A stretch of 57,369 nt of DNA from Lentimicrobium sp. (GTDB taxonomy: Bacteria; Bacteroidota; Bacteroidia; Bacteroidales; Lentimicrobiaceae): assembly GCA_023957275.1 (NCBI GenBank), contig JAMLHF010000025.1, positions 1-57,369 on the forward strand, written 5' to 3'. This document shows, piece after piece, positions 1 to 57,369 of the stretch. Position 1 is the stretch's first letter; each line of letters starts with the position of its first letter. The notes under the pieces were generated by a model. That model was not told the origin of the DNA. It saw only the letters and a list, made by a program, of their open reading frames with translations, and made no database searches. The position numbers and the translations under genes were made by a program.

Positions 1-128
1 GAATGTTTTTCTTGCTTTAAACACTATTGCCGATTACAAAACAAACTGATTAGTTACTTTGGGATAAATGCCCTTGTTTTGGCATCTGATGGATTTATTT
101 TTACTTTTGGTAAGTAAAAAATCCGCCT

Positions 129-1880
129 TTGCATTTCCGACACCTCTTCCGTCGCAAGTCCATCGACATGATTCTTGCTCACGCAAAAAATGAGCAGGAA
201 GCCGGGCACATGATGCGCAAAGACCTCGGCGTGCGCGATCTTACCTCTTTTGGCATTGCAGCCATCATCGGCGCCGGGATTTTCAGTACCATCGGAAATG
301 CTGCTGCTTACGGAGGACCGGCCGTATCGCTCCTTTTTGTATTTTCGGCAATAGCCTGCGGATTTTCCGCCTTATGCTATGCGCAGTTTGCCTCCTCCAT
401 TCCCCTCAGCGGCAGCGCGTACACTTACGCCTACGCCAGTTTCGGTGAGCTGGTAGCCTGGATCATCGGATGGGACCTGATCATGGAATATGCCGTGGGA
501 AATATCGCCGTGGCCATTTCATGGAGCGGCTATTTTTGCGGATTGCTTTCCGGATTTGGTATTCATATTCCGGATTACCTCGCGATTGACTACCTGAGTG
601 CATCCCGGGGATTTAAGGAAGCCTCGGAATTGCTTGTTGCAGGCATGCCCGTTGCAGACCTGCCCGGAGAACTTGCTGAAGCCTGGCGCGCCTGGACCAT
701 GGCACCTGCATTGGGCGGGCTCCGGCTGATCGCCGATGTCCCTGCTTTTGCCATTGTTGTCTTTATCACCTGGTTGGTTTACAGGGGAATACGGGAGTCG
801 AAAAGGGCCAGCAACATCATGGTGCTCCTCAAGGTAGCTATTCTGCTGATGGTGATCGCCGTGGGGGCGTTTTATGTCAGTCCTGAGAACTGGAACCCCT
901 TTGCTCCTAACGGCATAGGCGGTGTGCTGAAAGGAGTATCGGGCGTATTTTTTGCCTACATTGGCTTCGATGCCATCTCAACTACCGCTGAAGAGTGCAA
1001 AAATCCGCAGCGCGACCTTCCCCGCTCCATGATTTACTCACTGATCATTACTACAGTGCTCTATGTAGCCATCAGCCTGGTACTTACGGGGATGGTAAGC
1101 TACCACCTGCTCGGGGTGAGTGATCCGCTGGCTTTTGTGTTCGACAGGTTACAGCTGACAAGACTTTCGGGCATCATCGCCCTGAGCGCCGTGATCGCCA
1201 TGGCCAGCGTACTGCTGGTATTTCAGGTCGGACAGCCCCGCATCTGGATGAGTATGAGTCGTGACGGCCTGCTGCCTTCGGTATTTGCAAAGCTTCACCC
1301 CCGCTACCAGACACCGGCCTTCTCCACCATCATTACCGGAATTCTGGTGGCTGTTCCGACACTTTTTATGAACCTTACAGAGGTTACCGATCTCACAAGT
1401 ATCGGAACCCTTTTCGCCTTTGTCCTGGTCTCGGGCGGTATCCTGATCCTTGACGGGAAGAAAACCCCCGCCGGAAACCTCGGGCGGAAAGGCAGCGGAA
1501 AGTTCAGGGTTACCTACATCAACAGCCGGTACTGGTTGCCGGTAATCTGGCTGGGCGTGTTTCTGATCCTGCTGAAGCTCGATCCCGAAGACCTGCAGGC
1601 CCTGATCAGTTTCGACCGACTTCCCGGAGAAACCGCATGGGATGTGGTGAAGCACAAAATACCGCATGCTGCATTCCTGATTGTGGCCGTATCTGTCACC
1701 TGGATTGCCGTGAAGAAGGAACTTTCACTGATTCCCGCGCTGGGACTGCTTACCAACTTTTACCTGATGTCGCAGCTGGGCATCACCAACTGGCTGCGTT
1801 TCCTGATCTGGCTGGTGATCGGACTGGTGCTTTATTTTGTCTATGGAGTCTACCACAGCCGGTTGAAGACGCTCAGCTAA
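129..1880 (+). CDS. APC-family amino acid permease (cationic amino acid transporter-like)
   Basis: Predicted inner-membrane amino acid transporter of the APC superfamily, about 583 residues with roughly 12 to 14 hydrophobic segments. The first membrane helix carries the family substrate-site signature (IIGAGIFSTIG, near residues 41-51), followed by the GGPAVSLLF and LSGSAYTYAYASFGE segments seen in CAT-type transporters. A polar stretch of about 50 residues between helices 4 and 5 makes it longer than typical CAT proteins. The start chosen is a TTG; an in-frame stop lies only 18 bases upstream. The first ATG is 13 codons inside (168), but the residues before it (FRRKSID) match the usual N-terminus of this family, so the TTG start is preferred. 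It stands alone, with about 320 bases to the next gene. Substrate cannot be told from sequence. Confidence 0.9.
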   Translation: MHFRHLFRRKSIDMILAHAKNEQEAGHMMRKDLGVRDLTSFGIAAIIGAGIFSTIGNAAAYGGPAVSLLFVFSAIACGFSALCYAQFASSIPLSGSAYTYAYASFGELVAWIIGWDLIMEYAVGNIAVAISWSGYFCGLLSGFGIHIPDYLAIDYLSASRGFKEASELLVAGMPVADLPGELAEAWRAWTMAPALGGLRLIADVPAFAIVVFITWLVYRGIRESKRASNIMVLLKVAILLMVIAVGAFYVSPENWNPFAPNGIGGVLKGVSGVFFAYIGFDAISTTAEECKNPQRDLPRSMIYSLIITTVLYVAISLVLTGMVSYHLLGVSDPLAFVFDRLQLTRLSGIIALSAVIAMASVLLVFQVGQPRIWMSMSRDGLLPSVFAKLHPRYQTPAFSTIITGILVAVPTLFMNLTEVTDLTSIGTLFAFVLVSGGILILDGKKTPAGNLGRKGSGKFRVTYINSRYWLPVIWLGVFLILLKLDPEDLQALISFDRLPGETAWDVVKHKIPHAAFLIVAVSVTWIAVKKELSLIPALGLLTNFYLMSQLGITNWLRFLIWLVIGLVLYFVYGVYHSRLKTLS

Positions 1881-1957
1881 CCGCCAATCGCATTAACCTC
1901 CTCTGATGCAGGTTGTAAAATAACCGGAAGCCCGCGTGTATGATAAGTTAACCCAAA

Positions 1958-1991
1958 ATAGTCAACTGAAAGCCCGGAAAGGCTGAACTAT
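1958..1991 (+). other. Possible hairpin downstream of the permease gene
   Basis: In the gene-free stretch 1881-2197, an imperfect hairpin can be drawn: outer arms ATAGT/ACTAT, an internal loop, and inner arms AGCC/GGCT. It lies about 80 bases past the permease stop and has no good T-run after it, so a terminator role is uncertain. Apart from this and the promoter/operator at 2115-2171 I see nothing in the stretch. Confidence 0.25.
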
Positions 1992-2114
1992 TGATTTCGT
2001 ATAGGTAACCCCGATTCAATGTTTATCCGGTACAATTCTTATTATGCTTGTTAATAACATTTAATCTGGAATTAATTCCCCGAACCTGATTCTTTCAAAA
2101 AAAATTATCTTTAT

Positions 2115-2171
2115 GTCGTTTGCGATATAAAATTTTTATTACTTTTGCATCGTGAACGATATAATCGCAAA
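2115..2171 (+). promoter_or_regulatory. Putative OhrR operator: nested inverted half-sites around the promoter
   Basis: Three related elements surround the promoter of the doxX-gpx-ohrR unit. An exact 8-bp inverted repeat, TTTGCGAT (2119-2126) and ATCGCAAA (2164-2171), is centred on the -7 box. Inside it lies a 12-base palindrome, ATCGTGAACGAT (2149-2160), with 5-bp arms, just after the -7 box. All use the same CGAT-type half-site. Symmetric sites covering the -7 region and start point are what a MarR/OhrR repressor needs. That OhrR, encoded third in the unit, binds here is inference. Confidence 0.5.
2119..2147 (+). promoter_or_regulatory. Bacteroidota-type promoter for doxX-gpx-ohrR
   Basis: TTTG at 2119-2122, a 17-base spacer, and TACTTTTG at 2140-2147. 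This fits the Bacteroidota primary sigma factor consensus (TTTG, about 17-19 bases, TAnnTTTG) exactly. It predicts a transcript starting near 2154 with about 44 bases before the DoxX start codon. Confidence 0.65.
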
Positions 2172-2197
2172 AGATTAATAATATAATTCTGAACAAC

Positions 2198-2641
2198 ATG
2201 AAAATTTCAGAAAGACTGCAGTGGGGTTACAATGTTAAAACTCATTGGATATTAAGCCTTTTCAGAATCCTGCTTGGCCTGAGCCTGCTGTTTGCAGGTA
2301 TTAGTCACTTAACCTTTGCGCGGGCGGAATTTGTCGCCCAGGTGCCCGACTGGGTGCCGGTCCCCGACGACCTCACCGTGTTGCTTTCGGGTTTTGCGGA
2401 AATAATCCTGGGCCTGGCGCTGGTGATTCTGCCCAAATGGAAAGCACTGACAGGCTGGGTGGTGGCGCTTTTCTTCGTGATCATTTTCCCGGGAAACATC
2501 GCGCAGTATGTGAACCAGATTGATGCATTCGGCCTGGATACCGACCGGGCACGGTTTATCCGGCTGTTCTTTCAGCCTGTTCTCGTTGCATGGGCCTTAT
2601 GGTCAACCGGGGCATTTAAAGCATATAAAAACAGGAGTTAA
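2198..2641 (+). CDS. DoxX-family membrane protein
   Basis: Small integral membrane protein of 147 residues with four predicted helices (about residues 19-41, 61-80, 82-103 and 120-141), matching the DoxX/DoxD-like fold. The conserved N-terminal LLGLSLLFAGISHL and the middle SGFAEIILGLAL segments are typical. DoxX relatives are linked to redox and thiol stress in other bacteria, but biochemical roles differ between members. It is first in a unit with a glutathione peroxidase 17 bases downstream and an OhrR-type regulator after that, which points to a peroxide or organic hydroperoxide response. Family assignment is firm; exact function is not known. Confidence 0.85.
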   Translation: MKISERLQWGYNVKTHWILSLFRILLGLSLLFAGISHLTFARAEFVAQVPDWVPVPDDLTVLLSGFAEIILGLALVILPKWKALTGWVVALFFVIIFPGNIAQYVNQIDAFGLDTDRARFIRLFFQPVLVAWALWSTGAFKAYKNRS

Positions 2642-2658
2642 AACTATTTTAAATCATC

Positions 2659-3147
2659 ATGAACAACAACTTTTATCAGTTTGAAGCGAAAAGCCTGAAC
2701 GGAAAGCCGGTCAGCATGGAAACTTACAAGGGGAAAGCCATTCTTGTGGTAAACACAGCCAGCAAATGCGGCCTCACACCCCAGTATGGAGGATTGGAAG
2801 AGCTTTATAAAAAATACAAAGACCGGGGTTTGGTCATACTGGGGTTTCCCTGCAACCAGTTTGCCAATCAGGAACCGGGTGATGAAACCTCCATTTCGGA
2901 GGGCTGCCTGATCAACTACGGCGTTACCTTCCCCATGTTTGCCAAGGTGGATGTCAACGGTGAAACGGCACATCCCGTCTTTAAATACCTTACAACCGAG
3001 TTGAGGGGTTTACTGAGCAAAAAGATTAAATGGAACTTCACCAAATTCCTGATCGATACCAACGGCAAGCCTTACAAACGTTTTGCTCCGGTTACCAAAC
3101 CAGCGGCCCTGGAACCTTACATCCGCAAGGTGCTGGGGATATCCTGA
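2659..3147 (+). CDS. Glutathione peroxidase (Cys type, probably thioredoxin-dependent)
   Basis: Thiol peroxidase of 162 residues that reduces hydrogen peroxide and organic hydroperoxides. The peroxidatic residue is Cys37 in NTASKCGLT, not selenocysteine; Gln71 after FPCNQF and Trp in KWNFTKF complete the usual catalytic set. Cys83 (EGCLINYG) sits where the resolving cysteine of two-cysteine, thioredoxin-linked members is found, so thioredoxin rather than glutathione is the likelier reductant. No signal peptide, so cytoplasmic. The gene follows doxX by 17 bases and precedes an OhrR-type repressor by about 100 bases, a sensible arrangement for a hydroperoxide-induced enzyme. Confidence 0.93.
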   Translation: MNNNFYQFEAKSLNGKPVSMETYKGKAILVVNTASKCGLTPQYGGLEELYKKYKDRGLVILGFPCNQFANQEPGDETSISEGCLINYGVTFPMFAKVDVNGETAHPVFKYLTTELRGLLSKKIKWNFTKFLIDTNGKPYKRFAPVTKPAALEPYIRKVLGIS

Positions 3148-3250
3148 AAATTCCATCGCCTGCGACCCATTCATTGCTTAACTTTGCCTGAGCAGGGGGC
3201 GGAGATTCCTCTGCCTGTTTCCGGTGAAGTAAAATTCAAATCCGATTATC

Positions 3251-3703
3251 ATGGCCTACGAACAACTTAAACTTGAAAATCAGCTTTGCTTCCCTGTATA
3301 TGCGGCTTCCCGCCTGATTACGCGCGAGTATCAGCCTTATCTTGAAAAGCTGGGCATTACCTACCCCCAGTATCTGGTGCTGATGATATTGTGGGAAAAC
3401 GACCGGTTGCCGGTGACCGATATTGCCAGAAAACTGATCCTCAATACCAACACCATCACTCCGCTGCTGAAGCGGATGGAGCAGACGGGGCTGATTGCGC
3501 GGAAGCGTTCGCCGGAAGATGAGCGGAAGGTGATGATTGAACTCACTGACAAAGGCAGGGCCATGCAGGAGGAGGCTGCGCGTATTCCTGAAGCATTGGT
3601 AAACCAGCTGATGAAAGGAGACCTGAAAGCCGGCGAACTGACCGAACTGAAGTCACGCCTCACAGCACTGATCAGATTACTGTCGGCAAATGAACCGGAT
3701 TAG
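3251..3703 (+). CDS. ohrR: MarR/OhrR-family organic hydroperoxide-sensing repressor
   Basis: Winged-helix MarR-family regulator of 150 residues. The N-terminus LKLENQLCFPVYAASR is nearly that of Bacillus subtilis OhrR and carries the single reactive cysteine (Cys13 here) that is oxidised by organic hydroperoxides to release DNA. The wing region has the usual GLIARKRSPEDERKV signature. There is no ohr gene beside it; its neighbours are a glutathione peroxidase and a DoxX protein, so these are its likely targets. A TAACTTTG box at 3179-3186 in the gap before the gene could give it an extra promoter. Its stop codon interlocks with the stop of the opposing gene. Confidence 0.9.
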   Translation: MAYEQLKLENQLCFPVYAASRLITREYQPYLEKLGITYPQYLVLMILWENDRLPVTDIARKLILNTNTITPLLKRMEQTGLIARKRSPEDERKVMIELTDKGRAMQEEAARIPEALVNQLMKGDLKAGELTELKSRLTALIRLLSANEPD

Positions 3704-3711
3704 ACCGGTTC
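3692..3711. terminator. Palindrome holding two interlocked stop codons
   Basis: Arms GAACCGG (3692-3698) and CCGGTTC (3705-3711) with a 6-base loop. The loop contains both stop codons: TAG of ohrR (3701-3703) and TAA of the opposing gene (3700-3702 on the other strand). There is no T-run on either side, so it is not a classical intrinsic terminator, but it could stop or stabilise both converging transcripts. Confidence 0.4.
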
Positions 3712-4653
3712 CGGCAGGCGGGCGCGTTGCCGAGACCAACGCAGTTCAAGTTTCCGGAGCCATACCGCCAGCAGGGCAACCAGCATTCGTGGCCAGATCA
3801 GCCAATGGAGGGTGTAGCCCAGGGTGATAAATAGCAGGGGATCCTCCAGCTGTGAATGCGAAACGGCTACATGATGGTTGAGCAGATCGGCATCGCTGCG
3901 GCTCATCCTTCCCTTTTCGCGCTGATCAATCATAATGGCCGAACCATAAGCCAGGCCGATAAGGTTGGCTACCACCCACGAAAGGGTGGCGCTGTGTGGC
4001 AACCCAAAGACTTTCATCACCGGTGTCAATGGCTTATTGATGGCCGCAATCCATCCGAATTCCTCCATCAGTTGCTGCGCGATCAGCAGCAGGTTCACCA
4101 GCACCAGAATCTTCAGTACCGTTGAGGTGATCGAGTTAAGCCAGTGAAGCAGCGCCGCTGTCAGACCAATATCGGTTCCGGATACAAGCAGTGGAACATC
4201 AGACATATTGCCGGGCATCACCAGGTTCAGCATCCAGGCTGCAAGAAAACTTGCCGTTAAACGCACCAGCACCATGCGAGCCACGGATGAGCCGGTCCTT
4301 TTCATTACCGCCGATTCAATCAGGAACCCGTGGGAAATCAGGCACATTACCGCCAGTATGGTACCTTCACGCAGCGGAAAGTCAAGCATGGCCAGGATGG
4401 CTACCACCGAGTAAATATTGGTAAAAATACTGGTGATAAAAACCACCGCGGAAGCGCCGGGGAGCCCCAGCCTGCTGAACAGCGGACTGGTATATCCGGC
4501 GACCAGGCTGAGGATGCCGTAATGGTCGAGCAGCATCACAGCCAGCGAAACCGGGACAGTTATTTTTATCAGCCACCAGGCGGTTTTAAGGCCTTTGGGC
4601 AGGGCGGTCATCACCGACTTTCGAATTCTGGCGGTCAGTTTGGGTTCAGTCAT
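3700..4653 (-). CDS. Nucleoside-recognition (Gate) domain membrane protein
   Basis: Integral membrane protein of 317 residues with about seven to eight hydrophobic segments. Two similar halves resemble the nucleoside recognition (Gate) domain of SpmA/SpmB and concentrative nucleoside transporter families, with segments such as SAVVFITSIFTNIYSVVAIL in the first half and SATLSWVVANLIGLAYGSA in the second. Proteins of this kind in Bacteroidota are annotated as nucleoside recognition proteins without a proven substrate. The gene is transcribed against ohrR and shares 4 bases with it. A short leader of about 150 bases separates it from the divergent permease gene to its right. Family is fairly clear; role unknown. 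Confidence 0.75.
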   Translation of the reverse strand: MTEPKLTARIRKSVMTALPKGLKTAWWLIKITVPVSLAVMLLDHYGILSLVAGYTSPLFSRLGLPGASAVVFITSIFTNIYSVVAILAMLDFPLREGTILAVMCLISHGFLIESAVMKRTGSSVARMVLVRLTASFLAAWMLNLVMPGNMSDVPLLVSGTDIGLTAALLHWLNSITSTVLKILVLVNLLLIAQQLMEEFGWIAAINKPLTPVMKVFGLPHSATLSWVVANLIGLAYGSAIMIDQREKGRMSRSDADLLNHHVAVSHSQLEDPLLFITLGYTLHWLIWPRMLVALLAVWLRKLELRWSRQRARLPEPV

Positions 4654-4776
4654 TATGAGCTGGCTTATTCAGAGGGTGCAAAGATAGGATTAATGTTTTG
4701 CGAAACATCCATGAAACCGTAAGGCTTAACGGGAATACAAGGGTATTAGTGGCTGCAACTTTCGGATAAGTTTCCT

Positions 4777-4784
4777 TACATTTG
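4777..4784 (+). promoter_or_regulatory. -7 promoter box that fixes the start of the TSUP gene
   Basis: TACATTTG matches TAnnTTTG. Transcription would begin near 4791, leaving a leader of about 12 bases before ATG at 4803. A possible TTG start at 4782 lies inside this box and so cannot be in the mRNA. Confidence 0.5.
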
Positions 4785-4802
4785 CTCGTCCAATCGTCTG
4801 CT

Positions 4803-5576
4803 ATGTCGAGCCTCGAAGTCATTGCCCTGATTGTTTCGGGCGTTTTTGTCGGTTTTATCAATACCCTGGCCGGCGGAGGTACCATCATCTCGCTGTCGCT
4901 GTTTATGTTTATGGGCCTTCCGGCCGATGTCGCCAACGGAACCAACCGCATTGCGGTGATTCTGCAGAACATGACCTCCGTTACCACCTTCAGGCAGCAG
5001 AAACTGCTCGACACCCGCAAGGCTTTGTGGCTTTCCATCCCCACTGTTATCGGTTCCATCATCGGGGCGCAGCTGTCGGTGCAGATCGATGAAGCCACTT
5101 TTCGCAGGGCAATTGCCGTAGTGATGCTGATGATGGTGTTTTTTATCCTGACAAAGCCCGCCAAATGGCTGAAAGGGCAGGAAGCGCTGCAGCTGAAAAA
5201 GGTAAGCCCTTTGCAGATGCTGATATTTTTCGCGATCGGCATTTACGGAGGGTTTGTGCAGGTGGGTGTGGGTTACTTTCTGCTGGCAGGTATCGTGCTC
5301 GGGGCGGGCTACGATCTGGTGAAAGCCAATGCCATCAAGGTTTTCATCGTGCTTTTGTATACCATTTTCGCCCTGGTGGTTTTTATTGTCAACGATAAAG
5401 TCAACTGGCAGTTCGGGCTGATACACGCCATCGGCAACATCATGGGTGCGTACATAGCTTCCCGCTATGCGGTAAACTGGGGGGCCAACTTTATCCGGTG
5501 GTTTATTATTGTGATTATTTTCATTACCTCTGCCGATCTTTTCGGCATCATCGACATACGGGGGATGTTTTCCTGA
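4803..5576 (+). CDS. TauE/SafE (TSUP) family membrane permease
   Basis: Integral membrane protein of 257 residues with about eight helices, matching the TSUP family of sulfite, sulfoacetate and related anion transporters. The first half has the family signature GFINTLAGGGTIISL (near residue 20) and the second half repeats it as GGFVQVGVGYFLLAGI, the internal duplication expected of TSUP. The ATG at 4803 is chosen over an upstream TTG at 4782 because a promoter -7 box overlaps the latter. The gene stands alone, divergent from the Gate-domain gene and 59 bases before an isoaspartyl peptidase gene. Substrate cannot be assigned. Confidence 0.85.
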   Translation: MSSLEVIALIVSGVFVGFINTLAGGGTIISLSLFMFMGLPADVANGTNRIAVILQNMTSVTTFRQQKLLDTRKALWLSIPTVIGSIIGAQLSVQIDEATFRRAIAVVMLMMVFFILTKPAKWLKGQEALQLKKVSPLQMLIFFAIGIYGGFVQVGVGYFLLAGIVLGAGYDLVKANAIKVFIVLLYTIFALVVFIVNDKVNWQFGLIHAIGNIMGAYIASRYAVNWGANFIRWFIIVIIFITSADLFGIIDIRGMFS

Positions 5577-5635
5577 AATCCGGGATTGTTCACCGTTCTG
5601 TGAGTTATTGACCTTGAAGATAAAAGCACTTTTTT

Positions 5636-6607
5636 ATGAAACACCTGACATTGACTTTTATTATCTGTTTCCTGATGGCGTTGCCGCATGCGATGGCACA
5701 GCAGCCCGGCTGGGTTCTGGTCATTCACGGCGGGGCCGGCAATATCACCCCGGCGCGCGTCGTCCCTGAAAAGCAGGTAATTTATGAAGCAAAACTTAAG
5801 GAAGCGCTTGCCGCGGGGCAACAGGTGCTGGCCGGCGGGGGTACAGCCATGGATGCGGTGATTGCCGCGGTTCAGTTTATGGAAGAATGCCCGCTGTTCA
5901 ATTCGGGGAAAGGCGCTGTTTTTAATGCCGAAGGGAAAAACGAACTGGATGCTTCGGTGATGGATGGTTTTACCGGCAAAGCCGGCGCGGTTGCCGGGGT
6001 TACCATTATCCGCAGTCCTGTGGAAGCTGCCCGCCGGGTGATGGACTCTTCGCAGCATGTGATGCTTTCCGGAAAAGGTGCCGAAGCCTTTGCCCGGGAG
6101 CAGGGCCTTGAGCTGGTGGATCCTTCGTACTTCCATACCGATGAAAGCTGGCAGGAATACCTGAAAGTAAAGGAAAGGCTTGAGCAGGAAGGGCGCAAAG
6201 GCACTGTTGGGGCGGTTGCCCTCGACAGCCACGGTAATCTGGCCGCGGCCACCTCTACCGGAGGCATGACCTTCAAGAAATACGGACGTATCGGCGATTC
6301 CCCCGTGATAGGGGCAGGAACTTACGCTTCCAACGAAAGTTGTGCCGTATCGTGTACCGGCCACGGCGAGTATTTTATCCGGAATTCAGTGGCCTACGAT
6401 GTTTCCGCCCGCATGCTTTACCTTGGGGAAACGGTGGAACAGGCGGCAGAGTATATCATCAACGAAAAGCTTAAAAGTCAGGGTGGTGCTGGCGGACTTA
6501 TTGCCGTGGACAAGAACGGTAATATCTCCATGCCGTTCAATACTCCGGGTATGTTCAGGGGGTTTGTAAAACAAGGGGCTGAACCCCGGGTGCTGATGTT
6601 CAGGTAA
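5636..6607 (+). CDS. Isoaspartyl peptidase / plant-type L-asparaginase, exported
   Basis: Ntn-hydrolase of 323 residues that cleaves beta-aspartyl dipeptides and L-asparagine. A signal peptide covers about residues 1-21 (ending AMAQ), so the enzyme is periplasmic. The proenzyme self-cleaves before the nucleophile Thr190 in RKGTVGAVALD; the downstream STGGM and GTYASNES segments form the substrate site. N-terminal LVIHGGAGNI is the family hallmark. Length and motifs are normal. The gene converges on ppk2 with 33 bases between the stops. Confidence 0.93.
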   Translation: MKHLTLTFIICFLMALPHAMAQQPGWVLVIHGGAGNITPARVVPEKQVIYEAKLKEALAAGQQVLAGGGTAMDAVIAAVQFMEECPLFNSGKGAVFNAEGKNELDASVMDGFTGKAGAVAGVTIIRSPVEAARRVMDSSQHVMLSGKGAEAFAREQGLELVDPSYFHTDESWQEYLKVKERLEQEGRKGTVGAVALDSHGNLAAATSTGGMTFKKYGRIGDSPVIGAGTYASNESCAVSCTGHGEYFIRNSVAYDVSARMLYLGETVEQAAEYIINEKLKSQGGAGGLIAVDKNGNISMPFNTPGMFRGFVKQGAEPRVLMFR

Positions 6608-6640
6608 ATCTACGGAGTTCCGATTGCAGACCTTTGGATT

Positions 6641-7396
6641 TCAGATCATCGAAGGATCGAATATGTTGATTATTTCCGGATTTGGTTCAAATGAAACCCT
6701 GGCCTGAGCTTTTTCAGGGTAATCCATCCGGGCAAGCACATACCGCATGGCTTCCATCCGGGCTACCGGCTTGTCGTTTCCTTTTACGATCACCCAGGGA
6801 TTATCGGGCCGGTGGGTCCGGAGGAACATCTGGTTTTTGTACCAGGTAAATTCGTCCCACATCTGTTGGGCTTTCAGGTCCACCGTACTGAGTTTCCAGA
6901 CTTTCAGCGGATTTTTGATACGGTCTTCAATCCTTATCTTTTGTTCGGTGATGTTTATAGAGAACCAGAACTTGATCAGTATTATGCCGTCTTCGAGCAG
7001 CATCTGTTCAAATACCGGTGCCTGTTTCAGAAAAAGTTCATATTGTTCCTTAGTGCAGAATCCCATGACCGGTTCAACCACCGCCCGGTTGTACCAGCTG
7101 CGGTCGAAAAACACGATTTCGCCCGGATTGGGCAGTTCTTTGATGTAGCGCTGGAAATACCACTGTCCTTTTTCTACTTCTGTAGGTTTTGGCAGGGCGA
7201 CCACCCGCATGGCCCTGGGGTTAAGATAGCGGGTGAAACGGTAAATGGCGCCACCCTTTCCGGCGGTATCGCGGCCCTCAAAAATAATCGCCAGCCTCAG
7301 GTGCTGATCCTGTATCCGTTTCTGAAGCCTGATCAGCTCAATCTGCAGTTGCCTCAGTTCTTCTTTGTATTGTTTTTTCAGGTCTGCTGTTTCCAT
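6641..7396 (-). CDS. ppk2: Polyphosphate kinase 2 (PPK2)
   Basis: Cytoplasmic kinase of 251 residues that moves phosphate between polyphosphate and nucleotides. The P-loop-like Walker A is EGRDTAGKGG (about residues 40-49), the Walker B with the lid arginines is FFDRSWYNRAVVEPVMGFC (about 97-115), and the C-terminal WVIVKGNDK segment is also typical of one-domain PPK2. Length fits a single-domain enzyme. Whether it prefers making or using polyphosphate, and GDP or ADP, cannot be settled from sequence alone. It lies downstream of uvrC on the same strand, about 117 bases away, and may be read through from it. Confidence 0.93.
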   Translation of the reverse strand: METADLKKQYKEELRQLQIELIRLQKRIQDQHLRLAIIFEGRDTAGKGGAIYRFTRYLNPRAMRVVALPKPTEVEKGQWYFQRYIKELPNPGEIVFFDRSWYNRAVVEPVMGFCTKEQYELFLKQAPVFEQMLLEDGIILIKFWFSINITEQKIRIEDRIKNPLKVWKLSTVDLKAQQMWDEFTWYKNQMFLRTHRPDNPWVIVKGNDKPVARMEAMRYVLARMDYPEKAQARVSFEPNPEIINIFDPSMI

Positions 7397-7512
7397 ATAG
7401 ATGATTCATTGAAGAACGGCCATTCTCACTAAGGTTGGGTTTTGAATAGTCACGAATTTACGGATTTTTCCGGTTGAAGCACCGGATGATCTACTATTGA
7501 AAGAGCGGCGGA

Positions 7513-9333
7513 TTATTTATCCTGCTTTTTTTCTTTTTCCTCAGCAAAATGTGCATAAACAATTTCAGCACGGTTATTTCCGATGGCTGCCTTCAGTTCA
7601 TCCAGGGTGGCCGATCGTATGTTTTTTACCGATTTGAATTTTCTCAGAAGGGTTTGGGCGGTTGCGCTGCCGATGCCTCCGATATCGCTCAGGCTGGTTT
7701 TGATGGTTCCTTTTTCGCGGCGCTTGCGGTGGTGGGTGATGCCAAAACGGTGCGCTTCGTCACGCATCTGTTGAATCACCTTTAGTGTCTCCGATTTTTT
7801 ATCAAGATGCAACGGAAGCGGATCGCCCGGGAAATAGAGTTCCTCGAGCTTTTTAGCGATGCCGATCAGCTGTATTTTATCCTGCAGTCCGAGTTTTTGT
7901 ATACTGGTCATCGCTGAGCTCAACTGTCCCTTACCGCCGTCGATGATTACCACCTGCGGCAGACTGCTGCCCTCTTCGAGCAGCCTGCTGTAACGCCGGT
8001 ACACCACCTCTTCCATGGAGGCAAAGTCATTGGGCCCTTCGACGGTTTTGATGTTGAAATGCCGGTAGTCTTTTTTCTCTGGTTTCGCATGGCGGAATAC
8101 CACCAGGGCTGCCACCGGAAAGCTGCCCTGAATATTGGAATTGTCGAAGCATTCCATGTGCAGCGGTTGCTCTTTAAGCCCCAGGTCTTTCTTTATGGTA
8201 TCGAGGATACGGTTTACGCGGCGTTCCGGATCGACAAGTTCTTTCTGACGCTGTTTGTCGAGCTGGTAATACTTCGCGTTGCGTTCCGAAAGCTCCAGCA
8301 ACTGCTTTTTATCGCCCCTTTGCGGCACGGTATAGGTGATGCCCGGCAACTGAAATTCGGGCATCAGCGGAACGATTATTTCCGTTGCGCCGCTGGTGAA
8401 ACGGGGATGCAGGTCTGCAATGGCCAGCGACAACAACTCTTCGGTGGTTTCGTCCAGTTTTTTCTTCAGTTCAACGGTATGTGATTGTATAATGGCCCCC
8501 GAAGCCACTTTCACGAAATTGACATAGGCCGCCTGAGCATCCTCAATGATTGAAAAAACATCAACATTGTTGATGGAAGGATTGACAACCAGCGATTTGC
8601 TCTGGAAACGGTCGAGCAATTCAATTTTCTCCTTAATGATCTGGGCTTTTTCAAAGGCGAATGCATCGGCATGCTGTTTCATCAGTTCATGAAGCTGATT
8701 CCTCACCATCCCGATATTGCCGCGGATGATGCTCCGTATGCCGCGGATGGTCTCCATGTAATCTTCTTCGGACTGAAGTCCTTCGCATGGCCCCAAACAG
8801 TTGCCGATATGGTATTCAAGGCATACCTTGTATTTTCCTGCTTCGATCTGTTTCTTACCCAGGTTAAGGCTGCAGTTGCGCAGCGGATAGAGTTGCCTTA
8901 CCAGATCAAGCAGGGTATTCATCATCTTCACTGAAGCGTAAGGTCCGAAATACTCGCTGCCGTCCTTCACCAGGTTGCGGGTGGGAAATACCCTGGGGAA
9001 TGGTTCTTTTTTGATGCAGATCCATGGATAGGTCTTGTCATCCTTCAGCATGATGTTGTAGCGCGGCTGGTACTCCTTGATCAGGTTGTTTTCGAGCAGC
9101 AGCGCATCGTATTCCGAATCCACGACAATCCACCGGATATCGGCAATTTTCGACACCAGCACCCTGACTTTTCCCGTGAGTGATGCATCCTTGTTAAAGT
9201 AGGACATCACCCGCTTTTTCAGGTTTTTCGCCTTGCCGATGTAAATAATCCGGCCCTCTTTATCAAAGTATTGATACACCCCGGGGTTTGAGGGCAGGGT
9301 CTTGAGTATTTTACTGATACTTTCAGCAGGCAT
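7513..9333 (-). CDS. uvrC: UvrABC excinuclease subunit C
   Basis: DNA repair nuclease subunit that makes the two incisions around lesions in nucleotide excision repair. About 606 residues from the ATG at 9333. Domains in order: GIY-YIG nuclease (SNPGVYQYF...RIIYIGKAKNL, residues 15-95), Cys-rich linker (CLEYHIGNCLGPCEG), UVR motif (about 205-240), RNase H-like nuclease (HMECFDNSNIQG, VIIDGGKGQ, about 395-480) and C-terminal helix-hairpin-helix (DIGGIGSATAQTLLRKF). The reading frame runs 36 codons further upstream into thiL, but the family normally starts at this ATG (MPAESISKIL). It follows thiL by 64 bases on the same strand. Confidence 0.96.
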   Translation of the reverse strand: MPAESISKILKTLPSNPGVYQYFDKEGRIIYIGKAKNLKKRVMSYFNKDASLTGKVRVLVSKIADIRWIVVDSEYDALLLENNLIKEYQPRYNIMLKDDKTYPWICIKKEPFPRVFPTRNLVKDGSEYFGPYASVKMMNTLLDLVRQLYPLRNCSLNLGKKQIEAGKYKVCLEYHIGNCLGPCEGLQSEEDYMETIRGIRSIIRGNIGMVRNQLHELMKQHADAFAFEKAQIIKEKIELLDRFQSKSLVVNPSINNVDVFSIIEDAQAAYVNFVKVASGAIIQSHTVELKKKLDETTEELLSLAIADLHPRFTSGATEIIVPLMPEFQLPGITYTVPQRGDKKQLLELSERNAKYYQLDKQRQKELVDPERRVNRILDTIKKDLGLKEQPLHMECFDNSNIQGSFPVAALVVFRHAKPEKKDYRHFNIKTVEGPNDFASMEEVVYRRYSRLLEEGSSLPQVVIIDGGKGQLSSAMTSIQKLGLQDKIQLIGIAKKLEELYFPGDPLPLHLDKKSETLKVIQQMRDEAHRFGITHHRKRREKGTIKTSLSDIGGIGSATAQTLLRKFKSVKNIRSATLDELKAAIGNNRAEIVYAHFAEEKEKKQDK

Positions 9334-9397
9334 ATCGTCAGGCGCTGAGGATTTTTGTTTGATAACTATGTTTAAATCGCAGGACCCCGGAATGACA

Positions 9398-10453
9398 CTA
9401 TTCCTGTTTGTCGCGCATGTGATTGAACCCCTGCGCTTCAATAGGATAAAGGCTGCCGCCCTCGCTGACCAGGTATTCGCCTTCGGCTTTTTCCGTCATA
9501 TGGCCAATGATGTGGATGCCTTTAAGCTCTTTCAGCTTATCAAAGTCATTGACACCGGCGGTAAAGAGCAGTTCATAATCTTCACCTCCGTTCATGGCTG
9601 CGGTAACGGGATCAATCTGAAATTCCGCGGCAACTTCTGCGGTTACAATATCCACGGGAATCTTGTTTTCGTATATCCTGCAGCCCAAGCCGGAGTCTTT
9701 TGCTATATGGAGGATTTCCGAAGCCAGTCCGTCGGAGATATCAATCATGGCTGTGGGTTTGATCCCGGCTTTTCTGAGTTTTTCCAGCACATCCGTTCTT
9801 GGCTCCGGCTTCAGTTGTCTTTCAAGGATATAGTCGAATCCTTCCAGATCGGGCTGCATTTGCGGATTGGCTTTGTAAACCTGTTTTTCGCGTTCGAGGA
9901 GCAACAGCCCCATATAGGCGCCGCCCAGGTCGCCGCTTACGCAGATCAGGTCGTTTTCGCGGGCGGTACTGCGGTAGATTACCTCATCTTTTAAAGCCCG
10001 GCCGATTACAGTGATAGAAAGAAAGAGCCCTGATACCGAGGAGGTGGTGTCGCCGCCGACAAGGTCAACTTTATAGCGTTCACAGGCCAGACGGATTCCC
10101 GCGTACAGCTCTTCGAGGGCTTCCACCGAAAAGCGGTTCGAAACCGAAATACCCACCAGCATTTGCTCGGCTTTGCCATTCATGGCAACGATATCGGAAA
10201 TATTCACTGCCGCGGCTTTGTATCCCAGATGTTTCAGCGGGGCATACGAAAGGTCGAAATGTACCCCTTCTACCAGTAGGTCCTTGGTAATAAGGCTTAC
10301 ATAATCGCCCTGGTCAATAACGGCGCAATCATCACCCACGCCTTTCAGGGTTGAAGTATTGAAAGGTTTCAGTCCGGCCGTCAGGTGATCGATCAGGCCA
10401 AACTCCCCCAGCTCGGAGAGCTCTGTACGCCTGGGCGAAGTATTTTCAGTCAT
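9398..10453 (-). CDS. thiL: Thiamine-monophosphate kinase
   Basis: Phosphorylates thiamine monophosphate to the active cofactor thiamine diphosphate. About 351 residues of the PurM-like ATP-binding fold. Motifs seen include ELGEFGLIDHL at the N-terminus, GVGDDCAVID with the metal-binding Asp pair, AMNGKAEQMLVG, VGGDTTSS, and DISDGLASE in the second half. The ATG at 10453 is preferred over one at 10480, because a TAnnTTTG box on this strand lies between them (10475-10468). No thiamine riboswitch is evident in the short leader. It likely forms a transcription unit with uvrC. Confidence 0.95.
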   Translation of the reverse strand: MTENTSPRRTELSELGEFGLIDHLTAGLKPFNTSTLKGVGDDCAVIDQGDYVSLITKDLLVEGVHFDLSYAPLKHLGYKAAAVNISDIVAMNGKAEQMLVGISVSNRFSVEALEELYAGIRLACERYKVDLVGGDTTSSVSGLFLSITVIGRALKDEVIYRSTARENDLICVSGDLGGAYMGLLLLEREKQVYKANPQMQPDLEGFDYILERQLKPEPRTDVLEKLRKAGIKPTAMIDISDGLASEILHIAKDSGLGCRIYENKIPVDIVTAEVAAEFQIDPVTAAMNGGEDYELLFTAGVNDFDKLKELKGIHIIGHMTEKAEGEYLVSEGGSLYPIEAQGFNHMRDKQE

Positions 10454-10467
10454 GTCTGTTTTTTTTG

Positions 10468-10475
10468 CAAAGGTA
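10468..10475 (-). promoter_or_regulatory. -7 promoter box upstream of thiL
   Basis: Reads TACCTTTG on the minus strand, 14 bases before the thiL ATG. It implies an almost leaderless message and argues against the upstream ATG at 10480. No clear -33 element. Confidence 0.4.
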
Positions 10476-10779
10476 ATCAATCTGTAAGTTGCCGTTCAGG
10501 GGATTGCAAAACCAATTCACGTGTCTGCCTCATTGATGGTTATTATGCTGCCTGCGATCCTTCTAAATCTTTTAATCCGGGCACGGATGAATTTTTTTGA
10601 TGGGTAAATAATGTTATTCCGGAGACTTTAACGGCACAATCCGGATAATATCTTTCAGGGTGGCAGCAACAACTCACCATAACGATTGTTATGCATACAG
10701 ACAAGGCCTGCAGAGAGAAGAAGAGAGTGGTGTCCGGGCGGGGTGAAATTCTCATACCCCCTGAAACATCTAAATTTAC
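10476..10779. other. Gene-free stretch between thiL and the suf promoter
   Basis: About 300 bases between divergent units. A 70-codon frame on the minus strand (10543-10755) has no recognisable features, and I do not consider it a gene. I see no hairpin of note and no Fe-S regulator site that I can recognise. Confidence 0.5.
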
Positions 10780-10787
10780 TATCTTTG
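10780..10787 (+). promoter_or_regulatory. -7 promoter box for the suf operon
   Basis: TATCTTTG matches TAnnTTTG and lies 52 bases before the sufB start. The -33 region has no good TTTG, which may mean activator dependence, but that is a guess. Confidence 0.45.
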
Positions 10788-10839
10788 CGGACTATCTTTA
10801 TTTAATCTGATTAAGCACTCAATCAAGATCATAAGGGAA

Positions 10840-12288
10840 ATGGAAAAGGACCCTAACAACATACTGGATGAAGTAACGCAGGGAGAGTACAAGTACGGTT
10901 TTTATACTGATATAGAGATGGAAACTGCCCCCAGGGGCTTGTCGGAAGACACCATCCGCTTTATTTCTGCCAAAAAGAATGAGCCGGAGTGGCTGCTTGA
11001 GTTCCGGCTGAATGCATACCGCAAATGGCTCGGGATGACGGAACCTACGTGGGCACACCTGCACCATCCGCCCATCAACTATCAGGACATCATTTACTAC
11101 GCTGCTCCGAAAAAGAAAAAGGAGCTGGCCAGCCTGGATGAGGTGGATCCTGAGCTGATTGAAACATTCAACAAACTCGGCATTTCACTTGAAGAGCAGA
11201 AACGTCTTACCGGTGTAGCCGTGGACGCGGTGATCGACTCGGTTTCGGTGAAAACCACTTTTTCGGAAACGCTTGAAAAACAGGGCATTATTTTCTGTTC
11301 ATTCAGCGAGGCCGTACAAAAGGTTCCCGAACTTGTCAAGCAATACATGGGCACCGTTGTTCCGTCAGACGATAACTATTTTGCAGCCCTGAATTCGGCC
11401 GTTTTCAGTGACGGGTCATTCTGTTACATCCCCAAAGGGGTGCGTTGCCCCATTGAATTATCGACTTATTTCCGCATCAATGCCGCCAATACCGGTCAGT
11501 TTGAGCGTACGCTGATCATCGGTGATGAGGGCAGTTATGTGAGTTACATGGAAGGCTGTACGGCCCCCATGCGCGATGAGAATCAGCTGCACGCCGCCAT
11601 TGTGGAGATCATCGCCCTGAAAGACGCCGAGGTGAAGTACTCGACCGTGCAAAACTGGTATCCCGGCAATAAGCAGGGCGAAGGCGGCATCTATAACTTT
11701 GTTACCAAACGTGGCATCTGCAAGGGAAACAATTCCAAGATATCGTGGACGCAGGTTGAAACCGGTTCGGCCATCACGTGGAAGTATCCCAGCGTGGTGC
11801 TGATGGGCGACCATTCGGTGGGCGAATTTTATTCGGTGGCGGTTACCAATAATTACCAGCAGGCCGATACGGGTTCAAAAATGATCCATCTGGGCAAGAA
11901 CACCAAAAGCACCATTATCTCCAAGGGGATATCTGCCGGATACAGCAACAACAGTTACCGCGGGCTGGTAAAGATGACCAAAAGGGCGGAGAATGCGCGT
12001 AATTTTTCGCAGTGCGACTCCCTGCTTTTAGGCGACAGGTGCGGGGCGCATACCTTCCCCTATATCAAAACGGAAAACAAGACCTCAATTGTTGAGCATG
12101 AAGCAACCACTTCGAAAATTTCGGATGACCAGTTGTTTTATTGCAACCAGCGGGGCATCGGTACCGAAAGTGCCATAGGCCTCATTGTGAACGGCTACGC
12201 CCGGGAAGTGCTGAAGCAGTTGCCCATGGAATTTGCCGTTGAAGCGCAGAAACTGCTCTCCATCAGCCTCGAGGGAAGCGTTGGATAA
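10840..12288 (+). CDS. sufB: Fe-S cluster scaffold subunit SufB
   Basis: Core scaffold protein of the SUF system, 482 residues; with SufC and SufD it assembles Fe-S clusters in the cytoplasm from SufS-derived sulfur. The beta-helix core is recognisable from [25 protein letters not shown] and [15 protein letters not shown], and the C-terminal [18 protein letters not shown] carries the conserved cysteine next to the catalytic region. The N-terminal [18 protein letters not shown] is also typical. It is first in a six-gene operon and separated from sufC by 87 bases. Confidence 0.97.
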
Positions 12289-12375
12289 GGATACAGCCTG
12301 ATCAGCCGGCCTCTAATGATGCCGGATTTCAGCATTGTAAAACGGACTCAGAAATTTAAAATAACAATTCACAAT

Positions 12376-13122
12376 ATGCTTAGTATTAAAAACCTGCGGG
12401 TTTCCATCGAAGGTAAGGAGATCCTTAAAGGAATCAATCTTGAAGTAAGGCCCGGAGAAGTGCATGCCATTATGGGTCCGAACGGAACCGGCAAAAGCAC
12501 CCTGGCATCGGTAATTGCCGGCCGCGATATCTTTGAAGTTGAAGAAGGTGAAATTATTTTCAATGGGAAGAACCTTCTGGAAATGCCGGTGGAAGACCGT
12601 GCCAGCGAAGGCATCTTCCTTAGCTTTCAGTACCCGGTTGAAATTCCGGGCGTGAGCATTACCAACTTTATGCGCACGGCAGTCAACGAACAGCGTAAAT
12701 ATCACGGTCTTGATCCCATGCCTGCCAATGAGTTTCTGGCAAAGATGGAAGAGAAAAAGCGCATGCTCGATATCCACGCCAAGCTGGCCAACCGCTCGGT
12801 GAATGAAGGATTTTCGGGTGGTGAAAAAAAGAAAAACGAGATTTTTCAATTGGCTATGCTCGAGCCTACACTGGCCATCCTCGACGAAACCGATTCCGGT
12901 CTCGACATCGATGCCCTGAAGGTTGTTGCCAACGGAGTGAATAAACTACGCAGGCCCGACAACGCCTTCCTGGTCATTACCCATTATCAGCGTTTGCTTG
13001 AGTATATCGTTCCGGATATTGTACACGTATTGTTCGATGGACGGATTGTCCGCTCAGGCGGAAAGGAGCTGGCCATGGAACTGGAAGAAAAGGGTTATGA
13101 ATGGATCAGGTCGGAAGCCTGA
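12376..13122 (+). CDS. sufC: Fe-S assembly ATPase SufC
   Basis: ABC-type ATPase of about 249 residues that powers the SufBCD scaffold. Walker A is GPNGTGKST, the signature is FSGGEKKKNE and Walker B is LAILDETDSGLD, all in SufC-specific form (KKKNE after the signature). ATG at 12376 (MLSIKNLRVS) is chosen because the family begins there; 20 further codons upstream are open but not conserved. Located between sufB and sufD. Confidence 0.97.
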   Translation: MLSIKNLRVSIEGKEILKGINLEVRPGEVHAIMGPNGTGKSTLASVIAGRDIFEVEEGEIIFNGKNLLEMPVEDRASEGIFLSFQYPVEIPGVSITNFMRTAVNEQRKYHGLDPMPANEFLAKMEEKKRMLDIHAKLANRSVNEGFSGGEKKKNEIFQLAMLEPTLAILDETDSGLDIDALKVVANGVNKLRRPDNAFLVITHYQRLLEYIVPDIVHVLFDGRIVRSGGKELAMELEEKGYEWIRSEA

Positions 13123-13142
13123 ATGCCCTAAATACAGGAATT

Positions 13143-14555
13143 ATGGACGGAACAACAACCAATTATAATACCAGGGAAGCCCTGCTGAAGCTTTTTGATG
13201 AACGCATTGCCGGGTATGCGCTGAATGATTCTCCTGAATTGACAGCAATGCGGCGCGAAGCCATCGCCGGTTTTGCAAGCGCAGGATTTCCGCATACCAA
13301 AATGGAGAAATGGCGCAATACCGATCTGACAAGGGTTCTGAATCACGATTTTAAGTTTCCTGAGGCACCTGTTATGGCAGAGGTTGATCTGGAAGAGATT
13401 TTCCGCTGCGAAGTGCCGGGATTCGATACCCATATGATTGCCCAGCTCAACGGCTGGTTTATCGAAAGGGGTGCAGGACTTTCGCAGGCAGCGCAGGGTG
13501 TGGTGGTTTGCAGCATGGCCGAAGCGTTTGAAAAGTATCCTGATATTATCGCATCACATTACGGAAAATATGCCCCGGTTAAAGAAAACAGCCTGAGCGC
13601 ATTAAATACCGCCTTTGCACAGGATGGCGTATTTGTTTTTGTGCCTGATAATGTTGAAGTTAATGAAATTGTTCAGATTGTAAATCTTGTACATTCGGCC
13701 GATCCTGTGTTTGTTCAGCCCAGGAACCTGGTGATTCTGGGAAAGAACAGCAGCCTCCGGCTGGTACATTGTGACGACTCGGTGGATGATCAGGTTGGCT
13801 TTATCAACGCGGTGAGCGAAATCGTGCTCTCCGAAAATGCCAGACTCGATCATTATAAACTGCAGAACAAGAACGACCGGTCGGCACTGGTCAACAATGT
13901 CTTTTTTCATCTTGAAGCAGGCGCTAATCTTTCCACCAATGCCATCAGCCTCAACGGCGGTCTTATCCGCAACGAGGTTTATGTAAGACTTAACGGAAGA
14001 GGCAGTCACGCTGATATTCTCGGAGTTTACCTGATGGACAGGGATCAGCACATCGACAACCAGGTGTTTGTTGATCATGCAGTGCCCGATTGCACCAGCA
14101 ATGAGCTTTTCAAGGGTATCCTCGACGATCAGGCCAGCGGTGTCTTCAACGGACATATACTGGTCCGGAAAGATGCCCAGCGCACCAATGCCTATCAGAA
14201 TAACAAGAATATCCTGATTTCGGATAAGGCCGTGATTGACACCAAGCCTTTTCTCGAGATTTACGCCGACGATGTGAAATGCAGCCATGGAGCCACCGTG
14301 GGCCAGCTCGACAGCGAAGCCATGTTTTACCTGCGGTCGAGAGGAATCAGTGCGGATAATGCCAGGATGCTGCTGATGTATGCCTTTGCTGCCGAGATTG
14401 TTAACAAAATCAGCATCCCTCAGCTGAAACAACGGATCGATGATCTGGTGAAAAAACGTTTACGCGGGGAGCTTTCCATCTGTGATCAGTGTGTACTGCA
14501 TTGTAATTCCAGGGAACAGAAGGTTTCTTTTGAAATTGACATGAGTAAAATCTGA
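13143..14555 (+). CDS. sufD: Fe-S cluster assembly protein SufD
   Basis: Partner of SufB in the SufBC2D scaffold, about 470 residues. The C-terminal beta-helix has the family pattern GRGSHADILGVYL, TSNELFKGILDD and KCSHGATVGQLDSEAMFYLRSRGI, with the conserved His after CS in the last. An ATG at 13143 is 20 bases past sufC and is preferred to one at 13101 that would overlap sufC by 22 bases. The very C-terminus has a short Cys-containing tail (CDQCVLHC) that is not part of the usual SufD core. Confidence 0.94.
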   Translation: MDGTTTNYNTREALLKLFDERIAGYALNDSPELTAMRREAIAGFASAGFPHTKMEKWRNTDLTRVLNHDFKFPEAPVMAEVDLEEIFRCEVPGFDTHMIAQLNGWFIERGAGLSQAAQGVVVCSMAEAFEKYPDIIASHYGKYAPVKENSLSALNTAFAQDGVFVFVPDNVEVNEIVQIVNLVHSADPVFVQPRNLVILGKNSSLRLVHCDDSVDDQVGFINAVSEIVLSENARLDHYKLQNKNDRSALVNNVFFHLEAGANLSTNAISLNGGLIRNEVYVRLNGRGSHADILGVYLMDRDQHIDNQVFVDHAVPDCTSNELFKGILDDQASGVFNGHILVRKDAQRTNAYQNNKNILISDKAVIDTKPFLEIYADDVKCSHGATVGQLDSEAMFYLRSRGISADNARMLLMYAFAAEIVNKISIPQLKQRIDDLVKKRLRGELSICDQCVLHCNSREQKVSFEIDMSKI

Positions 14556-14616
14556 GGGGGTTCAATGCCTTCGCCGGATGAAATCCGGATATTAAATTTA
14601 ATAATCAAGCATAGCG

Positions 14617-15864
14617 ATGAGTCCAGAGCTGAAAACGCAGATTACCGGAATAGATCCTGAAAAAATCAGGATTGATTTCCCCATTCTGGGCCGTAAAGTT
14701 CACAACAAGCCGCTGGTCTATTTCGACAATGCCGCCACTACCCAGAAGCCGCAGGTAGTAATAGATGCGCTGGTAAATTACTATACAGGGCTGAATTCGA
14801 ATGTCCATCGGGGGGTGCATTACCTCAGCCAGCAGGCTACGGTGGCTTTCGAAGAGGTGCGTCAGAAGATTCAGCGTTTCGTTAATGCCAGGTTCAGTCA
14901 TGAAATCATTTATACGCGGGGTTGTACCGAATCCATCAACCTGGTGGCGGCTTCGTGGGGACGGGCCAACATCGGCCCGGGAGATGAGATCCTGATTTCG
15001 GGCATGGAGCACCATTCCAATATTGTTCCATGGCAGATGCTTTGCGAAGAAAAAGGGGCTGCACTGAAGGTTTGTCCCCTGCATCCTGACGGAAGTCTGG
15101 ATATGCAGGCTTATGCTGACATGCTTGGCGAAAAGACCAGGATGGTTGCCATCACTCATATTTCCAATACGCTTGGCACCGTTAATCCTGTGAAGGAGAT
15201 TACCCGCATGGCGCACGAAAAGGGCATCACTGTGCTGATTGACGGGGCTCAGGCGCTATCGCACATGAAGGTGGACGTTCAGGACATCGGCTGTGATTTT
15301 TACGCTTTTTCGGCGCATAAGGTTTACGGGCCCATGGGCATCGGAGGCCTTTACGGGCGGGAAGAGGTGCTGAATGCCATGCCGCCTTACCAGGGCGGAG
15401 GCGAGATGATCAAAAACGTGACCTTTGAAAAAACCCTTTACAATGAGCTCCCCTTCAAATTTGAAGCCGGTACCCCCAATGTAGGTGATGTGATAGGATT
15501 TGGCGCTGCCATTGATTATATCAGCGGCATAGGGCTTGACCAGATCGGAGCCTGGGAGCACGAACTGCTTGCTTATGCCACTGAAAAACTGTCGGCCGAT
15601 CCTTTGGTCAGGATTATAGGCACTGCTCCCGGAAAGGCCAGCCTGATCTCATTTCTGATTAACGGCATTCATCCTTACGATGCAGGTACCATCATCGACC
15701 ACATGGGCATCGCGGTGCGCACAGGAACCCACTGTACCCAGCCGTTGATGGACAGCCTCGGCATTTCGGGAACCATCAGGGCATCCTTTGCGTTTTACAA
15801 TACTAAACAGGAGATCGACCGTCTGATGGAGGCCATTGATAAGGTGAAGGAATTTTTTCTGTAA
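14617..15864 (+). CDS. sufS: Cysteine desulfurase SufS
   Basis: PLP enzyme of 415 residues that removes sulfur from L-cysteine and passes it to SufE. The PLP lysine is Lys235 in FSAHKVYGPMG and the persulfide cysteine is Cys373 in RTGTHCTQP. The HHSNIVPWQ and RGVHYLSQ segments also match group II desulfurases. Full length. It sits between sufD and sufE (22-base gap to the latter). Confidence 0.97.
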   Translation: MSPELKTQITGIDPEKIRIDFPILGRKVHNKPLVYFDNAATTQKPQVVIDALVNYYTGLNSNVHRGVHYLSQQATVAFEEVRQKIQRFVNARFSHEIIYTRGCTESINLVAASWGRANIGPGDEILISGMEHHSNIVPWQMLCEEKGAALKVCPLHPDGSLDMQAYADMLGEKTRMVAITHISNTLGTVNPVKEITRMAHEKGITVLIDGAQALSHMKVDVQDIGCDFYAFSAHKVYGPMGIGGLYGREEVLNAMPPYQGGGEMIKNVTFEKTLYNELPFKFEAGTPNVGDVIGFGAAIDYISGIGLDQIGAWEHELLAYATEKLSADPLVRIIGTAPGKASLISFLINGIHPYDAGTIIDHMGIAVRTGTHCTQPLMDSLGISGTIRASFAFYNTKQEIDRLMEAIDKVKEFFL

Positions 15865-15886
15865 ACTTTCCGAATAAGTCTTTATT

Positions 15887-16318
15887 ATGAAAATAGAAGA
15901 AACCACCAGTGCGATTGTCAGTGAGTTCGAAAATTTCGACGACTGGATGGATAAATACAACTACCTGATTGAACTTGGGAAATCGCTTCCACTGATTGAT
16001 GAAAAATATAAAGTTGAAGCGAACCTGATCCAGGGTTGCCAGTCGAGGGTGTGGTTGCATGCCGAGTTCGACGGAAACCTGATTTATTTTACGGCCGACA
16101 GCGACGCGGTGATTACCAAGGGCATCGCCAACCTGCTGATCAGGTCTTTTTCAGGGCAAACTCCTCAGGATATCCTCGATTCATCCACCGACTTTCTTAA
16201 TGATATCGGGCTTACCGAGCACCTTTCGCCCACCCGGTCAAACGGGATGCTGTCGATGATCAAACAGATCAAAATGTATGCATTGGCGTTTAAAACCAAG
16301 GCAGCCATGGGCAATTGA
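15887..16318 (+). CDS. sufE: Sulfur acceptor protein SufE
   Basis: Accepts persulfide from SufS and delivers it to SufB. 143 residues with the acceptor Cys51 in LIQGCQSRVWL. The early WMDKYNYLIELG and the later TKGIANLLIRSFSGQTP segments are standard. Cytoplasmic. Follows sufS by 22 bases. Confidence 0.96.
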   Translation: MKIEETTSAIVSEFENFDDWMDKYNYLIELGKSLPLIDEKYKVEANLIQGCQSRVWLHAEFDGNLIYFTADSDAVITKGIANLLIRSFSGQTPQDILDSSTDFLNDIGLTEHLSPTRSNGMLSMIKQIKMYALAFKTKAAMGN

Positions 16319-16345
16319 CCGGATGAGCAATTTAAAACGAGACAC

Positions 16346-16669
16346 ATGATGGATCACGAAAAAACCCTGGATCTTGGCAATCAGATCATCGATAAACTTA
16401 AAACAGTTTACGATCCCGAGATTCCGGTGAATATCTACGATCTGGGACTGATTTATAACATTAGCATTGACGAACAATCGGTGGCGCACATCACCATGAC
16501 CCTCACCGCACCCAACTGCCCGGTGGCCGAGACCCTCCCCGTGGAGGTGGAAGAAATCGTGATGACCATTGACGGGATTGAAGGCTGCAAGGTGGAAATT
16601 ACTTTTGATCCTCCCTGGACAAAAGACATGATGAGTGAGGAGGCGATGCTGGATCTGGGGTTTTTGTAG
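16346..16669 (+). CDS. sufT: SufT-type DUF59 (MIP18-family) Fe-S assembly protein
   Basis: Small protein of 107 residues of the DUF59/MIP18 family. Motifs: YDPEIPVNIYDLGLIY near the N-terminus, TLTAPNCPVAETLP with the conserved cysteine, and FDPPWTKDMMSEEA at the C-terminus. Members placed at the end of suf operons help Fe-S maturation under high demand. Only 27 bases follow sufE, so it belongs to the operon. No A-type carrier (sufA) is present in the window. Confidence 0.9.
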   Translation: MMDHEKTLDLGNQIIDKLKTVYDPEIPVNIYDLGLIYNISIDEQSVAHITMTLTAPNCPVAETLPVEVEEIVMTIDGIEGCKVEITFDPPWTKDMMSEEAMLDLGFL

Positions 16670-16722
16670 ACAAGATCTGCAGGATTTCCAGGTTGGGTTA
16701 TCCTGGTCCCGTAGTTTTACTG

Positions 16723-16785
16723 ACAGGATTTACAGGATTTACAGGATTCACAAGATTCACAAGATTTACAGGATTCACAGGATAT
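16723..16785. repeat. 9-bp minisatellite, seven copies
   Basis: Seven tandem copies of ACAGGATTY (with ACAAGATT variants), directly after the suf operon. Degenerate pieces (CAGGATTTCC at about 16680) and a weak eighth unit flank it. Because 9 is a multiple of 3, the tract creates open frames of Thr-Gly-Phe type in which I see no gene. No spacer structure, so not CRISPR. Confidence 0.85.
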
Positions 16786-16826
16786 ATAGGTTCCAGAAGT
16801 CTGACATTTACCGGACTGGTTTTATT

Positions 16827-17243
16827 TTACCGTTTTTTCAAATCTATTTCCGGATTGATTGACTTTAGCAACTCAATAAATTCTTCCTGTTTTACCGGGG
16901 ATATCATTATGGTTTCCCTGTTCCGAAAGCGCAGTTCCAGCCGTTTCAGCGAAAGGGCCGGAGATGACAGCGGATTACTTGTCGGCCGTATGCTTTGCAG
17001 GCTCATCAGGTCAAATGTTTTTTTGTAAAAGAGTCCGCAGGTTACGGTTAGTCCGTTTACCGGATGGATGCGGTAATGGGTCCGGAAATAAATCGAAACC
17101 ATAAAGACGATCAGCGGCAGCAACAGCAATCCGATAAACCAGGGATCCTGCAACAATAACAGGATAAAAATCCCTATTGTAAAGAGGGTTGCCAGCGTGT
17201 ACCAAACCGAACGTTTCGAACGGAAGAAAAAGGTGGCGTTCAT
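16827..17243 (-). CDS. PH-domain (bPH, SunI/YnzG-like) membrane protein
   Basis: Protein of 138 residues with two N-terminal helices (about 14-31 and 34-52) followed by a small bacterial pleckstrin-homology domain. The latter shows YRIHPVNGLTVTCGLF, a middle SIRPTSNPLSSPALSLKRLEL and an ending ISPVKQEEFIELLKSINP, the pattern of the SunI/YnzG PH family. Its function is not established. It overlaps the 3' end of the aminotransferase gene by 4 bases (ATGA), so the two are translationally coupled, though a functional link is not clear. Confidence 0.75.
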   Translation of the reverse strand: MNATFFFRSKRSVWYTLATLFTIGIFILLLLQDPWFIGLLLLPLIVFMVSIYFRTHYRIHPVNGLTVTCGLFYKKTFDLMSLQSIRPTSNPLSSPALSLKRLELRFRNRETIMISPVKQEEFIELLKSINPEIDLKKR

Positions 17244-18370
17244 CTCTCGAAAAATGATTTAATGCCGGCAGCGATATAACCTGTTTCGTCTTCGTTCAGC
17301 CCGAAGAACAGAGGTAGCCGGATCAGTGTGGATGCATAGCGCACGGCATCGGGCAGTTCACGGCCGTCGTGCTTATTGCTGAAATAGGGTGAAGAATGAA
17401 GGCTCAGGTAATGAAAGACAGCATGAATACCCTGCCCGGCCAGGTGGTTCAGCAATTGGTCCCTTTCTGCCTGTGAATTGGCAGTGATGTAAAACAGATG
17501 GGCGTTGTGTGCGGCATAATCAGGCACGTAAGGCAGGCCGATATACCCTTTATTTTCGAGCGGGCTGAGCAAATTCCGGTAGCGTTGCCAGCTCTCCATC
17601 CGGTTTTGCTGGATGATGTCGAGGTGTTCGAGCTGGCCGTAGAGAAAGGCCGCTGTAAGTTCGTTGGGCAGGAATGAACTGCCGAGGCTTACCCATTCGT
17701 ATTTCTCTACTTCCCCACGGGAAAAGGCAGCACGGTTGGTTCCTTTTTCGCGCACAATTTCGGCACGTTCTATAAGGGAAGCATCGTTCACCACCAGCAT
17801 GCCACCTTCTCCCGAGGTGATGTTTTTCGTTTCGTGAAACGAAAAGGCGGCCAGGTGCCCGAACGATCCCAGGGGAGTGTCATTGCAGAAAGCATCCACG
17901 CACTGGGCAGCATCTTCAACAACAAAAAGCCGGTGCTTCGCGGCAAGTTCCATGATGGTCTCCATATCGCAGGCGATACCTCCGTAATGCACCACCACGA
18001 TGGCACGGGTTTTTTCAGTGATCAGACCGGCAAGGGAGCCGGCATCAATATTGGGGTTCAGCGGGTTGCTGTCGGCAAACACGATTTTTGCGCCCCTCAG
18101 CGCGAAGGCGTTGGCCGTGGAGACAAACGTATAGGAAGGCATGATTACCTCGTCTCCCGGAGCGATACCGAGCACCAGCGCAGCCAGTTCAAGTGCATCT
18201 GTACAGCTGGTGGTAAGCAGGGCCTTGCGAAAACCATACCGCTCTTCGAAAAAACCCTGGCATAATTGTGTGTAATGCCCGTTGCCGGCAAGGTGGCCGA
18301 GGATGGCCGCTTCGGAAAGATGAAACGCTTCCCTGCCGGTGAAATGAGGCTTGTTGAAAGGAATTTTCAT
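17240..18370 (-). CDS. wecE: dTDP-4-amino-4,6-dideoxygalactose transaminase (WecE/RffA-like)
   Basis: PLP aminotransferase of 376 residues in the DegT/DnrJ/EryC1 family, very close to Escherichia coli WecE along its length. It converts dTDP-4-keto-6-deoxyglucose to dTDP-Fuc4N, a precursor of surface glycans. The PLP lysine is Lys182 in FSFHETKNITSGEGG. Matching blocks include GDEVIMPSYTFVSTANAF, VVEDAAQCVDAF and VREKGTNRAAF. No other dTDP-sugar genes lie beside it; a PseH-like GNAT and acyl-chain genes 16 kb away could use its product, but that link is speculative. Confidence 0.9.
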   Translation of the reverse strand: MKIPFNKPHFTGREAFHLSEAAILGHLAGNGHYTQLCQGFFEERYGFRKALLTTSCTDALELAALVLGIAPGDEVIMPSYTFVSTANAFALRGAKIVFADSNPLNPNIDAGSLAGLITEKTRAIVVVHYGGIACDMETIMELAAKHRLFVVEDAAQCVDAFCNDTPLGSFGHLAAFSFHETKNITSGEGGMLVVNDASLIERAEIVREKGTNRAAFSRGEVEKYEWVSLGSSFLPNELTAAFLYGQLEHLDIIQQNRMESWQRYRNLLSPLENKGYIGLPYVPDYAAHNAHLFYITANSQAERDQLLNHLAGQGIHAVFHYLSLHSSPYFSNKHDGRELPDAVRYASTLIRLPLFFGLNEDETGYIAAGIKSFFER

Positions 18371-18519
18371 ACCCCTTGTTTATTCCGCTAAAGTAGCCAA
18401 ATATGGTAAATGTTTTGCAGTTGACCTGACGTACCGCTGAAATTCGGTTTTTATTCCCGTGACAAGTGCAATTTGTCTACAAAACCATATTTGTTGTTTA
18501 AAAAATTGGTTTATGGTGT

Positions 18520-18527
18520 TATTTTTG
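18520..18527 (+). promoter_or_regulatory. -7 promoter box for the DUF2147 gene
   Basis: TATTTTTG matches TAnnTTTG, 50 bases before the start codon. The upstream TTG at 18494 gives a 23-base spacer, longer than ideal. Confidence 0.4.
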
Positions 18528-18576
18528 CATCAGCCTCAGATGTTATTTCAAATCTATACACCAAAATCATTGTGCC

Positions 18577-19452
18577 ATGAAATTCAAAGTTTTGACGCTT
18601 GCTCTCATGTTTGTGACTTCGGCAACTTTTGCCCAGACACAACCGGTTAAGCAGTCGACCAAAGAATCTGAAACAGCAAAACCTTCGGTAGTTGTAAAGC
18701 AAATGAAGCCCGCAGGTACTGCTGCGAAGGAGACGAAAGCGCAAACCACAAAAGAGGTGGCTCCCAAGCCTGCACCCCAGGTAACGCCGGCAAATCAGAA
18801 GGGTGTGCCACAGAAACAGGTTCAGGGTAAGGTTGCTCCGGCCGATAAAAAAGCCGCTCCTCAGAAACAAGCCACCAAAGAAGTTGCCCCGGCCGGGAAA
18901 CCCAAATCCGTGGCTCCCCAGAAAGCAACACCGGCAAATCAAAAAGTTGCACCGCAAAAGCAGTCATCCAAAGAAACAGCACCTATTAAGCCCAAATCAG
19001 TTGCTCCCGTAAAGGCTACTGACGAAAAGAAATCACCGGTGACCGCGCCCAAGGACATTACCGGGTACTGGCTTACTGCCAACAAAGCGTCTATCATTCA
19101 TTTTACCAAAACAGGGGATGTGTATAATGGTAAAATCGTATGGCTGCGCCAGCCCAACGACAAATCGGGCAAACCGGTAAGAGACGTGAATAACCCGAAC
19201 AAGGCCAAAAGGAACAATCCTGTGCTTGGCACACAAATGGTTTATAACCTGAAATACAATGCCGCCAAAAAGATTTATGAAGGCGGAAAGGCTTACCAGC
19301 CGCAAACCGGGCGCACATTCGACTGCAAAGCCAAAGTTACTGGCAATGGAAACGTGCTGGAGGTTACCGGTATCGCAGGTTTGTCGATGATCAGCAAAAC
19401 CCTTACCTGGTCGCGGACCAACGGCATCCCGGGCAAAGGAAGCCTGAAATAA
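18577..19452 (+). CDS. Secreted DUF2147 protein with a Lys/Pro/Ala-rich repeat region
   Basis: Exported protein of 291 residues. A signal peptide (about 1-20, ending TFAQ) is followed by about 130 residues of low-complexity, strongly basic repeat and then a DUF2147 domain (about 158-286: DITGYWL, YNGKIVWLRQP, TLTWSR). The repeat has units of about 30 residues built from TKEVAP, TPANQK, APQKQ and KPKSVAP blocks, seen fully at least twice. DUF2147 domains occur in exported Bacteroidota and Proteobacteria proteins and have no settled function. The basic linker might bind polyanions such as LPS, DNA or polyphosphate; this is a guess. A strong terminator follows. Confidence 0.85.
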   Translation: MKFKVLTLALMFVTSATFAQTQPVKQSTKESETAKPSVVVKQMKPAGTAAKETKAQTTKEVAPKPAPQVTPANQKGVPQKQVQGKVAPADKKAAPQKQATKEVAPAGKPKSVAPQKATPANQKVAPQKQSSKETAPIKPKSVAPVKATDEKKSPVTAPKDITGYWLTANKASIIHFTKTGDVYNGKIVWLRQPNDKSGKPVRDVNNPNKAKRNNPVLGTQMVYNLKYNAAKKIYEGGKAYQPQTGRTFDCKAKVTGNGNVLEVTGIAGLSMISKTLTWSRTNGIPGKGSLK

Positions 19453-19496
19453 AATATTGCATAGTATCCGCTGAAGTATACAGCTGATAAAGTCAG

Positions 19497-19559
19497 CCTG
19501 ACGAGCCGGTTCACCTTGAAAGGGGATGTTATTCCGGCTTGTCGGGTTTCTTTTTTTTT
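19497..19559 (+). terminator. Intrinsic terminator after the DUF2147 gene
   Basis: Left arm CCTGACGAGCCGG (19497-19509) pairs with CCGGCTTGTCGGG (19534-19546), 13 pairs with two G-U wobbles, followed by a T-rich run (19547-19559). The 24-base loop can form a small inner hairpin. It faces the converging SGNH-like gene. Confidence 0.8.
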
Positions 19560-19659
19560 GGAAATTGTATTCAGGAGTTGTTGATACAAAAATCTGCCTG
19601 CCAGTTCACGCATGAGCCGCAATATGATAGTCAGGCGTCTTTTCTGTTGATGTCCGCTT

Positions 19660-20625
19660 TTACGGGTTGATGTGTGCCTGCATCCTTGCCCTGAATTTTT
19701 CGCTGACGATATCGGCACCCCGGGGATTCACATGGTCTGCATTGAAAAACAACTCCGGCCTTCCGCTCAGCGCTTCCCTGAAATCAAGCAGAATATAGTT
19801 TCCACTGACTTCACCGGCGATTTCTTCAATCTGCCGGTCAAGGTTATCCAGATCGACCAGTTTACGGGCGTGCATAAGGTACTCATCGGTGAGGGGCATC
19901 CTTACCAGGACGGGGGTAATGCCGTAATCACGGCAGAGGCTGAGGATTTTCCGGAAATAGGTTTCAGGGCCCTTGTCGGGCTTATTGCCATAGCCTGCGA
20001 GGTAAGATGTAGCCCTTTCGAGCCCCAGCGCATTCCGGTCAGGTTCTTCTGCAAAGTTCCGGTAATCGCGCGGAGGGCGATACCCGTTTTTCACCTGGGT
20101 GAAATCGGCATCGCGAAAGAGTACCGACATGTAAATAAACTTGTAGTTTCCGATATAAGCGCAGAAGCGGCCGGTAAACCATTTGATGTAATAGTCGAAA
20201 TCTCCGGTTTCCCTGGCCAGGGCCGGATAATCCACATATTTGCGCCAGTACCCGTCGAACTTCAGGGTGTTTTCGGCTTTGGGGCTGAAGTTGGCCGGAT
20301 CCACTGAGAGTACGGCATATTCAGGGGTCTTCCCTGTTTTCTCAAGGATGTATTTCAACTTATAATAGGTCTGGGTGTACACCTCGCCCGGCGATGCATA
20401 ATTGAAACTGTTGCCGGTAATTGCCGGATTGATCATGTCGTGCGAATTGCCCAGCATCAGAAAGGTAAGGGTGTCGTTGTACTCCTCAAACTGCCTGTCC
20501 TGGTTCCGGTTCAGGCGGTGGTAGATCATCGTGCGGTCATAAACAGCATTCAGCACTGCATTCACTGCCAGTGTCAGCAGCAGGAATATCAGCGTATTTC
20601 TGAAAAACTGTTTTTGTCTGTTCAT
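19660..20625 (-). CDS. SGNH-hydrolase-like partner of the MBOAT acyltransferase
   Basis: Protein of about 321 residues with an N-terminal membrane anchor (about 9-28) and a periplasmic domain. The start of the domain has FLMLGNSHDMINP, where the serine of an SGNH/GDSL-type site would sit, and the end has FFNADHVNPRGADIV, the typical late Asp-x-x-His position. Such proteins are usually encoded next to AlgI/DltB-type MBOAT enzymes and complete acyl transfer in the periplasm (as AlgJ/AlgX or DltD do). The ATG at 20625 is 2 bases after the MBOAT stop; a frame of 42 more codons upstream overlaps that gene and is not favoured. Confidence 0.75.
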   Translation of the reverse strand: MNRQKQFFRNTLIFLLLTLAVNAVLNAVYDRTMIYHRLNRNQDRQFEEYNDTLTFLMLGNSHDMINPAITGNSFNYASPGEVYTQTYYKLKYILEKTGKTPEYAVLSVDPANFSPKAENTLKFDGYWRKYVDYPALARETGDFDYYIKWFTGRFCAYIGNYKFIYMSVLFRDADFTQVKNGYRPPRDYRNFAEEPDRNALGLERATSYLAGYGNKPDKGPETYFRKILSLCRDYGITPVLVRMPLTDEYLMHARKLVDLDNLDRQIEEIAGEVSGNYILLDFREALSGRPELFFNADHVNPRGADIVSEKFRARMQAHINP

Positions 20626-20627
20626 CT

Positions 20628-22079
20628 TTAAAACTGGAAATAAAAGAATTCCTGGCGTGTAAAAATCCCGAAAATAAGCAGAAAGAACAAAACGGCCAGA
20701 TATGCAGCAAACCTCACGGGCAGCGGCCGTTGCATAAAATGCTCCTTCCATCCCGGCCGGCCGGCCAGCGCCTCAAAGCGCAGCATAAACACAATCAGGA
20801 TCAGGCTGAGGGTAAAGTCGTTGTTTTGCAACATCTGCTTCAGGGCAATGCCGGTATTGCTGAAGTCGGTGATATTTCCGATCAGGGTGAGGGTGGAGGA
20901 GAAACTGTGCTGTCCGAAGAAAAAGCCTGTGGCGCTGACCAGCAGAAAAGTTGACGCCTGGTTCAGTGCTTTGAGCAGCGCGGGGGCGGCAGCCAGCCCG
21001 CTGAAGCGGTTAAACTTTTCCATCATGGGCTTGCTGATATTGGCAAGGGCCATATAGATTCCATGTGTTAATCCGAAAATCAGGAAGTTCCATTGGGCGC
21101 CATGCCAGAAGCCCACCAGGGTGAATGTGATGATCAGGTTCAGGTTAAGGCGCCAGGCAGCTGTTTTGCCCCTGAATCTGGAGGGCAGCGAGAAGTAGAC
21201 GTAATCCCTCAGCCAGGTGGTGAGGGTAATGTGCCAGCGGTTCCAGAAATCAGCCACCGACCGGGCTGAGAAAGGCCGGTTGAAGTTCCGGCTCAGCCTG
21301 AAACCCATCAGCCGGGCGGAACCAATGGCAATATCGGTGTAACCTGAAAAGTCGGCATATACCTGGATAATCAGCAGGGGGAGTGCGATGGCGATCTGTA
21401 TACCGTGAAAGTATTCAGGTTGTCCGTATACCGGCTGTACCAGCATGGCAATGCGGTCGGCTATCACGATTTTCTTGAACAACCCCCAAAGGATCAGCCG
21501 AAGTCCTGAAGCGAAAGCAGCCGGATCGAAGGCGTGTTCCTGCCGGAACTGCGGCATCAGGTTGCGCGCCCTTTCGATGGGGCCGGCTACCAGCTGAGGA
21601 AAGAAGGTGACATACAAGGCAAAAATTCCGGCGTGTTTTTCCGGTTTTGTAACTCCCCTGTATACATCGATAACATATCCCAGCGTTTGAAATGTGTAGA
21701 ATGAAATCCCAACAGGGAGCAAAATGGCATAATACGGAATTTGTCCGGGAAGCCCCGTCAGATCCGACAATCCGGAAATCAGTCCGGTGAAGAAGCCCAG
21801 GTATTTGAATATGAACAGCATGCCCAGATTGACGGTCAGGGCAGCCCAGAGCCAGGGCTTCTTCCGCTTTTTAACGGTGTGGGCTTCCATGCCCAGGGCT
21901 GCATAATACGAAACGGCGGTGGCGGCCATCAGCAGCAGCACATACTCCACCTTCCACATGGCGTAAAACAGGTAGCTTGCCGCCAGCAGTAATATCCAGC
22001 GCCATTTTCCCGGAAGCGCATAATACGCCGCTACGGTGAGCGGAAGAAATATCAGGTATCCGATGGAATTGAACAACAT
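20628..22079 (-). CDS. MBOAT-family O-acyltransferase (AlgI/DltB-like)
   Basis: Polytopic membrane protein of 483 residues that moves an acyl (usually acetyl) group across the inner membrane for O-acylation of an exopolysaccharide or envelope polymer. AlgI-type motifs are clear: FFPQLVAGPIERA, YADFSGYTDIAIGSARLMGF, FWNRWHITLTTWLRDYVY and GFWHGAQWNFLIFGL with the catalytic-type His. The partner SGNH-like gene follows directly. The substrate is not encoded nearby in an obvious way; the adjacent envelope genes make a surface glycan or glycolipid likely. Confidence 0.92.
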   Translation of the reverse strand: MLFNSIGYLIFLPLTVAAYYALPGKWRWILLLAASYLFYAMWKVEYVLLLMAATAVSYYAALGMEAHTVKKRKKPWLWAALTVNLGMLFIFKYLGFFTGLISGLSDLTGLPGQIPYYAILLPVGISFYTFQTLGYVIDVYRGVTKPEKHAGIFALYVTFFPQLVAGPIERARNLMPQFRQEHAFDPAAFASGLRLILWGLFKKIVIADRIAMLVQPVYGQPEYFHGIQIAIALPLLIIQVYADFSGYTDIAIGSARLMGFRLSRNFNRPFSARSVADFWNRWHITLTTWLRDYVYFSLPSRFRGKTAAWRLNLNLIITFTLVGFWHGAQWNFLIFGLTHGIYMALANISKPMMEKFNRFSGLAAAPALLKALNQASTFLLVSATGFFFGQHSFSSTLTLIGNITDFSNTGIALKQMLQNNDFTLSLILIVFMLRFEALAGRPGWKEHFMQRPLPVRFAAYLAVLFFLLIFGIFTRQEFFYFQF

Positions 22080-22101
22080 GTGGCCGGCGCATTGTGCCGG
22101 A

Positions 22102-22109
22102 CAAAAGTA
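22102..22109 (-). promoter_or_regulatory. -7 promoter box for the MBOAT unit
   Basis: Reads TACTTTTG on the minus strand, 22 bases before the MBOAT start. Between box and ATG is a small hairpin (CCGGC/GCCGG, 22084-22100). Confidence 0.4.
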
Positions 22110-22280
22110 GGGAAAATGCAGTTTTTCGGCGAATTTATTCCAAAATCGTCCGGGCGGTTGGCAGGGGGTTCCCGGATAAACACTTACGGGTCAATCTGAT
22201 TTTTGTGTTACTTTGCGCCTGAAAACGGAGATACCCGGCTGCCGGGATCTGAATCCGGCGCTTTATATAACCTGTGCATT

Positions 22281-24296
22281 ATGAGTACGCCCAAGAAGAG
22301 GAGCAAACCCCTGACTTCCAAACCGGAAAAAAAGGCAAACACCCGATCGTGGGGCAATCTGCCTTATCATCTTCTGATCACGGCATTTGCGTTTATTCTA
22401 TACGGAAACACCATCAATAACCGGTATTCTCTCGACGATGTCTATGTTACCGGAAAGAATCCCCTCACCCAGCAGGGTATCAGGGCCATCCCCGCCATCT
22501 TCTCATCGTATTACATCAACCTGAATGCCGAGGAGGGCGGACAGCACAACTTCGGTTACCGCCCGCTGGCCAAAGCCACTTTTGCCCTTGAGTGGCAGTT
22601 TTTCGGAGAGAATCCCCACGTGAGCCATTTCTTAAATGTCCTGCTTTACGCCCTTACCGGAATCCTGCTGTTTATGCTGTTGCGGCGGCTGCTCGGAAAA
22701 TATCATGTGTTGTTACCCTTGCTTACCGTGATGTTGTTTCTGGCGCACCCCCTGCATACCGAAGTGGTGGCGAGCCTGAAGAACAGGGAAGAGCTGCTCA
22801 GTTTTCTGGGAGCCCTGCTTTCGCTGAAATACTTTCTGAGATTTTACGATTCAGGTAAAAAGATTAACATATTGTGGGGTACCTTGTTTTTTGGGCTGGG
22901 CTACCTGTCCAAAGCCAATGTGATGACCTTTCTGGCGGTGATTCCGCTGGTGTTTTATTTCTTTACAGATGTCAGACCCCGTCAGATATTGCTGATGCTG
23001 ATTCCGTTGCTGCTGGTGCTGGCCGTTGCGGTTGTGGTGCCAAGAATTTTTCTGGGTGAGACCACCCGTTCCCTGCAGTTTATCGAGAACCCTTTGCTCA
23101 TGGGCGCCTCCCTTGCCGAGCGTCTGGGGACCTCCATGATGGTGATGCTGTTTTACCTTCAGAAACTGGTTTTCCCCCATCCGCTGGGGTTCTACTATGG
23201 ATTTAATATGATTCCCGTTACCGGTCTGGCAAACCCGATGGTATGGCTTTCGCTGCTGATCCATTTAGGGTTGCTTGGATTTGCATTGTGGAAGATCAGG
23301 GAAAAACACCTGCTATCATTTGCCATACTTTTCTACCTGGTGAATATTTCGCTGTTTTCCAACCTGATTGCTCCTCCCACGGGAATAGTGGCGGAGCGCT
23401 TCCTCTATATTGCTTCCCTGGGGTTTGTACTTGCGCTGGTTTACGGGATATTCAGGATTTTCGGCCCGGTTACTGCCGGAGAGCAATTGCCGGCCAGCGT
23501 GAAGAATTACGCGGTACTCATTGCGGTGATTCTTGTCATCCCGGCTACCGCCAAAACCATCGACCGCAACCGCGACTGGAAGGATGAGCTGACCCTTTAT
23601 GCCGCGGATATGCCCTATCTGGAGCAATCGGCTAAAGCTAATTTTATCTATGCTACCAATCTGCGTTCTTCGGTAGTGGAAAGGCTGAAATCGGGCGTGC
23701 CGCGGCAGCAGATTGTTTCTGATGCCCGGATTTGCATAAAGCATTTTAAACAGGCAACCAGGGTGTATCCTGCCTATGCCGATGCCTGGAATAACCTGGG
23801 TGAGTCATTTCTGCTGCTGCTCAACGAGTCCGATTCGGCGATACAGTACTTTGAAAAAGCCGTGGAGCATAATCCGCAGTTTACGGCTGCGTTTTATAAC
23901 CTGGGTTACACCTATCAGGTGACCGGTCAGCCCGAAAAGGCCATTCCGAATTACGAAAGGGCGCTGGAACTCCAGCCCTTCGAGATCAGGGCCATGTCGA
24001 ACCTTGCCCAACTCTATCAGAAGACCGGACAAACCGAAAAGGCCATTGCCCTGAATGAAGATATTATTACGATAGAGCCCGGGCTGGACCTGCCCTACAT
24101 CAATCTGGGCACTTATGCCATGCGCGGCGGGGATGCTGCCAAAGCCCTGGAATATTTTGAGCAGGCCATCCGGATTAACCCGAATAATTTTGAACTCAAT
24201 ATGCGGCTCCGGAATTACTACCAGAAGGTTGGCGATTCAGCGAAAGCCGATTATTATCTTGACCTGGCACGCCGATCAGGACGGCCTCAACAATAA
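22281..24296 (+). CDS. TMTC-like membrane glycosyltransferase with C-terminal TPRs
   Basis: Polytopic protein of about 671 residues. The N-terminal part has about ten or more helices and looks like the GT-C fold of TMTC-type O-mannosyltransferase relatives: a first loop with NRYSLDDVYVTGKNP holding the acidic pair, then GYRPLAKATFALEWQFFG and HFLNVLLYALTGILLF. The C-terminal 190 residues have about four TPR units (AYADAWNNLGESFLLL, AAFYNLGYTYQVTGQPEKAI, and others). TMTC relatives move sugars from lipid carriers to proteins; bacterial members are mostly uncharacterised. The ATG at 22281 is used because the preceding residues are not conserved-looking. An acyl-AMP ligase gene follows after 9 bases, so the two may be co-transcribed. 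Confidence 0.75.
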   Translation: MSTPKKRSKPLTSKPEKKANTRSWGNLPYHLLITAFAFILYGNTINNRYSLDDVYVTGKNPLTQQGIRAIPAIFSSYYINLNAEEGGQHNFGYRPLAKATFALEWQFFGENPHVSHFLNVLLYALTGILLFMLLRRLLGKYHVLLPLLTVMLFLAHPLHTEVVASLKNREELLSFLGALLSLKYFLRFYDSGKKINILWGTLFFGLGYLSKANVMTFLAVIPLVFYFFTDVRPRQILLMLIPLLLVLAVAVVVPRIFLGETTRSLQFIENPLLMGASLAERLGTSMMVMLFYLQKLVFPHPLGFYYGFNMIPVTGLANPMVWLSLLIHLGLLGFALWKIREKHLLSFAILFYLVNISLFSNLIAPPTGIVAERFLYIASLGFVLALVYGIFRIFGPVTAGEQLPASVKNYAVLIAVILVIPATAKTIDRNRDWKDELTLYAADMPYLEQSAKANFIYATNLRSSVVERLKSGVPRQQIVSDARICIKHFKQATRVYPAYADAWNNLGESFLLLLNESDSAIQYFEKAVEHNPQFTAAFYNLGYTYQVTGQPEKAIPNYERALELQPFEIRAMSNLAQLYQKTGQTEKAIALNEDIITIEPGLDLPYINLGTYAMRGGDAAKALEYFEQAIRINPNNFELNMRLRNYYQKVGDSAKADYYLDLARRSGRPQQ

Positions 24297-24305
24297 GTAT
24301 CACCG

Positions 24306-26009
24306 ATGCCCGAAAACTCTGCCTACTATCAACCTGAGCTTACCCTGCCTGATCTGCTGAAGCGGGCTGCTGCAGACCCTGCGCCTCTGTATACCGGTTA
24401 TATGGACGAGAAAGGGGAAATTGACAGACAAACCTATGCTGAACTTTTAAATGAGGCCACCTCGCTTGCCTGTGGATTACAGGCGCTGGGGATGCTGTCC
24501 GGCGACAAAGCCATCATTGCAACCCGGCAGAACCGGGAAACCATCACCCTGCTCTGGGCCTGTTTCCTGGCGGGGGTAGTACCTACGGTGCTCCAGCCGC
24601 CCCTTACCTTTTCGGGATACAACCCCGCCGTGGAGAAACTGAAAAATGTTTACCGGCAGTTCGGAGAACCTTATATATTTTTCAGTGAGGAAATGGCTGA
24701 GACTGACGGGCTTCCTGATGAAAAAGTTAAACATGTCAATGATCTTGATTGTAGCGGAAACTTTGAAGCACCGTATCTGCAACCCGGCGACCTGGCATTT
24801 GTGCAGTTTTCGTCGGGCAGCACGGGCGATCCCAAGGGCATTATGCTTACCCATCACAACCTGATGGTAAATATGGATGCCATCCGGATCGGCCTTGATC
24901 TGCATTTCCCTGACCGCACCGGCAACTGGATGCCTTTGTTCCACGATATGGGGCTGATCGGGTACCATCTGGTACCACTTTATTGCTCCATTTATCAGTT
25001 TCACACCGAAACGATAGATTTTATCAAGAATCCCGGTTTGTGGCTTGATCTGATGAGTGGGTCCCGGATTAACGTTACCGGCTGTCCGAACTTCGGGCTG
25101 GCGTTGGTACTTCGCTATCTGAGCAGGAAAAAGACCCTGCCGGACTGGAATTTTTCTTCGATGAAGGCCATGCTCAACGGGGCAGAGCCAATCTCGGTGC
25201 AGATTATGAATGATTTTGTGGAGCGCCTGCAGCCCTTCGGATTCAGAACCGAAGCCATGATGCCGGTATACGGGATGGCCGAAGCCACGCTGGCCATTTC
25301 ATTTACGCCCCTGATGCGGCCTTCGGTGATCACTGCCTTTGATGCGACCAGACTCGATCTGGAAGGCATAGCCGTGGAAGTGCCGGTGGATGATCCGGGT
25401 GCCAGGCTGCTGTCGGGCGTGGGCATTGCCCTGAACGACACGTGGATCCGTATCACCGGTCATGACGACAGTCCGGTAGAGGACAGAATGACGGGCCACA
25501 TTCAGTTGAAAGGACCCGGTATCACCGGAGGGTATTACCGGAAACCCGAAGCCACCCGGGCTGCCTTCTGCGGTGAATGGCTGCGTACCGGCGATATCGG
25601 TTTCTTTTATAAAGGCAACCTTTATGTGAGCGGCAGGCACAAGGATATTATTTTTAAAAACGGACGTAACTATTTTGCCAACGATCTGGAAACCATGGCC
25701 TGCACCGTCGACGAAATCAGTTATGGCAAGGTTTGTTTCGGTGGTACCACCAGCCGCGAAACGGGACATGATAAAGTGATCGCTTTTCTGGCCGGTTCGC
25801 CCGGTGAAAAGGCCATGGAGACCTTCAGGCAGCTGCGCAACCTGCTGCGGGCCAACCTGGGCATTACCGTTGATGAGCTGGTGATGGTTAAATCCAATGA
25901 AATCCCGAAAACGTCAAGCGGGAAACTGCAACGGTATAAGCTGATGCAACGCTACCTTGCCGGTGAGTTTGCCGAAACAACCCTGCCGGCTGCTATTCTG
26001 AACATATGA
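24306..26009 (+). CDS. Fatty acyl-AMP ligase-type enzyme, stand-alone
   Basis: ANL-superfamily adenylating enzyme of 567 residues, closest in pattern to fatty acyl-AMP ligases (FAAL). It activates a carboxylic acid with ATP and hands it to a carrier protein. A3-type loop: FSSGSTGDPKGIMLTHHNLM; also PVYGMAEATLAISF, GEWLRTGDIGF and, at the C-terminus, IPKTSSGKLQRYKL with the catalytic lysine. FAAL-type features include NWMPLFHDMGLIGYHLVPL after the A3 loop. It has no fused carrier domain; the free ACP at 28682 is the nearest candidate. The stop overlaps the sulfotransferase start by 4 bases. Acid substrate unknown. Confidence 0.88.
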   Translation: MPENSAYYQPELTLPDLLKRAAADPAPLYTGYMDEKGEIDRQTYAELLNEATSLACGLQALGMLSGDKAIIATRQNRETITLLWACFLAGVVPTVLQPPLTFSGYNPAVEKLKNVYRQFGEPYIFFSEEMAETDGLPDEKVKHVNDLDCSGNFEAPYLQPGDLAFVQFSSGSTGDPKGIMLTHHNLMVNMDAIRIGLDLHFPDRTGNWMPLFHDMGLIGYHLVPLYCSIYQFHTETIDFIKNPGLWLDLMSGSRINVTGCPNFGLALVLRYLSRKKTLPDWNFSSMKAMLNGAEPISVQIMNDFVERLQPFGFRTEAMMPVYGMAEATLAISFTPLMRPSVITAFDATRLDLEGIAVEVPVDDPGARLLSGVGIALNDTWIRITGHDDSPVEDRMTGHIQLKGPGITGGYYRKPEATRAAFCGEWLRTGDIGFFYKGNLYVSGRHKDIIFKNGRNYFANDLETMACTVDEISYGKVCFGGTTSRETGHDKVIAFLAGSPGEKAMETFRQLRNLLRANLGITVDELVMVKSNEIPKTSSGKLQRYKLMQRYLAGEFAETTLPAAILNI

Positions 26010-27055
26010 CAACAAATATTATAGACGTCCCTTTCTTTTTTATCATCGGCCGCCCGCGTTCGGGCACCACATTGCTTCGCTCCATTTTTGATGCGCACCC
26101 CAACGTGGTGATTCCATTCGAAAGCCCGGTAATTCTGAATCTTTACCGCAAGTACAAAAAAGTACGCGCCTGGGACGAGGCCGCCGTTGATGAACTGTAT
26201 GCCGACCTTAGCAAACAGCCCTATTTCGAACGCTGGAGGGTGGAGAAAGAGGGGTTGAAGGAGCGGATACTCGGTTATCAGGGAGAAATCAGTTTTCACC
26301 TGCTGATAAGGCTGGTTTACCAGGGGTACCAGTCGGTGTTCGACAAGACTGAAACCCTGTGGTTCGGCGATAAGAATCCGGTTTATTCCTTTTATGCCGA
26401 CCGTCTTTTCAGGATGTTTCCCGACGCGAAGTTTATCCACATTACCAGGGATTACCGCGATAACCTGGTTTCGTTGCGAAAAGTAACCTTCGAGGCGCCC
26501 ATCCCGGCCCTGATCGCTTATCGCTGGGTCAGGGCCAACAAGCTGATGGACAAAATTATCCGCAAGGCGCCCGATCAGGTACTCCGCCTGCGTTATGAGG
26601 AACTGGCCGCTGCCCCTGAGGAGAAAACCCGCGAAATCTGCAATTTTCTGAATCTGGAGTTCTATCCGGAGCAGCTTGAATACCGGAAAAAACTGGAAGG
26701 GGCCAAAGAGCGTGCCGCCGAATACCAGATCCGGAACCATGAGAGCCTGATGAAACCGGTAAACACGGGCCGCATTGCCATCTGGAAGGACGCGCTGACT
26801 CCGGAAGAAGTAAAGGTGATGGATATGGTTGCCGGTCGCAATGCAGACGAGCACGGTTATGAAAGGGAGTTCAGGGGTAGTTATCCCTTGCTGATGATCA
26901 GATCGTTGCCGGTGTTGCTCTACGCCCGTATAATGAACACGGCCATGCGGCTGGGCAGCCTCCTGCCTTACGGACCGGCTTCATGGGTTTTTATGAAGTT
27001 GCAGGTGTTTTACAGGATATACCGCAAAGCTGCCACCCGAAAATCCGGCGACTAA
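26006..27055 (+). CDS. PAPS-dependent sulfotransferase-family protein
   Basis: Protein of 349 residues with the two PAPS-binding signatures of sulfotransferases: the 5'-phosphosulfate loop FIIGRPRSGTTLLRS (about residues 11-25) and the 3'-phosphate site HITRDYRDNLVSLRK (about 146-160). The C-terminus has a hydrophobic segment (about 295-330) that may tie it to the membrane. The family sulfates carbohydrates, lipids or proteins. Translational coupling (ATGA) to the acyl-AMP ligase suggests a substrate carrying the same acyl chain, such as a sulfated glycolipid, but this is inference. Its stop interlocks with that of the opposing radical SAM gene. Confidence 0.85.
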   Translation: MTTNIIDVPFFFIIGRPRSGTTLLRSIFDAHPNVVIPFESPVILNLYRKYKKVRAWDEAAVDELYADLSKQPYFERWRVEKEGLKERILGYQGEISFHLLIRLVYQGYQSVFDKTETLWFGDKNPVYSFYADRLFRMFPDAKFIHITRDYRDNLVSLRKVTFEAPIPALIAYRWVRANKLMDKIIRKAPDQVLRLRYEELAAAPEEKTREICNFLNLEFYPEQLEYRKKLEGAKERAAEYQIRNHESLMKPVNTGRIAIWKDALTPEEVKVMDMVAGRNADEHGYEREFRGSYPLLMIRSLPVLLYARIMNTAMRLGSLLPYGPASWVFMKLQVFYRIYRKAATRKSGD

Positions 27056-27065
27056 TGCCTGCCGG
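27045..27065. terminator. Small palindrome over interlocked stop codons
   Basis: Arms CCGGC (27045-27049) and GCCGG (27061-27065) flank an 11-base loop that includes both stops, TAA on plus (27053-27055) and TAG on minus (27054-27052). No T-run. Same layout as at 3692-3711. Confidence 0.3.
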
Positions 27066-28539
27066 TAAACCGCCTTACCATATATTTCCACCAGATGGCA
27101 TAAATAATGGTCAACACAGGATTGGTCAGGCGGATATACCATGAACGTTTTCTGCCTATCCATTCGAGGTTTCGGTTAAGGTTGCCCGGCTGATCCCCGA
27201 GCAGGTCCTCCAGCACAATGCGCCCGTAATTGTGATTGGTTCCGTAAACCCAGTAGGCCGCTTTAAAGTTTCCGGTCCGCCACAATGTCTTAAACATCAT
27301 TTTGCGGATATTATCCTTTTTGTAAAGCTTCATCCAGATGTCGCGCATGGTTTGCTGTAACGCTTCGCGGGTCATATGGTTGGTACCCATCGTGGCTTCC
27401 TTGAAGTGGTAATGCTTCCAGTCTTCGGGATAATTACAGAGATCGATCTTTTTCTGGTCGCGCAGCCGGAAAAACAGGTCGGTGCCCGGCAACGGGGTCA
27501 TGATGCTGGTTTGCATGGCATCAATGCCGCTGTTCAGGCAGAATTCCATCCGGTTGTATAAATCCTGCGTGTTGTCGCTTTCCATACCGAAGATCATAGC
27601 TCCCAGGACGGCTATACCGTGTTTGTGGATTTTTCTGAAGGCTTCCTGGTAGTAATCCACTCCCTTCTTCAGGTTCAGCCGTTTGCGGGCATCTTTAAGG
27701 GCTTCGGGTTTTTCGGCCTCAATGCCAAGCAAAATCAGGGTGCAGCCGCTTTTGGCCGCCCAATGCAGCACTTCGTCGTTATCGGCAAAATTCATGGCCG
27801 CCTGTCCGAACCACAGCTTATTGATTTTCCGCTCAACCATTCCCCTGAAAAGCCGGATGGCCCGCTCTTCAGCCCCTTTGTTTGTATTGATCAGATGATC
27901 GTCAACAATAAATAACAGCGGCCGGTCTGTCTTTTCCAGTTCATCAAGCACTTCTTCAACCGGGCGTTCACGGTATTTCGAACCACACATTTTGGTGACC
28001 GAGCAGAAGTCGCAGCCCATGGGGCAGCCACGTGAAATCTGTATCAGATCATACACATAGGGGTATTTTTTGTAAATATCCCTGCGGACAAGCGGTATTT
28101 TATCAACCGGGGTAATTCCACCCTGGTACAATTTCTGAACGCTGCCCTCCTCAAAATCCCTGATCACCTGGGGCCAGACCAGTTCGGCTTCGCCCGAAAC
28201 CGTGGTATCAACATAGTTGACGACCTCTTCGGGCATCATACTGGCATGGATGCCGCCCATCACGGTATGCACCCCCTGACTTCTGAACATGGCCGCTAGT
28301 TCATAGGCGCGAAAAGCATTGGCCGTAAAGGCGGTGAAACCTACCATATCCACAGGCCGGAAGGTGCACAGTTCAAAACTCTCATCAATCAGTTCCACCT
28401 CCCAGTGGTCAGGTGTAAGCGCGGCAATAATACCGAGCCCCAACGGCATGTAACTGGTGCTGGGGTCATTTGAAAAGCCCAGCCGGTGCTGGTTTATCGG
28501 ATTTATCAGAAGCAGTTTTCTCTTCCTTTTTTCGGTCAT
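27052..28539 (-). CDS. B12-binding-domain radical SAM enzyme
   Basis: Protein of 495 residues. An N-terminal cobalamin-binding-type Rossmann domain (about 1-140: YMPLGLGIIAALTP, MGGIHASMMPEEV) lacks the DxHxxG cobalamin ligand motif, as in many members. The radical SAM core carries the cluster cysteines Cys172, Cys176 and Cys179 in RGCPMGCDFCSVTKM. A C-terminal extension ends with a hydrophobic stretch (LTNPVLTIIYAIWWKYMV, about 470-490) that may hold it at the membrane. Relatives act on hopanoids, tetraether lipids and other hydrophobic substrates, mostly methylation or C-C bond formation. Placed between acyl-ligase and ACP genes, so an acyl chain or lipid is a reasonable but untested substrate. 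Confidence 0.88.
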   Translation of the reverse strand: MTEKRKRKLLLINPINQHRLGFSNDPSTSYMPLGLGIIAALTPDHWEVELIDESFELCTFRPVDMVGFTAFTANAFRAYELAAMFRSQGVHTVMGGIHASMMPEEVVNYVDTTVSGEAELVWPQVIRDFEEGSVQKLYQGGITPVDKIPLVRRDIYKKYPYVYDLIQISRGCPMGCDFCSVTKMCGSKYRERPVEEVLDELEKTDRPLLFIVDDHLINTNKGAEERAIRLFRGMVERKINKLWFGQAAMNFADNDEVLHWAAKSGCTLILLGIEAEKPEALKDARKRLNLKKGVDYYQEAFRKIHKHGIAVLGAMIFGMESDNTQDLYNRMEFCLNSGIDAMQTSIMTPLPGTDLFFRLRDQKKIDLCNYPEDWKHYHFKEATMGTNHMTREALQQTMRDIWMKLYKKDNIRKMMFKTLWRTGNFKAAYWVYGTNHNYGRIVLEDLLGDQPGNLNRNLEWIGRKRSWYIRLTNPVLTIIYAIWWKYMVRRFTGRH

Positions 28540-28650
28540 TTCAATCTTCGGATTCTAATTCCGGTGGCAATATTACTAAATACTTTTATCCTGATGCGTG
28601 AAATTTAGTTTTACATTTCCGGCTTTGCGGTGTTGGTATTTGAAACTTCC

Positions 28651-28658
28651 TAACTTTG
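28651..28658 (+). promoter_or_regulatory. -7 promoter box for the ACP gene
   Basis: TAACTTTG matches TAnnTTTG, 24 bases before the ACP start. A TTG at 28633-28635 gives a 15-base spacer, slightly short. Confidence 0.4.
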
Positions 28659-28681
28659 CCGTGTGAATTAATACCGTTTTT

Positions 28682-28915
28682 ATGAACATTGACGACTTTA
28701 TTACACGCATTGAGGAAGAATTTGATGATCTGACGCCCGGAACCCTGAAGCCGGAAAGTGTTTTCAGGGAAGTGTTTGAATGGAATTCCATCAATGCACT
28801 GATTCTTATCGCCATGGTTAAGACTGAATACGACGTGGCCATCAATGCGGAGGATATTGCGAACTCGAAGACTGTCGCAGATATTTACAGGATTATTGAA
28901 GAAAGGGTCAGCTAA
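28682..28915 (+). CDS. Acyl carrier protein, non-housekeeping type
   Basis: Acidic protein of 77 residues with the four-helix ACP pattern. The phosphopantetheine serine is Ser36, but the usual DSL box reads NSI (FEWNSINALIL). FEWNS-type ACPs are typical of specialised clusters rather than fatty acid synthase. It is transcribed alone between the radical SAM gene and the FAAL-ACP gene, both on the opposite strand, and is the natural partner of the stand-alone acyl-AMP ligase or KAS III nearby. Confidence 0.88.
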   Translation: MNIDDFITRIEEEFDDLTPGTLKPESVFREVFEWNSINALILIAMVKTEYDVAINAEDIANSKTVADIYRIIEERVS

Positions 28916-29007
28916 CCGGCCGGTAATAAACCACCCCTTAAAAATGTTCATTCACCCCGGCAAAACCGGATTTTATACCATCGGTTGCGGACTGGTCGTA
29001 TAAATTT

Positions 29008-31026
29008 TTACTGCCTGCTCCCTGCTTCCCTGACAAGCAGATTGATGGAAATATCTTCGAACATCCGGTACGGCGGCAGTTCTATGCCATATCTGTTTTT
29101 GATTTCATCCGAAAGTTCCGAGGCTTTGAGCGAATCAATTCCGTAAGCAATCAGTGCGTCCGAAGTGCCCACGGGTTTCCCCTGATTCAGTTTTACAGAA
29201 ACCCAGTTGCAGATGAAGTCAGGCAGACTGAGCTCATCATTAATATGTTCTTCGGAAAAGTCTGCTTCGGGAAATATTTTTTCCGCAATAATCTCCAGTT
29301 CACCTTTGAGCAGCATTTCACGGGCTGCTTTGTGCATCATCTTTCCGCTCGAAGTTTTGGGAATTGATCCGGTGCGGATCAGGCTGATACGCGCCGGCTG
29401 AATTTCATGTTCGGCCGATACCGATGCAACGATGTGTTCAAGAATGCCTGCTGTATCAGGCTTTCTCAGAAATGTCCTTTCCAGTTCGGCAATGATGCAC
29501 AGGCTTTCTTTGTAATTTACTTCGAGCGGAACAGCCGCTACGCAGGTTTTGCGGATGGAAGGATGGCTGTTTTCAACCGTTTTCTCAATGTCCTGGGGAT
29601 AAAAGTTCTTCCCGTTAATAATGATCAAATTTTTAAGCCGTCCGGTAATATACAACTCCCCCTGATGTAAAAAGCCTAGGTCTCCTGTTCGAAGCCAACG
29701 GGGGTCGTTCATTCCGGCCGGTGAAACGGTAAAGGTTTCACTTGTAAGTTTCTCTTTTCCCCAGTATCCCTTTGTTTTGGTACTGCCGCTCACCCATATT
29801 TCACCCACCCGATTTTCCTCCAGTTTCAGGGAATTGTCAGGGTTCACAATAATTATTTCAGTATCCATGTTCGGGATGCCGTTGCTGACAATGTATTGTA
29901 CATCATCTTCAGGGCCGGCCATTTCGACAAGATTCTTTTTAAGGGAATCGGTTTTAACAGGCAGGCTGAAAGGCCCCTTTTCTTTCCGGGCTCCGGTAAG
30001 GATAAGGGTTGATTCCGCCATCCCATAGGCAGGGAAAAAGGCACCGGCTTTAAAACCGCAAACCGAAAATTTCTGAATAAAGCGGTCGAGGGTCTCTTTC
30101 CTCACCTGTTCGGCGCCGGTCAGAAAGGTACGGAGTGATGAAAGGTTCAGCCCTTCAACAAGCCCCTCGTCGATTTTATCATGACAAAGGTTCAGCGAAA
30201 AATCAGGTCCGCAGGTGGTTGAGGCTTTGTAATGATGGATGGCCCTCAGTAAATACCAGGGTTTGGAAATAAAGGTAAAAGGAGACATCAGCACTGTATG
30301 CGACCCTGAAAACGGCGTTTCCAGAACGCCAAGCAGCAGTCCGAGGTCATGAAACTGAGGAACCCAGTGCACATTCGTATCCGCTTGACGGATATCCATG
30401 TAAAGCTGCAGTGATTTCAGATTCACCATCATGTTCCGGTGAGTGACCATCACGCCTTTAGGGGTGCCGGTTGATCCGGAAGTATATTGCAAATATGCAA
30501 GATCTTGAAAATCAGTTTCTTTAAATACCAGCGTCCCCGGCGGTTCAACCAGTTCATCCGTTGCGACCCAGGGCAGGTTGCCGAGTAAGGGGTCTGAAGA
30601 AAAATTTCTCTCGAACGATCGTGTTATAACGCCGGTGGCAAGGATGGCAGCTGCATCGCAGTCGGCGGCAATGGCATTTATCCGGTCAATAGAACGGTTT
30701 TTTCTTGGCGGATATACCGGAACGGCAATTGCGCCGGCATACAGACAGCCAAAAAATGCAGCAATGAAATCGATACCGGCAGGATAAAACATCAGAACAT
30801 TCTTCCCGGAAAGATCCATAGCGGATATTTTACCTGCGATGGTCGTCGCAGCTTTGTCTAATCCGCCGTAGGTAATCACCGCGGTCTCATTTTCTCCGTC
30901 GCCCAGAAAGGTGAATACCCTGCGTTCCGGATGCAGGGCAGCCCTTGTTTGCAACACAGTTACAATGGTAGCTTTGTCTGGCAGATGTCCAAGGTCGGCG
31001 GGAACCGGAGCAGTCGTAATCATCAA
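29008..31026 (-). CDS. Fatty acyl-AMP ligase fused to an acyl carrier domain
   Basis: Two-domain protein of 672 residues. Residues 1 to about 585 form a FAAL-type adenylating enzyme: QYTSGSTGTPKGVMVTHRN (A3 loop), NVHWVPQFHDLGLL, FFPAYGMAESTLIL, PRWLRTGDLGFL and IPKTSSGKMMHKAA with the catalytic lysine. Residues about 600-672 form an ACP domain with the phosphopantetheine serine at Ser632 (YGIDSLKASEL). The fused layout means the acyl group is loaded onto its own carrier. Transcribed away from the KAS III gene, with their promoters 30 bases apart. Chain length and identity unknown. Confidence 0.92.
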   Translation of the reverse strand: MMITTAPVPADLGHLPDKATIVTVLQTRAALHPERRVFTFLGDGENETAVITYGGLDKAATTIAGKISAMDLSGKNVLMFYPAGIDFIAAFFGCLYAGAIAVPVYPPRKNRSIDRINAIAADCDAAAILATGVITRSFERNFSSDPLLGNLPWVATDELVEPPGTLVFKETDFQDLAYLQYTSGSTGTPKGVMVTHRNMMVNLKSLQLYMDIRQADTNVHWVPQFHDLGLLLGVLETPFSGSHTVLMSPFTFISKPWYLLRAIHHYKASTTCGPDFSLNLCHDKIDEGLVEGLNLSSLRTFLTGAEQVRKETLDRFIQKFSVCGFKAGAFFPAYGMAESTLILTGARKEKGPFSLPVKTDSLKKNLVEMAGPEDDVQYIVSNGIPNMDTEIIIVNPDNSLKLEENRVGEIWVSGSTKTKGYWGKEKLTSETFTVSPAGMNDPRWLRTGDLGFLHQGELYITGRLKNLIIINGKNFYPQDIEKTVENSHPSIRKTCVAAVPLEVNYKESLCIIAELERTFLRKPDTAGILEHIVASVSAEHEIQPARISLIRTGSIPKTSSGKMMHKAAREMLLKGELEIIAEKIFPEADFSEEHINDELSLPDFICNWVSVKLNQGKPVGTSDALIAYGIDSLKASELSDEIKNRYGIELPPYRMFEDISINLLVREAGSRQ

Positions 31027-31071
31027 TTAATCAATATTTTGTTGTTCATTCGGAGAATGAAAGATGTCATG

Positions 31072-31079
31072 CAAAGTTA
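31072..31079 (-). promoter_or_regulatory. -7 promoter box for the FAAL-ACP gene
   Basis: Reads TAACTTTG on the minus strand, 45 bases before the start codon. It lies back to back with the KAS III promoter, so the two genes could share control. Confidence 0.45.
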
Positions 31080-31109
31080 GAAAATTGGGGGATCAACTGA
31101 AAATTAAAG

Positions 31110-31117
31110 TACATTTG
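31110..31117 (+). promoter_or_regulatory. -7 promoter box for the KAS III-SDR unit
   Basis: TACATTTG matches TAnnTTTG, 57 bases before the start codon. A TTG at 31085-31087 is 22 bases upstream, a little far. Confidence 0.4.
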
Positions 31118-31173
31118 CGATGATAGAGTCCAGATGAGAACCGGATAGTTCTGATTAACTATAATCCTTTTTT

Positions 31174-32253
31174 ATGGCGATTTTCAGTATTTCTGATATT
31201 CGGATGGCAGGCCTGTCGGCCTGTGTTCCCCCAAAAACGCTTTCAAACCATGATTATAAATGGATTAAAGTGAAGGAACGGGAACAGGTAATCAAAACCA
31301 TTGGCGTGGAAAACCGCCATGTGGCCGAACCCGGACAAACCACTTCCGACCTTTGCTTTCAGGCGGCTGAGCAACTGCTTGATGAACTGAAGTGGGACAG
31401 GAATGAGATCAACATCCTTGTTTTTGTCTCGCAGAGCCGTGATTACATCATTCCGTCAACCTCCGCCATTCTTCAGAACCGGTTGCAGCTGCCCAGGACC
31501 TGTATGGCGCTTGATATTAATCTGGGTTGTTCCGGATACGTATACGGCCTTTCGGCGATCGGCAGCATGATGAAGGCGGCCGGTCTTCAAAAAGGATTGT
31601 TGCTGGTAGGCGATTTGTCGAACGTTACCTCCAGCTATCGTGACAAAAGCACCTATCCGCTGTTTGGCGACGCCGGCACTGCCACCGCCCTGGAGCTTGA
31701 TCCGGGCGCGGCACCCATGCAGTTCAATCTGCAAACCGACGGCAGCGGCTACGAAGCCATCATTATTTACGACGGGGGCGTGAGAAACCTGGCAAGTAAA
31801 AAGTCTTTCGCAACCAGAAAATACGGCGAGGGCATTTACCGCAACCGGCTGCAGATTGCGCTGAACGGCATTGAAGTGTTTAACTTCTCGTTGCGCGAGG
31901 TGGTGCCAAACATAAAAACCACCCTCAAGCACTTTGGCCGCGAGTTGCCCGAATTTGACTACCTGCTTTTTCATCAGGCCAACCGCCTGATCAACGAAAC
32001 CATCCGCAAAATGCTGAAGGTGGAGCCAGAGCGTGTTCCATATTCCCTGCGCGATTTTGGCAATACCAGCTGCGCTTCCATCCCGCTGACGATGGTTACG
32101 CAAATCAGGGAGGCCCTGGAACAAAAACCTCAGAAGCTGCTGCTTTCAGCTTTCGGAATCGGGCTGTCGTGGGGTAGTGTGCTGATGGAAACTTCAGGGC
32201 TGGTGGTGCCTCCGCTCACGGAACTGGAACCGGCATCACAGCCCGGAGTATAA
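31174..32253 (+). CDS. 3-oxoacyl-ACP synthase III-like enzyme (FabH family)
   Basis: Thiolase-fold enzyme of 359 residues that condenses an acyl starter with a malonyl-type extender. The full KAS III triad is visible: Cys119 (INLGCSGYVYG), His267 (LFHQANRLIN) and Asn297 (FGNTSCASIPL). The middle region (FATRKYGEGIY and the following insert) differs from housekeeping FabH and fits the specialised KAS III family found in surface-sugar and secondary clusters. An SDR gene 64 bases downstream could reduce its 3-oxo product to a 3-hydroxyacyl chain. Housekeeping fatty acid genes are absent here, which supports a special role. Confidence 0.92.
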   Translation: MAIFSISDIRMAGLSACVPPKTLSNHDYKWIKVKEREQVIKTIGVENRHVAEPGQTTSDLCFQAAEQLLDELKWDRNEINILVFVSQSRDYIIPSTSAILQNRLQLPRTCMALDINLGCSGYVYGLSAIGSMMKAAGLQKGLLLVGDLSNVTSSYRDKSTYPLFGDAGTATALELDPGAAPMQFNLQTDGSGYEAIIIYDGGVRNLASKKSFATRKYGEGIYRNRLQIALNGIEVFNFSLREVVPNIKTTLKHFGRELPEFDYLLFHQANRLINETIRKMLKVEPERVPYSLRDFGNTSCASIPLTMVTQIREALEQKPQKLLLSAFGIGLSWGSVLMETSGLVVPPLTELEPASQPGV

Positions 32254-32317
32254 GCTGAGCCGCGCTTCGGGCAGAATCGTTGAAGCAATTTGTAAACTAA
32301 ACGATGAATTTCCAGAT

Positions 32318-33052
32318 ATGAATGCATTTGATCTAAGCGGTAAAACAATTCTGGTTACCGGCGCTTCGTCAGGGCTCGGGCGGCAAACCGCCATTACGGC
32401 CAACGGGTATGGCGCCGGGGTGGTGATTACCGGCCGGGACGCAGCCCGGCTGAATGAAACCTTTCAGTTACTCGAAGGGGATGGGCATCAGCAAATCACG
32501 GCCGATCTCACCCTGCAACCGGATATTGACCGGTTGGTGGCTGCCCTGCCCGTGCTGAACGGGGTGGTATACAGCACCGGCATTTCCGACCTGGCTCCGG
32601 CGCGCTTCATCACCGCCGAAACCATTGCTAAAACCTTTCGCGTGAGTTTTGATGCAGCCGTATTGCTCACGGCGGGGTTGCTCGGCAAAAAGAAGCTGGC
32701 TAAAAACCAGTGCTCGCTGGTGTATATTTCTTCCATTTCGACAAGATATCCTTTTGTGGGTGGGGCCATGTACATCAGTGCAAAAGCCGCCCTGGAGGCT
32801 TATGCCCGCGTACTCGCGCTGGAACTGGCACCCAAAGGCATCAGGGTCAATTGTGTGGCTCCGGCATTTGTGCGCACCCCCATGCTCGACGATACCGCCG
32901 CCAACTATTCGCAGGAAGCGGTAAATATGATCGAAGCCCGTCAGATTCTGGGCCTGGGCGATCCGGAAGATGTGGCCAATTCAATTGTTTATTATCTGTC
33001 CGATGCTTCGAAGTGGGTGAGCGCCACCAGCCTGGTGCTGGGCGGCGGATAA
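32318..33052 (+). CDS. SDR-family oxidoreductase (3-oxoacyl-ACP reductase-like)
   Basis: Classical short-chain dehydrogenase of 244 residues. Cofactor loop TGASSGLGRQT at about residues 15-25; active-site Ser in SSIS, Tyr152 and Lys156 in MYISAKAALEA. An Arg in the next strand (TGRDAARL) suggests NADPH. The FabG-like length and its place after KAS III make reduction of a 3-oxoacyl-ACP the best guess. The C-terminus VLGGG is standard for FabG-like SDRs. Confidence 0.88.
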   Translation: MNAFDLSGKTILVTGASSGLGRQTAITANGYGAGVVITGRDAARLNETFQLLEGDGHQQITADLTLQPDIDRLVAALPVLNGVVYSTGISDLAPARFITAETIAKTFRVSFDAAVLLTAGLLGKKKLAKNQCSLVYISSISTRYPFVGGAMYISAKAALEAYARVLALELAPKGIRVNCVAPAFVRTPMLDDTAANYSQEAVNMIEARQILGLGDPEDVANSIVYYLSDASKWVSATSLVLGGG

Positions 33053-33122
33053 TTCACAATCACTGCCTGTGCTGAAAGCATTGATGCATCAGAAATACAA
33101 CGAAGCGACGTTCAACCCGGTA

Positions 33123-33220
33123 AATCCGCAATCCGAAATCGCAAATCTCTCGTTATCCGGCTATCGCCGTCTCCCGAGACAAGCGAAATCAGAAATCGAA
33201 AATCCGAAATCCAAAATTCC
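33123..33220 (+). repeat. Dispersed ~100-bp repeat, copy 1, ending 2 bases before the GT2 start
   Basis: An A/T-rich tract of GAAATC-type units around a G/C-rich block. Positions 33143-33204 (62 bases) are an exact reverse complement of 44687-44748, and similarity extends with a few mismatches and one gap to the full span given. Both copies are oriented the same way relative to the gene that follows, and both end with AAATTCC-like sequence next to an ATG. The G/C block contains a short palindrome around CTCCCGAG. Function unknown. Confidence 0.9.
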
Positions 33221-33222
33221 CT

Positions 33223-34140
33223 ATGCCAGATTATTCAATTATAGTCCCGGTTTATAACAGCAAAGACAGCCTCGGGGAGCTGTTTTCACGGATAGATCAG
33301 ACCCTGGAGCATCTGGGTCAGACTTTCCGGTTAATTTTTGTGGACGATGGCAGTACCGATCAAAGCTGGGAAGTCATCAGCGATATACGTCAGCAGCATC
33401 CCGGCAAGGTGACCGCCATCCGGCTGGCCCGCAACTATGGGCAGCACAATGCCACGCTCTGCGGTATTGCACAGGCCGAAGGTGACCACATCATTACCAT
33501 TGATGATGATCTGCAGAACCCGCCAGAGGAAATCCCCCGGCTGATTGAAGCCATGATGAAAGAAGACGCTGACCTGGTTTATGGTATCTATGATAAGAAG
33601 CAGCACTCCGTCATGCGCAATATGGGCAGCGCCATTATCCGCGGAGGCTCCAAACGGCTGTTCAGCACCAAGGGGCAGGGCTCTTCTTTCAGGCTGATGA
33701 AGTCGTCGCTGGCTAAAAGCCTGCTGAACCACCAGATCAACTTTGTATACATCGATGAGTTGTTTAACTGGTACACCTCTCATATCTCTTTTGCATTGGT
33801 TGAGCATCACAAGCCGCCCTACAGGAAGTCGAATTACTCGCCCCGCTCGCTTTTCAGAATGATGAGCAACCTGGTCATCTATTATACCGCTGTTCCGCTG
33901 AAACTGATGGTTTACGGCGGACTGATATCGTCCATTATAAGTTTTATTGTGGGTGTTGCGTTTATTTACCGTAAAGTAGTTTCTGACGTTCCCCTGGGAT
34001 TCACCGCCCTGATCGTTGCCATATTGTTCTCCACCAGCATCATCCTGCTTTCGCTGGGCGTAATCGGCGAATACCTCAGCCGCATTTACGCGGTGCAGAA
34101 CCGTAAACCGCCTTTTGCCATCAGGGAGATACTTAAATGA
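33223..34140 (+). CDS. GT2 glycosyltransferase (dolichol-phosphate/undecaprenyl-phosphate sugar transferase type)
   Basis: Protein of 305 residues: a GT-A domain (1 to about 220) plus two C-terminal membrane helices (about 229-253 and 263-288). The domain has FVDDGSTDQSW and TIDDDLQNPPEEI, the acidic motifs of the DPM1/GtrB/ArnC group that load a sugar onto a polyprenyl phosphate. Tails of this shape are found in GtrB-type enzymes. Such a lipid-linked sugar could feed the TMTC-like GT-C enzyme at 22281, which also needs a lipid-linked donor; that pairing is inference. The start codon is only 2 bases after a dispersed repeat. Confidence 0.9.
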   Translation: MPDYSIIVPVYNSKDSLGELFSRIDQTLEHLGQTFRLIFVDDGSTDQSWEVISDIRQQHPGKVTAIRLARNYGQHNATLCGIAQAEGDHIITIDDDLQNPPEEIPRLIEAMMKEDADLVYGIYDKKQHSVMRNMGSAIIRGGSKRLFSTKGQGSSFRLMKSSLAKSLLNHQINFVYIDELFNWYTSHISFALVEHHKPPYRKSNYSPRSLFRMMSNLVIYYTAVPLKLMVYGGLISSIISFIVGVAFIYRKVVSDVPLGFTALIVAILFSTSIILLSLGVIGEYLSRIYAVQNRKPPFAIREILK

Positions 34141-34210
34141 TGGTGAGAGGTGAGCGGCAGTGCCTTTTAGTCAGTTTGCCTCAAAAAAATGAAAGAAGAA
34201 GACCCGGAAG

Positions 34211-34888
34211 ATGAAACTCTTTAAATACGGTATCACCCTTGAACGCCTTAAAGAAACAGATATTGAACTGGTAAGGCAGTGGCGGAATTCCGACCCTGTG
34301 CGGCTGAATATGGCATACCGTGAGATTATATCTCCCGAACAGCAGTTGCAATGGTTCAGGTCTGTCGATAACCTGGAGAACAACTACCTGCTGATCTATT
34401 ACAAAGGGGAGAAAATCGGGCTGCTCAATGATAAAAATGTGGACTGGGAGGCCCGGACTTCCGAGTCGGGGTTGTTTCTGGGGCGCACGGAGTTTTATTC
34501 CACCTTTGTGCCTTACCTGGTGTCCGTGGCCGGAATAGAGACGACGTTTTACTTTTTGAACTGGAACAAACAGTACGCGCATATCCTCCGCGGCAACACC
34601 CGGGCTATCAGTTACAATGCACAGTTAGGCTACAGACTTTGCCCGGATCAGGAAGAAGCGGAAAACCAGCAATATGAACTGACCCGTGAGGGATTTGAGC
34701 TGAAGGCCGGCAGGATCAGGAAAGCGGTGCGCCAACTTGCCGGGGATGACCTGAAAACTACCTTGCTGCTGGAGCCGGAAGATTATAAATCGGGGCTTGC
34801 CCTGCGTTACGAGTCGCTGCTGGCGGCCTGTCCTTTGTCCCTCCGGCGCGATGAAGATGCTGCCGGTGTCTGGATACGCGAAGTCTGA
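34211..34888 (+). CDS. GNAT-family acyltransferase, PseH-like
   Basis: Protein of 225 residues. The first about 160 residues match the GNAT fold as in PseH and related amino-sugar N-acyltransferases: VRQWRNSDPVRLNM near the start, ISPEQQLQWF, then NYLLIYYKGEKIGLLNDK, and RGNTRAISYNAQLGYRL at the CoA side. The last about 65 residues are an extension without a family I recognise. It probably moves an acetyl or longer acyl group to an amino sugar. With the KAS III, SDR and carrier genes nearby it could be the enzyme that places their product, though acetyl-CoA alone is also possible. Confidence 0.65.
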   Translation: MKLFKYGITLERLKETDIELVRQWRNSDPVRLNMAYREIISPEQQLQWFRSVDNLENNYLLIYYKGEKIGLLNDKNVDWEARTSESGLFLGRTEFYSTFVPYLVSVAGIETTFYFLNWNKQYAHILRGNTRAISYNAQLGYRLCPDQEEAENQQYELTREGFELKAGRIRKAVRQLAGDDLKTTLLLEPEDYKSGLALRYESLLAACPLSLRRDEDAAGVWIREV

Positions 34889-34905
34889 AGCCTGCCTTAT
34901 GCTTC
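34887..34905. terminator. Small hairpin at the meeting point of two converging genes
   Basis: Arms GAAGC (34887-34891) and GCTTC (34901-34905) flank a 9-base loop. It spans the GNAT stop and the stop of the NagB-like gene. Weak on its own, but the layout repeats that at 3692 and 27045. Confidence 0.25.
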
Positions 34906-37224
34906 TGTTCCTTCCGATAGTTTTTTCAGCGATCTGGCGATGCCGGTAAACTCATTCACATTCATTTCTTTAATATACAGCAAGCCGTGGGTAGCCCTGA
35001 TCAGGGCATTGTTGTTTTCGTAGAAGAAGTTTTTACCCAGCAGCAACTGTATCTGTTTCAGTTGTTTCACCCATGTTTTGCGTGTCAGCTCGCTGAAAGG
35101 CCCGTCGTATTCAAAACTGGGAAATGAGGCATTCACCTGGCTGAGGTAGCTTTCGGCAAATGATTTCTCCAGTACGGCCAGAGCGTTGAGCGAAACGGGA
35201 ACCAGCAGATCGGCATCGGCGGGATGAAAACGGTACCATACGTTGCGGTAGCCGAGGATCCGCAATTGTGAAAGATCGGCTTCCCTGCTCCATTCCTTTA
35301 CCGCCCCTGCAATGGCCTGCAGCACTTTGTAATGGGTGTCGGGGCCGCTGCCTTCCGGATCAAGGGCCAGGCTGATGATGGTCGGCTTGATTTCCCTCAG
35401 TTGCTGAAGGATGGGGAGCATATCCCGGTTTTTCTCAGGGTTCTCGGTAAAAATCTCACCCTTATAAAAGCCCAGCCGCAGGTGGTGCACATTCTTCACC
35501 GGCACACCGTAATAGGCCCATACCAGCTCCTCTTCAAATTCGCGCAGCATCCCCTTAAGCTTCTGGATGTCGGGTGGATTTTTACTGCCGTCATAGCTTT
35601 CCTTCAGCACATTCATTACTTGATTCAGTACTTTCCGGAGTTCAAAACGGTCTTTTATTTCCCAGTTAACCACGGCCGATCTTACAAGGCGGTGGCACAG
35701 TCCCCTGCGTTTTTCATATTCGTTCTGCCGGGCTACATTGTCCAGGAAGTGGTAAACATCCTTATCCCACTTGTATGCGTAGCCTTTCTTAAAGAAATCA
35801 GGATAGTGAATCATCTGTACTTCTCCTTTATCCAGCATCTTCAGCGTGTCTTCCAGCGCGCTGATAAGGAAGTGGTTGGTGACTGCCGTAAAACCGGAGG
35901 TCATCACCGCAAAATGAACGTCGTTGGAGGCCGAACGCAACTGCCGGTTGGTGTAAGGCATAATGCCCAGCATAATATCGTCGTGGTGAGGGCCGGTATG
36001 ATAAATTATCTGATTTTCATCATGTTGCATGCCTTTCTGCAACTTGTTACTTATGGATCTGATCACTTCCGGTACGGTTTGTTCGCTCAGGTCGGGGATC
36101 AGAGAGCACCAGGGGTCGGCCCTCAGGTCGTCAACTGTCAGGTGGTGGCCGTATTTTTCGAGTCTTGCGCAGAGATCAATCACCGCCCTTTCGGTTTTAC
36201 GCCGGGTCCACTCACCGGTTTTGTAGTAGCGCTCCACTGAATCGCTGAGCCGGCCGGCAGCGCCTTCGGTAAGGTAGAAGCGGGCATTGGGCAGTCGTTG
36301 AAGCACTGTGGCCGGATAAACAGTATTCATGTCGTTTTCGAGTGAGACCTTTACGATTTCAGCCTTTGCTTCTCCGGCGGCAAAAATGATAGCCACGGCA
36401 TCCGGATTGAAGGTGATGGTCCCCAGTCCGATGGTTATCACCAGGCGGTTTCGGGAGATTTCAATGCCGCCCAGGTCGCCGGCGGCTACAGCCTGGGTTT
36501 CAAAATTGGTCTGCGTCAGCCGGGTGGTTGACCAGAGGTCGGAACCCCGGGTGTTGAAGGCAATATGTCCGTCAGGGCCAATGCCGCCAAGAAAGAATCC
36601 GATGCCTCCCTTTTCACGGATCTTTGCTTCATACTCCGAACACCAGTTGTCGATGGCGAAAATGGATGCCTTGCGGATTTCTTCTTCTGCCGTGCGGGCC
36701 TCACGGTAACGCAGGCTTAAATCGATGACCGAGCCGGGGAAAACCTCACTGTAAGTTCTTCCTTCAGGCAGCGGAATTTCATCTGAATTGATCAGCAGCG
36801 CCCTGCCCGGATCAAGCCCGAAGCCGCGGAGGTAATATTCCGTCACATAGTTGTGAAAAGAATTGTGCTGCACCGGAGAAATAGGGTAGAACTCATCGAT
36901 CTGCACAAACTGCAGTCCCCTGAGATCCGGTTTCCTGAGCGAACCCAGTCCGTATCTGCCCAGCAACTGGCGGATTTCTTCCCTGTTCCAGTTTTCGAGG
37001 ATATTCCGGGTATATTTGATGAAATATTCCGGCGTTTTTCCGGTAGGCAGGCTGATGACCCCTTCAGGATTCGCAGAAACCCACTCCAGAAAACGCAGGG
37101 AGGTGAGCAGACCCAGGGAAGGGAAATCTCCTGTAATAATGTAGGGGATACGTGAAGACATTTTTTCAACTCCTGAAAGGGCTGCAAAAGCCTTTTCTGC
37201 CGGAGAAAATTCTTTGTGATTCAT
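34897..37224 (-). CDS. NagB-like domain fused to a PIG-L deacetylase-like domain
   Basis: Large protein of about 775 residues. The N-terminal part (about 20-290) is a glucosamine-6-phosphate deaminase/6-phosphogluconolactonase fold: FVQIDEFYP holds the early Asp and GGIGPDGHIAFNTRGS the catalytic Asp-x-His. In E. coli NagB the next residue after FN is the catalytic Glu148; here it is Thr. The second part (about 400-700) resembles PIG-L/LmbE deacetylases, with metal-site motif PHHDDIMLG in place of the common HPDDE. Fusions of this type occur in Bacteroidota and are usually labelled glucosamine-6-phosphate deaminase. The altered motifs leave the reaction open. ATG at 37224 is chosen; one at 37323 is also possible. 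It is divergent from the GH29 gene. Confidence 0.8.
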   Translation of the reverse strand: MNHKEFSPAEKAFAALSGVEKMSSRIPYIITGDFPSLGLLTSLRFLEWVSANPEGVISLPTGKTPEYFIKYTRNILENWNREEIRQLLGRYGLGSLRKPDLRGLQFVQIDEFYPISPVQHNSFHNYVTEYYLRGFGLDPGRALLINSDEIPLPEGRTYSEVFPGSVIDLSLRYREARTAEEEIRKASIFAIDNWCSEYEAKIREKGGIGFFLGGIGPDGHIAFNTRGSDLWSTTRLTQTNFETQAVAAGDLGGIEISRNRLVITIGLGTITFNPDAVAIIFAAGEAKAEIVKVSLENDMNTVYPATVLQRLPNARFYLTEGAAGRLSDSVERYYKTGEWTRRKTERAVIDLCARLEKYGHHLTVDDLRADPWCSLIPDLSEQTVPEVIRSISNKLQKGMQHDENQIIYHTGPHHDDIMLGIMPYTNRQLRSASNDVHFAVMTSGFTAVTNHFLISALEDTLKMLDKGEVQMIHYPDFFKKGYAYKWDKDVYHFLDNVARQNEYEKRRGLCHRLVRSAVVNWEIKDRFELRKVLNQVMNVLKESYDGSKNPPDIQKLKGMLREFEEELVWAYYGVPVKNVHHLRLGFYKGEIFTENPEKNRDMLPILQQLREIKPTIISLALDPEGSGPDTHYKVLQAIAGAVKEWSREADLSQLRILGYRNVWYRFHPADADLLVPVSLNALAVLEKSFAESYLSQVNASFPSFEYDGPFSELTRKTWVKQLKQIQLLLGKNFFYENNNALIRATHGLLYIKEMNVNEFTGIARSLKKLSEGTEA

Positions 37225-37434
37225 ATTGCTCACTTTTTTCGGATCATTTTTTAAAATCCGCAGCCGGATAACAAGATTCCCCTCTGTTGAGGTCATTCCC
37301 TCCGGTTTCTGCAGGAAAACCAAACAGCAGCAAACGGGGAAAATGTATCTTTACGATCGCCAATTAACCCCAGCGTCGCATATGCAATGTCTGGTTTGGT
37401 GGTGATCCGGACTTGAATGCTGCTATTTCCTCTG

Positions 37435-37442
37435 CAAAGATA
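37435..37442 (-). promoter_or_regulatory. -7 promoter box for the NagB/PIG-L gene
   Basis: Reads TATCTTTG on the minus strand. It gives a leader of about 200 bases before ATG 37224, or about 100 before ATG 37323. Together with the GH29 box at 37516 it accounts for the gene-free stretch 37225-37558. Confidence 0.45.
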
Positions 37443-37515
37443 CGCCATGATTAAAGTCTGGGATCAACTTCTGAAAAAAAATTAAAAAGATAATGCTTTT
37501 GCATTTCCGCTTTTG

Positions 37516-37523
37516 TACATTTG
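37516..37523 (+). promoter_or_regulatory. -7 promoter box for the GH29-GH92 unit
   Basis: TACATTTG matches TAnnTTTG, 36 bases before the GH29 ATG at 37559. TTTG at 37498-37501 leaves a 14-base spacer, short of ideal. The box lies inside an upstream extension of the reading frame (from 37493), which supports the later start. Confidence 0.45.
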
Positions 37524-37558
37524 CAGGAAAGTCTGTACTTTTCTTTAAGTATTTAAGT

Positions 37559-39394
37559 ATGAAAATTGTGTTTCGGTCACTTCTGACAATTTTGATTTTG
37601 ACTCTTTCGCGGGCTATGCCAGTTTTGGCACAACAGACGGACGAAAGCCGGACATTGCCTTCGTGGGAACAACTGCGCAGCCGCGAATACCCGAAATGGT
37701 TCAGTCACGATAAGCTGGGAATTTTCATTCACTGGGGCGTTTATTCGGTGCCTTCGTATGGCGGGGCCGAGTCGTATGCCGAGTGGTATCTGCTCGGGTT
37801 GAAACACGGAACGCACAACCGCGTAGATTTTATGAAAAAGAATTTCGGAAAGGATTTCACATACAGGGATTTTGCCCCCCTGTTCAAGGCCGAATTATTT
37901 GATCCGGATGAATGGGCGGAGATTTTTAAGAAATCGGGGGCCGGTTACATCGTATTGGTAAGCAAGCATCATGATGGATACTGCCTTTGGCCCAGTGCGT
38001 ATGCCCCGGGATGGAACAGTGTGGATACAGGTCCGGGCCGCGATATCGTGGGCGAAGTGGCGGAAGCCGTGCGGAAGCGGGGAGTCCGCTTTGGCCTGTA
38101 CTATTCCCTCCCGGAATGGGATCATCCCCTGCACCGCTGGTATGAAGATCCCAACGATTCCATTGGCGACTATGTGGAGCAGCACATGATTCCGCAGTTT
38201 AAAGAGGTGGTGTCGGCCTACCGTCCCGACCTGATCTTTACCGACGGGGAGTGGTACAATACGGCGGAACAATGGCATGCCCGTGAGCTGATTTCGTGGT
38301 ATTACAATCTTGTCGGTCCCGATGCCATCGTGAATGACCGATGGGGCAGCGGAGCCGACATCGGATTCCGCACTCCCGAATACAGCTCTGGCGGTTTGAA
38401 TGCCGACCGCCCCTGGGCCGAGGTGAGGGGACTGGGCCGCTCATTCGGACTCAACCGCAACGAAAAACTTTCTGCATATATGTCGCCCCGCGACCTTATC
38501 CATCTTTTTGCCCGCACCGTTGCTTATGGTGGTGGACTCATTATCAATGTCGGTCCGGCTGCCGACGGAAAAATTCCGCTGCTTCAGCAAGAGCGTATTG
38601 AAGCGCTCGGTGAATGGCTGGAGATCAACGGAGAGGCCATTTACGGAAGCGAGCGGTGGGTCCGCAGCGGGGAAGAAAAACCGGTGGAACTCACCCGCAC
38701 CGACCCGCAGGTCAATTTCAACTGGGTACGCAACTCCCCAGGATACCCGGTGGTGGAAGACAATTTTACGGCCGAATGGACCGGCTGGATCAAACCCGGA
38801 CATACTGCAAATTATACCTTCTCGGCAACGGCCAACGACGGCATGCGCCTGTTTATCGACGGTAAACCCGTGCTCGATCAATGGGATTCGGAAACCGGAG
38901 GTACCGATTCTGAAGCCATGCGCAGCAGAACCGGGGCGGATGTAAACGGCACCATAACGCTCGAAAAGGGGAAATTCTATCCGGTTACGGTAAACTTCAC
39001 CGAAAAGACCCACGATGCGGATATCGCGCTGTCGTGGGAATGTCCCGGTCTGCCGAAAGAGATTGTGCCGAAAAAAAACCTGTTTAGCCGGGAAGACCTG
39101 CCGGAGGGCGACGGCCTGAACGCCGTATACCGCTCCATGCGACAGCACATTGCCTATACGACAAACCGCGGTAACCTCTATGCCATTTGCTTTGAATGGC
39201 CGGGACAAAGCCTTCGAATAAATACAGGAGCAAAGCCTCCGGCAGGCGAAGTGAGCCTGCTGGGCCGGACCGGAAGTCTGCCCTGGAAGATGGAAGGCGA
39301 TGAACTGCTCATCGACCTGAGCGGTATTCAGTACAATGAAATGCCCGGCCATTACGCATGGACGTTCAAAATGGAAGGCCTTGCCAAACCGTAG
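37559..39394 (+). CDS. GH29 alpha-L-fucosidase with PA14 domain, exported
   Basis: Secreted glycosidase of about 611 residues that removes alpha-linked fucose. A signal peptide covers about 1-25 (ending VLAQ). The GH29 catalytic domain (about 30-350) shows WFSHDKLGIFIHWGVYSVPS, VSKHHDGYCLWPS and LIFTDGEWYN, with Asp229 as the likely nucleophile. A PA14 domain follows (about 375-510: FTAEWTGWIKPGHTANYTF, DDxxRLFIDG-type segment NDGMRLFIDGKPVLDQW), which usually binds sugars. A short C-terminal beta region ends the protein. ATG at 37559 is used because it begins the signal peptide. A GH92 gene follows after 61 bases, fitting host or algal glycan degradation. Confidence 0.93.
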   Translation: MKIVFRSLLTILILTLSRAMPVLAQQTDESRTLPSWEQLRSREYPKWFSHDKLGIFIHWGVYSVPSYGGAESYAEWYLLGLKHGTHNRVDFMKKNFGKDFTYRDFAPLFKAELFDPDEWAEIFKKSGAGYIVLVSKHHDGYCLWPSAYAPGWNSVDTGPGRDIVGEVAEAVRKRGVRFGLYYSLPEWDHPLHRWYEDPNDSIGDYVEQHMIPQFKEVVSAYRPDLIFTDGEWYNTAEQWHARELISWYYNLVGPDAIVNDRWGSGADIGFRTPEYSSGGLNADRPWAEVRGLGRSFGLNRNEKLSAYMSPRDLIHLFARTVAYGGGLIINVGPAADGKIPLLQQERIEALGEWLEINGEAIYGSERWVRSGEEKPVELTRTDPQVNFNWVRNSPGYPVVEDNFTAEWTGWIKPGHTANYTFSATANDGMRLFIDGKPVLDQWDSETGGTDSEAMRSRTGADVNGTITLEKGKFYPVTVNFTEKTHDADIALSWECPGLPKEIVPKKNLFSREDLPEGDGLNAVYRSMRQHIAYTTNRGNLYAICFEWPGQSLRINTGAKPPAGEVSLLGRTGSLPWKMEGDELLIDLSGIQYNEMPGHYAWTFKMEGLAKP

Positions 39395-39455
39395 GCCTGA
39401 TCAGCGTTTAATACTTTTTATAACAAAACCGATCCTGAATTTAATCCCATACCCG

Positions 39456-42395
39456 ATGAAAAAGCTGTCCGTAACATTAATCACCCTGCTGTTTGCTGTT
39501 TTTTTCAGCGCCTGCGATCGTCAGGCGGAAACCGGTGAACCTGCATCTTATGTTGACCCGTTTATAGGAACCGGAGGGCATGGGCACACCTATCCCGGGG
39601 CAACGGTTCCGTTCGGCATGGTTCAACTGAGTCCGCAAACGCGCCTCGACGGCTGGGACGGATGCTCGGGCTACCATTTTACCGACAGCGTGATATACGG
39701 TTTTGCACATACAGCCCTCAACGGTACCGGCGTAAGCGACTACGGCGACATACTTGTAATGCCTGTCTTGGGCGAACCGGTTTTTAAAAACACAGAGTAC
39801 AGCTCTTCTTTCAGCAAAAGCAGCGAAAAAGCCGAAGCAGGTTATTACAGCGTAAAGCTTGATAAACCTGGGGTTCTTGCCGAATTGACCGCCACCACCC
39901 GGGCTGGCTACCACCGTTATACTTTCCCGGCTTCCGATGCGGCCAACTTTATTATCGATCTTCAGCATCGCGACATTGTGCTGGAATCGTGGATTGAGTT
40001 TGTCAGCGATACCGAAATCAGGGGGATGCGCCGCTCCACCAACTGGGCAAAAGATATGGTCTGGTATTTCCATATGCAGTTCTCTAAACCCATCTCCCGC
40101 AAGGGCATTGCCGTGAACGACACCCTGCTGGCAGATGCTTTGCGTGCCGAAGGAACAAACATCAAGGCTTTTGCAGGATTTACCACTGCAGCAGGCGAGC
40201 AGATTGAAGTGAAGGTAGGCCTCTCTGCCGTTGACAGCGAGGGTGCACTGAAAAACCTGACGGCAGAAATACCGGAATGGAATTTTGATGAAATCCGGAA
40301 ACAGAGTTTCGATACCTGGAATAAGGAGTTGGGAAAAATACGCGTCAAAGGCGGCAGCGACGATCAGATGAAGGTGTTTTATTCAGCCCTCTATCACGCC
40401 ATGCTGCAGCCCAATACCTTTATGGATACGGACGGTCGTTACCGGGGAATGGACCGGGGCATTCATACGGCCGAAGGGTTTACCAACTATACGGTATTCT
40501 CCCTGTGGGATACCTACCGCACCTGGCATCCGTTGATGACCATCATTGAACAGGAGCGAACCACCGACTTCATCAAAACCATGCTCAATATGTACGAAAA
40601 GGGCGGATTACTGCCTGTTTGGGAACTTGCCGGTAACGAAACCTGGTGTATGATCGGAAACCACGCCATTCCCGTGATCGCCGATGCCTGGATGAAGGGA
40701 ATCCGGAATTACGACGGCAAAGAGGCTCTTGATGCTATGGTAAAGAGCGCCTCACAGAACCACCACGGCCTCGAGTTTTACCGCAAATACGGCTATATTC
40801 CCGGCGACAAGGAGCATGAATCCATTTCGAAAACCCTGGAATATGCCTATAACGACTGGTGTATTGCTGCGATGGCAAAGGATCTGGGCCGCGATGACCT
40901 GTACCGTGAATACCTCCGCAGGGCACAATCGTACAAGAACATCTTCGATCCATCCACCGGCTTTATGCGTCCGAAACTCAACGGAAGCTGGCTTGCCCCT
41001 TTCGATCCCACAACGGTCGACTGGCATTTTACGGAAGCAAATTCGTTTCATTACAGCTATTATGTTCCTCAGGATATCAGCGGTTTGACGGCGCTTCACG
41101 GAAGCAAGGAGCAGTTTGCCGCAAAAATTGATGAGCTGTTTAACACCGAAACCGAAGTGGGCGGTCGCGATATGAAGGACATCTCCGGCCTGATCGGCCA
41201 GTATGCCCAGGGGAATGAACCCAGTCATCATATGGCTTACCTCTACAACTTCGTAGGACAGCCCTGGAAAACCCAGCAGCGGGTTCGCCAGATTATGGAT
41301 GATTTTTACACGCCTCAGCCCGACGGACTCATCGGTAACGAGGATTGCGGACAAATGTCGGCCTGGCTGATCATGAGCGCCATGGGATTTTATCCGGTTA
41401 CTCCCGGACTGCCCGAATACATTACAGGCACCCCTTGGTTCCCTGAAATGGAGATCACGCTTGAGAACGGCAATGTGCTGAAAATCATTGCTAAGAATGT
41501 CTCTGAAGAGAATTTTTACATTCAGTCGGCGACCCTTAACGGGAAAAAGTACACCAGATCATTCATCAGTCATGACGATGTGATGAAAGGCGGCGAACTT
41601 GTGTTTATCATGGGAAGTAAGCCCAATGAATCGTGGGGCGCAGGGGAAGGAAATGAACCGGTGACCACAATCACGGAAGAACTGATTTTGCCTGTTCCTT
41701 TCCTGATTGCTCCTGATGCCCGTTTCCGGGATGTCATGCAGGTGAGTGTGGGAACAATCGTTCCGGGGTGCGAAGTGTTTTACACCACTGACGGTAGCAA
41801 TCCCGACCGCAATTCTGCAAGATTTACGGGTCCGGTAACCCTGAACGCCACCACGACTTTCAAAGCCATCGCATACAGGGAAGGGTTCGGATACAGTTTG
41901 CCCGTTGAAGGCAGCTTTTATAAAATTGACCTGAACCGCAAGGTAGAATTACTTTCGGAGTACCACCCCAATTACCATGGCGGCGGCACCGAAGCGCTGA
42001 TTGACGGCCTGCGCGGTGCCGGAAACTGGAGGCTGGGCGGCTGGCAGGGATATCAGGGTACGGATTTCGAAGCAATTGTCGACCTGGGGAGCAAAAAGCC
42101 GGTGCGCAAAGTGGCTGCAGGTTTTGTGCAGGACGTACGCTCCTGGATCTGGATGCCGGTTGAAGTCGTTTTTTCGGTATCCGACGATGGCAGCAACTTT
42201 AGAGAAATCAGCAGGGTGAAAAATACCATTCCAGTCAACGACTATGAAATGAGGACTGCTGATCTTGGCGCTAAGGTGAGTACTTCAGCCCGTTATGTGA
42301 AGGTAAAAGCCGAAAACTTCGGAACCATCCCGCAATGGCATCTGGGTGCCGGGGGACAGGCTTACATCTTTGTGGATGAAATCATTGTGGAATAG
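39456..42395 (+). CDS. GH92 alpha-mannosidase lipoprotein with C-terminal F5/8-type domain
   Basis: Exported enzyme of about 979 residues, most likely an exo-alpha-1,2-mannosidase. A lipoprotein signal (FFSACDRQ, Cys at about 20) places it on the membrane. GH92 motifs: YVDPFIGTGGHGHTYPGA, GLIGQYAQGNEPSHHMAYLYN and GNEDCGQMSAWLIMSAMGFYPV, which carry the acid/base and calcium residues of the family. After the catalytic part (ends about 725) comes a chitobiase C-terminal-like beta domain (YTTDGSNPDRNSARF) and then a discoidin-like F5/8 type C domain (about 840-979). ATG at 39456 starts the lipoprotein signal; 40 codons upstream are open but overlap the fucosidase gene. With GH29 it suggests N-glycan trimming. 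Confidence 0.94.
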   Translation: MKKLSVTLITLLFAVFFSACDRQAETGEPASYVDPFIGTGGHGHTYPGATVPFGMVQLSPQTRLDGWDGCSGYHFTDSVIYGFAHTALNGTGVSDYGDILVMPVLGEPVFKNTEYSSSFSKSSEKAEAGYYSVKLDKPGVLAELTATTRAGYHRYTFPASDAANFIIDLQHRDIVLESWIEFVSDTEIRGMRRSTNWAKDMVWYFHMQFSKPISRKGIAVNDTLLADALRAEGTNIKAFAGFTTAAGEQIEVKVGLSAVDSEGALKNLTAEIPEWNFDEIRKQSFDTWNKELGKIRVKGGSDDQMKVFYSALYHAMLQPNTFMDTDGRYRGMDRGIHTAEGFTNYTVFSLWDTYRTWHPLMTIIEQERTTDFIKTMLNMYEKGGLLPVWELAGNETWCMIGNHAIPVIADAWMKGIRNYDGKEALDAMVKSASQNHHGLEFYRKYGYIPGDKEHESISKTLEYAYNDWCIAAMAKDLGRDDLYREYLRRAQSYKNIFDPSTGFMRPKLNGSWLAPFDPTTVDWHFTEANSFHYSYYVPQDISGLTALHGSKEQFAAKIDELFNTETEVGGRDMKDISGLIGQYAQGNEPSHHMAYLYNFVGQPWKTQQRVRQIMDDFYTPQPDGLIGNEDCGQMSAWLIMSAMGFYPVTPGLPEYITGTPWFPEMEITLENGNVLKIIAKNVSEENFYIQSATLNGKKYTRSFISHDDVMKGGELVFIMGSKPNESWGAGEGNEPVTTITEELILPVPFLIAPDARFRDVMQVSVGTIVPGCEVFYTTDGSNPDRNSARFTGPVTLNATTTFKAIAYREGFGYSLPVEGSFYKIDLNRKVELLSEYHPNYHGGGTEALIDGLRGAGNWRLGGWQGYQGTDFEAIVDLGSKKPVRKVAAGFVQDVRSWIWMPVEVVFSVSDDGSNFREISRVKNTIPVNDYEMRTADLGAKVSTSARYVKVKAENFGTIPQWHLGAGGQAYIFVDEIIVE

Positions 42396-42449
42396 ACAGA
42401 AGATTGGCCTATTTGGTTAGCTTCCTGTTAGTCGGACAATGTATGAAAT

Positions 42450-42482
42450 GACCTGACAAGTTTTCTTTCAACTTGTCAGGTC
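42450..42482. terminator. Strong bidirectional terminator
   Basis: Perfect 13-bp arms GACCTGACAAGTT (42450-42462) and AACTTGTCAGGTC (42470-42482) with a 7-base loop. T-rich sequence follows on the plus strand (TTCTTGTTATTTTG). It lies between the converging GH92 and flippase genes and can serve both. Confidence 0.8.
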
Positions 42483-42519
42483 TTCTTGTTATTTTGTTCT
42501 TCCATAATAATCCGATTTT

Positions 42520-43839
42520 TCAACGTTCAATCCTGCTTTCAGGTTTCTTTTTCCTGTCGATGAATCGTTTTACAAAACTCCAGTCCTCTTTCCCAAACCT
42601 GAATATCTCTTTCACCGGCATTCCGCTGATTCGTGAGAATACGAAAAGGTAGATCACGGAAGCCAGGGTATAACTCACATTGGTGGCCATCACGGCTCCG
42701 TTGGCGCCATAGCCGGGAATCCAAAGATAGTTGAGCACGACATTTACCAGCAGGGCGGGGGCAAAGGCTTTCAAGGCGGCATCGGGTCGTCCGGCACCGG
42801 CCAGCTGACCACTCAGCACACGGAATGCGATAATCATGATGATGCCGGGCATAATGGTCTGCATCACCCTTACACTGGGCAGGTATTCCGTACCAAAAAT
42901 CAGTGGAACCAGCAGGGGCGAAAACAATACAATTGCGGCCGAGATTATAATTCCGGCGATCAGTGAGATCCTCAGCAGCCTTGCGGTACTTTGGTTCAGC
43001 ATATTCTTATCGGTGGCGTTGGCGCTGCGGCTCATCACTACCACCCCGATGGCCAGCGGTATCTGCCACAGCATTTCGGCTACTGAAACCCCGAGTGAGT
43101 AGATTCCCACTTCACGCGGCACGGAAAGCACCTTGAGCAACACCACGTCAATGCGGTAATTAAACTGTATCGTAAGAAAAGAGAGGGCATAAACCACGCC
43201 TGTTCCGAGCATTTTAAGGATCAGGGGATTTTTAACCGAGAGCCGGGTTTTAAACCGGCGCAGCAACATGGATATGGCCAGCAGGGCAACGACGGTGTTA
43301 CCCATAAGCAGGGAGGCTACAGCCCCGAACAGCCCGAGTTTCAGAAAATAAACCATGGCGACAGCCAGCAGCAGCGTGAAAAGACCGGTCAGCCAGTTCA
43401 TCATATTGGCTTTGGGGATTTCCTCTTTGCCCAGAAAAACACCACCGGCATAAATGGTCGTCAGCCGCATGGGTATGGTGGTCAGGGCCATGGCCAGCAG
43501 GGCAGGTGTATAGCCTTTGGTGCCGATCAGTGCATATGCAGCGGCACTGAAAATCACGCCAAGTGCCGAGGTGAAAATAAGTATGGTAAGCATGGCCGAA
43601 ACAAGGTTGTTTTCATCTTCGCGGCCTGAGCCGATCAGAAATACCGTGGTCGGACGTATGCCCATCTGGAAAAAACTCACCACCAGCGTCGGGACAACAA
43701 TCAGGGCGGTATAAAGTCCGTAGCCTTCGGTACCCAGCAGGCGCGAAAGCAAAATCACCAGCCCGAAGTTGGTCAGCAGGGTAAACACATTGCTGCCAAG
43801 TACTCCGGCAATATCCTGAAAATATGATCTTTTTGGCAA
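42520..43839 (-). CDS. Polysaccharide flippase-like membrane protein (MOP superfamily)
   Basis: Integral membrane protein of 439 residues with about 12 to 14 helices, matching Wzx/MATE-like oligosaccharide flippases (N-terminal VLGSNVFTLLTNFGLVILLSR, then LLGTEGYGLYTALIV). It probably moves a lipid-linked sugar across the inner membrane. The start is a TTG at 43839: a -7 box on the minus strand at 43875-43868 puts the transcript start near 43861, and no ATG lies in frame between. No glycan genes lie directly beside it. Confidence 0.85.
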   Translation of the reverse strand: MPKRSYFQDIAGVLGSNVFTLLTNFGLVILLSRLLGTEGYGLYTALIVVPTLVVSFFQMGIRPTTVFLIGSGREDENNLVSAMLTILIFTSALGVIFSAAAYALIGTKGYTPALLAMALTTIPMRLTTIYAGGVFLGKEEIPKANMMNWLTGLFTLLLAVAMVYFLKLGLFGAVASLLMGNTVVALLAISMLLRRFKTRLSVKNPLILKMLGTGVVYALSFLTIQFNYRIDVVLLKVLSVPREVGIYSLGVSVAEMLWQIPLAIGVVVMSRSANATDKNMLNQSTARLLRISLIAGIIISAAIVLFSPLLVPLIFGTEYLPSVRVMQTIMPGIIMIIAFRVLSGQLAGAGRPDAALKAFAPALLVNVVLNYLWIPGYGANGAVMATNVSYTLASVIYLFVFSRISGMPVKEIFRFGKEDWSFVKRFIDRKKKPESRIER

Positions 43840-43867
43840 GAGGTTCTCTGATGTGATTAGTCTGATG

Positions 43868-43875
43868 CAAATGTA
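43868..43875 (-). promoter_or_regulatory. -7 promoter box for the flippase gene
   Basis: Reads TACATTTG on the minus strand, 29 bases before the TTG start. It lies in the 51-base gap after rsmA and supports the TTG start. Confidence 0.45.
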
Positions 43876-43890
43876 GGGAAATAGAATGGC

Positions 43891-44670
43891 TCAGCTTGCC
43901 TTCTGTTGAATTACCCGGCCGGTAATATAGATAAACTCCTCTATACCCAATTGCTCCGCTCTTTTGGTAAACAATTGATCCAGACGTTCATCAGGTGCGA
44001 ATTTAAAGGACTTCAATCCGTTCTTCAGGGTTTTGCGCCTTTGGTTAAAAGCGGTTTTCACTACGTTCACAAACAGTTTTTCATCACACCCCAGTGCGTT
44101 TACCTGGTTTCTTCTCAACCGGATGACCGCCGATTTTACTTTTGGAGGCGGGTGAAACACATGCTCACTCACGGTAAACAGGTATTCAATATCATACCAT
44201 GCCTGAAGCAGCACACTGATAATACCGTAAGTTTTGCTTCCGGGAGGAGCTGCAATCCGTTCGGCCACTTCTTTCTGAAACATCCCCACCACTTCGGGAA
44301 TCTGATTCCGGTAATCCAATACCCTGAAGAGTATTTGTGAAGAGATATTGTAGGGAAAATTGCCGATGACCGAAAACGGGCCTTCGAAAAGCTGATCAAC
44401 CTGTATCCTGAGGAAATCGCCCTCAATAAAGTTGTCAGCCGCTTCAGGAAATGTTTTTTTCAGATAAGGAACAGCATCCCGGTCCACATCAATGGCCAGG
44501 AATTTATTAACGGGAAGTTCAAGCAGGTATTTGGTGAGCACACCGGTGCCGGGGCCGATTTCAAGCAATGCGTCGCAGGGCAGACTGAGGCTGTCCGTAA
44601 TTTTTCGGGCAATGTTTTCATCTTTCAGAAAATGCTGCCCCAGGTGTTTCTTTGCCCTTACAGGTTCCAT
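43891..44670 (-). CDS. rsmA: 16S rRNA dimethyladenosine transferase RsmA
   Basis: Methyltransferase of 259 residues that dimethylates two adjacent adenines near the 3' end of 16S rRNA (KsgA). Motifs: AKKHLGQHFLKDENI at the N-terminus, LEIGPGTGVLT for SAM binding, and IGNFPYNISSQIL, the NxPY-type catalytic motif. The C-terminal all-helical part is normal (FNQRRKTLKN). The ATG abuts copy 2 of the dispersed repeat, with no normal leader. Confidence 0.96.
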   Translation of the reverse strand: MEPVRAKKHLGQHFLKDENIARKITDSLSLPCDALLEIGPGTGVLTKYLLELPVNKFLAIDVDRDAVPYLKKTFPEAADNFIEGDFLRIQVDQLFEGPFSVIGNFPYNISSQILFRVLDYRNQIPEVVGMFQKEVAERIAAPPGSKTYGIISVLLQAWYDIEYLFTVSEHVFHPPPKVKSAVIRLRRNQVNALGCDEKLFVNVVKTAFNQRRKTLKNGLKSFKFAPDERLDQLFTKRAEQLGIEEFIYITGRVIQQKAS

Positions 44671-44775
44671 GGAATTTGGGATTTCTGATTTTCGATTTCT
44701 GATTTCGCTTGTCTCGGGAGACGGCGATAGCCGGATAACGAGAGATTTCGGATTTCGGATTGGCGATTGCGGATT
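44671..44775 (-). repeat. Dispersed ~100-bp repeat, copy 2, abutting the rsmA start
   Basis: Reverse complement of the repeat at 33123-33220, with 62 bases (44687-44748) identical. The repeat reaches the base next to the rsmA ATG (44670), so in the rsmA direction it has the same order as copy 1 has towards the GT2 gene. It carries the same G/C-rich block with flanking GATTTC-type units. Confidence 0.9.
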
Positions 44776-44924
44776 TCTGATTGTTGATTTCGGGATTTGG
44801 ATTAGAGAAGATTAGAAATTAGTAATTGATTTCTTAGTTAACCGCAACCATGAATTGCCGGAGCACAATCCGCAATCTGCAACCCACAACCGAACGAAGT
44901 GAGTTCACCGAAGGTAATCCGCAA
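44776..44924. repeat. Low-complexity tract between rsmA and the TPR gene
   Basis: Continues copy 2 with degenerate units of the GATTTC and AATCCGCAATC kind. Positions about 44893-44927 partly match 33100-33134 in direct orientation (AACGAAG, then GTAATCCGCAATC against GTAAATCCGCAATCC). No coding or RNA feature seen. Confidence 0.5.
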
Positions 44925-46751
44925 TCAATTCACCATATCTCCCCTGAGCAACCTGAACCGCTTCCGTGCCTCCACGCTGAAAACGCTGCCGGGGTATTTT
45001 ACCAGCATTTCCTGATAGGCGGCCATGGCTTTGGTGTTATCTTTCATTTGCTCTTCGTACAGCAGGCCAAGGCGGAACTGTGCATCGTCGCCCTGTATGC
45101 CTTCGCCGTATTCGCTGATAACCCTTAAATAAAGGGCTTCAGCCTCCTGAAAATTTCCCTGCTTCAGGTTTATTTCAGCTTTTTTCATCAGCGCTTCATC
45201 GGTGATGAGGTGCCCCGGCCAGGCCTGCAGCAGGGAATCGAGCACCGCAATGGCCGCATCGGGCTGATTGCGGTAGAGCAGCAGATCGGCCCTTGCGTAA
45301 GTGCCAAGCTGAACGGTGGAACTGTCCATATCAATATTGTCGCTTATAATGAGCGACATGGCCATGGCGTCGTTGGCGATCAGTTTTGAGGTGGCGGCCT
45401 TCAGCACGTCGAGTTGTGCCCTTGCCCAATTGAACTCTCCTATGTAAAATGAAAGTTTCGCGTTCCGGAAACGGGCTTCATGTCCGATCGGTTCATTTTT
45501 AAAGGCTTTATCCACCTGCGAATAGAGCAGGGTTGCTTCCCAGGGATCTCCGGTAAACAGCATGATATCCGCCAGTTCGAGTTTGCATTCTGCCTGCAGT
45601 AATTTGTTGTTGTTTGTCAGGGAAATCAGCTCATCGAGCAACTGAATGGCTCCTTCGGTGTTGTCGAGGTAGAATGCCTGCAGGTGCGCCAGGTTGCGCA
45701 TCAGGGGGAATGAGAGGGGGTTGCGGTTGGCTTCATCCAGTGTTTTTACGTACCGCTGCTCAAGATTCTTTAATGCCGGAAGGCTGAGCGGGTAGGTGCG
45801 GATAAGTTGCTCGTAATCCGCCCTGAGCAGTTCCACCTTCGATTGTACCACCAGGCCTATATCGCTGGAGCGGTCAATCACATACTGATAAGCTTCAGCG
45901 CCGGTTTTGTAGTTCCCGTTATTCACACTTAGTCCGCCCAGGGCAAATACACGGCTGCCGTTTTCATCAAGCCGGCGGTCGAGGGCCCTGGCCTGAATCA
46001 GCGCAGTTTCAAAGTCCTTCAGTTGTATGCTCAGCCAGAGCATCATTTCCGACATCATCACATCATCCGGATTGCTTTGCACTTTCCTGAGCAAGGCCGT
46101 TCTGAATGCCTCTGACTTCAATCCTTCCGGATCGTTATTGAGGGAGTTTTGCAACCGGGCCTGCACCTGATTCTGGAATTCAGGATTGGTTTCGAGTAGT
46201 CCCAGATATTCTTCGGCCATTTTGTCGAAATTGCCTGAAATCTCATACAGGTTCGACAATTCGAAGCCAAAGGTGTACTGTGGTGCCAGCATCTGCCTCC
46301 CTTTCAGGTAGGTGCGGATGGCGTAATCATTTTCGCGCCTCGAGATAAATGAGTTGGCCAGTTCTGCCACCTTGCGCTGCTCGGCAGGCAGGTCTTTGAT
46401 GGCCTGTTCGAAAATTTTGGCGGCCTTATTGCCCTGGTTGGTGCGCAGCAGCAGGTAACCCTGATCCACCACATAGCGGGCATCATCGGGAAAGCGCCTC
46501 GCCTGCTTTTTTACAATTTTCTCAGCCTGGTCAAAATCGTTGAGTTCCAGTAAGCTCTGAATCAGGTAAGTGTAGTTGAAAAGGTTGGGTTTTTCGCCGA
46601 AAAGCCGGTCGAAAAGGGCGGCCGCCTTATCAAACTCCTTGTTGTTGTAATACATCAGCCCAAGTTGCTCATCGGTTACCGCCTGTGCTGATACCGGAAT
46701 CCTGAAAAGGACCAGACTGACGATGCACAGAAGGATGAAGAGCTTTTTCAT
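44925..46751 (-). CDS. Exported tetratricopeptide repeat protein
   Basis: Protein of 608 residues with a signal peptide (about 1-22, ending VSAQA) and many TPR-like helical hairpins over the whole length, for example YNNKEFDKAAALFDRLF and FQEAEALYLRVISEYG near the end, where the last units (GDDAQFRLGLLYEEQMKDN) are of the YbgF/Tol-Pal kind. No enzyme motif is present. It lies after serS on the same strand behind a likely terminator. Periplasmic scaffold is the best guess; Bacteroidota have many such proteins of unknown role. Confidence 0.8.
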   Translation of the reverse strand: MKKLFILLCIVSLVLFRIPVSAQAVTDEQLGLMYYNNKEFDKAAALFDRLFGEKPNLFNYTYLIQSLLELNDFDQAEKIVKKQARRFPDDARYVVDQGYLLLRTNQGNKAAKIFEQAIKDLPAEQRKVAELANSFISRRENDYAIRTYLKGRQMLAPQYTFGFELSNLYEISGNFDKMAEEYLGLLETNPEFQNQVQARLQNSLNNDPEGLKSEAFRTALLRKVQSNPDDVMMSEMMLWLSIQLKDFETALIQARALDRRLDENGSRVFALGGLSVNNGNYKTGAEAYQYVIDRSSDIGLVVQSKVELLRADYEQLIRTYPLSLPALKNLEQRYVKTLDEANRNPLSFPLMRNLAHLQAFYLDNTEGAIQLLDELISLTNNNKLLQAECKLELADIMLFTGDPWEATLLYSQVDKAFKNEPIGHEARFRNAKLSFYIGEFNWARAQLDVLKAATSKLIANDAMAMSLIISDNIDMDSSTVQLGTYARADLLLYRNQPDAAIAVLDSLLQAWPGHLITDEALMKKAEINLKQGNFQEAEALYLRVISEYGEGIQGDDAQFRLGLLYEEQMKDNTKAMAAYQEMLVKYPGSVFSVEARKRFRLLRGDMVN

Positions 46752-46804
46752 AATACAGCAAATGTTGTCTCTTGCCGTTTCAGGCTATATTGAGAACGGT
46801 AAAA

Positions 46805-46826
46805 GCGGGCAAATGTTTTACCCGCC
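46805..46826 (-). terminator. Intrinsic terminator after serS
   Basis: On the minus strand, GCGGGT and GCCCGC arms (six pairs with one G-U) enclose a 9-base loop and are followed by TTTT. It lies in the 96-base gap after serS and before the TPR gene. Confidence 0.5.
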
Positions 46827-46847
46827 TCCGGTTACGGTAACCATTGA

Positions 46848-48119
46848 TTAACGGATGGTGTCGTATCCCGTGTATTTTGCCAGTGCTGACGGGATGCGGA
46901 TTCCTTCCGGGCTCTGGTTGTTTTCGAGCAGCGCAGCCACAATGCGGGGCAGGGCGAGCGCGCTGCCATTGAGGGTATGGCACAATCGGGTTTTCCCGTT
47001 TTCATCCTTAAACCTCAGTTTCATGCGGTTGGCCTGGAATGACTCGAAATTGGAAACGGAACTCACTTCAAGCCAGCGTTGTTGTGCAGCCGAGTAAACT
47101 TCAAAATCATACGTCAGGGAAGAGGTAAAGCTCATATCGCCGCCGCATAGCTTCAGTATCCGGAAAGGCAGTTCCAGTTTGCGGAGCAGGCCGGCGACGT
47201 AGCTGCGCATTTCCTCAAGCGTTTCATAAGATTTTTCGGGGTGCTGAATCTGTACGATCTCCACCTTGTCGAACTGGTGCAGGCGGTTCAGGCCACGCAC
47301 ATCCTTTCCATAAGAACCGGCTTCGCGACGGAAGCAATTGGAATAGGCTACATTTTTCACCGGGAAGTCGCTGCCCTTCAGGATCACATCACGGTAGATG
47401 TTGGTGACGGGTACTTCGGCAGTAGGAATAAGGTATAGCTTGTCGAGGTCGCAGAAGTACATCTGTCCGTCTTTATCGGGCAGCTGGCCGGTGCCATATC
47501 CCGAAGCCTCGTTCACAACCAGCGGGGGCTGGATTTCATAGTATCCGGCTTCAATGGCGTTGTCGAGGAAAAAGTTAATCAGCGCACGCTGCAACCGGGC
47601 GCCCTGCCCTTTGTAAAAGGGAAATCCGGCTCCGGTTACCTTGTTGCCCAGCTCAAAGTCTATGATGTCGTATTTCGAAGCAAGGTCCCAGTGAGGGATG
47701 GCACCTTCATATAACGCAGGTATTTCGCCTTCGCTGTGCACGATTTCGTTGTCTTCGGCACTTTTACCACGGGGTACTGAGGGGTGGGGAACATTCGGCA
47801 GTTGCACCAACAAGTTGTTCTGCTCCTGAAGCAGTCCGTCGAATTTTTCCTGAAGCTCTTTGGCCAGTACTTTTAACGTTGCGGTACGAGCCTTCAGGTC
47901 GCTTGCTTCAGCGGCTTTGCCCGATTTAAAAAGGTCTCCGATCTGCCGGGCCAGGGCATTGGATTCGGCCAGGTTGTCGTCCAGTTCTTTCTGGGCTTCA
48001 CGCCGGCGAACATCAATTTCAAGAATCTGTTTCAGGATGCCTTCGGCATCAATGTTTTTGATGGACAGTCTCGCTGCAGCTTCAGCGGTATTTTCGCGGA
48101 TATAATTCAGTTCAAGCAT
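46848..48119 (-). CDS. serS: Seryl-tRNA synthetase
   Basis: Class II aminoacyl-tRNA synthetase of 423 residues that charges tRNA-Ser. N-terminal coiled-coil arm (about 28-105) is present; motif 2 is FRREAGSYGKDVRGLNRLHQF and motif 3 is TLNGSALALPRIVAALLENNQ. Full length. The leader before it contains a -7 box and a short tandem repeat. Confidence 0.97.
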   Translation of the reverse strand: MLELNYIRENTAEAAARLSIKNIDAEGILKQILEIDVRRREAQKELDDNLAESNALARQIGDLFKSGKAAEASDLKARTATLKVLAKELQEKFDGLLQEQNNLLVQLPNVPHPSVPRGKSAEDNEIVHSEGEIPALYEGAIPHWDLASKYDIIDFELGNKVTGAGFPFYKGQGARLQRALINFFLDNAIEAGYYEIQPPLVVNEASGYGTGQLPDKDGQMYFCDLDKLYLIPTAEVPVTNIYRDVILKGSDFPVKNVAYSNCFRREAGSYGKDVRGLNRLHQFDKVEIVQIQHPEKSYETLEEMRSYVAGLLRKLELPFRILKLCGGDMSFTSSLTYDFEVYSAAQQRWLEVSSVSNFESFQANRMKLRFKDENGKTRLCHTLNGSALALPRIVAALLENNQSPEGIRIPSALAKYTGYDTIR

Positions 48120-48140
48120 GGTTTGGATTTAAAACGGGTG

Positions 48141-48148
48141 CAAAGGTA
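48141..48148 (-). promoter_or_regulatory. -7 promoter box for serS
   Basis: Reads TACCTTTG on the minus strand, 22 bases before the serS ATG. No clear -33 element. Confidence 0.45.
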
Positions 48149-48170
48149 ATGAGAAAATGAGTTAATGTGA

Positions 48171-48202
48171 TGATGTGATGATTTGTTGATTTGCTGATTT
48201 GA
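48171..48202. repeat. 8-bp tandem repeat upstream of serS
   Basis: Four tandem 8-mers of the form TGATTTGN (first copy TGATGTGA). It lies between the menE end and the serS promoter. I see nothing else in 48203-48327. Confidence 0.7.
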
Positions 48203-48327
48203 GAATGAGGGAATTGGTAATTTGTTGAGGTGGAAATCTGTGGTTGCAGACTATGTAGATCTGGTTCGAGCTTTTGGAATCCGGCAAGTTCCGGGAGGGC
48301 GAGGCAGGACCGTGTAGCTTTGAGGCA

Positions 48328-49428
48328 TTAAAGGCAAAGCAGATGCCTGCATAATTTAAGGGTTTCCTTCCGGTTGATTTTTCCGCTTTCCGTTTCTGAA
48401 AAGGCCGGGACTGTAATAATGCGAAGGGGCGTTTCATCGTGGCTCAGTGCCGCAGCGATGCTCTTTTGCAGCAGCTGAAGATACTCTCCGGGTATTTCAG
48501 CGGATTCGATCAGCAGTACCGGCGCCTCCCCGTATTTTTCATGGGGCAGACCGGCTATGAAAAACCGTTGTATAATAAACGGGAACAGCTTTTTCTCGAT
48601 GGATTCGGGCATCAGCTTTTTCCCTCCGCGGTTGATGATGTTGTCGTACCTGCCCAGCCATCTGAAGCGGTTGTTGTCTTCAGTTTCAACGAGGTCGTTG
48701 GTGGTGATTGTCTGCTCGCTGATCCTCGGGGCATCAATCACCAGGCATTCCCTTGCGTCAGTCATGATGACGATTCCCGGAAGGGTTGTGTAGTAATCAC
48801 TCCGTTCAGGTCCGTTGAGGCGGCGCAGGGCGATGTGACTGATGGTTTCCGTCATACCATAGGTTGCGTAAAGGGCGTTGGGCAGTTCCCTGAGCTGTGC
48901 TTCAAGCTGCGGGCTGATTTCTCCGCCCCCGATGATGACCGTTCCTATCGTCAGGAATGTTTCCCTGCTTTCTTCATCATTCAGACAGTTGTACACCTGG
49001 GCGGGTACCATTGCCGCAAAATCAGCCCGGAACTTTTTCCCGGCACCTTTCAGCGGATTGCCCGACGGTGGTAGCGTGATGAGGTTCATTTCCGCTACCA
49101 TCGAACGCACCACCATCATCATCCCGGCAATGGTTCTGCATGAAAGACAAAGCAATGCCTGATGGGCTGATTTAAGGTTCAGCGCTTTTATCGTGGCTTC
49201 GGCCGATGCCGTCATGGCATGTTTATTCAGCCGTATGGCTTTGGCAGGGCCCGTTGAACCGGATGTAAAAGCAGTGATGCTTTCATCCCCGGAAGTCCAC
49301 TGTTGCAAAAATTCTCCCAATTCTTTTTCCCATTGCACTGATGAAGCGCACAGCCGTTCAGCCCAGGTTTTAAGCGATTTTCCGCAGTACACCCGGCCAT
49401 TGAAGGAGAGACGGTCGGGAATTTTCAT
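48328..49428 (-). CDS. menE: o-Succinylbenzoate-CoA ligase
   Basis: ANL-family enzyme of about 366 residues that forms o-succinylbenzoyl-CoA in menaquinone synthesis. A3 loop: TAFTSGSTGPAKAIRL; then YATYGMTETISHIALR; RWLGRYDNIINRGGKKL; and C-terminal lysine in ESGKINRKE. Shorter than most acyl-CoA ligases (about 450 or more), as is usual for Bacteroidota MenE. The ATG at 49428 overlaps the menC stop by 4 bases and fits the family better than upstream starts that would lie inside menC. Last gene of the men operon. Confidence 0.92.
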   Translation of the reverse strand: MKIPDRLSFNGRVYCGKSLKTWAERLCASSVQWEKELGEFLQQWTSGDESITAFTSGSTGPAKAIRLNKHAMTASAEATIKALNLKSAHQALLCLSCRTIAGMMMVVRSMVAEMNLITLPPSGNPLKGAGKKFRADFAAMVPAQVYNCLNDEESRETFLTIGTVIIGGGEISPQLEAQLRELPNALYATYGMTETISHIALRRLNGPERSDYYTTLPGIVIMTDARECLVIDAPRISEQTITTNDLVETEDNNRFRWLGRYDNIINRGGKKLMPESIEKKLFPFIIQRFFIAGLPHEKYGEAPVLLIESAEIPGEYLQLLQKSIAAALSHDETPLRIITVPAFSETESGKINRKETLKLCRHLLCL

Positions 49429-50501
49429 GAACCTGCAGTATGAGGATTGTACAATCCGGCGAAAGTAAGGTCCCATGGTTTTCCGGGCAGGTAATGAAGC
49501 ACACCGTTTGCTGCTTCCAGCGGGCCCGGGATGTTGTTGGCGTATAACGAACCGGTACCCAGCCCCTGCGGCAGGTCGTTGCCGAGGGTGGCTGTCCATT
49601 GGGCGATGGCGTTCAGGCCGATATTGGACTCCAGGGCGGAGGTAATCCACCAGCCGATACCTTCCCCGGTTGCAAGGTCAATCCACTCACGGCAGGCATC
49701 AAAACCGCCCAGCAGGGAAGGTTTCAGAATAATGTACCGTGGTTTGATCTGCTCCAGCAGTTTTTTTTTGTCACTTCCGGAGATGTTGATCAGCTCTTCA
49801 TCCAGGGCCACCGGGATGGGTGAAGTACGGCAGATTTCCGCCATGATGCCTGGCTTGCCCTGTTTTATTGGCTGCTCAATACTGTGAATGGCAAAGTCCG
49901 ACAAGCGTTTCAGCTTTTCAGCCGCTTCTTCCGCTGAAAAAGCGCCGTTCGCGTCAAGCCGTATCGTTATCCGATCTTCACCGAAGCGTTTTCTGATGCC
50001 GGCGATCAGCTTCAGTTCGGTCTCAAAGTCAATGGCGCCTACTTTGATTTTGATCACCCTGTAGCCTGCGGCCAGTTTTTCTTCTACCTGCTGAAGCATA
50101 AAGTTTTCATCCCCCATCCAGATCAGCCCGTTGATATTGATGGGCTTTTCGCCTGAAGTGAATGCACTTTCGAACAGTATTCTTTTTCCTCCGCCCGTAA
50201 GGTCGAAGAGGGCGGTTTCCAGCGCAAAACGGATGGAAGGCCAGCTTTCCAGTCCGGAGGCATTCACTGTAGATGATTGATTGATTTCCTCGCAAAGACC
50301 GGCAATTCTTTCTTCAAAACCGGGTCTGTCGTCAGGACTCAGGCCGGGGATTACTCCGCACTCCCCGATTCCGGTTGTTTCGGGGTTCAGGGTGTCGCGG
50401 AGCAGTAAAAAATAGCTGTCGCGGTGGTGCAGCACGCCCCGGGAGGTGCCTGCCGGTTGCCTGAAGATCAGTGTGTGTTTGTGGAATGAGGCGCTGAGCA
50501 T
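49425..50501 (-). CDS. menC: o-Succinylbenzoate synthase
   Basis: Enolase-superfamily dehydratase of 358 residues that makes o-succinylbenzoate. Catalytic lysine in VIKIKVGAID, metal ligands in RLDANGAFS, HSIEQPI and ALDEELI, and the second lysine in IILKPSLLGG. Full length. It begins 2 bases after menA and overlaps menE. Confidence 0.92.
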   Translation of the reverse strand: MLSASFHKHTLIFRQPAGTSRGVLHHRDSYFLLLRDTLNPETTGIGECGVIPGLSPDDRPGFEERIAGLCEEINQSSTVNASGLESWPSIRFALETALFDLTGGGKRILFESAFTSGEKPININGLIWMGDENFMLQQVEEKLAAGYRVIKIKVGAIDFETELKLIAGIRKRFGEDRITIRLDANGAFSAEEAAEKLKRLSDFAIHSIEQPIKQGKPGIMAEICRTSPIPVALDEELINISGSDKKKLLEQIKPRYIILKPSLLGGFDACREWIDLATGEGIGWWITSALESNIGLNAIAQWTATLGNDLPQGLGTGSLYANNIPGPLEAANGVLHYLPGKPWDLTFAGLYNPHTAGS

Positions 50502-50503
50502 GG

Positions 50504-51412
50504 TTAAATCAGGATGCTGAAACCGAAAATAATCACTGTGGCAAAGGTTGCCAGAGCAAGCCGCTTCAGTTGGGGATCCAGTTCGGCGGGGATCTTATTG
50601 CGGAAAACAATGGCAAGATGCCGGGTAAAGAAAAGGGCCATCAGCAGGAAAAGAAACTGCAGCGGATGGTGGAAGTTCAGGATGGTCCAGAGGGTCAGGG
50701 CGGCAAGCGCTCCCAGTACCAGGGAGGCATGGTAATACCTGGCCCAGCGGCTGCCCATGATGACAACCAATGTGCGTTTCCCCGAAAGGGCATCCCCTTT
50801 TACGTCGCGCATATTATTGAGATTAAGTACAGCGGTGCTGAGTAATCCCAACGCTGCAGCCGGCAGCCACAGCGCTGCATTTATCCCGTGGGTGTGCAGG
50901 TAATAGGTTCCGATGACACCGGTAAGACCGAAAAAGATAAAAACGAACAGGTCGCCAAGACCTATGTATCCATAGGGCTTTGAGCCGGCGGTGTACATAA
51001 TTGCTGCAGCCACCGCGGTAATCCCCAGGCCGAGAAAAGCCAGCCATCCGCCCGAAAACCTAAAGCCGATGCCTGAACCGATCAGCAGAATTCCCGATAT
51101 CAATGCCAGGGTTGCGGTGGTGATCACGGCTGCTTTCATCTCCCTGAGTGAAATCGCCCCGCTCTGCACTGTCCTTGCCGGACCAACCCTTTCGGGATTG
51201 TCGGCGCCGTTCACCGAGTCACCGTAATCGTTGGCCAGGTTGCTGAGTATCTGAAGGAATAGGGTAGTCAGCAGGGCCAGCGAAAAAACTGCCCACCTGA
51301 AAATGCCATCATGCCAGGCAACGAAACTCCCCATCAGCGAACTGGAGAACGCCAGGGGAAGTGTCCGGGGGCGGGCAGCGTGTACCCATGCCTTGTATTT
51401 TTCTTTTGTCAT
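50504..51412 (-). CDS. menA: 1,4-Dihydroxy-2-naphthoate polyprenyltransferase
   Basis: UbiA-family membrane prenyltransferase of about 302 residues with about nine helices; it attaches the isoprenoid tail to give demethylmenaquinone. First Asp-rich motif NDYGDSVNGADNPERVGP, second NNMRDVKGDALSGKRT. The ATG at 51412 (MTKEKYKAWVHAARPRTLPLA) is the family start; the frame extends 60 codons into menB and is not coding there. Confidence 0.95.
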   Translation of the reverse strand: MTKEKYKAWVHAARPRTLPLAFSSSLMGSFVAWHDGIFRWAVFSLALLTTLFLQILSNLANDYGDSVNGADNPERVGPARTVQSGAISLREMKAAVITTATLALISGILLIGSGIGFRFSGGWLAFLGLGITAVAAAIMYTAGSKPYGYIGLGDLFVFIFFGLTGVIGTYYLHTHGINAALWLPAAALGLLSTAVLNLNNMRDVKGDALSGKRTLVVIMGSRWARYYHASLVLGALAALTLWTILNFHHPLQFLFLLMALFFTRHLAIVFRNKIPAELDPQLKRLALATFATVIIFGFSILI

Positions 51413-51443
51413 AATTTGGCTTAAGCCTTTCAATGCCCTGACA

Positions 51444-52265
51444 TCAGGGGAATTTGGGAAATTTCTGAAAATCGGGTTCCCGCTTTTCAAGGAAGGCGCG
51501 TTTTCCTTCCTGCGCTTCTTCGGTGAGGTAATAAAGCAGGGTGGCATTGCCGGCCAGCTCCTGTAACCCCGCCTGGCCATCCAGTTCGGCATTCATGGCC
51601 AGCTTGAGCATGCGCAGCGCCAGCGGGCTGCGTTTCATCATGGTCTTGCACCAGTCAACCACTTCATCTTCCAGCTGATCAAAGGGTACCACCTTGTTCA
51701 CCAGGCCCATCTCGAGCGCTTCCTGTGCCGAATACTGCCGGCAGAGGAACCATATTTCGCGGGCCTTTTTCTGCCCCACGATGCGGGCCAGGTAAGATGA
51801 TCCGAAGCCGCCGTCGAAGCTGCCGACCTTTGGGCCTGTTTGCCCGAAAATGGCGTTATCGGAGGCAATGCTCAGGTCGCACACCACGTGCAGCACATGC
51901 CCTCCGCCTATCGCGTAGCCATTCACCATGGCCACCACGGGTTTGGGCAGGGAGCGGATCAGCTTCTGCAAATCCAGCACATTCAGGCGGGGAATGCCAT
52001 CCTTACCGATGTAACCCCCGTGACCCTTGATATTCTGGTCGCCTCCGCTGCAAAAGGCCTTGTCGCCTTCCCCGGTGATCACTACCACACCTACGTTGTC
52101 GGCTTCACGGCAATAATGCATGGCGTCGATCATCTCTTTGATGGTGTCCGGCGTAAAGGCGTTGCGGTAACGCGGCCGGTTGATGGTAATGCGGGCGATG
52201 CCTTCAAAAAAATCAAATCTGATCTCTTCGTACTCTTTTATAGTTGTCCAGTTTCTTTTGGTCAT
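51444..52265 (-). CDS. menB: 1,4-Dihydroxy-2-naphthoyl-CoA synthase
   Basis: Crotonase-family ring-closing enzyme of 273 residues. [36 protein letters not shown] and [20 protein letters not shown] are the MenB signatures, and the bicarbonate-type Gly-Asp region is kept. The start overlaps the menD stop by 4 bases. Confidence 0.96.
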
Positions 52266-53953
52266 GATCCTATGAATTTAAAATAATTCCTTAATGTTTC
52301 AGCACTTGTTACTGCCGGGGTAAAAATCTCCAGCAGGGCCGGTTGGTTATTGTTCTGCGGCCCGTAAAAAGCCGGAAGCAATTTCAGCAGAGAAGCCTGG
52401 TCAGTCGCGGGATAATAGTTTACACCGAAGTTTTTTGCAATGCCTTCAGCATTGAAGCGGTGGCTGGTTTCGATGTAGGGTTCCAACTCCTCGTAACGGT
52501 CGGGGCCGGGAATGACCCTGAAGATATTTCCGCCTCCGTTATTAATCAGGATGATCCTCAGGGAAGGGGGAAGATGGTTATTCCACAGGGCATTGCTGTC
52601 GTAGAAGAATCCTATGTCACCGGTGATCACGGTTACAGGATGTTTGCCAATGGCTGCAGCGCCCGCGGCTGTTGAAACGCACCCGTCGATGCCTGAAGTA
52701 CCTCGGTTCGACCAGGTCGTATACCGGGAAGCTTCATCAAAAAGCTGGGCATAGCGAATGGGGGTACTGTTGCCGAGATGAAGATGGGTATCATCAGGTA
52801 TCTGCCGGAAGAGGGCCTCAAATACCGTAAGGTCTGAAAAGGATGCGTTTGCCAGAAAATCACCGTGTTTTATGAGGTGACGCTCCGAAAGCAATTGCCA
52901 GCGTGCACGGAAATCGCTTTGTGCGGGTGTAACCACTGCTGCCAGCTGCCTGATAAAGACCGCGGCCTCCGACGGAATGGTGAGTGTAAGCGACTGGTAG
53001 GTGTCCAGGTGGAAGTCGTCAGGATCAGGATTGATGTGCCAGTGCTGTGCAGGTTTCATCTTCCTGAACAGAGCTTTCACCTTTTTTGAGACTACCGCTC
53101 CGCCGAAGGTAAGCAGGATATCGGGGGTGTAGCCGGGTAGTTGCTCATCGGTGATGCCTTCTATGGTGCGGTCGATGCAGCGAATGCAGCCTTGTGAATG
53201 CAGATTGGAGGTGGTTTCGGTGAATACTGCAACTGAAGGATCATCAGCAAGTTTGCAGAGCCAGTGCTCCAGGCCGTGACCGGGCGGCAACTGTCCGGCA
53301 AGGATCAGCTTCGACCCGGCTTTGTTCCATTGCGCAACCAACCCTTGCAGCGCGGATTCCGGGATGCGGTGTTCCACTTCAATCAAATTATTGATTCTTA
53401 TATCCCCGGGCTCCGGATTTAGCTGCAGATCGTAGAGAGGCTCGGCCAGGGGCAGGTTAAGGTGTACCGGTCCGGGAGCCGGAAAGCGTGTACGGTCAAC
53501 CGCTTCGTTCACCATACGGCTGAAATGCCAATAGTTTGAGAGATTGTCAATATGATGCGGAAGCTGAAAACTCTTTCGGATAAAGTTGGCATAAACCTCT
53601 TGCTGCCTGATGGTTTGTCCGTCGCCCTGATCAATCCATTCCGCCGGTCGGTCAGCCGTAATCACCAGCAGGGGCACTTTCTGGTAATAAGCTTCGGCAA
53701 CAGCCGGGGCATAATTCAGGGCAGCCGATCCTGATGTACACAACAGGGCCACCGTGTGGCCGAGCTGCTGAGCCATCCCCAGGGCGTAGAAACCGGCACT
53801 TCGCTCGTCGGATATGCTGATTAGCTTCAGCCTGCCGCTTCTGCTGAAAGCAATGATGGCCGGGGCATTGCGCGATCCCGGGGATACTACAGCATGGGTA
53901 ATTCCTTTCTCAGCGATGATAGAAGCCAATAAACTCAGATGTTCCTGACTCAT
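52262..53953 (-). CDS. menD: SEPHCHC synthase MenD
   Basis: Thiamine-diphosphate enzyme of 563 residues that joins 2-oxoglutarate to isochorismate. N-terminal [14 protein letters not shown] and [16 protein letters not shown], and the C-terminal cofactor-binding [19 protein letters not shown] with NNGGGNIF, are typical. Full length. 12 bases after menF and 4 bases into menB. Confidence 0.95.
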
Positions 53954-53965
53954 TTCCGGGGTTGG

Positions 53966-55066
53966 TTAAAAGTATGCTAAATTCTGCATTTTTCTGATAA
54001 CAGTCAACATTGTCTGGCTTTTAAGCACGGTTTCTTCCCATTCCGCCAGCGGATCAGAAGCCGCAGTAATGCCCCCGCCTGCATAAACAATGGCTTTATC
54101 CTGAAATATCTGCATACACCGGAGGTTAACAAAGAATTCGGCCTGGTTCGGTGACTTCACAGGACCGAGAAATCCGGTATAAAAACTCCGGTCATAGTTT
54201 TCAGCGTTCTTTATTATGTCAAGCGCTGCTTTTTCAGGCCAGCCGCACACTGCAGGGGTAGGGTGCAGGGCTTCGGGCAGTATGCCCTTACTTTTATTTT
54301 CAACAATCGCTTTAAAACCGGTTTTCAGGTGAACAACCGTTCCTGCAGTCATGGTTTCGGTTTCAGAACGGGAGATTTCATTGCATCCGGAAGCGGCTAA
54401 TTTTTCTTCAATATGCCTGCAAACCCATTCATGTTCATCGATTTCTTTAGTTCCCCAGGCCCCTGAACCGGCAGCAGGCCGGGTTCCTGCCAGCGCCATG
54501 GTGGTGACTTTGTTGGTTTCAATATTCAGCAGCAGTTCGGGAGAGGCGCCGGCCCACAGCCCGTAGCCGGGCATCCAGGCCAGGTAAACAAAAGCATGAG
54601 GATAATCAGCACATAATTTTTCAAATACAGGAATGACAAGTTCCGGATTCGCGACAGGCGCCGCAATGGGTCGCGAAATCACAACTTTATCCGCTTTTCC
54701 GGCATTGATGCCGGAGATTACCTGAAGGAGTTTTTCTATGTACTCCTCCTTGCCCGGCGCTGTGATCCTGCATTCAGGAACCGGAGATGCTTCCTGACGT
54801 CCTATCCCGGGGTCAGTGAATTGTGTTCCGCTGAGGGTAAGTTCAGCATCCAGAAACAGCGGCGGCCGTGATTTCAGAAAAGGAGCCATGATAAACCCGG
54901 ATTTACCCTTGAACACTTCTCGGATGTTCGGGATTTCAAAAAATCCTTTTGCACTGACGATGCTTTCCGGGGCTGTTTCACCCGGCAGCCTGTATGAAAC
55001 AAAAGCTGTTTGAGTGCCCAACAGGCGCTGTTGCAGCGCTTTCAGCGTTATTGTTCCTCCGTTCAT
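53966..55066 (-). CDS. menF: Isochorismate synthase
   Basis: Chorismate-binding enzyme of 366 residues, first committed step of menaquinone synthesis. C-terminal catalytic half has TMALAGTRPAAGSG, ETMTAGTVVHLKTGF, LHPTPAVCGWPEKAAL and FYTGFLGPV. The N-terminal half is shorter than in E. coli MenF, as common for Bacteroidota. It overlaps the menI stop by 4 bases. Confidence 0.93.
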   Translation of the reverse strand: MNGGTITLKALQQRLLGTQTAFVSYRLPGETAPESIVSAKGFFEIPNIREVFKGKSGFIMAPFLKSRPPLFLDAELTLSGTQFTDPGIGRQEASPVPECRITAPGKEEYIEKLLQVISGINAGKADKVVISRPIAAPVANPELVIPVFEKLCADYPHAFVYLAWMPGYGLWAGASPELLLNIETNKVTTMALAGTRPAAGSGAWGTKEIDEHEWVCRHIEEKLAASGCNEISRSETETMTAGTVVHLKTGFKAIVENKSKGILPEALHPTPAVCGWPEKAALDIIKNAENYDRSFYTGFLGPVKSPNQAEFFVNLRCMQIFQDKAIVYAGGGITAASDPLAEWEETVLKSQTMLTVIRKMQNLAYF

Positions 55067-55491
55067 TCCCCTTTATTTTCTTCCTGTTCAATCACCATAA
55101 TGGTGAGTCTGGAGAGGCAGACCAGCGCCCCGGCATCGTTGTGAATTTTTACCTCCCAGATGTGCAGCCGCCGGGAACGCATCACCAGGGTGGCTTTGCC
55201 ATGCACATGCCCGTCTTTCACCTTGCGGATATGGTTGGCATTGATTTCAATGCCCACGATGGCGTGCTTACGGCCCATGATCGCTACCGAACCCATGCTG
55301 CCCAGCGTTTCGGCTAGCGCTGCAGAAGCGCCGCCATGCAAAAGGCCTGCCGGTTGTACCGTACGGTGATCTACCGGCATGGTGCCGCAGATGTAATCCG
55401 GACCCACTTCCGTGTAAACAATTCCTAGCTGCTCCATCAGCGTTCCGGCCGACATAGCATTCATGGCTTCGAGACTTATGTTGGTAAGCAT
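55063..55491 (-). CDS. menI: 1,4-Dihydroxy-2-naphthoyl-CoA thioesterase (hotdog fold)
   Basis: Hotdog thioesterase of 142 residues, close to E. coli YdiI/MenI: matching blocks are SLEAMNAMSAG at the start, PVDHRTVQPAGLLHGGASAALAE with the catalytic Glu, and GIEINANHIRKV. It releases dihydroxynaphthoate from CoA before MenA acts. First gene of the operon menI-F-D-B-A-C-E. The match plus context makes the MenI role likely, though a broader PaaI-type thioesterase is possible. Confidence 0.88.
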   Translation of the reverse strand: MLTNISLEAMNAMSAGTLMEQLGIVYTEVGPDYICGTMPVDHRTVQPAGLLHGGASAALAETLGSMGSVAIMGRKHAIVGIEINANHIRKVKDGHVHGKATLVMRSRRLHIWEVKIHNDAGALVCLSRLTIMVIEQEENKGE

Positions 55492-55623
55492 AGGCTGTGA
55501 AATGTGAATCTATTAACAATTCAATATTTTAATGGTTTGCGAATTTGGGGATATTACCGGGAGATTACAAGTATGAAAAGCATATTTATTTATTCATTGA
55601 GATACAAATCCATTATTAAGTGC

Positions 55624-55654
55624 TTGATTTTAAGTGTCAGATTCCTTATCTTTG
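55624..55654 (+). promoter_or_regulatory. Promoter for the FISUMP gene
   Basis: TTG at 55624-55626, a 20-base spacer and TATCTTTG at 55647-55654. It implies a leader of about 137 bases. The remainder of the gene-free stretch 55492-55797 shows nothing I can name, and no clear menI promoter. Confidence 0.5.
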
Positions 55655-55797
55655 ATAGATTGACCCGGTATCCAGATCTTATTACCTGCTTCAAAGTCTC
55701 CGCAATCTGACTCATTTATCCGCCGGTCATTAACCTTTCTTCGTTTTCCACAATAACTCATTTTAGTTTTCCATTAACGCAAATAATCCAACTGGTT

Positions 55798-56841
55798 ATG
55801 AAAACAGGAATTATCCTTTTTCTGGTGTTGCTGACTATTGGTTTACAAGCCCAGGTTGCAGTCAACACCGATGGTTCGAACCCCGATAATTCTGCGATGC
55901 TGGATATTAAGTCAACTTCCAGAGGGGTCCTGGTTCCCCGCATGTCGCAGTCACAGCGCAATGCCATTGTAAGTCCTGCTACCGGACTGATGGTCTTCCA
56001 GACGGATAATTCACCCGGGTATTATTATTTCAACTCCGGTAGCCCCGACGAACCTTCGTGGATGCTGTTGAGTGGCAGCCCGCCCCCTGGGCTGGATGTT
56101 GTGCTGCTTCAGGGCAATGATGCCGGTGGAGTGCAGATTAAAAACATTGCGGATCCTTCGGCTCCACAGGATGCCGCATCCAAGGCCTATGTGGATGCCC
56201 TGGAATCTTATCTGGTGGAGGCGGGCATTCTTCCATTGCGCGATATTGATGGGAATGTATACACAACCGTTACCATAGGCACACAGACATGGACTGTAGA
56301 AAATCTTCGTGTATCGAGATATACCAACGGAGATCCGATTCCGAATGTAACCGCCGGCAACGATTGGATAAACCTGACAACCGGAGCCTGGTGCTGGTTC
56401 TACAACGACTTTCAGTATGAGGGTATATATGGCAAACTTTATAACTGGTATGTAATAAATGATCCGCGTTCACTTTGTCCTGCAGGTTGGCATGTACCTG
56501 CTGACACTGAATGGCAGGTCTTAATTGATTACCTTGGTGGATGGGAAGTTGCCGGGGCAAAGCTTAAATCAACCGGTACGCTTGAAGCCGGTACCGGTTT
56601 GTGGGCCAGTCCGAATACCGGAGCTACCAACGAAAGCGGATTTACCGCTTTACCCGGAGGAATGCGTGATTCAGACAGCCAGTTTCATTTCCTGAATTCA
56701 ATCGGACACTGGTGGTCATCAACGGAGTTATCGCCCGAAGCAGCCTGGGAACGGGTATTGTATTACGACGGCATCCATGTTGCAAGGCATGGTTTTGACA
56801 AAAGAAGGGGTTTTTCGGTTAGATGTATCAAGACTGATTGA
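55798..56841 (+). CDS. Exported FISUMP-domain surface protein
   Basis: Secreted protein of 347 residues. A signal peptide covers about 1-19 (ending LQAQ). Residues about 22-100 form the Bacteroidota fibre-head-like motif with NSAMLDIKSTSRGVLVPRMS and GLMVFQTDNSPGYYYF, seen in tail-fibre-like surface proteins. The C-terminal about 200 residues are a Fibrobacter succinogenes major paralogous (FISUMP) domain: TVTIGTQTWTVENLRV, YGKLYNWYVIND, CPAGWHVPADTEWQ and FSVRCIK. Such proteins lie on the cell surface; the exact role is unknown. No C-terminal sorting domain is visible. Confidence 0.88.
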   Translation: MKTGIILFLVLLTIGLQAQVAVNTDGSNPDNSAMLDIKSTSRGVLVPRMSQSQRNAIVSPATGLMVFQTDNSPGYYYFNSGSPDEPSWMLLSGSPPPGLDVVLLQGNDAGGVQIKNIADPSAPQDAASKAYVDALESYLVEAGILPLRDIDGNVYTTVTIGTQTWTVENLRVSRYTNGDPIPNVTAGNDWINLTTGAWCWFYNDFQYEGIYGKLYNWYVINDPRSLCPAGWHVPADTEWQVLIDYLGGWEVAGAKLKSTGTLEAGTGLWASPNTGATNESGFTALPGGMRDSDSQFHFLNSIGHWWSSTELSPEAAWERVLYYDGIHVARHGFDKRRGFSVRCIKTD

Positions 56842-57094
56842 TTATCAAACTAATATATAAAGCCGGTGCGGTTATTGCAGTATGTGTTTATAATGCAGCA
56901 CATCCCACGCCTGCAGTGGAGACTATGTGCAGGATTCCTGTATTTATCGGTGGAGTCGCGTAGTTTTTTGGATTATACGCATAAGATTCCAAAACCACAT
57001 AGAGGACTTGATTTAACACAGTGTCAATAGATCCGGTATAAGAAGAGGTATTTATTTTTAAACATTTCATCCGTTCCAATCAGCGGAAAAAATA
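56842..57094. other. Gene-free stretch
   Basis: About 250 bases without a credible gene, RNA or strong hairpin. A 63-codon frame on the minus strand (56888-57079) has no recognisable sequence features. Confidence 0.4.
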
Positions 57095-57102
57095 TATCTT
57101 TG
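57095..57102 (+). promoter_or_regulatory. -7 promoter box for the last gene
   Basis: TATCTTTG matches TAnnTTTG. The -33 region lacks TTTG. Transcription would start near 57109, just before a structured leader. Confidence 0.45.
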
Positions 57103-57115
57103 CCCCTCAATAATC

Positions 57116-57175
57116 CCTCCCATCGTAATAATCCTTTACTCCACCCATGCGGAGCAAAGGTTTATTGCCGGGAGG
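57116..57175 (+). promoter_or_regulatory. Structured 5' leader
   Basis: Two nested stems: outer CCTCCC (57116-57121) with GGGAGG (57170-57175), inner CCTTTACTCC (57133-57142) with GGAGCAAAGG (57151-57160), nine pairs around one A-C mismatch. It begins about 7 bases after the predicted start of transcription and ends 48 bases before the ATG. It may stabilise the mRNA or control expression. No riboswitch class is recognised. Confidence 0.4.
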
Positions 57176-57223
57176 CTTTGTCTTTTTGCGAACTCTTATT
57201 TACTCATTTAACTCATAATTACT

Positions 57224-57369
57224 ATGAAAAAGCTGTTTACACTCATGTTCGCACTCGCCACACTGCTGGTGCAGGCGCAGTTCAGCACCCCGGGAACCGG
57301 GGTTGTGTGGAACCTCGATTCACTTGTTAACAATTCGGCCGGGGTGGTTACCTGGAACGATGATCACTA
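57224..57369 (+). CDS. Start of an exported protein, cut by the window end
   Basis: ATG at 57224 opens a frame to the last base (48 codons). The first about 18 residues are a signal peptide (MKKLFTLMFALATLLVQAQ), followed by FSTPGTGVVWNLDSLV. That N-terminus is common in secreted Bacteroidota proteins, some of them type IX secretion cargo, but the family cannot be told from this part. Confidence 0.75.
   Translation, partial: MKKLFTLMFALATLLVQAQFSTPGTGVVWNLDSLVNNSAGVVTWNDDH

Follow-up and report, generated by a model that had tools for sequence, protein, structure and literature searches.

A conserved gene cassette in Lentimicrobium sp. and its relatives that may build and export an N-acylated 4-amino sugar

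Results

Our preferred reading, to which we assign a probability of about 0.55, is that a locus in a 57,369-nucleotide stretch of Lentimicrobium sp. DNA (contig JAMLHF010000025.1; hereafter the window) makes and exports a lipid-linked 4-amino-4,6-dideoxyhexose that is N-acylated with a customised 3-hydroxyacyl group and is set on an envelope acceptor. We infer every reaction, and the order of the steps, from the genes, their catalytic residues, synteny, co-occurrence and a mosaic FAAL2, all of which are observations. The initial annotation had named ten genes at 22281-34888, two of them joined by an ATGA overlap, and window ORFs and profile searches recovered all of them. The active-site residues it had named were also correct, and are conserved among homologs from relatives' loci (counting those that pass an identity threshold and 60% coverage). 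The genes use both strands, which excludes co-transcription of the whole set.

A free acyl carrier protein (ACP; 28682..28915, plus strand; PF00550, E 8.8e-6) carries a WNSI box whose Ser36 is present in 48/48 homologs, preceded by Asn in 38/48 and followed by Ile in 39/48. The KAS III gene (31174..32253, plus strand; PF08541/PF08545) encodes C119 in 46/46 homologs and H267 and N297 each in 44/46, with two rows gapped. The SDR (32318..33052, plus strand; PF13561), a likely 3-ketoacyl-ACP reductase, retains Tyr152 in 42/42 homologs and Lys156 in 41/42. Both FAAL1, a stand-alone acyl-AMP ligase (24306..26009, plus strand), and FAAL2, which is fused to a C-terminal carrier domain (29008..31026, minus strand; PF00550), combine an AMP-binding domain and a C-terminal domain (PF00501 and PF23024) with the catalytic A10 Lys (24/24 and 19/20 homologs, respectively, one of the latter gapped). 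Among solved structures, FAAL1 is closest to a non-FAAL adenylation domain and to McyG, which leaves its substrate class less certain than that of FAAL2. Ser632 of the FAAL2 carrier is found in 19/20 homologs (one gapped); in two relatives' loci, L070 and L170, what matches FAAL2 is no more than a carrier domain standing alone. In the pathway we propose, the two ligases would activate acids and load carriers, with FAAL2 loading its own carrier domain, and KAS III would add two carbons and the SDR reduce the product to yield a 3-hydroxyacyl-ACP on the free ACP. The window's own genome also encodes RmlC and a PPTase. AMP-ligase, thioesterase and enoyl-CoA-type genes at 48-55 kb were considered as an extension of the pathway and ruled out as menaquinone genes.

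The initial annotation had likened KAS III, SDR, ACP and an AMP ligase to sets that make 3-hydroxyacyl groups for amino sugars in some O-antigens. Together with the GNAT these genes fit such a role, and the sugar transaminase missing from that account lies about 4 kb upstream, so that an ACP, a KAS, a reductase and an N-acyltransferase cluster with a 4-amino-sugar transaminase. This WecE-type dTDP-4-amino-4,6-dideoxygalactose transaminase (17240..18370, minus strand; 3.9 kb from the interval) passes two curated NCBIfam models, PRK11706 (522.9 bits; cut-off 375) and TIGR02379 (486.6; cut-off 434.85), has 4piw (E 4.1e-116) and 6blg as closest solved structures, and would produce dTDP-4-amino-4,6-dideoxyhexose. 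The PseH-like GNAT (34211..34888, plus strand) scores 53.2 bits against TIGR03585, below the cut-off of 93.1, with MJ1062, FdhC and PseH as weak structural relatives; it is a likely N-acyltransferase that would move the 3-hydroxyacyl group onto the 4-amine. The closest solved structures of the GT2 (33223..34140, plus strand) are those of ArnC (E 1.9e-42), and Asp94-96 are present in 38/38 homologs; against the ArnC equivalog PRK10714 it reaches 173.4 bits (cut-off 529). Judged by its sequence, the GT2 is likely to work like ArnC though it is not filed as ArnC, and would transfer the sugar to a polyprenyl phosphate, presumably undecaprenyl phosphate. A Wzx-type flippase (42520..43839, minus strand; PF01943, E 2.1e-16) would then flip the lipid-linked sugar, and a TMTC-like GT-C membrane protein with TPR repeats (PMT_2+TPR; 22281..24296, plus strand; PF13231 and TPR families) may pass it to the envelope acceptor, be it a glycan, a lipid or a protein. 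In several genomes (G150, G037 and G236) the TMTC-like gene is a neighbour of ksgA and separate from the cassette, and so may have another role. Further O-acylation may be added by a DltB-like MBOAT O-acyltransferase (20628..22079, minus strand; PF03062, E 1.2e-27), which scores under the equivalog cut-off, and its partner, a DUF1574 protein (19660..20751, minus strand; a weak Pfam match of 22.6 bits, under the cut-off of 29.1) that we take to be SGNH-like. Among the matches listed, none for the GNAT, GT2, KAS III, SDR, FAAL1, FAAL2 or radical SAM enzyme reached an NCBIfam equivalog cut-off.

Two further enzymes could tailor the product. The sulfotransferase (Sulfotransfer_3; 26006..27055, plus strand; PF13469, E 4.4e-35), whose reading frame overlaps that of FAAL1 by 4 bases, has the 5'-PSB loop and the 3'-PB Arg/Ser of PAPS-dependent enzymes; R148 and S156 are found in 32/32 homologs. 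An APS kinase in the genome provides for PAPS supply, and such a kinase is encoded in 34/36 genomes with the sulfotransferase versus 117/259 without it. The enzyme would sulfate a hydroxyl group on either the sugar or the acyl chain, and the product is probably sulfated. The radical SAM enzyme (27052..28539, minus strand; PF04055, PF02310) pairs a B12-binding domain with a CxxxCxxC motif present in 55/55 homologs, features that point to a cobalamin-dependent type. All 20 of its NCBIfam matches fall below cut-off, giving no named equivalog. Its best solved relative is AprD4 (profile E 7.9e-19, fold E 3.2e-21; 18% identity), which presumably lacks cobalamin. The cobalamin-dependent methylases MgmA, OxsB, CysS, TsrM and TokK follow close behind in the same list, and the match to AprD4, described in the available part of its source as a radical SAM diol dehydratase acting on an amino sugar (PMC5461906), therefore does not fix the reaction. 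In the structure model the hydrophobic tail forms two helices of low confidence, and relatives at 39-51% identity mostly align only up to about residue 435-460. We propose that the enzyme alters the acyl chain or the sugar in lineages that have it. The neighbours of relatives at 44-48% (L091-L094) were dropped as a guide to the reaction because their flanks hold regulators and unknown proteins; a nucleocidin-like sulfamate route, suggested by a Streptomyces calvus contig among the relatives, was dropped as well, the accessible portion of that literature naming no radical SAM gene.

Gene neighbourhoods were compared over 55 stretches of DNA from relatives, several shorter than 12 kb. These were chosen by radical SAM (L029-L042, L070-L089) or by KAS III, the latter mostly loci not yet seen (L170-L189), and locus frequencies are therefore not those of a random sample. 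In 39 of the 41 loci with both KAS III and SDR, whichever of ACP, KAS III, SDR, GT2 and GNAT are present lie in colinear order on a single strand. With the sulfotransferase and the TMTC-like protein, these five make up the core in relatives; the GNAT is present in 33/55 loci. The gene set also exceeds 22281-34888: WecE and Wzx (seen in only 12/55 and 14/55 stretches, respectively, many of which are too short to tell) and the DUF1574 gene with MBOAT (7/55, and also in L203-L206) recur beside the cassette. Thus the linkage put forward by the initial annotation holds in relatives, where the genes are neither scattered nor parts of unrelated neighbourhoods, whereas its ten genes are not a fixed set: FAALs, radical SAM and MBOAT/SGNH are modules gained or missing among loci. 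The sulfotransferase, too, is missing from some loci, as are a FAAL or the radical SAM gene from others, and it is also found without either of them. A FAAL occurs in 1/8 loci with a second KAS III versus 29/37 without one, as if each could stand in for the other in supplying the acyl chain. A named cultured carrier was sought and dropped: in a scan of genome contigs, the cassette appeared only in L090 and L095 among at least 80 loci listed.

Co-occurrence was scored across 295 genomes of the order, with p values uncorrected for kinship. KAS III and the sulfotransferase share 31 genomes (34 and 36 in all; p 2.4e-33), KAS III and the TMTC-like protein 33 (34 and 41; p 5.5e-35), and KAS III and the radical SAM enzyme 20 (34 and 25; p 1.1e-17). 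Counted by family, with 120 families assumed, the KAS III co-occurrence was 17 shared of 19 and 21. The sets comprised KAS III at 53% identity or more (34 genomes, from 46 at E 1e-70; 12 dropped), radical SAM at 39% or more (25, from 77 at 1e-40), the TMTC-like protein at 1e-119 (41, from 63 at 1e-80) and all 36 sulfotransferase genomes; the first three cut-offs were chosen after the tables were seen. Taken together, synteny and co-occurrence argue that the genes are grouped more than by chance.

The window and L029 are 98% identical over 11.5 kb, whereas FAAL2 codons 111-340 share only 61.6% of their DNA letters and look as if they had been exchanged. A FAAL ligase is the least conserved gene in 9 of the 14 locus pairs that share one, these pairs overlapping and so not being independent; it is not the lowest in L030-L031, L173-L184, L070-L171, L170-L171 and L038-L040. 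The acyl-choosing enzyme differs sharply even between near-identical genomes, and FAAL2 is a diversity hotspot. The choice of FAAL would set the surface-displayed acyl group and may be subject to diversifying exchange, much like the R groups of O-antigens.

Discussion

By analogy, the proposed pathway is most likely Arn-like in its logic and similar to Flavobacterium psychrophilum R-group synthesis in its acyl part. With the L-Ara4N pathway (ArnB, ArnA, ArnC, ArnD, ArnEF, ArnT), as set out in the available portion of PMC10632790, the window has in common a DegT-family transaminase, an N-modified 4-amino sugar, an ArnC-family GT2, a flippase and a GT-C transferase. By contrast with that description, GNAT acyl transfer would replace formylation and deformylation, Wzx would replace ArnEF, the TMTC-like protein would replace ArnT and a hexose would replace the pentose; among the 40 window ORFs scanned, none is an Arn formyltransferase, the deformylase ArnD or the small flippase ArnEF.

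In F. psychrophilum, according to the part of PMC6519341 available, wfpC-wfpG encode a similar set (ACP, 3-ketoacyl-ACP synthases, reductase, N-acyltransferase) that provides a 4-amino sugar with a 3,5-dihydroxyhexanoyl R group, and the R-group genes vary between strains, as at the window locus. This precedent, the Wzx in the window and in relatives' loci, and the likeness of FAAL2 exchange to serotype variation would also suit an O-antigen or capsule cluster of the Wzx/Wzy type; there the acyl genes would furnish one sugar of the repeat unit with its R group, and the polymer would be the substrate of the GT2, the sulfotransferase and the other enzymes. We regard such a cluster as possible but unlikely. 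The F. psychrophilum genes, as that source presents them, employ a PglD-type acyltransferase and UDP-Qui2NAc4N inside a Wzy polymer locus, whereas the window has a GNAT, a WecE-type sugar, an ArnC-like GT2, a sulfotransferase, FAALs and a B12-type radical SAM enzyme, and a Pfam scan of 40 of its ORFs (E 0.001) turned up no Wzy and no O-antigen ligase. Moreover, chain-building glycosyltransferases are lacking among these ORFs, which include one GT2 and one GT-C, and the GT2 belongs with the ArnC-type enzymes of polyprenyl monophosphates rather than with chain-building ones.

The sulfotransferase raises a different comparison. Among solved bacterial structures, the domains of CurM and of the cyanobacterial olefin synthase (OLS) come nearest to it in both sequence and fold, and the function order of OLS (FAAL-ACP, KS, KR, ACP, ST), in the portions of PMC3903477 and PMC11837247 available, recurs here as FAAL-carrier, KAS III, SDR, carrier and sulfotransferase. 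A dissociated line of this kind could deliver a 3-sulfooxyacyl thioester that goes into a lipid or an alkene, with the sugar genes as mere neighbours. This seems to us quite improbable. Compared with OLS and CurM as described there, the window encodes separate proteins, a KAS III where those have a modular KS, sugar genes and, in the ORFs scanned, neither an AT nor a decarboxylating thioesterase; eukaryotic tyrosylprotein sulfotransferases score better than the CurM and OLS domains; the sulfotransferase occurs where FAALs were not seen (L177, L180, L183, L089); and the colinear SDR, GT2 and GNAT tie the acyl part to the sugar genes. Least probable of all, and by our estimate very improbable, is that separate conserved genes gather at a preferred chromosomal site near ksgA/serS and do not contribute to one product: KAS III and ksgA lie on one contig in 9/34 genomes (7-14 kb apart in 8), modules come and go, and the TMTC-like gene can adjoin ksgA with no cassette on that contig, but KAS III, the sulfotransferase and the TMTC-like protein co-occur genome-wide even when on different contigs.

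We thus favour export of a lipid-linked, N-acylated 4-amino sugar. A bolder version, which we consider doubtful, is that 3-sulfooxyacyl groups, or 3-hydroxyacyl groups modified by the radical SAM enzyme, are built by the dissociated FAAL-KAS III-SDR-sulfotransferase line, attached to a 4-amino sugar linked to undecaprenyl and displayed at the surface, and that recombination swaps the fatty-acid-choosing segment of FAAL2, so that the variable epitope would be the identity of the lipid chain and not the sugar sequence. A FAAL with its adenylation core swapped among near kin amounts to a specificity-swap experiment made by nature, and would turn the acyl chain of a surface glycan into a target of diversifying selection. 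No description of this gene set was found in the literature searched. If our reading is correct, the cassette would be a route, not described before, to envelope sugars that are acylated and probably sulfated, with loading enzymes that can be exchanged; about one genome in nine would carry it in a single order of gut and environmental bacteria that resemble Bacteroidota.

Gene content of the locus

Ten genes at window positions 22281-34888 had been proposed to form a linked pathway for an acylated, perhaps sulfated, surface glycan or glycolipid. Gene calls and Pfam searches on the window found all ten present, intact and as the initial annotation described them, and the residues it named are conserved in an alignment of homologs from relatives' loci. 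The window corresponds to contig C64 in a genome of 4.4 Mb (145 contigs, 95% complete). GC content is even throughout the locus and matches that of the window (0.506 vs 0.505); recent import is therefore not indicated. On its left the locus adjoins a suf operon (10840-16669, + strand; SufD/B/C, SufS, SufE, SufT-like), and SufB also lies near WecE and the sulfotransferase in a relative's stretch (L204). An 808-residue protein with zero Pfam matches at E 0.001 (34897-37323, - strand), whose start we take to be NagB-like in appearance, is kept beside the GNAT in L029-L031. A GH29 alpha-L-fucosidase with a PA14 domain and a GH92 with an F5/8 domain (37493-42395, + strand) sit between the cassette and Wzx/KsgA, and menaquinone genes (MenE-, MenC-, MenA-, MenB-, MenD-, isochorismate synthase- and MenI-like) occupy 48328-55491 (- strand).

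Among the individual enzymes, WecE scored above the cut-off of two curated models and its nearest structures are WecE. The GT2 was nearest to ArnC (E 1.9e-42), yet fell far under the ArnC equivalog cut-off, and the GNAT showed only distant likeness, to MJ1062 (E 7.5e-4), FdhC (0.011), an enzyme that uses 3-hydroxybutyryl-CoA, and PseH (0.018). The nearest relatives of the PAPS sulfotransferase, both by sequence and by model fold (mean pLDDT 74.9, built from 6 sequences), were tyrosylprotein sulfotransferases, followed by CurM and OLS domains. In fold, the model of the radical SAM enzyme (mean pLDDT 88.7, 24 sequences) came nearest to AprD4, with MgmA, OxsB, CysS and TsrM next; the titles of the CysS and TokK structure entries name pantetheine-linked substrates. 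The stand-alone ligase, FAAL1, was nearest to an amino acid adenylation domain protein and McyG, and the carrier-fused FAAL2 to a polyketide synthase domain structure, presumably of FAAL type.

Conservation and co-occurrence

The family examined is a single genus of 19 genomes, 15 of which carry the radical SAM gene at an identity of at least 55%. Those without it are G005 and G016 (78-79% complete) and G010 and G012, where relatives reach only 27-28%. Stretches from the 14 other carriers (L029-L042) share a single gene order: TMTC-like, FAAL1, [sulfotransferase], one or two radical SAM genes, ACP, [FAAL2], KAS III, SDR, GT2 and GNAT, with bracketed genes optional. The sulfotransferase lies between FAAL1 and radical SAM in four of them (L029, L030, L031 and L035). 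In G014 and G018, two sulfotransferases are located in another part of the neighbourhood, close to WecE, MBOAT/SGNH, an extra FAAL and Wzx (L203, L204). In genome G001 a DDE transposase separates SDR from GT2 (L029:3884-5059, - strand), and in L041 the TMTC-like gene is split across two frames (L041:5395-7345). In L079, a stretch beyond the L029-L042 series, a second KAS III match has a stop codon (L079:8916-9950).

Of 55 stretches, 41 hold both KAS III (at least 49% identity) and SDR, and in 39 of these whichever of ACP, KAS III, SDR, GT2 and GNAT are present are colinear on the same strand (exceptions, L178 and L189). Counts over the 55 were ACP 46, KAS III 45, SDR 42, GT2 40, radical SAM 38 (high because of how loci were chosen), GNAT 33, FAAL1-like 24, FAAL2-like 24, sulfotransferase 22, TMTC-like 21, Wzx 14, WecE 12, MBOAT 7 and SGNH 7. 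FAALs were seen in 29 of the 37 loci that lack a second KAS III and in 1 of the 8 that have one. They accompany radical SAM in 24 of the 27 loci where it occurs and are present in 6 of the 18 that lack it, figures inflated by locus choice and many congeners. In one stretch (L071), a tandem of three complete FAAL2-type genes lies next to a single FAAL1 and the ACP, and radical SAM is present in two copies. L090, a contig of a MAG labelled Alphaproteobacteria, has the entire cassette with three radical SAM genes; its KsgA is 59% identical to the window's, and the MAG's name or binning is doubtful.

Across 295 genomes of the order, radical SAM matched in 77 at 1e-40 (25 taken, at least 39% identity), KAS III in 46 at 1e-70 (34 taken, at least 53% identity) and the TMTC-like gene in 63 at 1e-80 (41 taken); the sulfotransferase occurs in 36 and APS kinase in 151. 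KAS III was found together with the sulfotransferase in 31 genomes, with the TMTC-like gene in 33 and with radical SAM in 20, leaving 14 with KAS III and no radical SAM; sulfotransferase and APS kinase coincide in 34. Fisher p-values were very small, with no correction for kinship. At the level of families (120, assumed from labels), KAS III occurs in 19 and the sulfotransferase in 21, with 17 in common. KAS III occurs without the sulfotransferase in G067, G218 and G236, and the reverse holds in G069, G131, G157, G230 and G265. In 9 of 34 genomes KAS III and ksgA share a contig, 7-14 kb apart in eight and 30 kb in G246; in G150, G037 and G236 the TMTC-like gene lies by ksgA on a contig other than that of KAS III.

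At 1e-100, KAS III was found in 7 of 395 phylum genomes, including our own. In the six outside stretches (20 kb each), ACP and SDR accompany two KAS III genes; four (L199-L202) also have a distant DegT transaminase and one (L200) a distant GT2. Searching them by tblastn at 1e-4 with the GNAT, sulfotransferase, FAAL, radical SAM and TMTC-like proteins of the window gave no match. With this gene content, the six are ordinary R-group sets.

A divergent segment in FAAL2

The window and L029 are 98.0% identical over window 18569-30072 and 96.3% over 30695-33144. Within FAAL2 codons 111-340, which we take to cover the acyl pocket, identity is 61.6% in DNA and 63.5% in protein. Four-fold sites differ at 50 of 76 positions in this segment, vs 3 of 61 before it and 14 of 138 after. 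So many silent differences suggest that a divergent allele was swapped in, and not that selection acted on point mutations alone. Short reads assembled into a chimera in the window could also produce such a mosaic; L029 comes from a 3.1 Mb contig of G001. FAAL2 of L030 is 48% identical, with flanking genes at 88-98%, and FAAL2 is thereby a hotspot of diversity. A FAAL ligase is the least conserved common gene in 9 of the 14 locus pairs sharing one, and is not in the other 5.

Proposed pathway

The nearest described gene set is the F. psychrophilum R-group genes (PMC6519341), the nearest in logic is the Arn pathway (PMC10632790), and OLS is nearest to the FAAL-ketosynthase-ketoreductase-sulfotransferase part (PMC3903477, PMC11837247). 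Literature searches, with most subscription papers outside their reach, returned no description of this gene set, whether directed at FAAL with radical SAM and sulfotransferase, at bacterial TMTC or at such genes in Bacteroidales/Bacteroidetes.

The analysis shows directly which genes are present, their conserved residues, the synteny, the co-occurrence and the FAAL2 mosaic. Most likely, the locus encodes an Arn-like, lipid-linked 4-amino sugar line with a made-to-order N-acyl group, all of whose reactions we infer. FAAL, carrier, KAS III and SDR would build the N-acyl group to order for the 4-amino sugar, and sulfate and, in some lineages, radical SAM chemistry would decorate the product.
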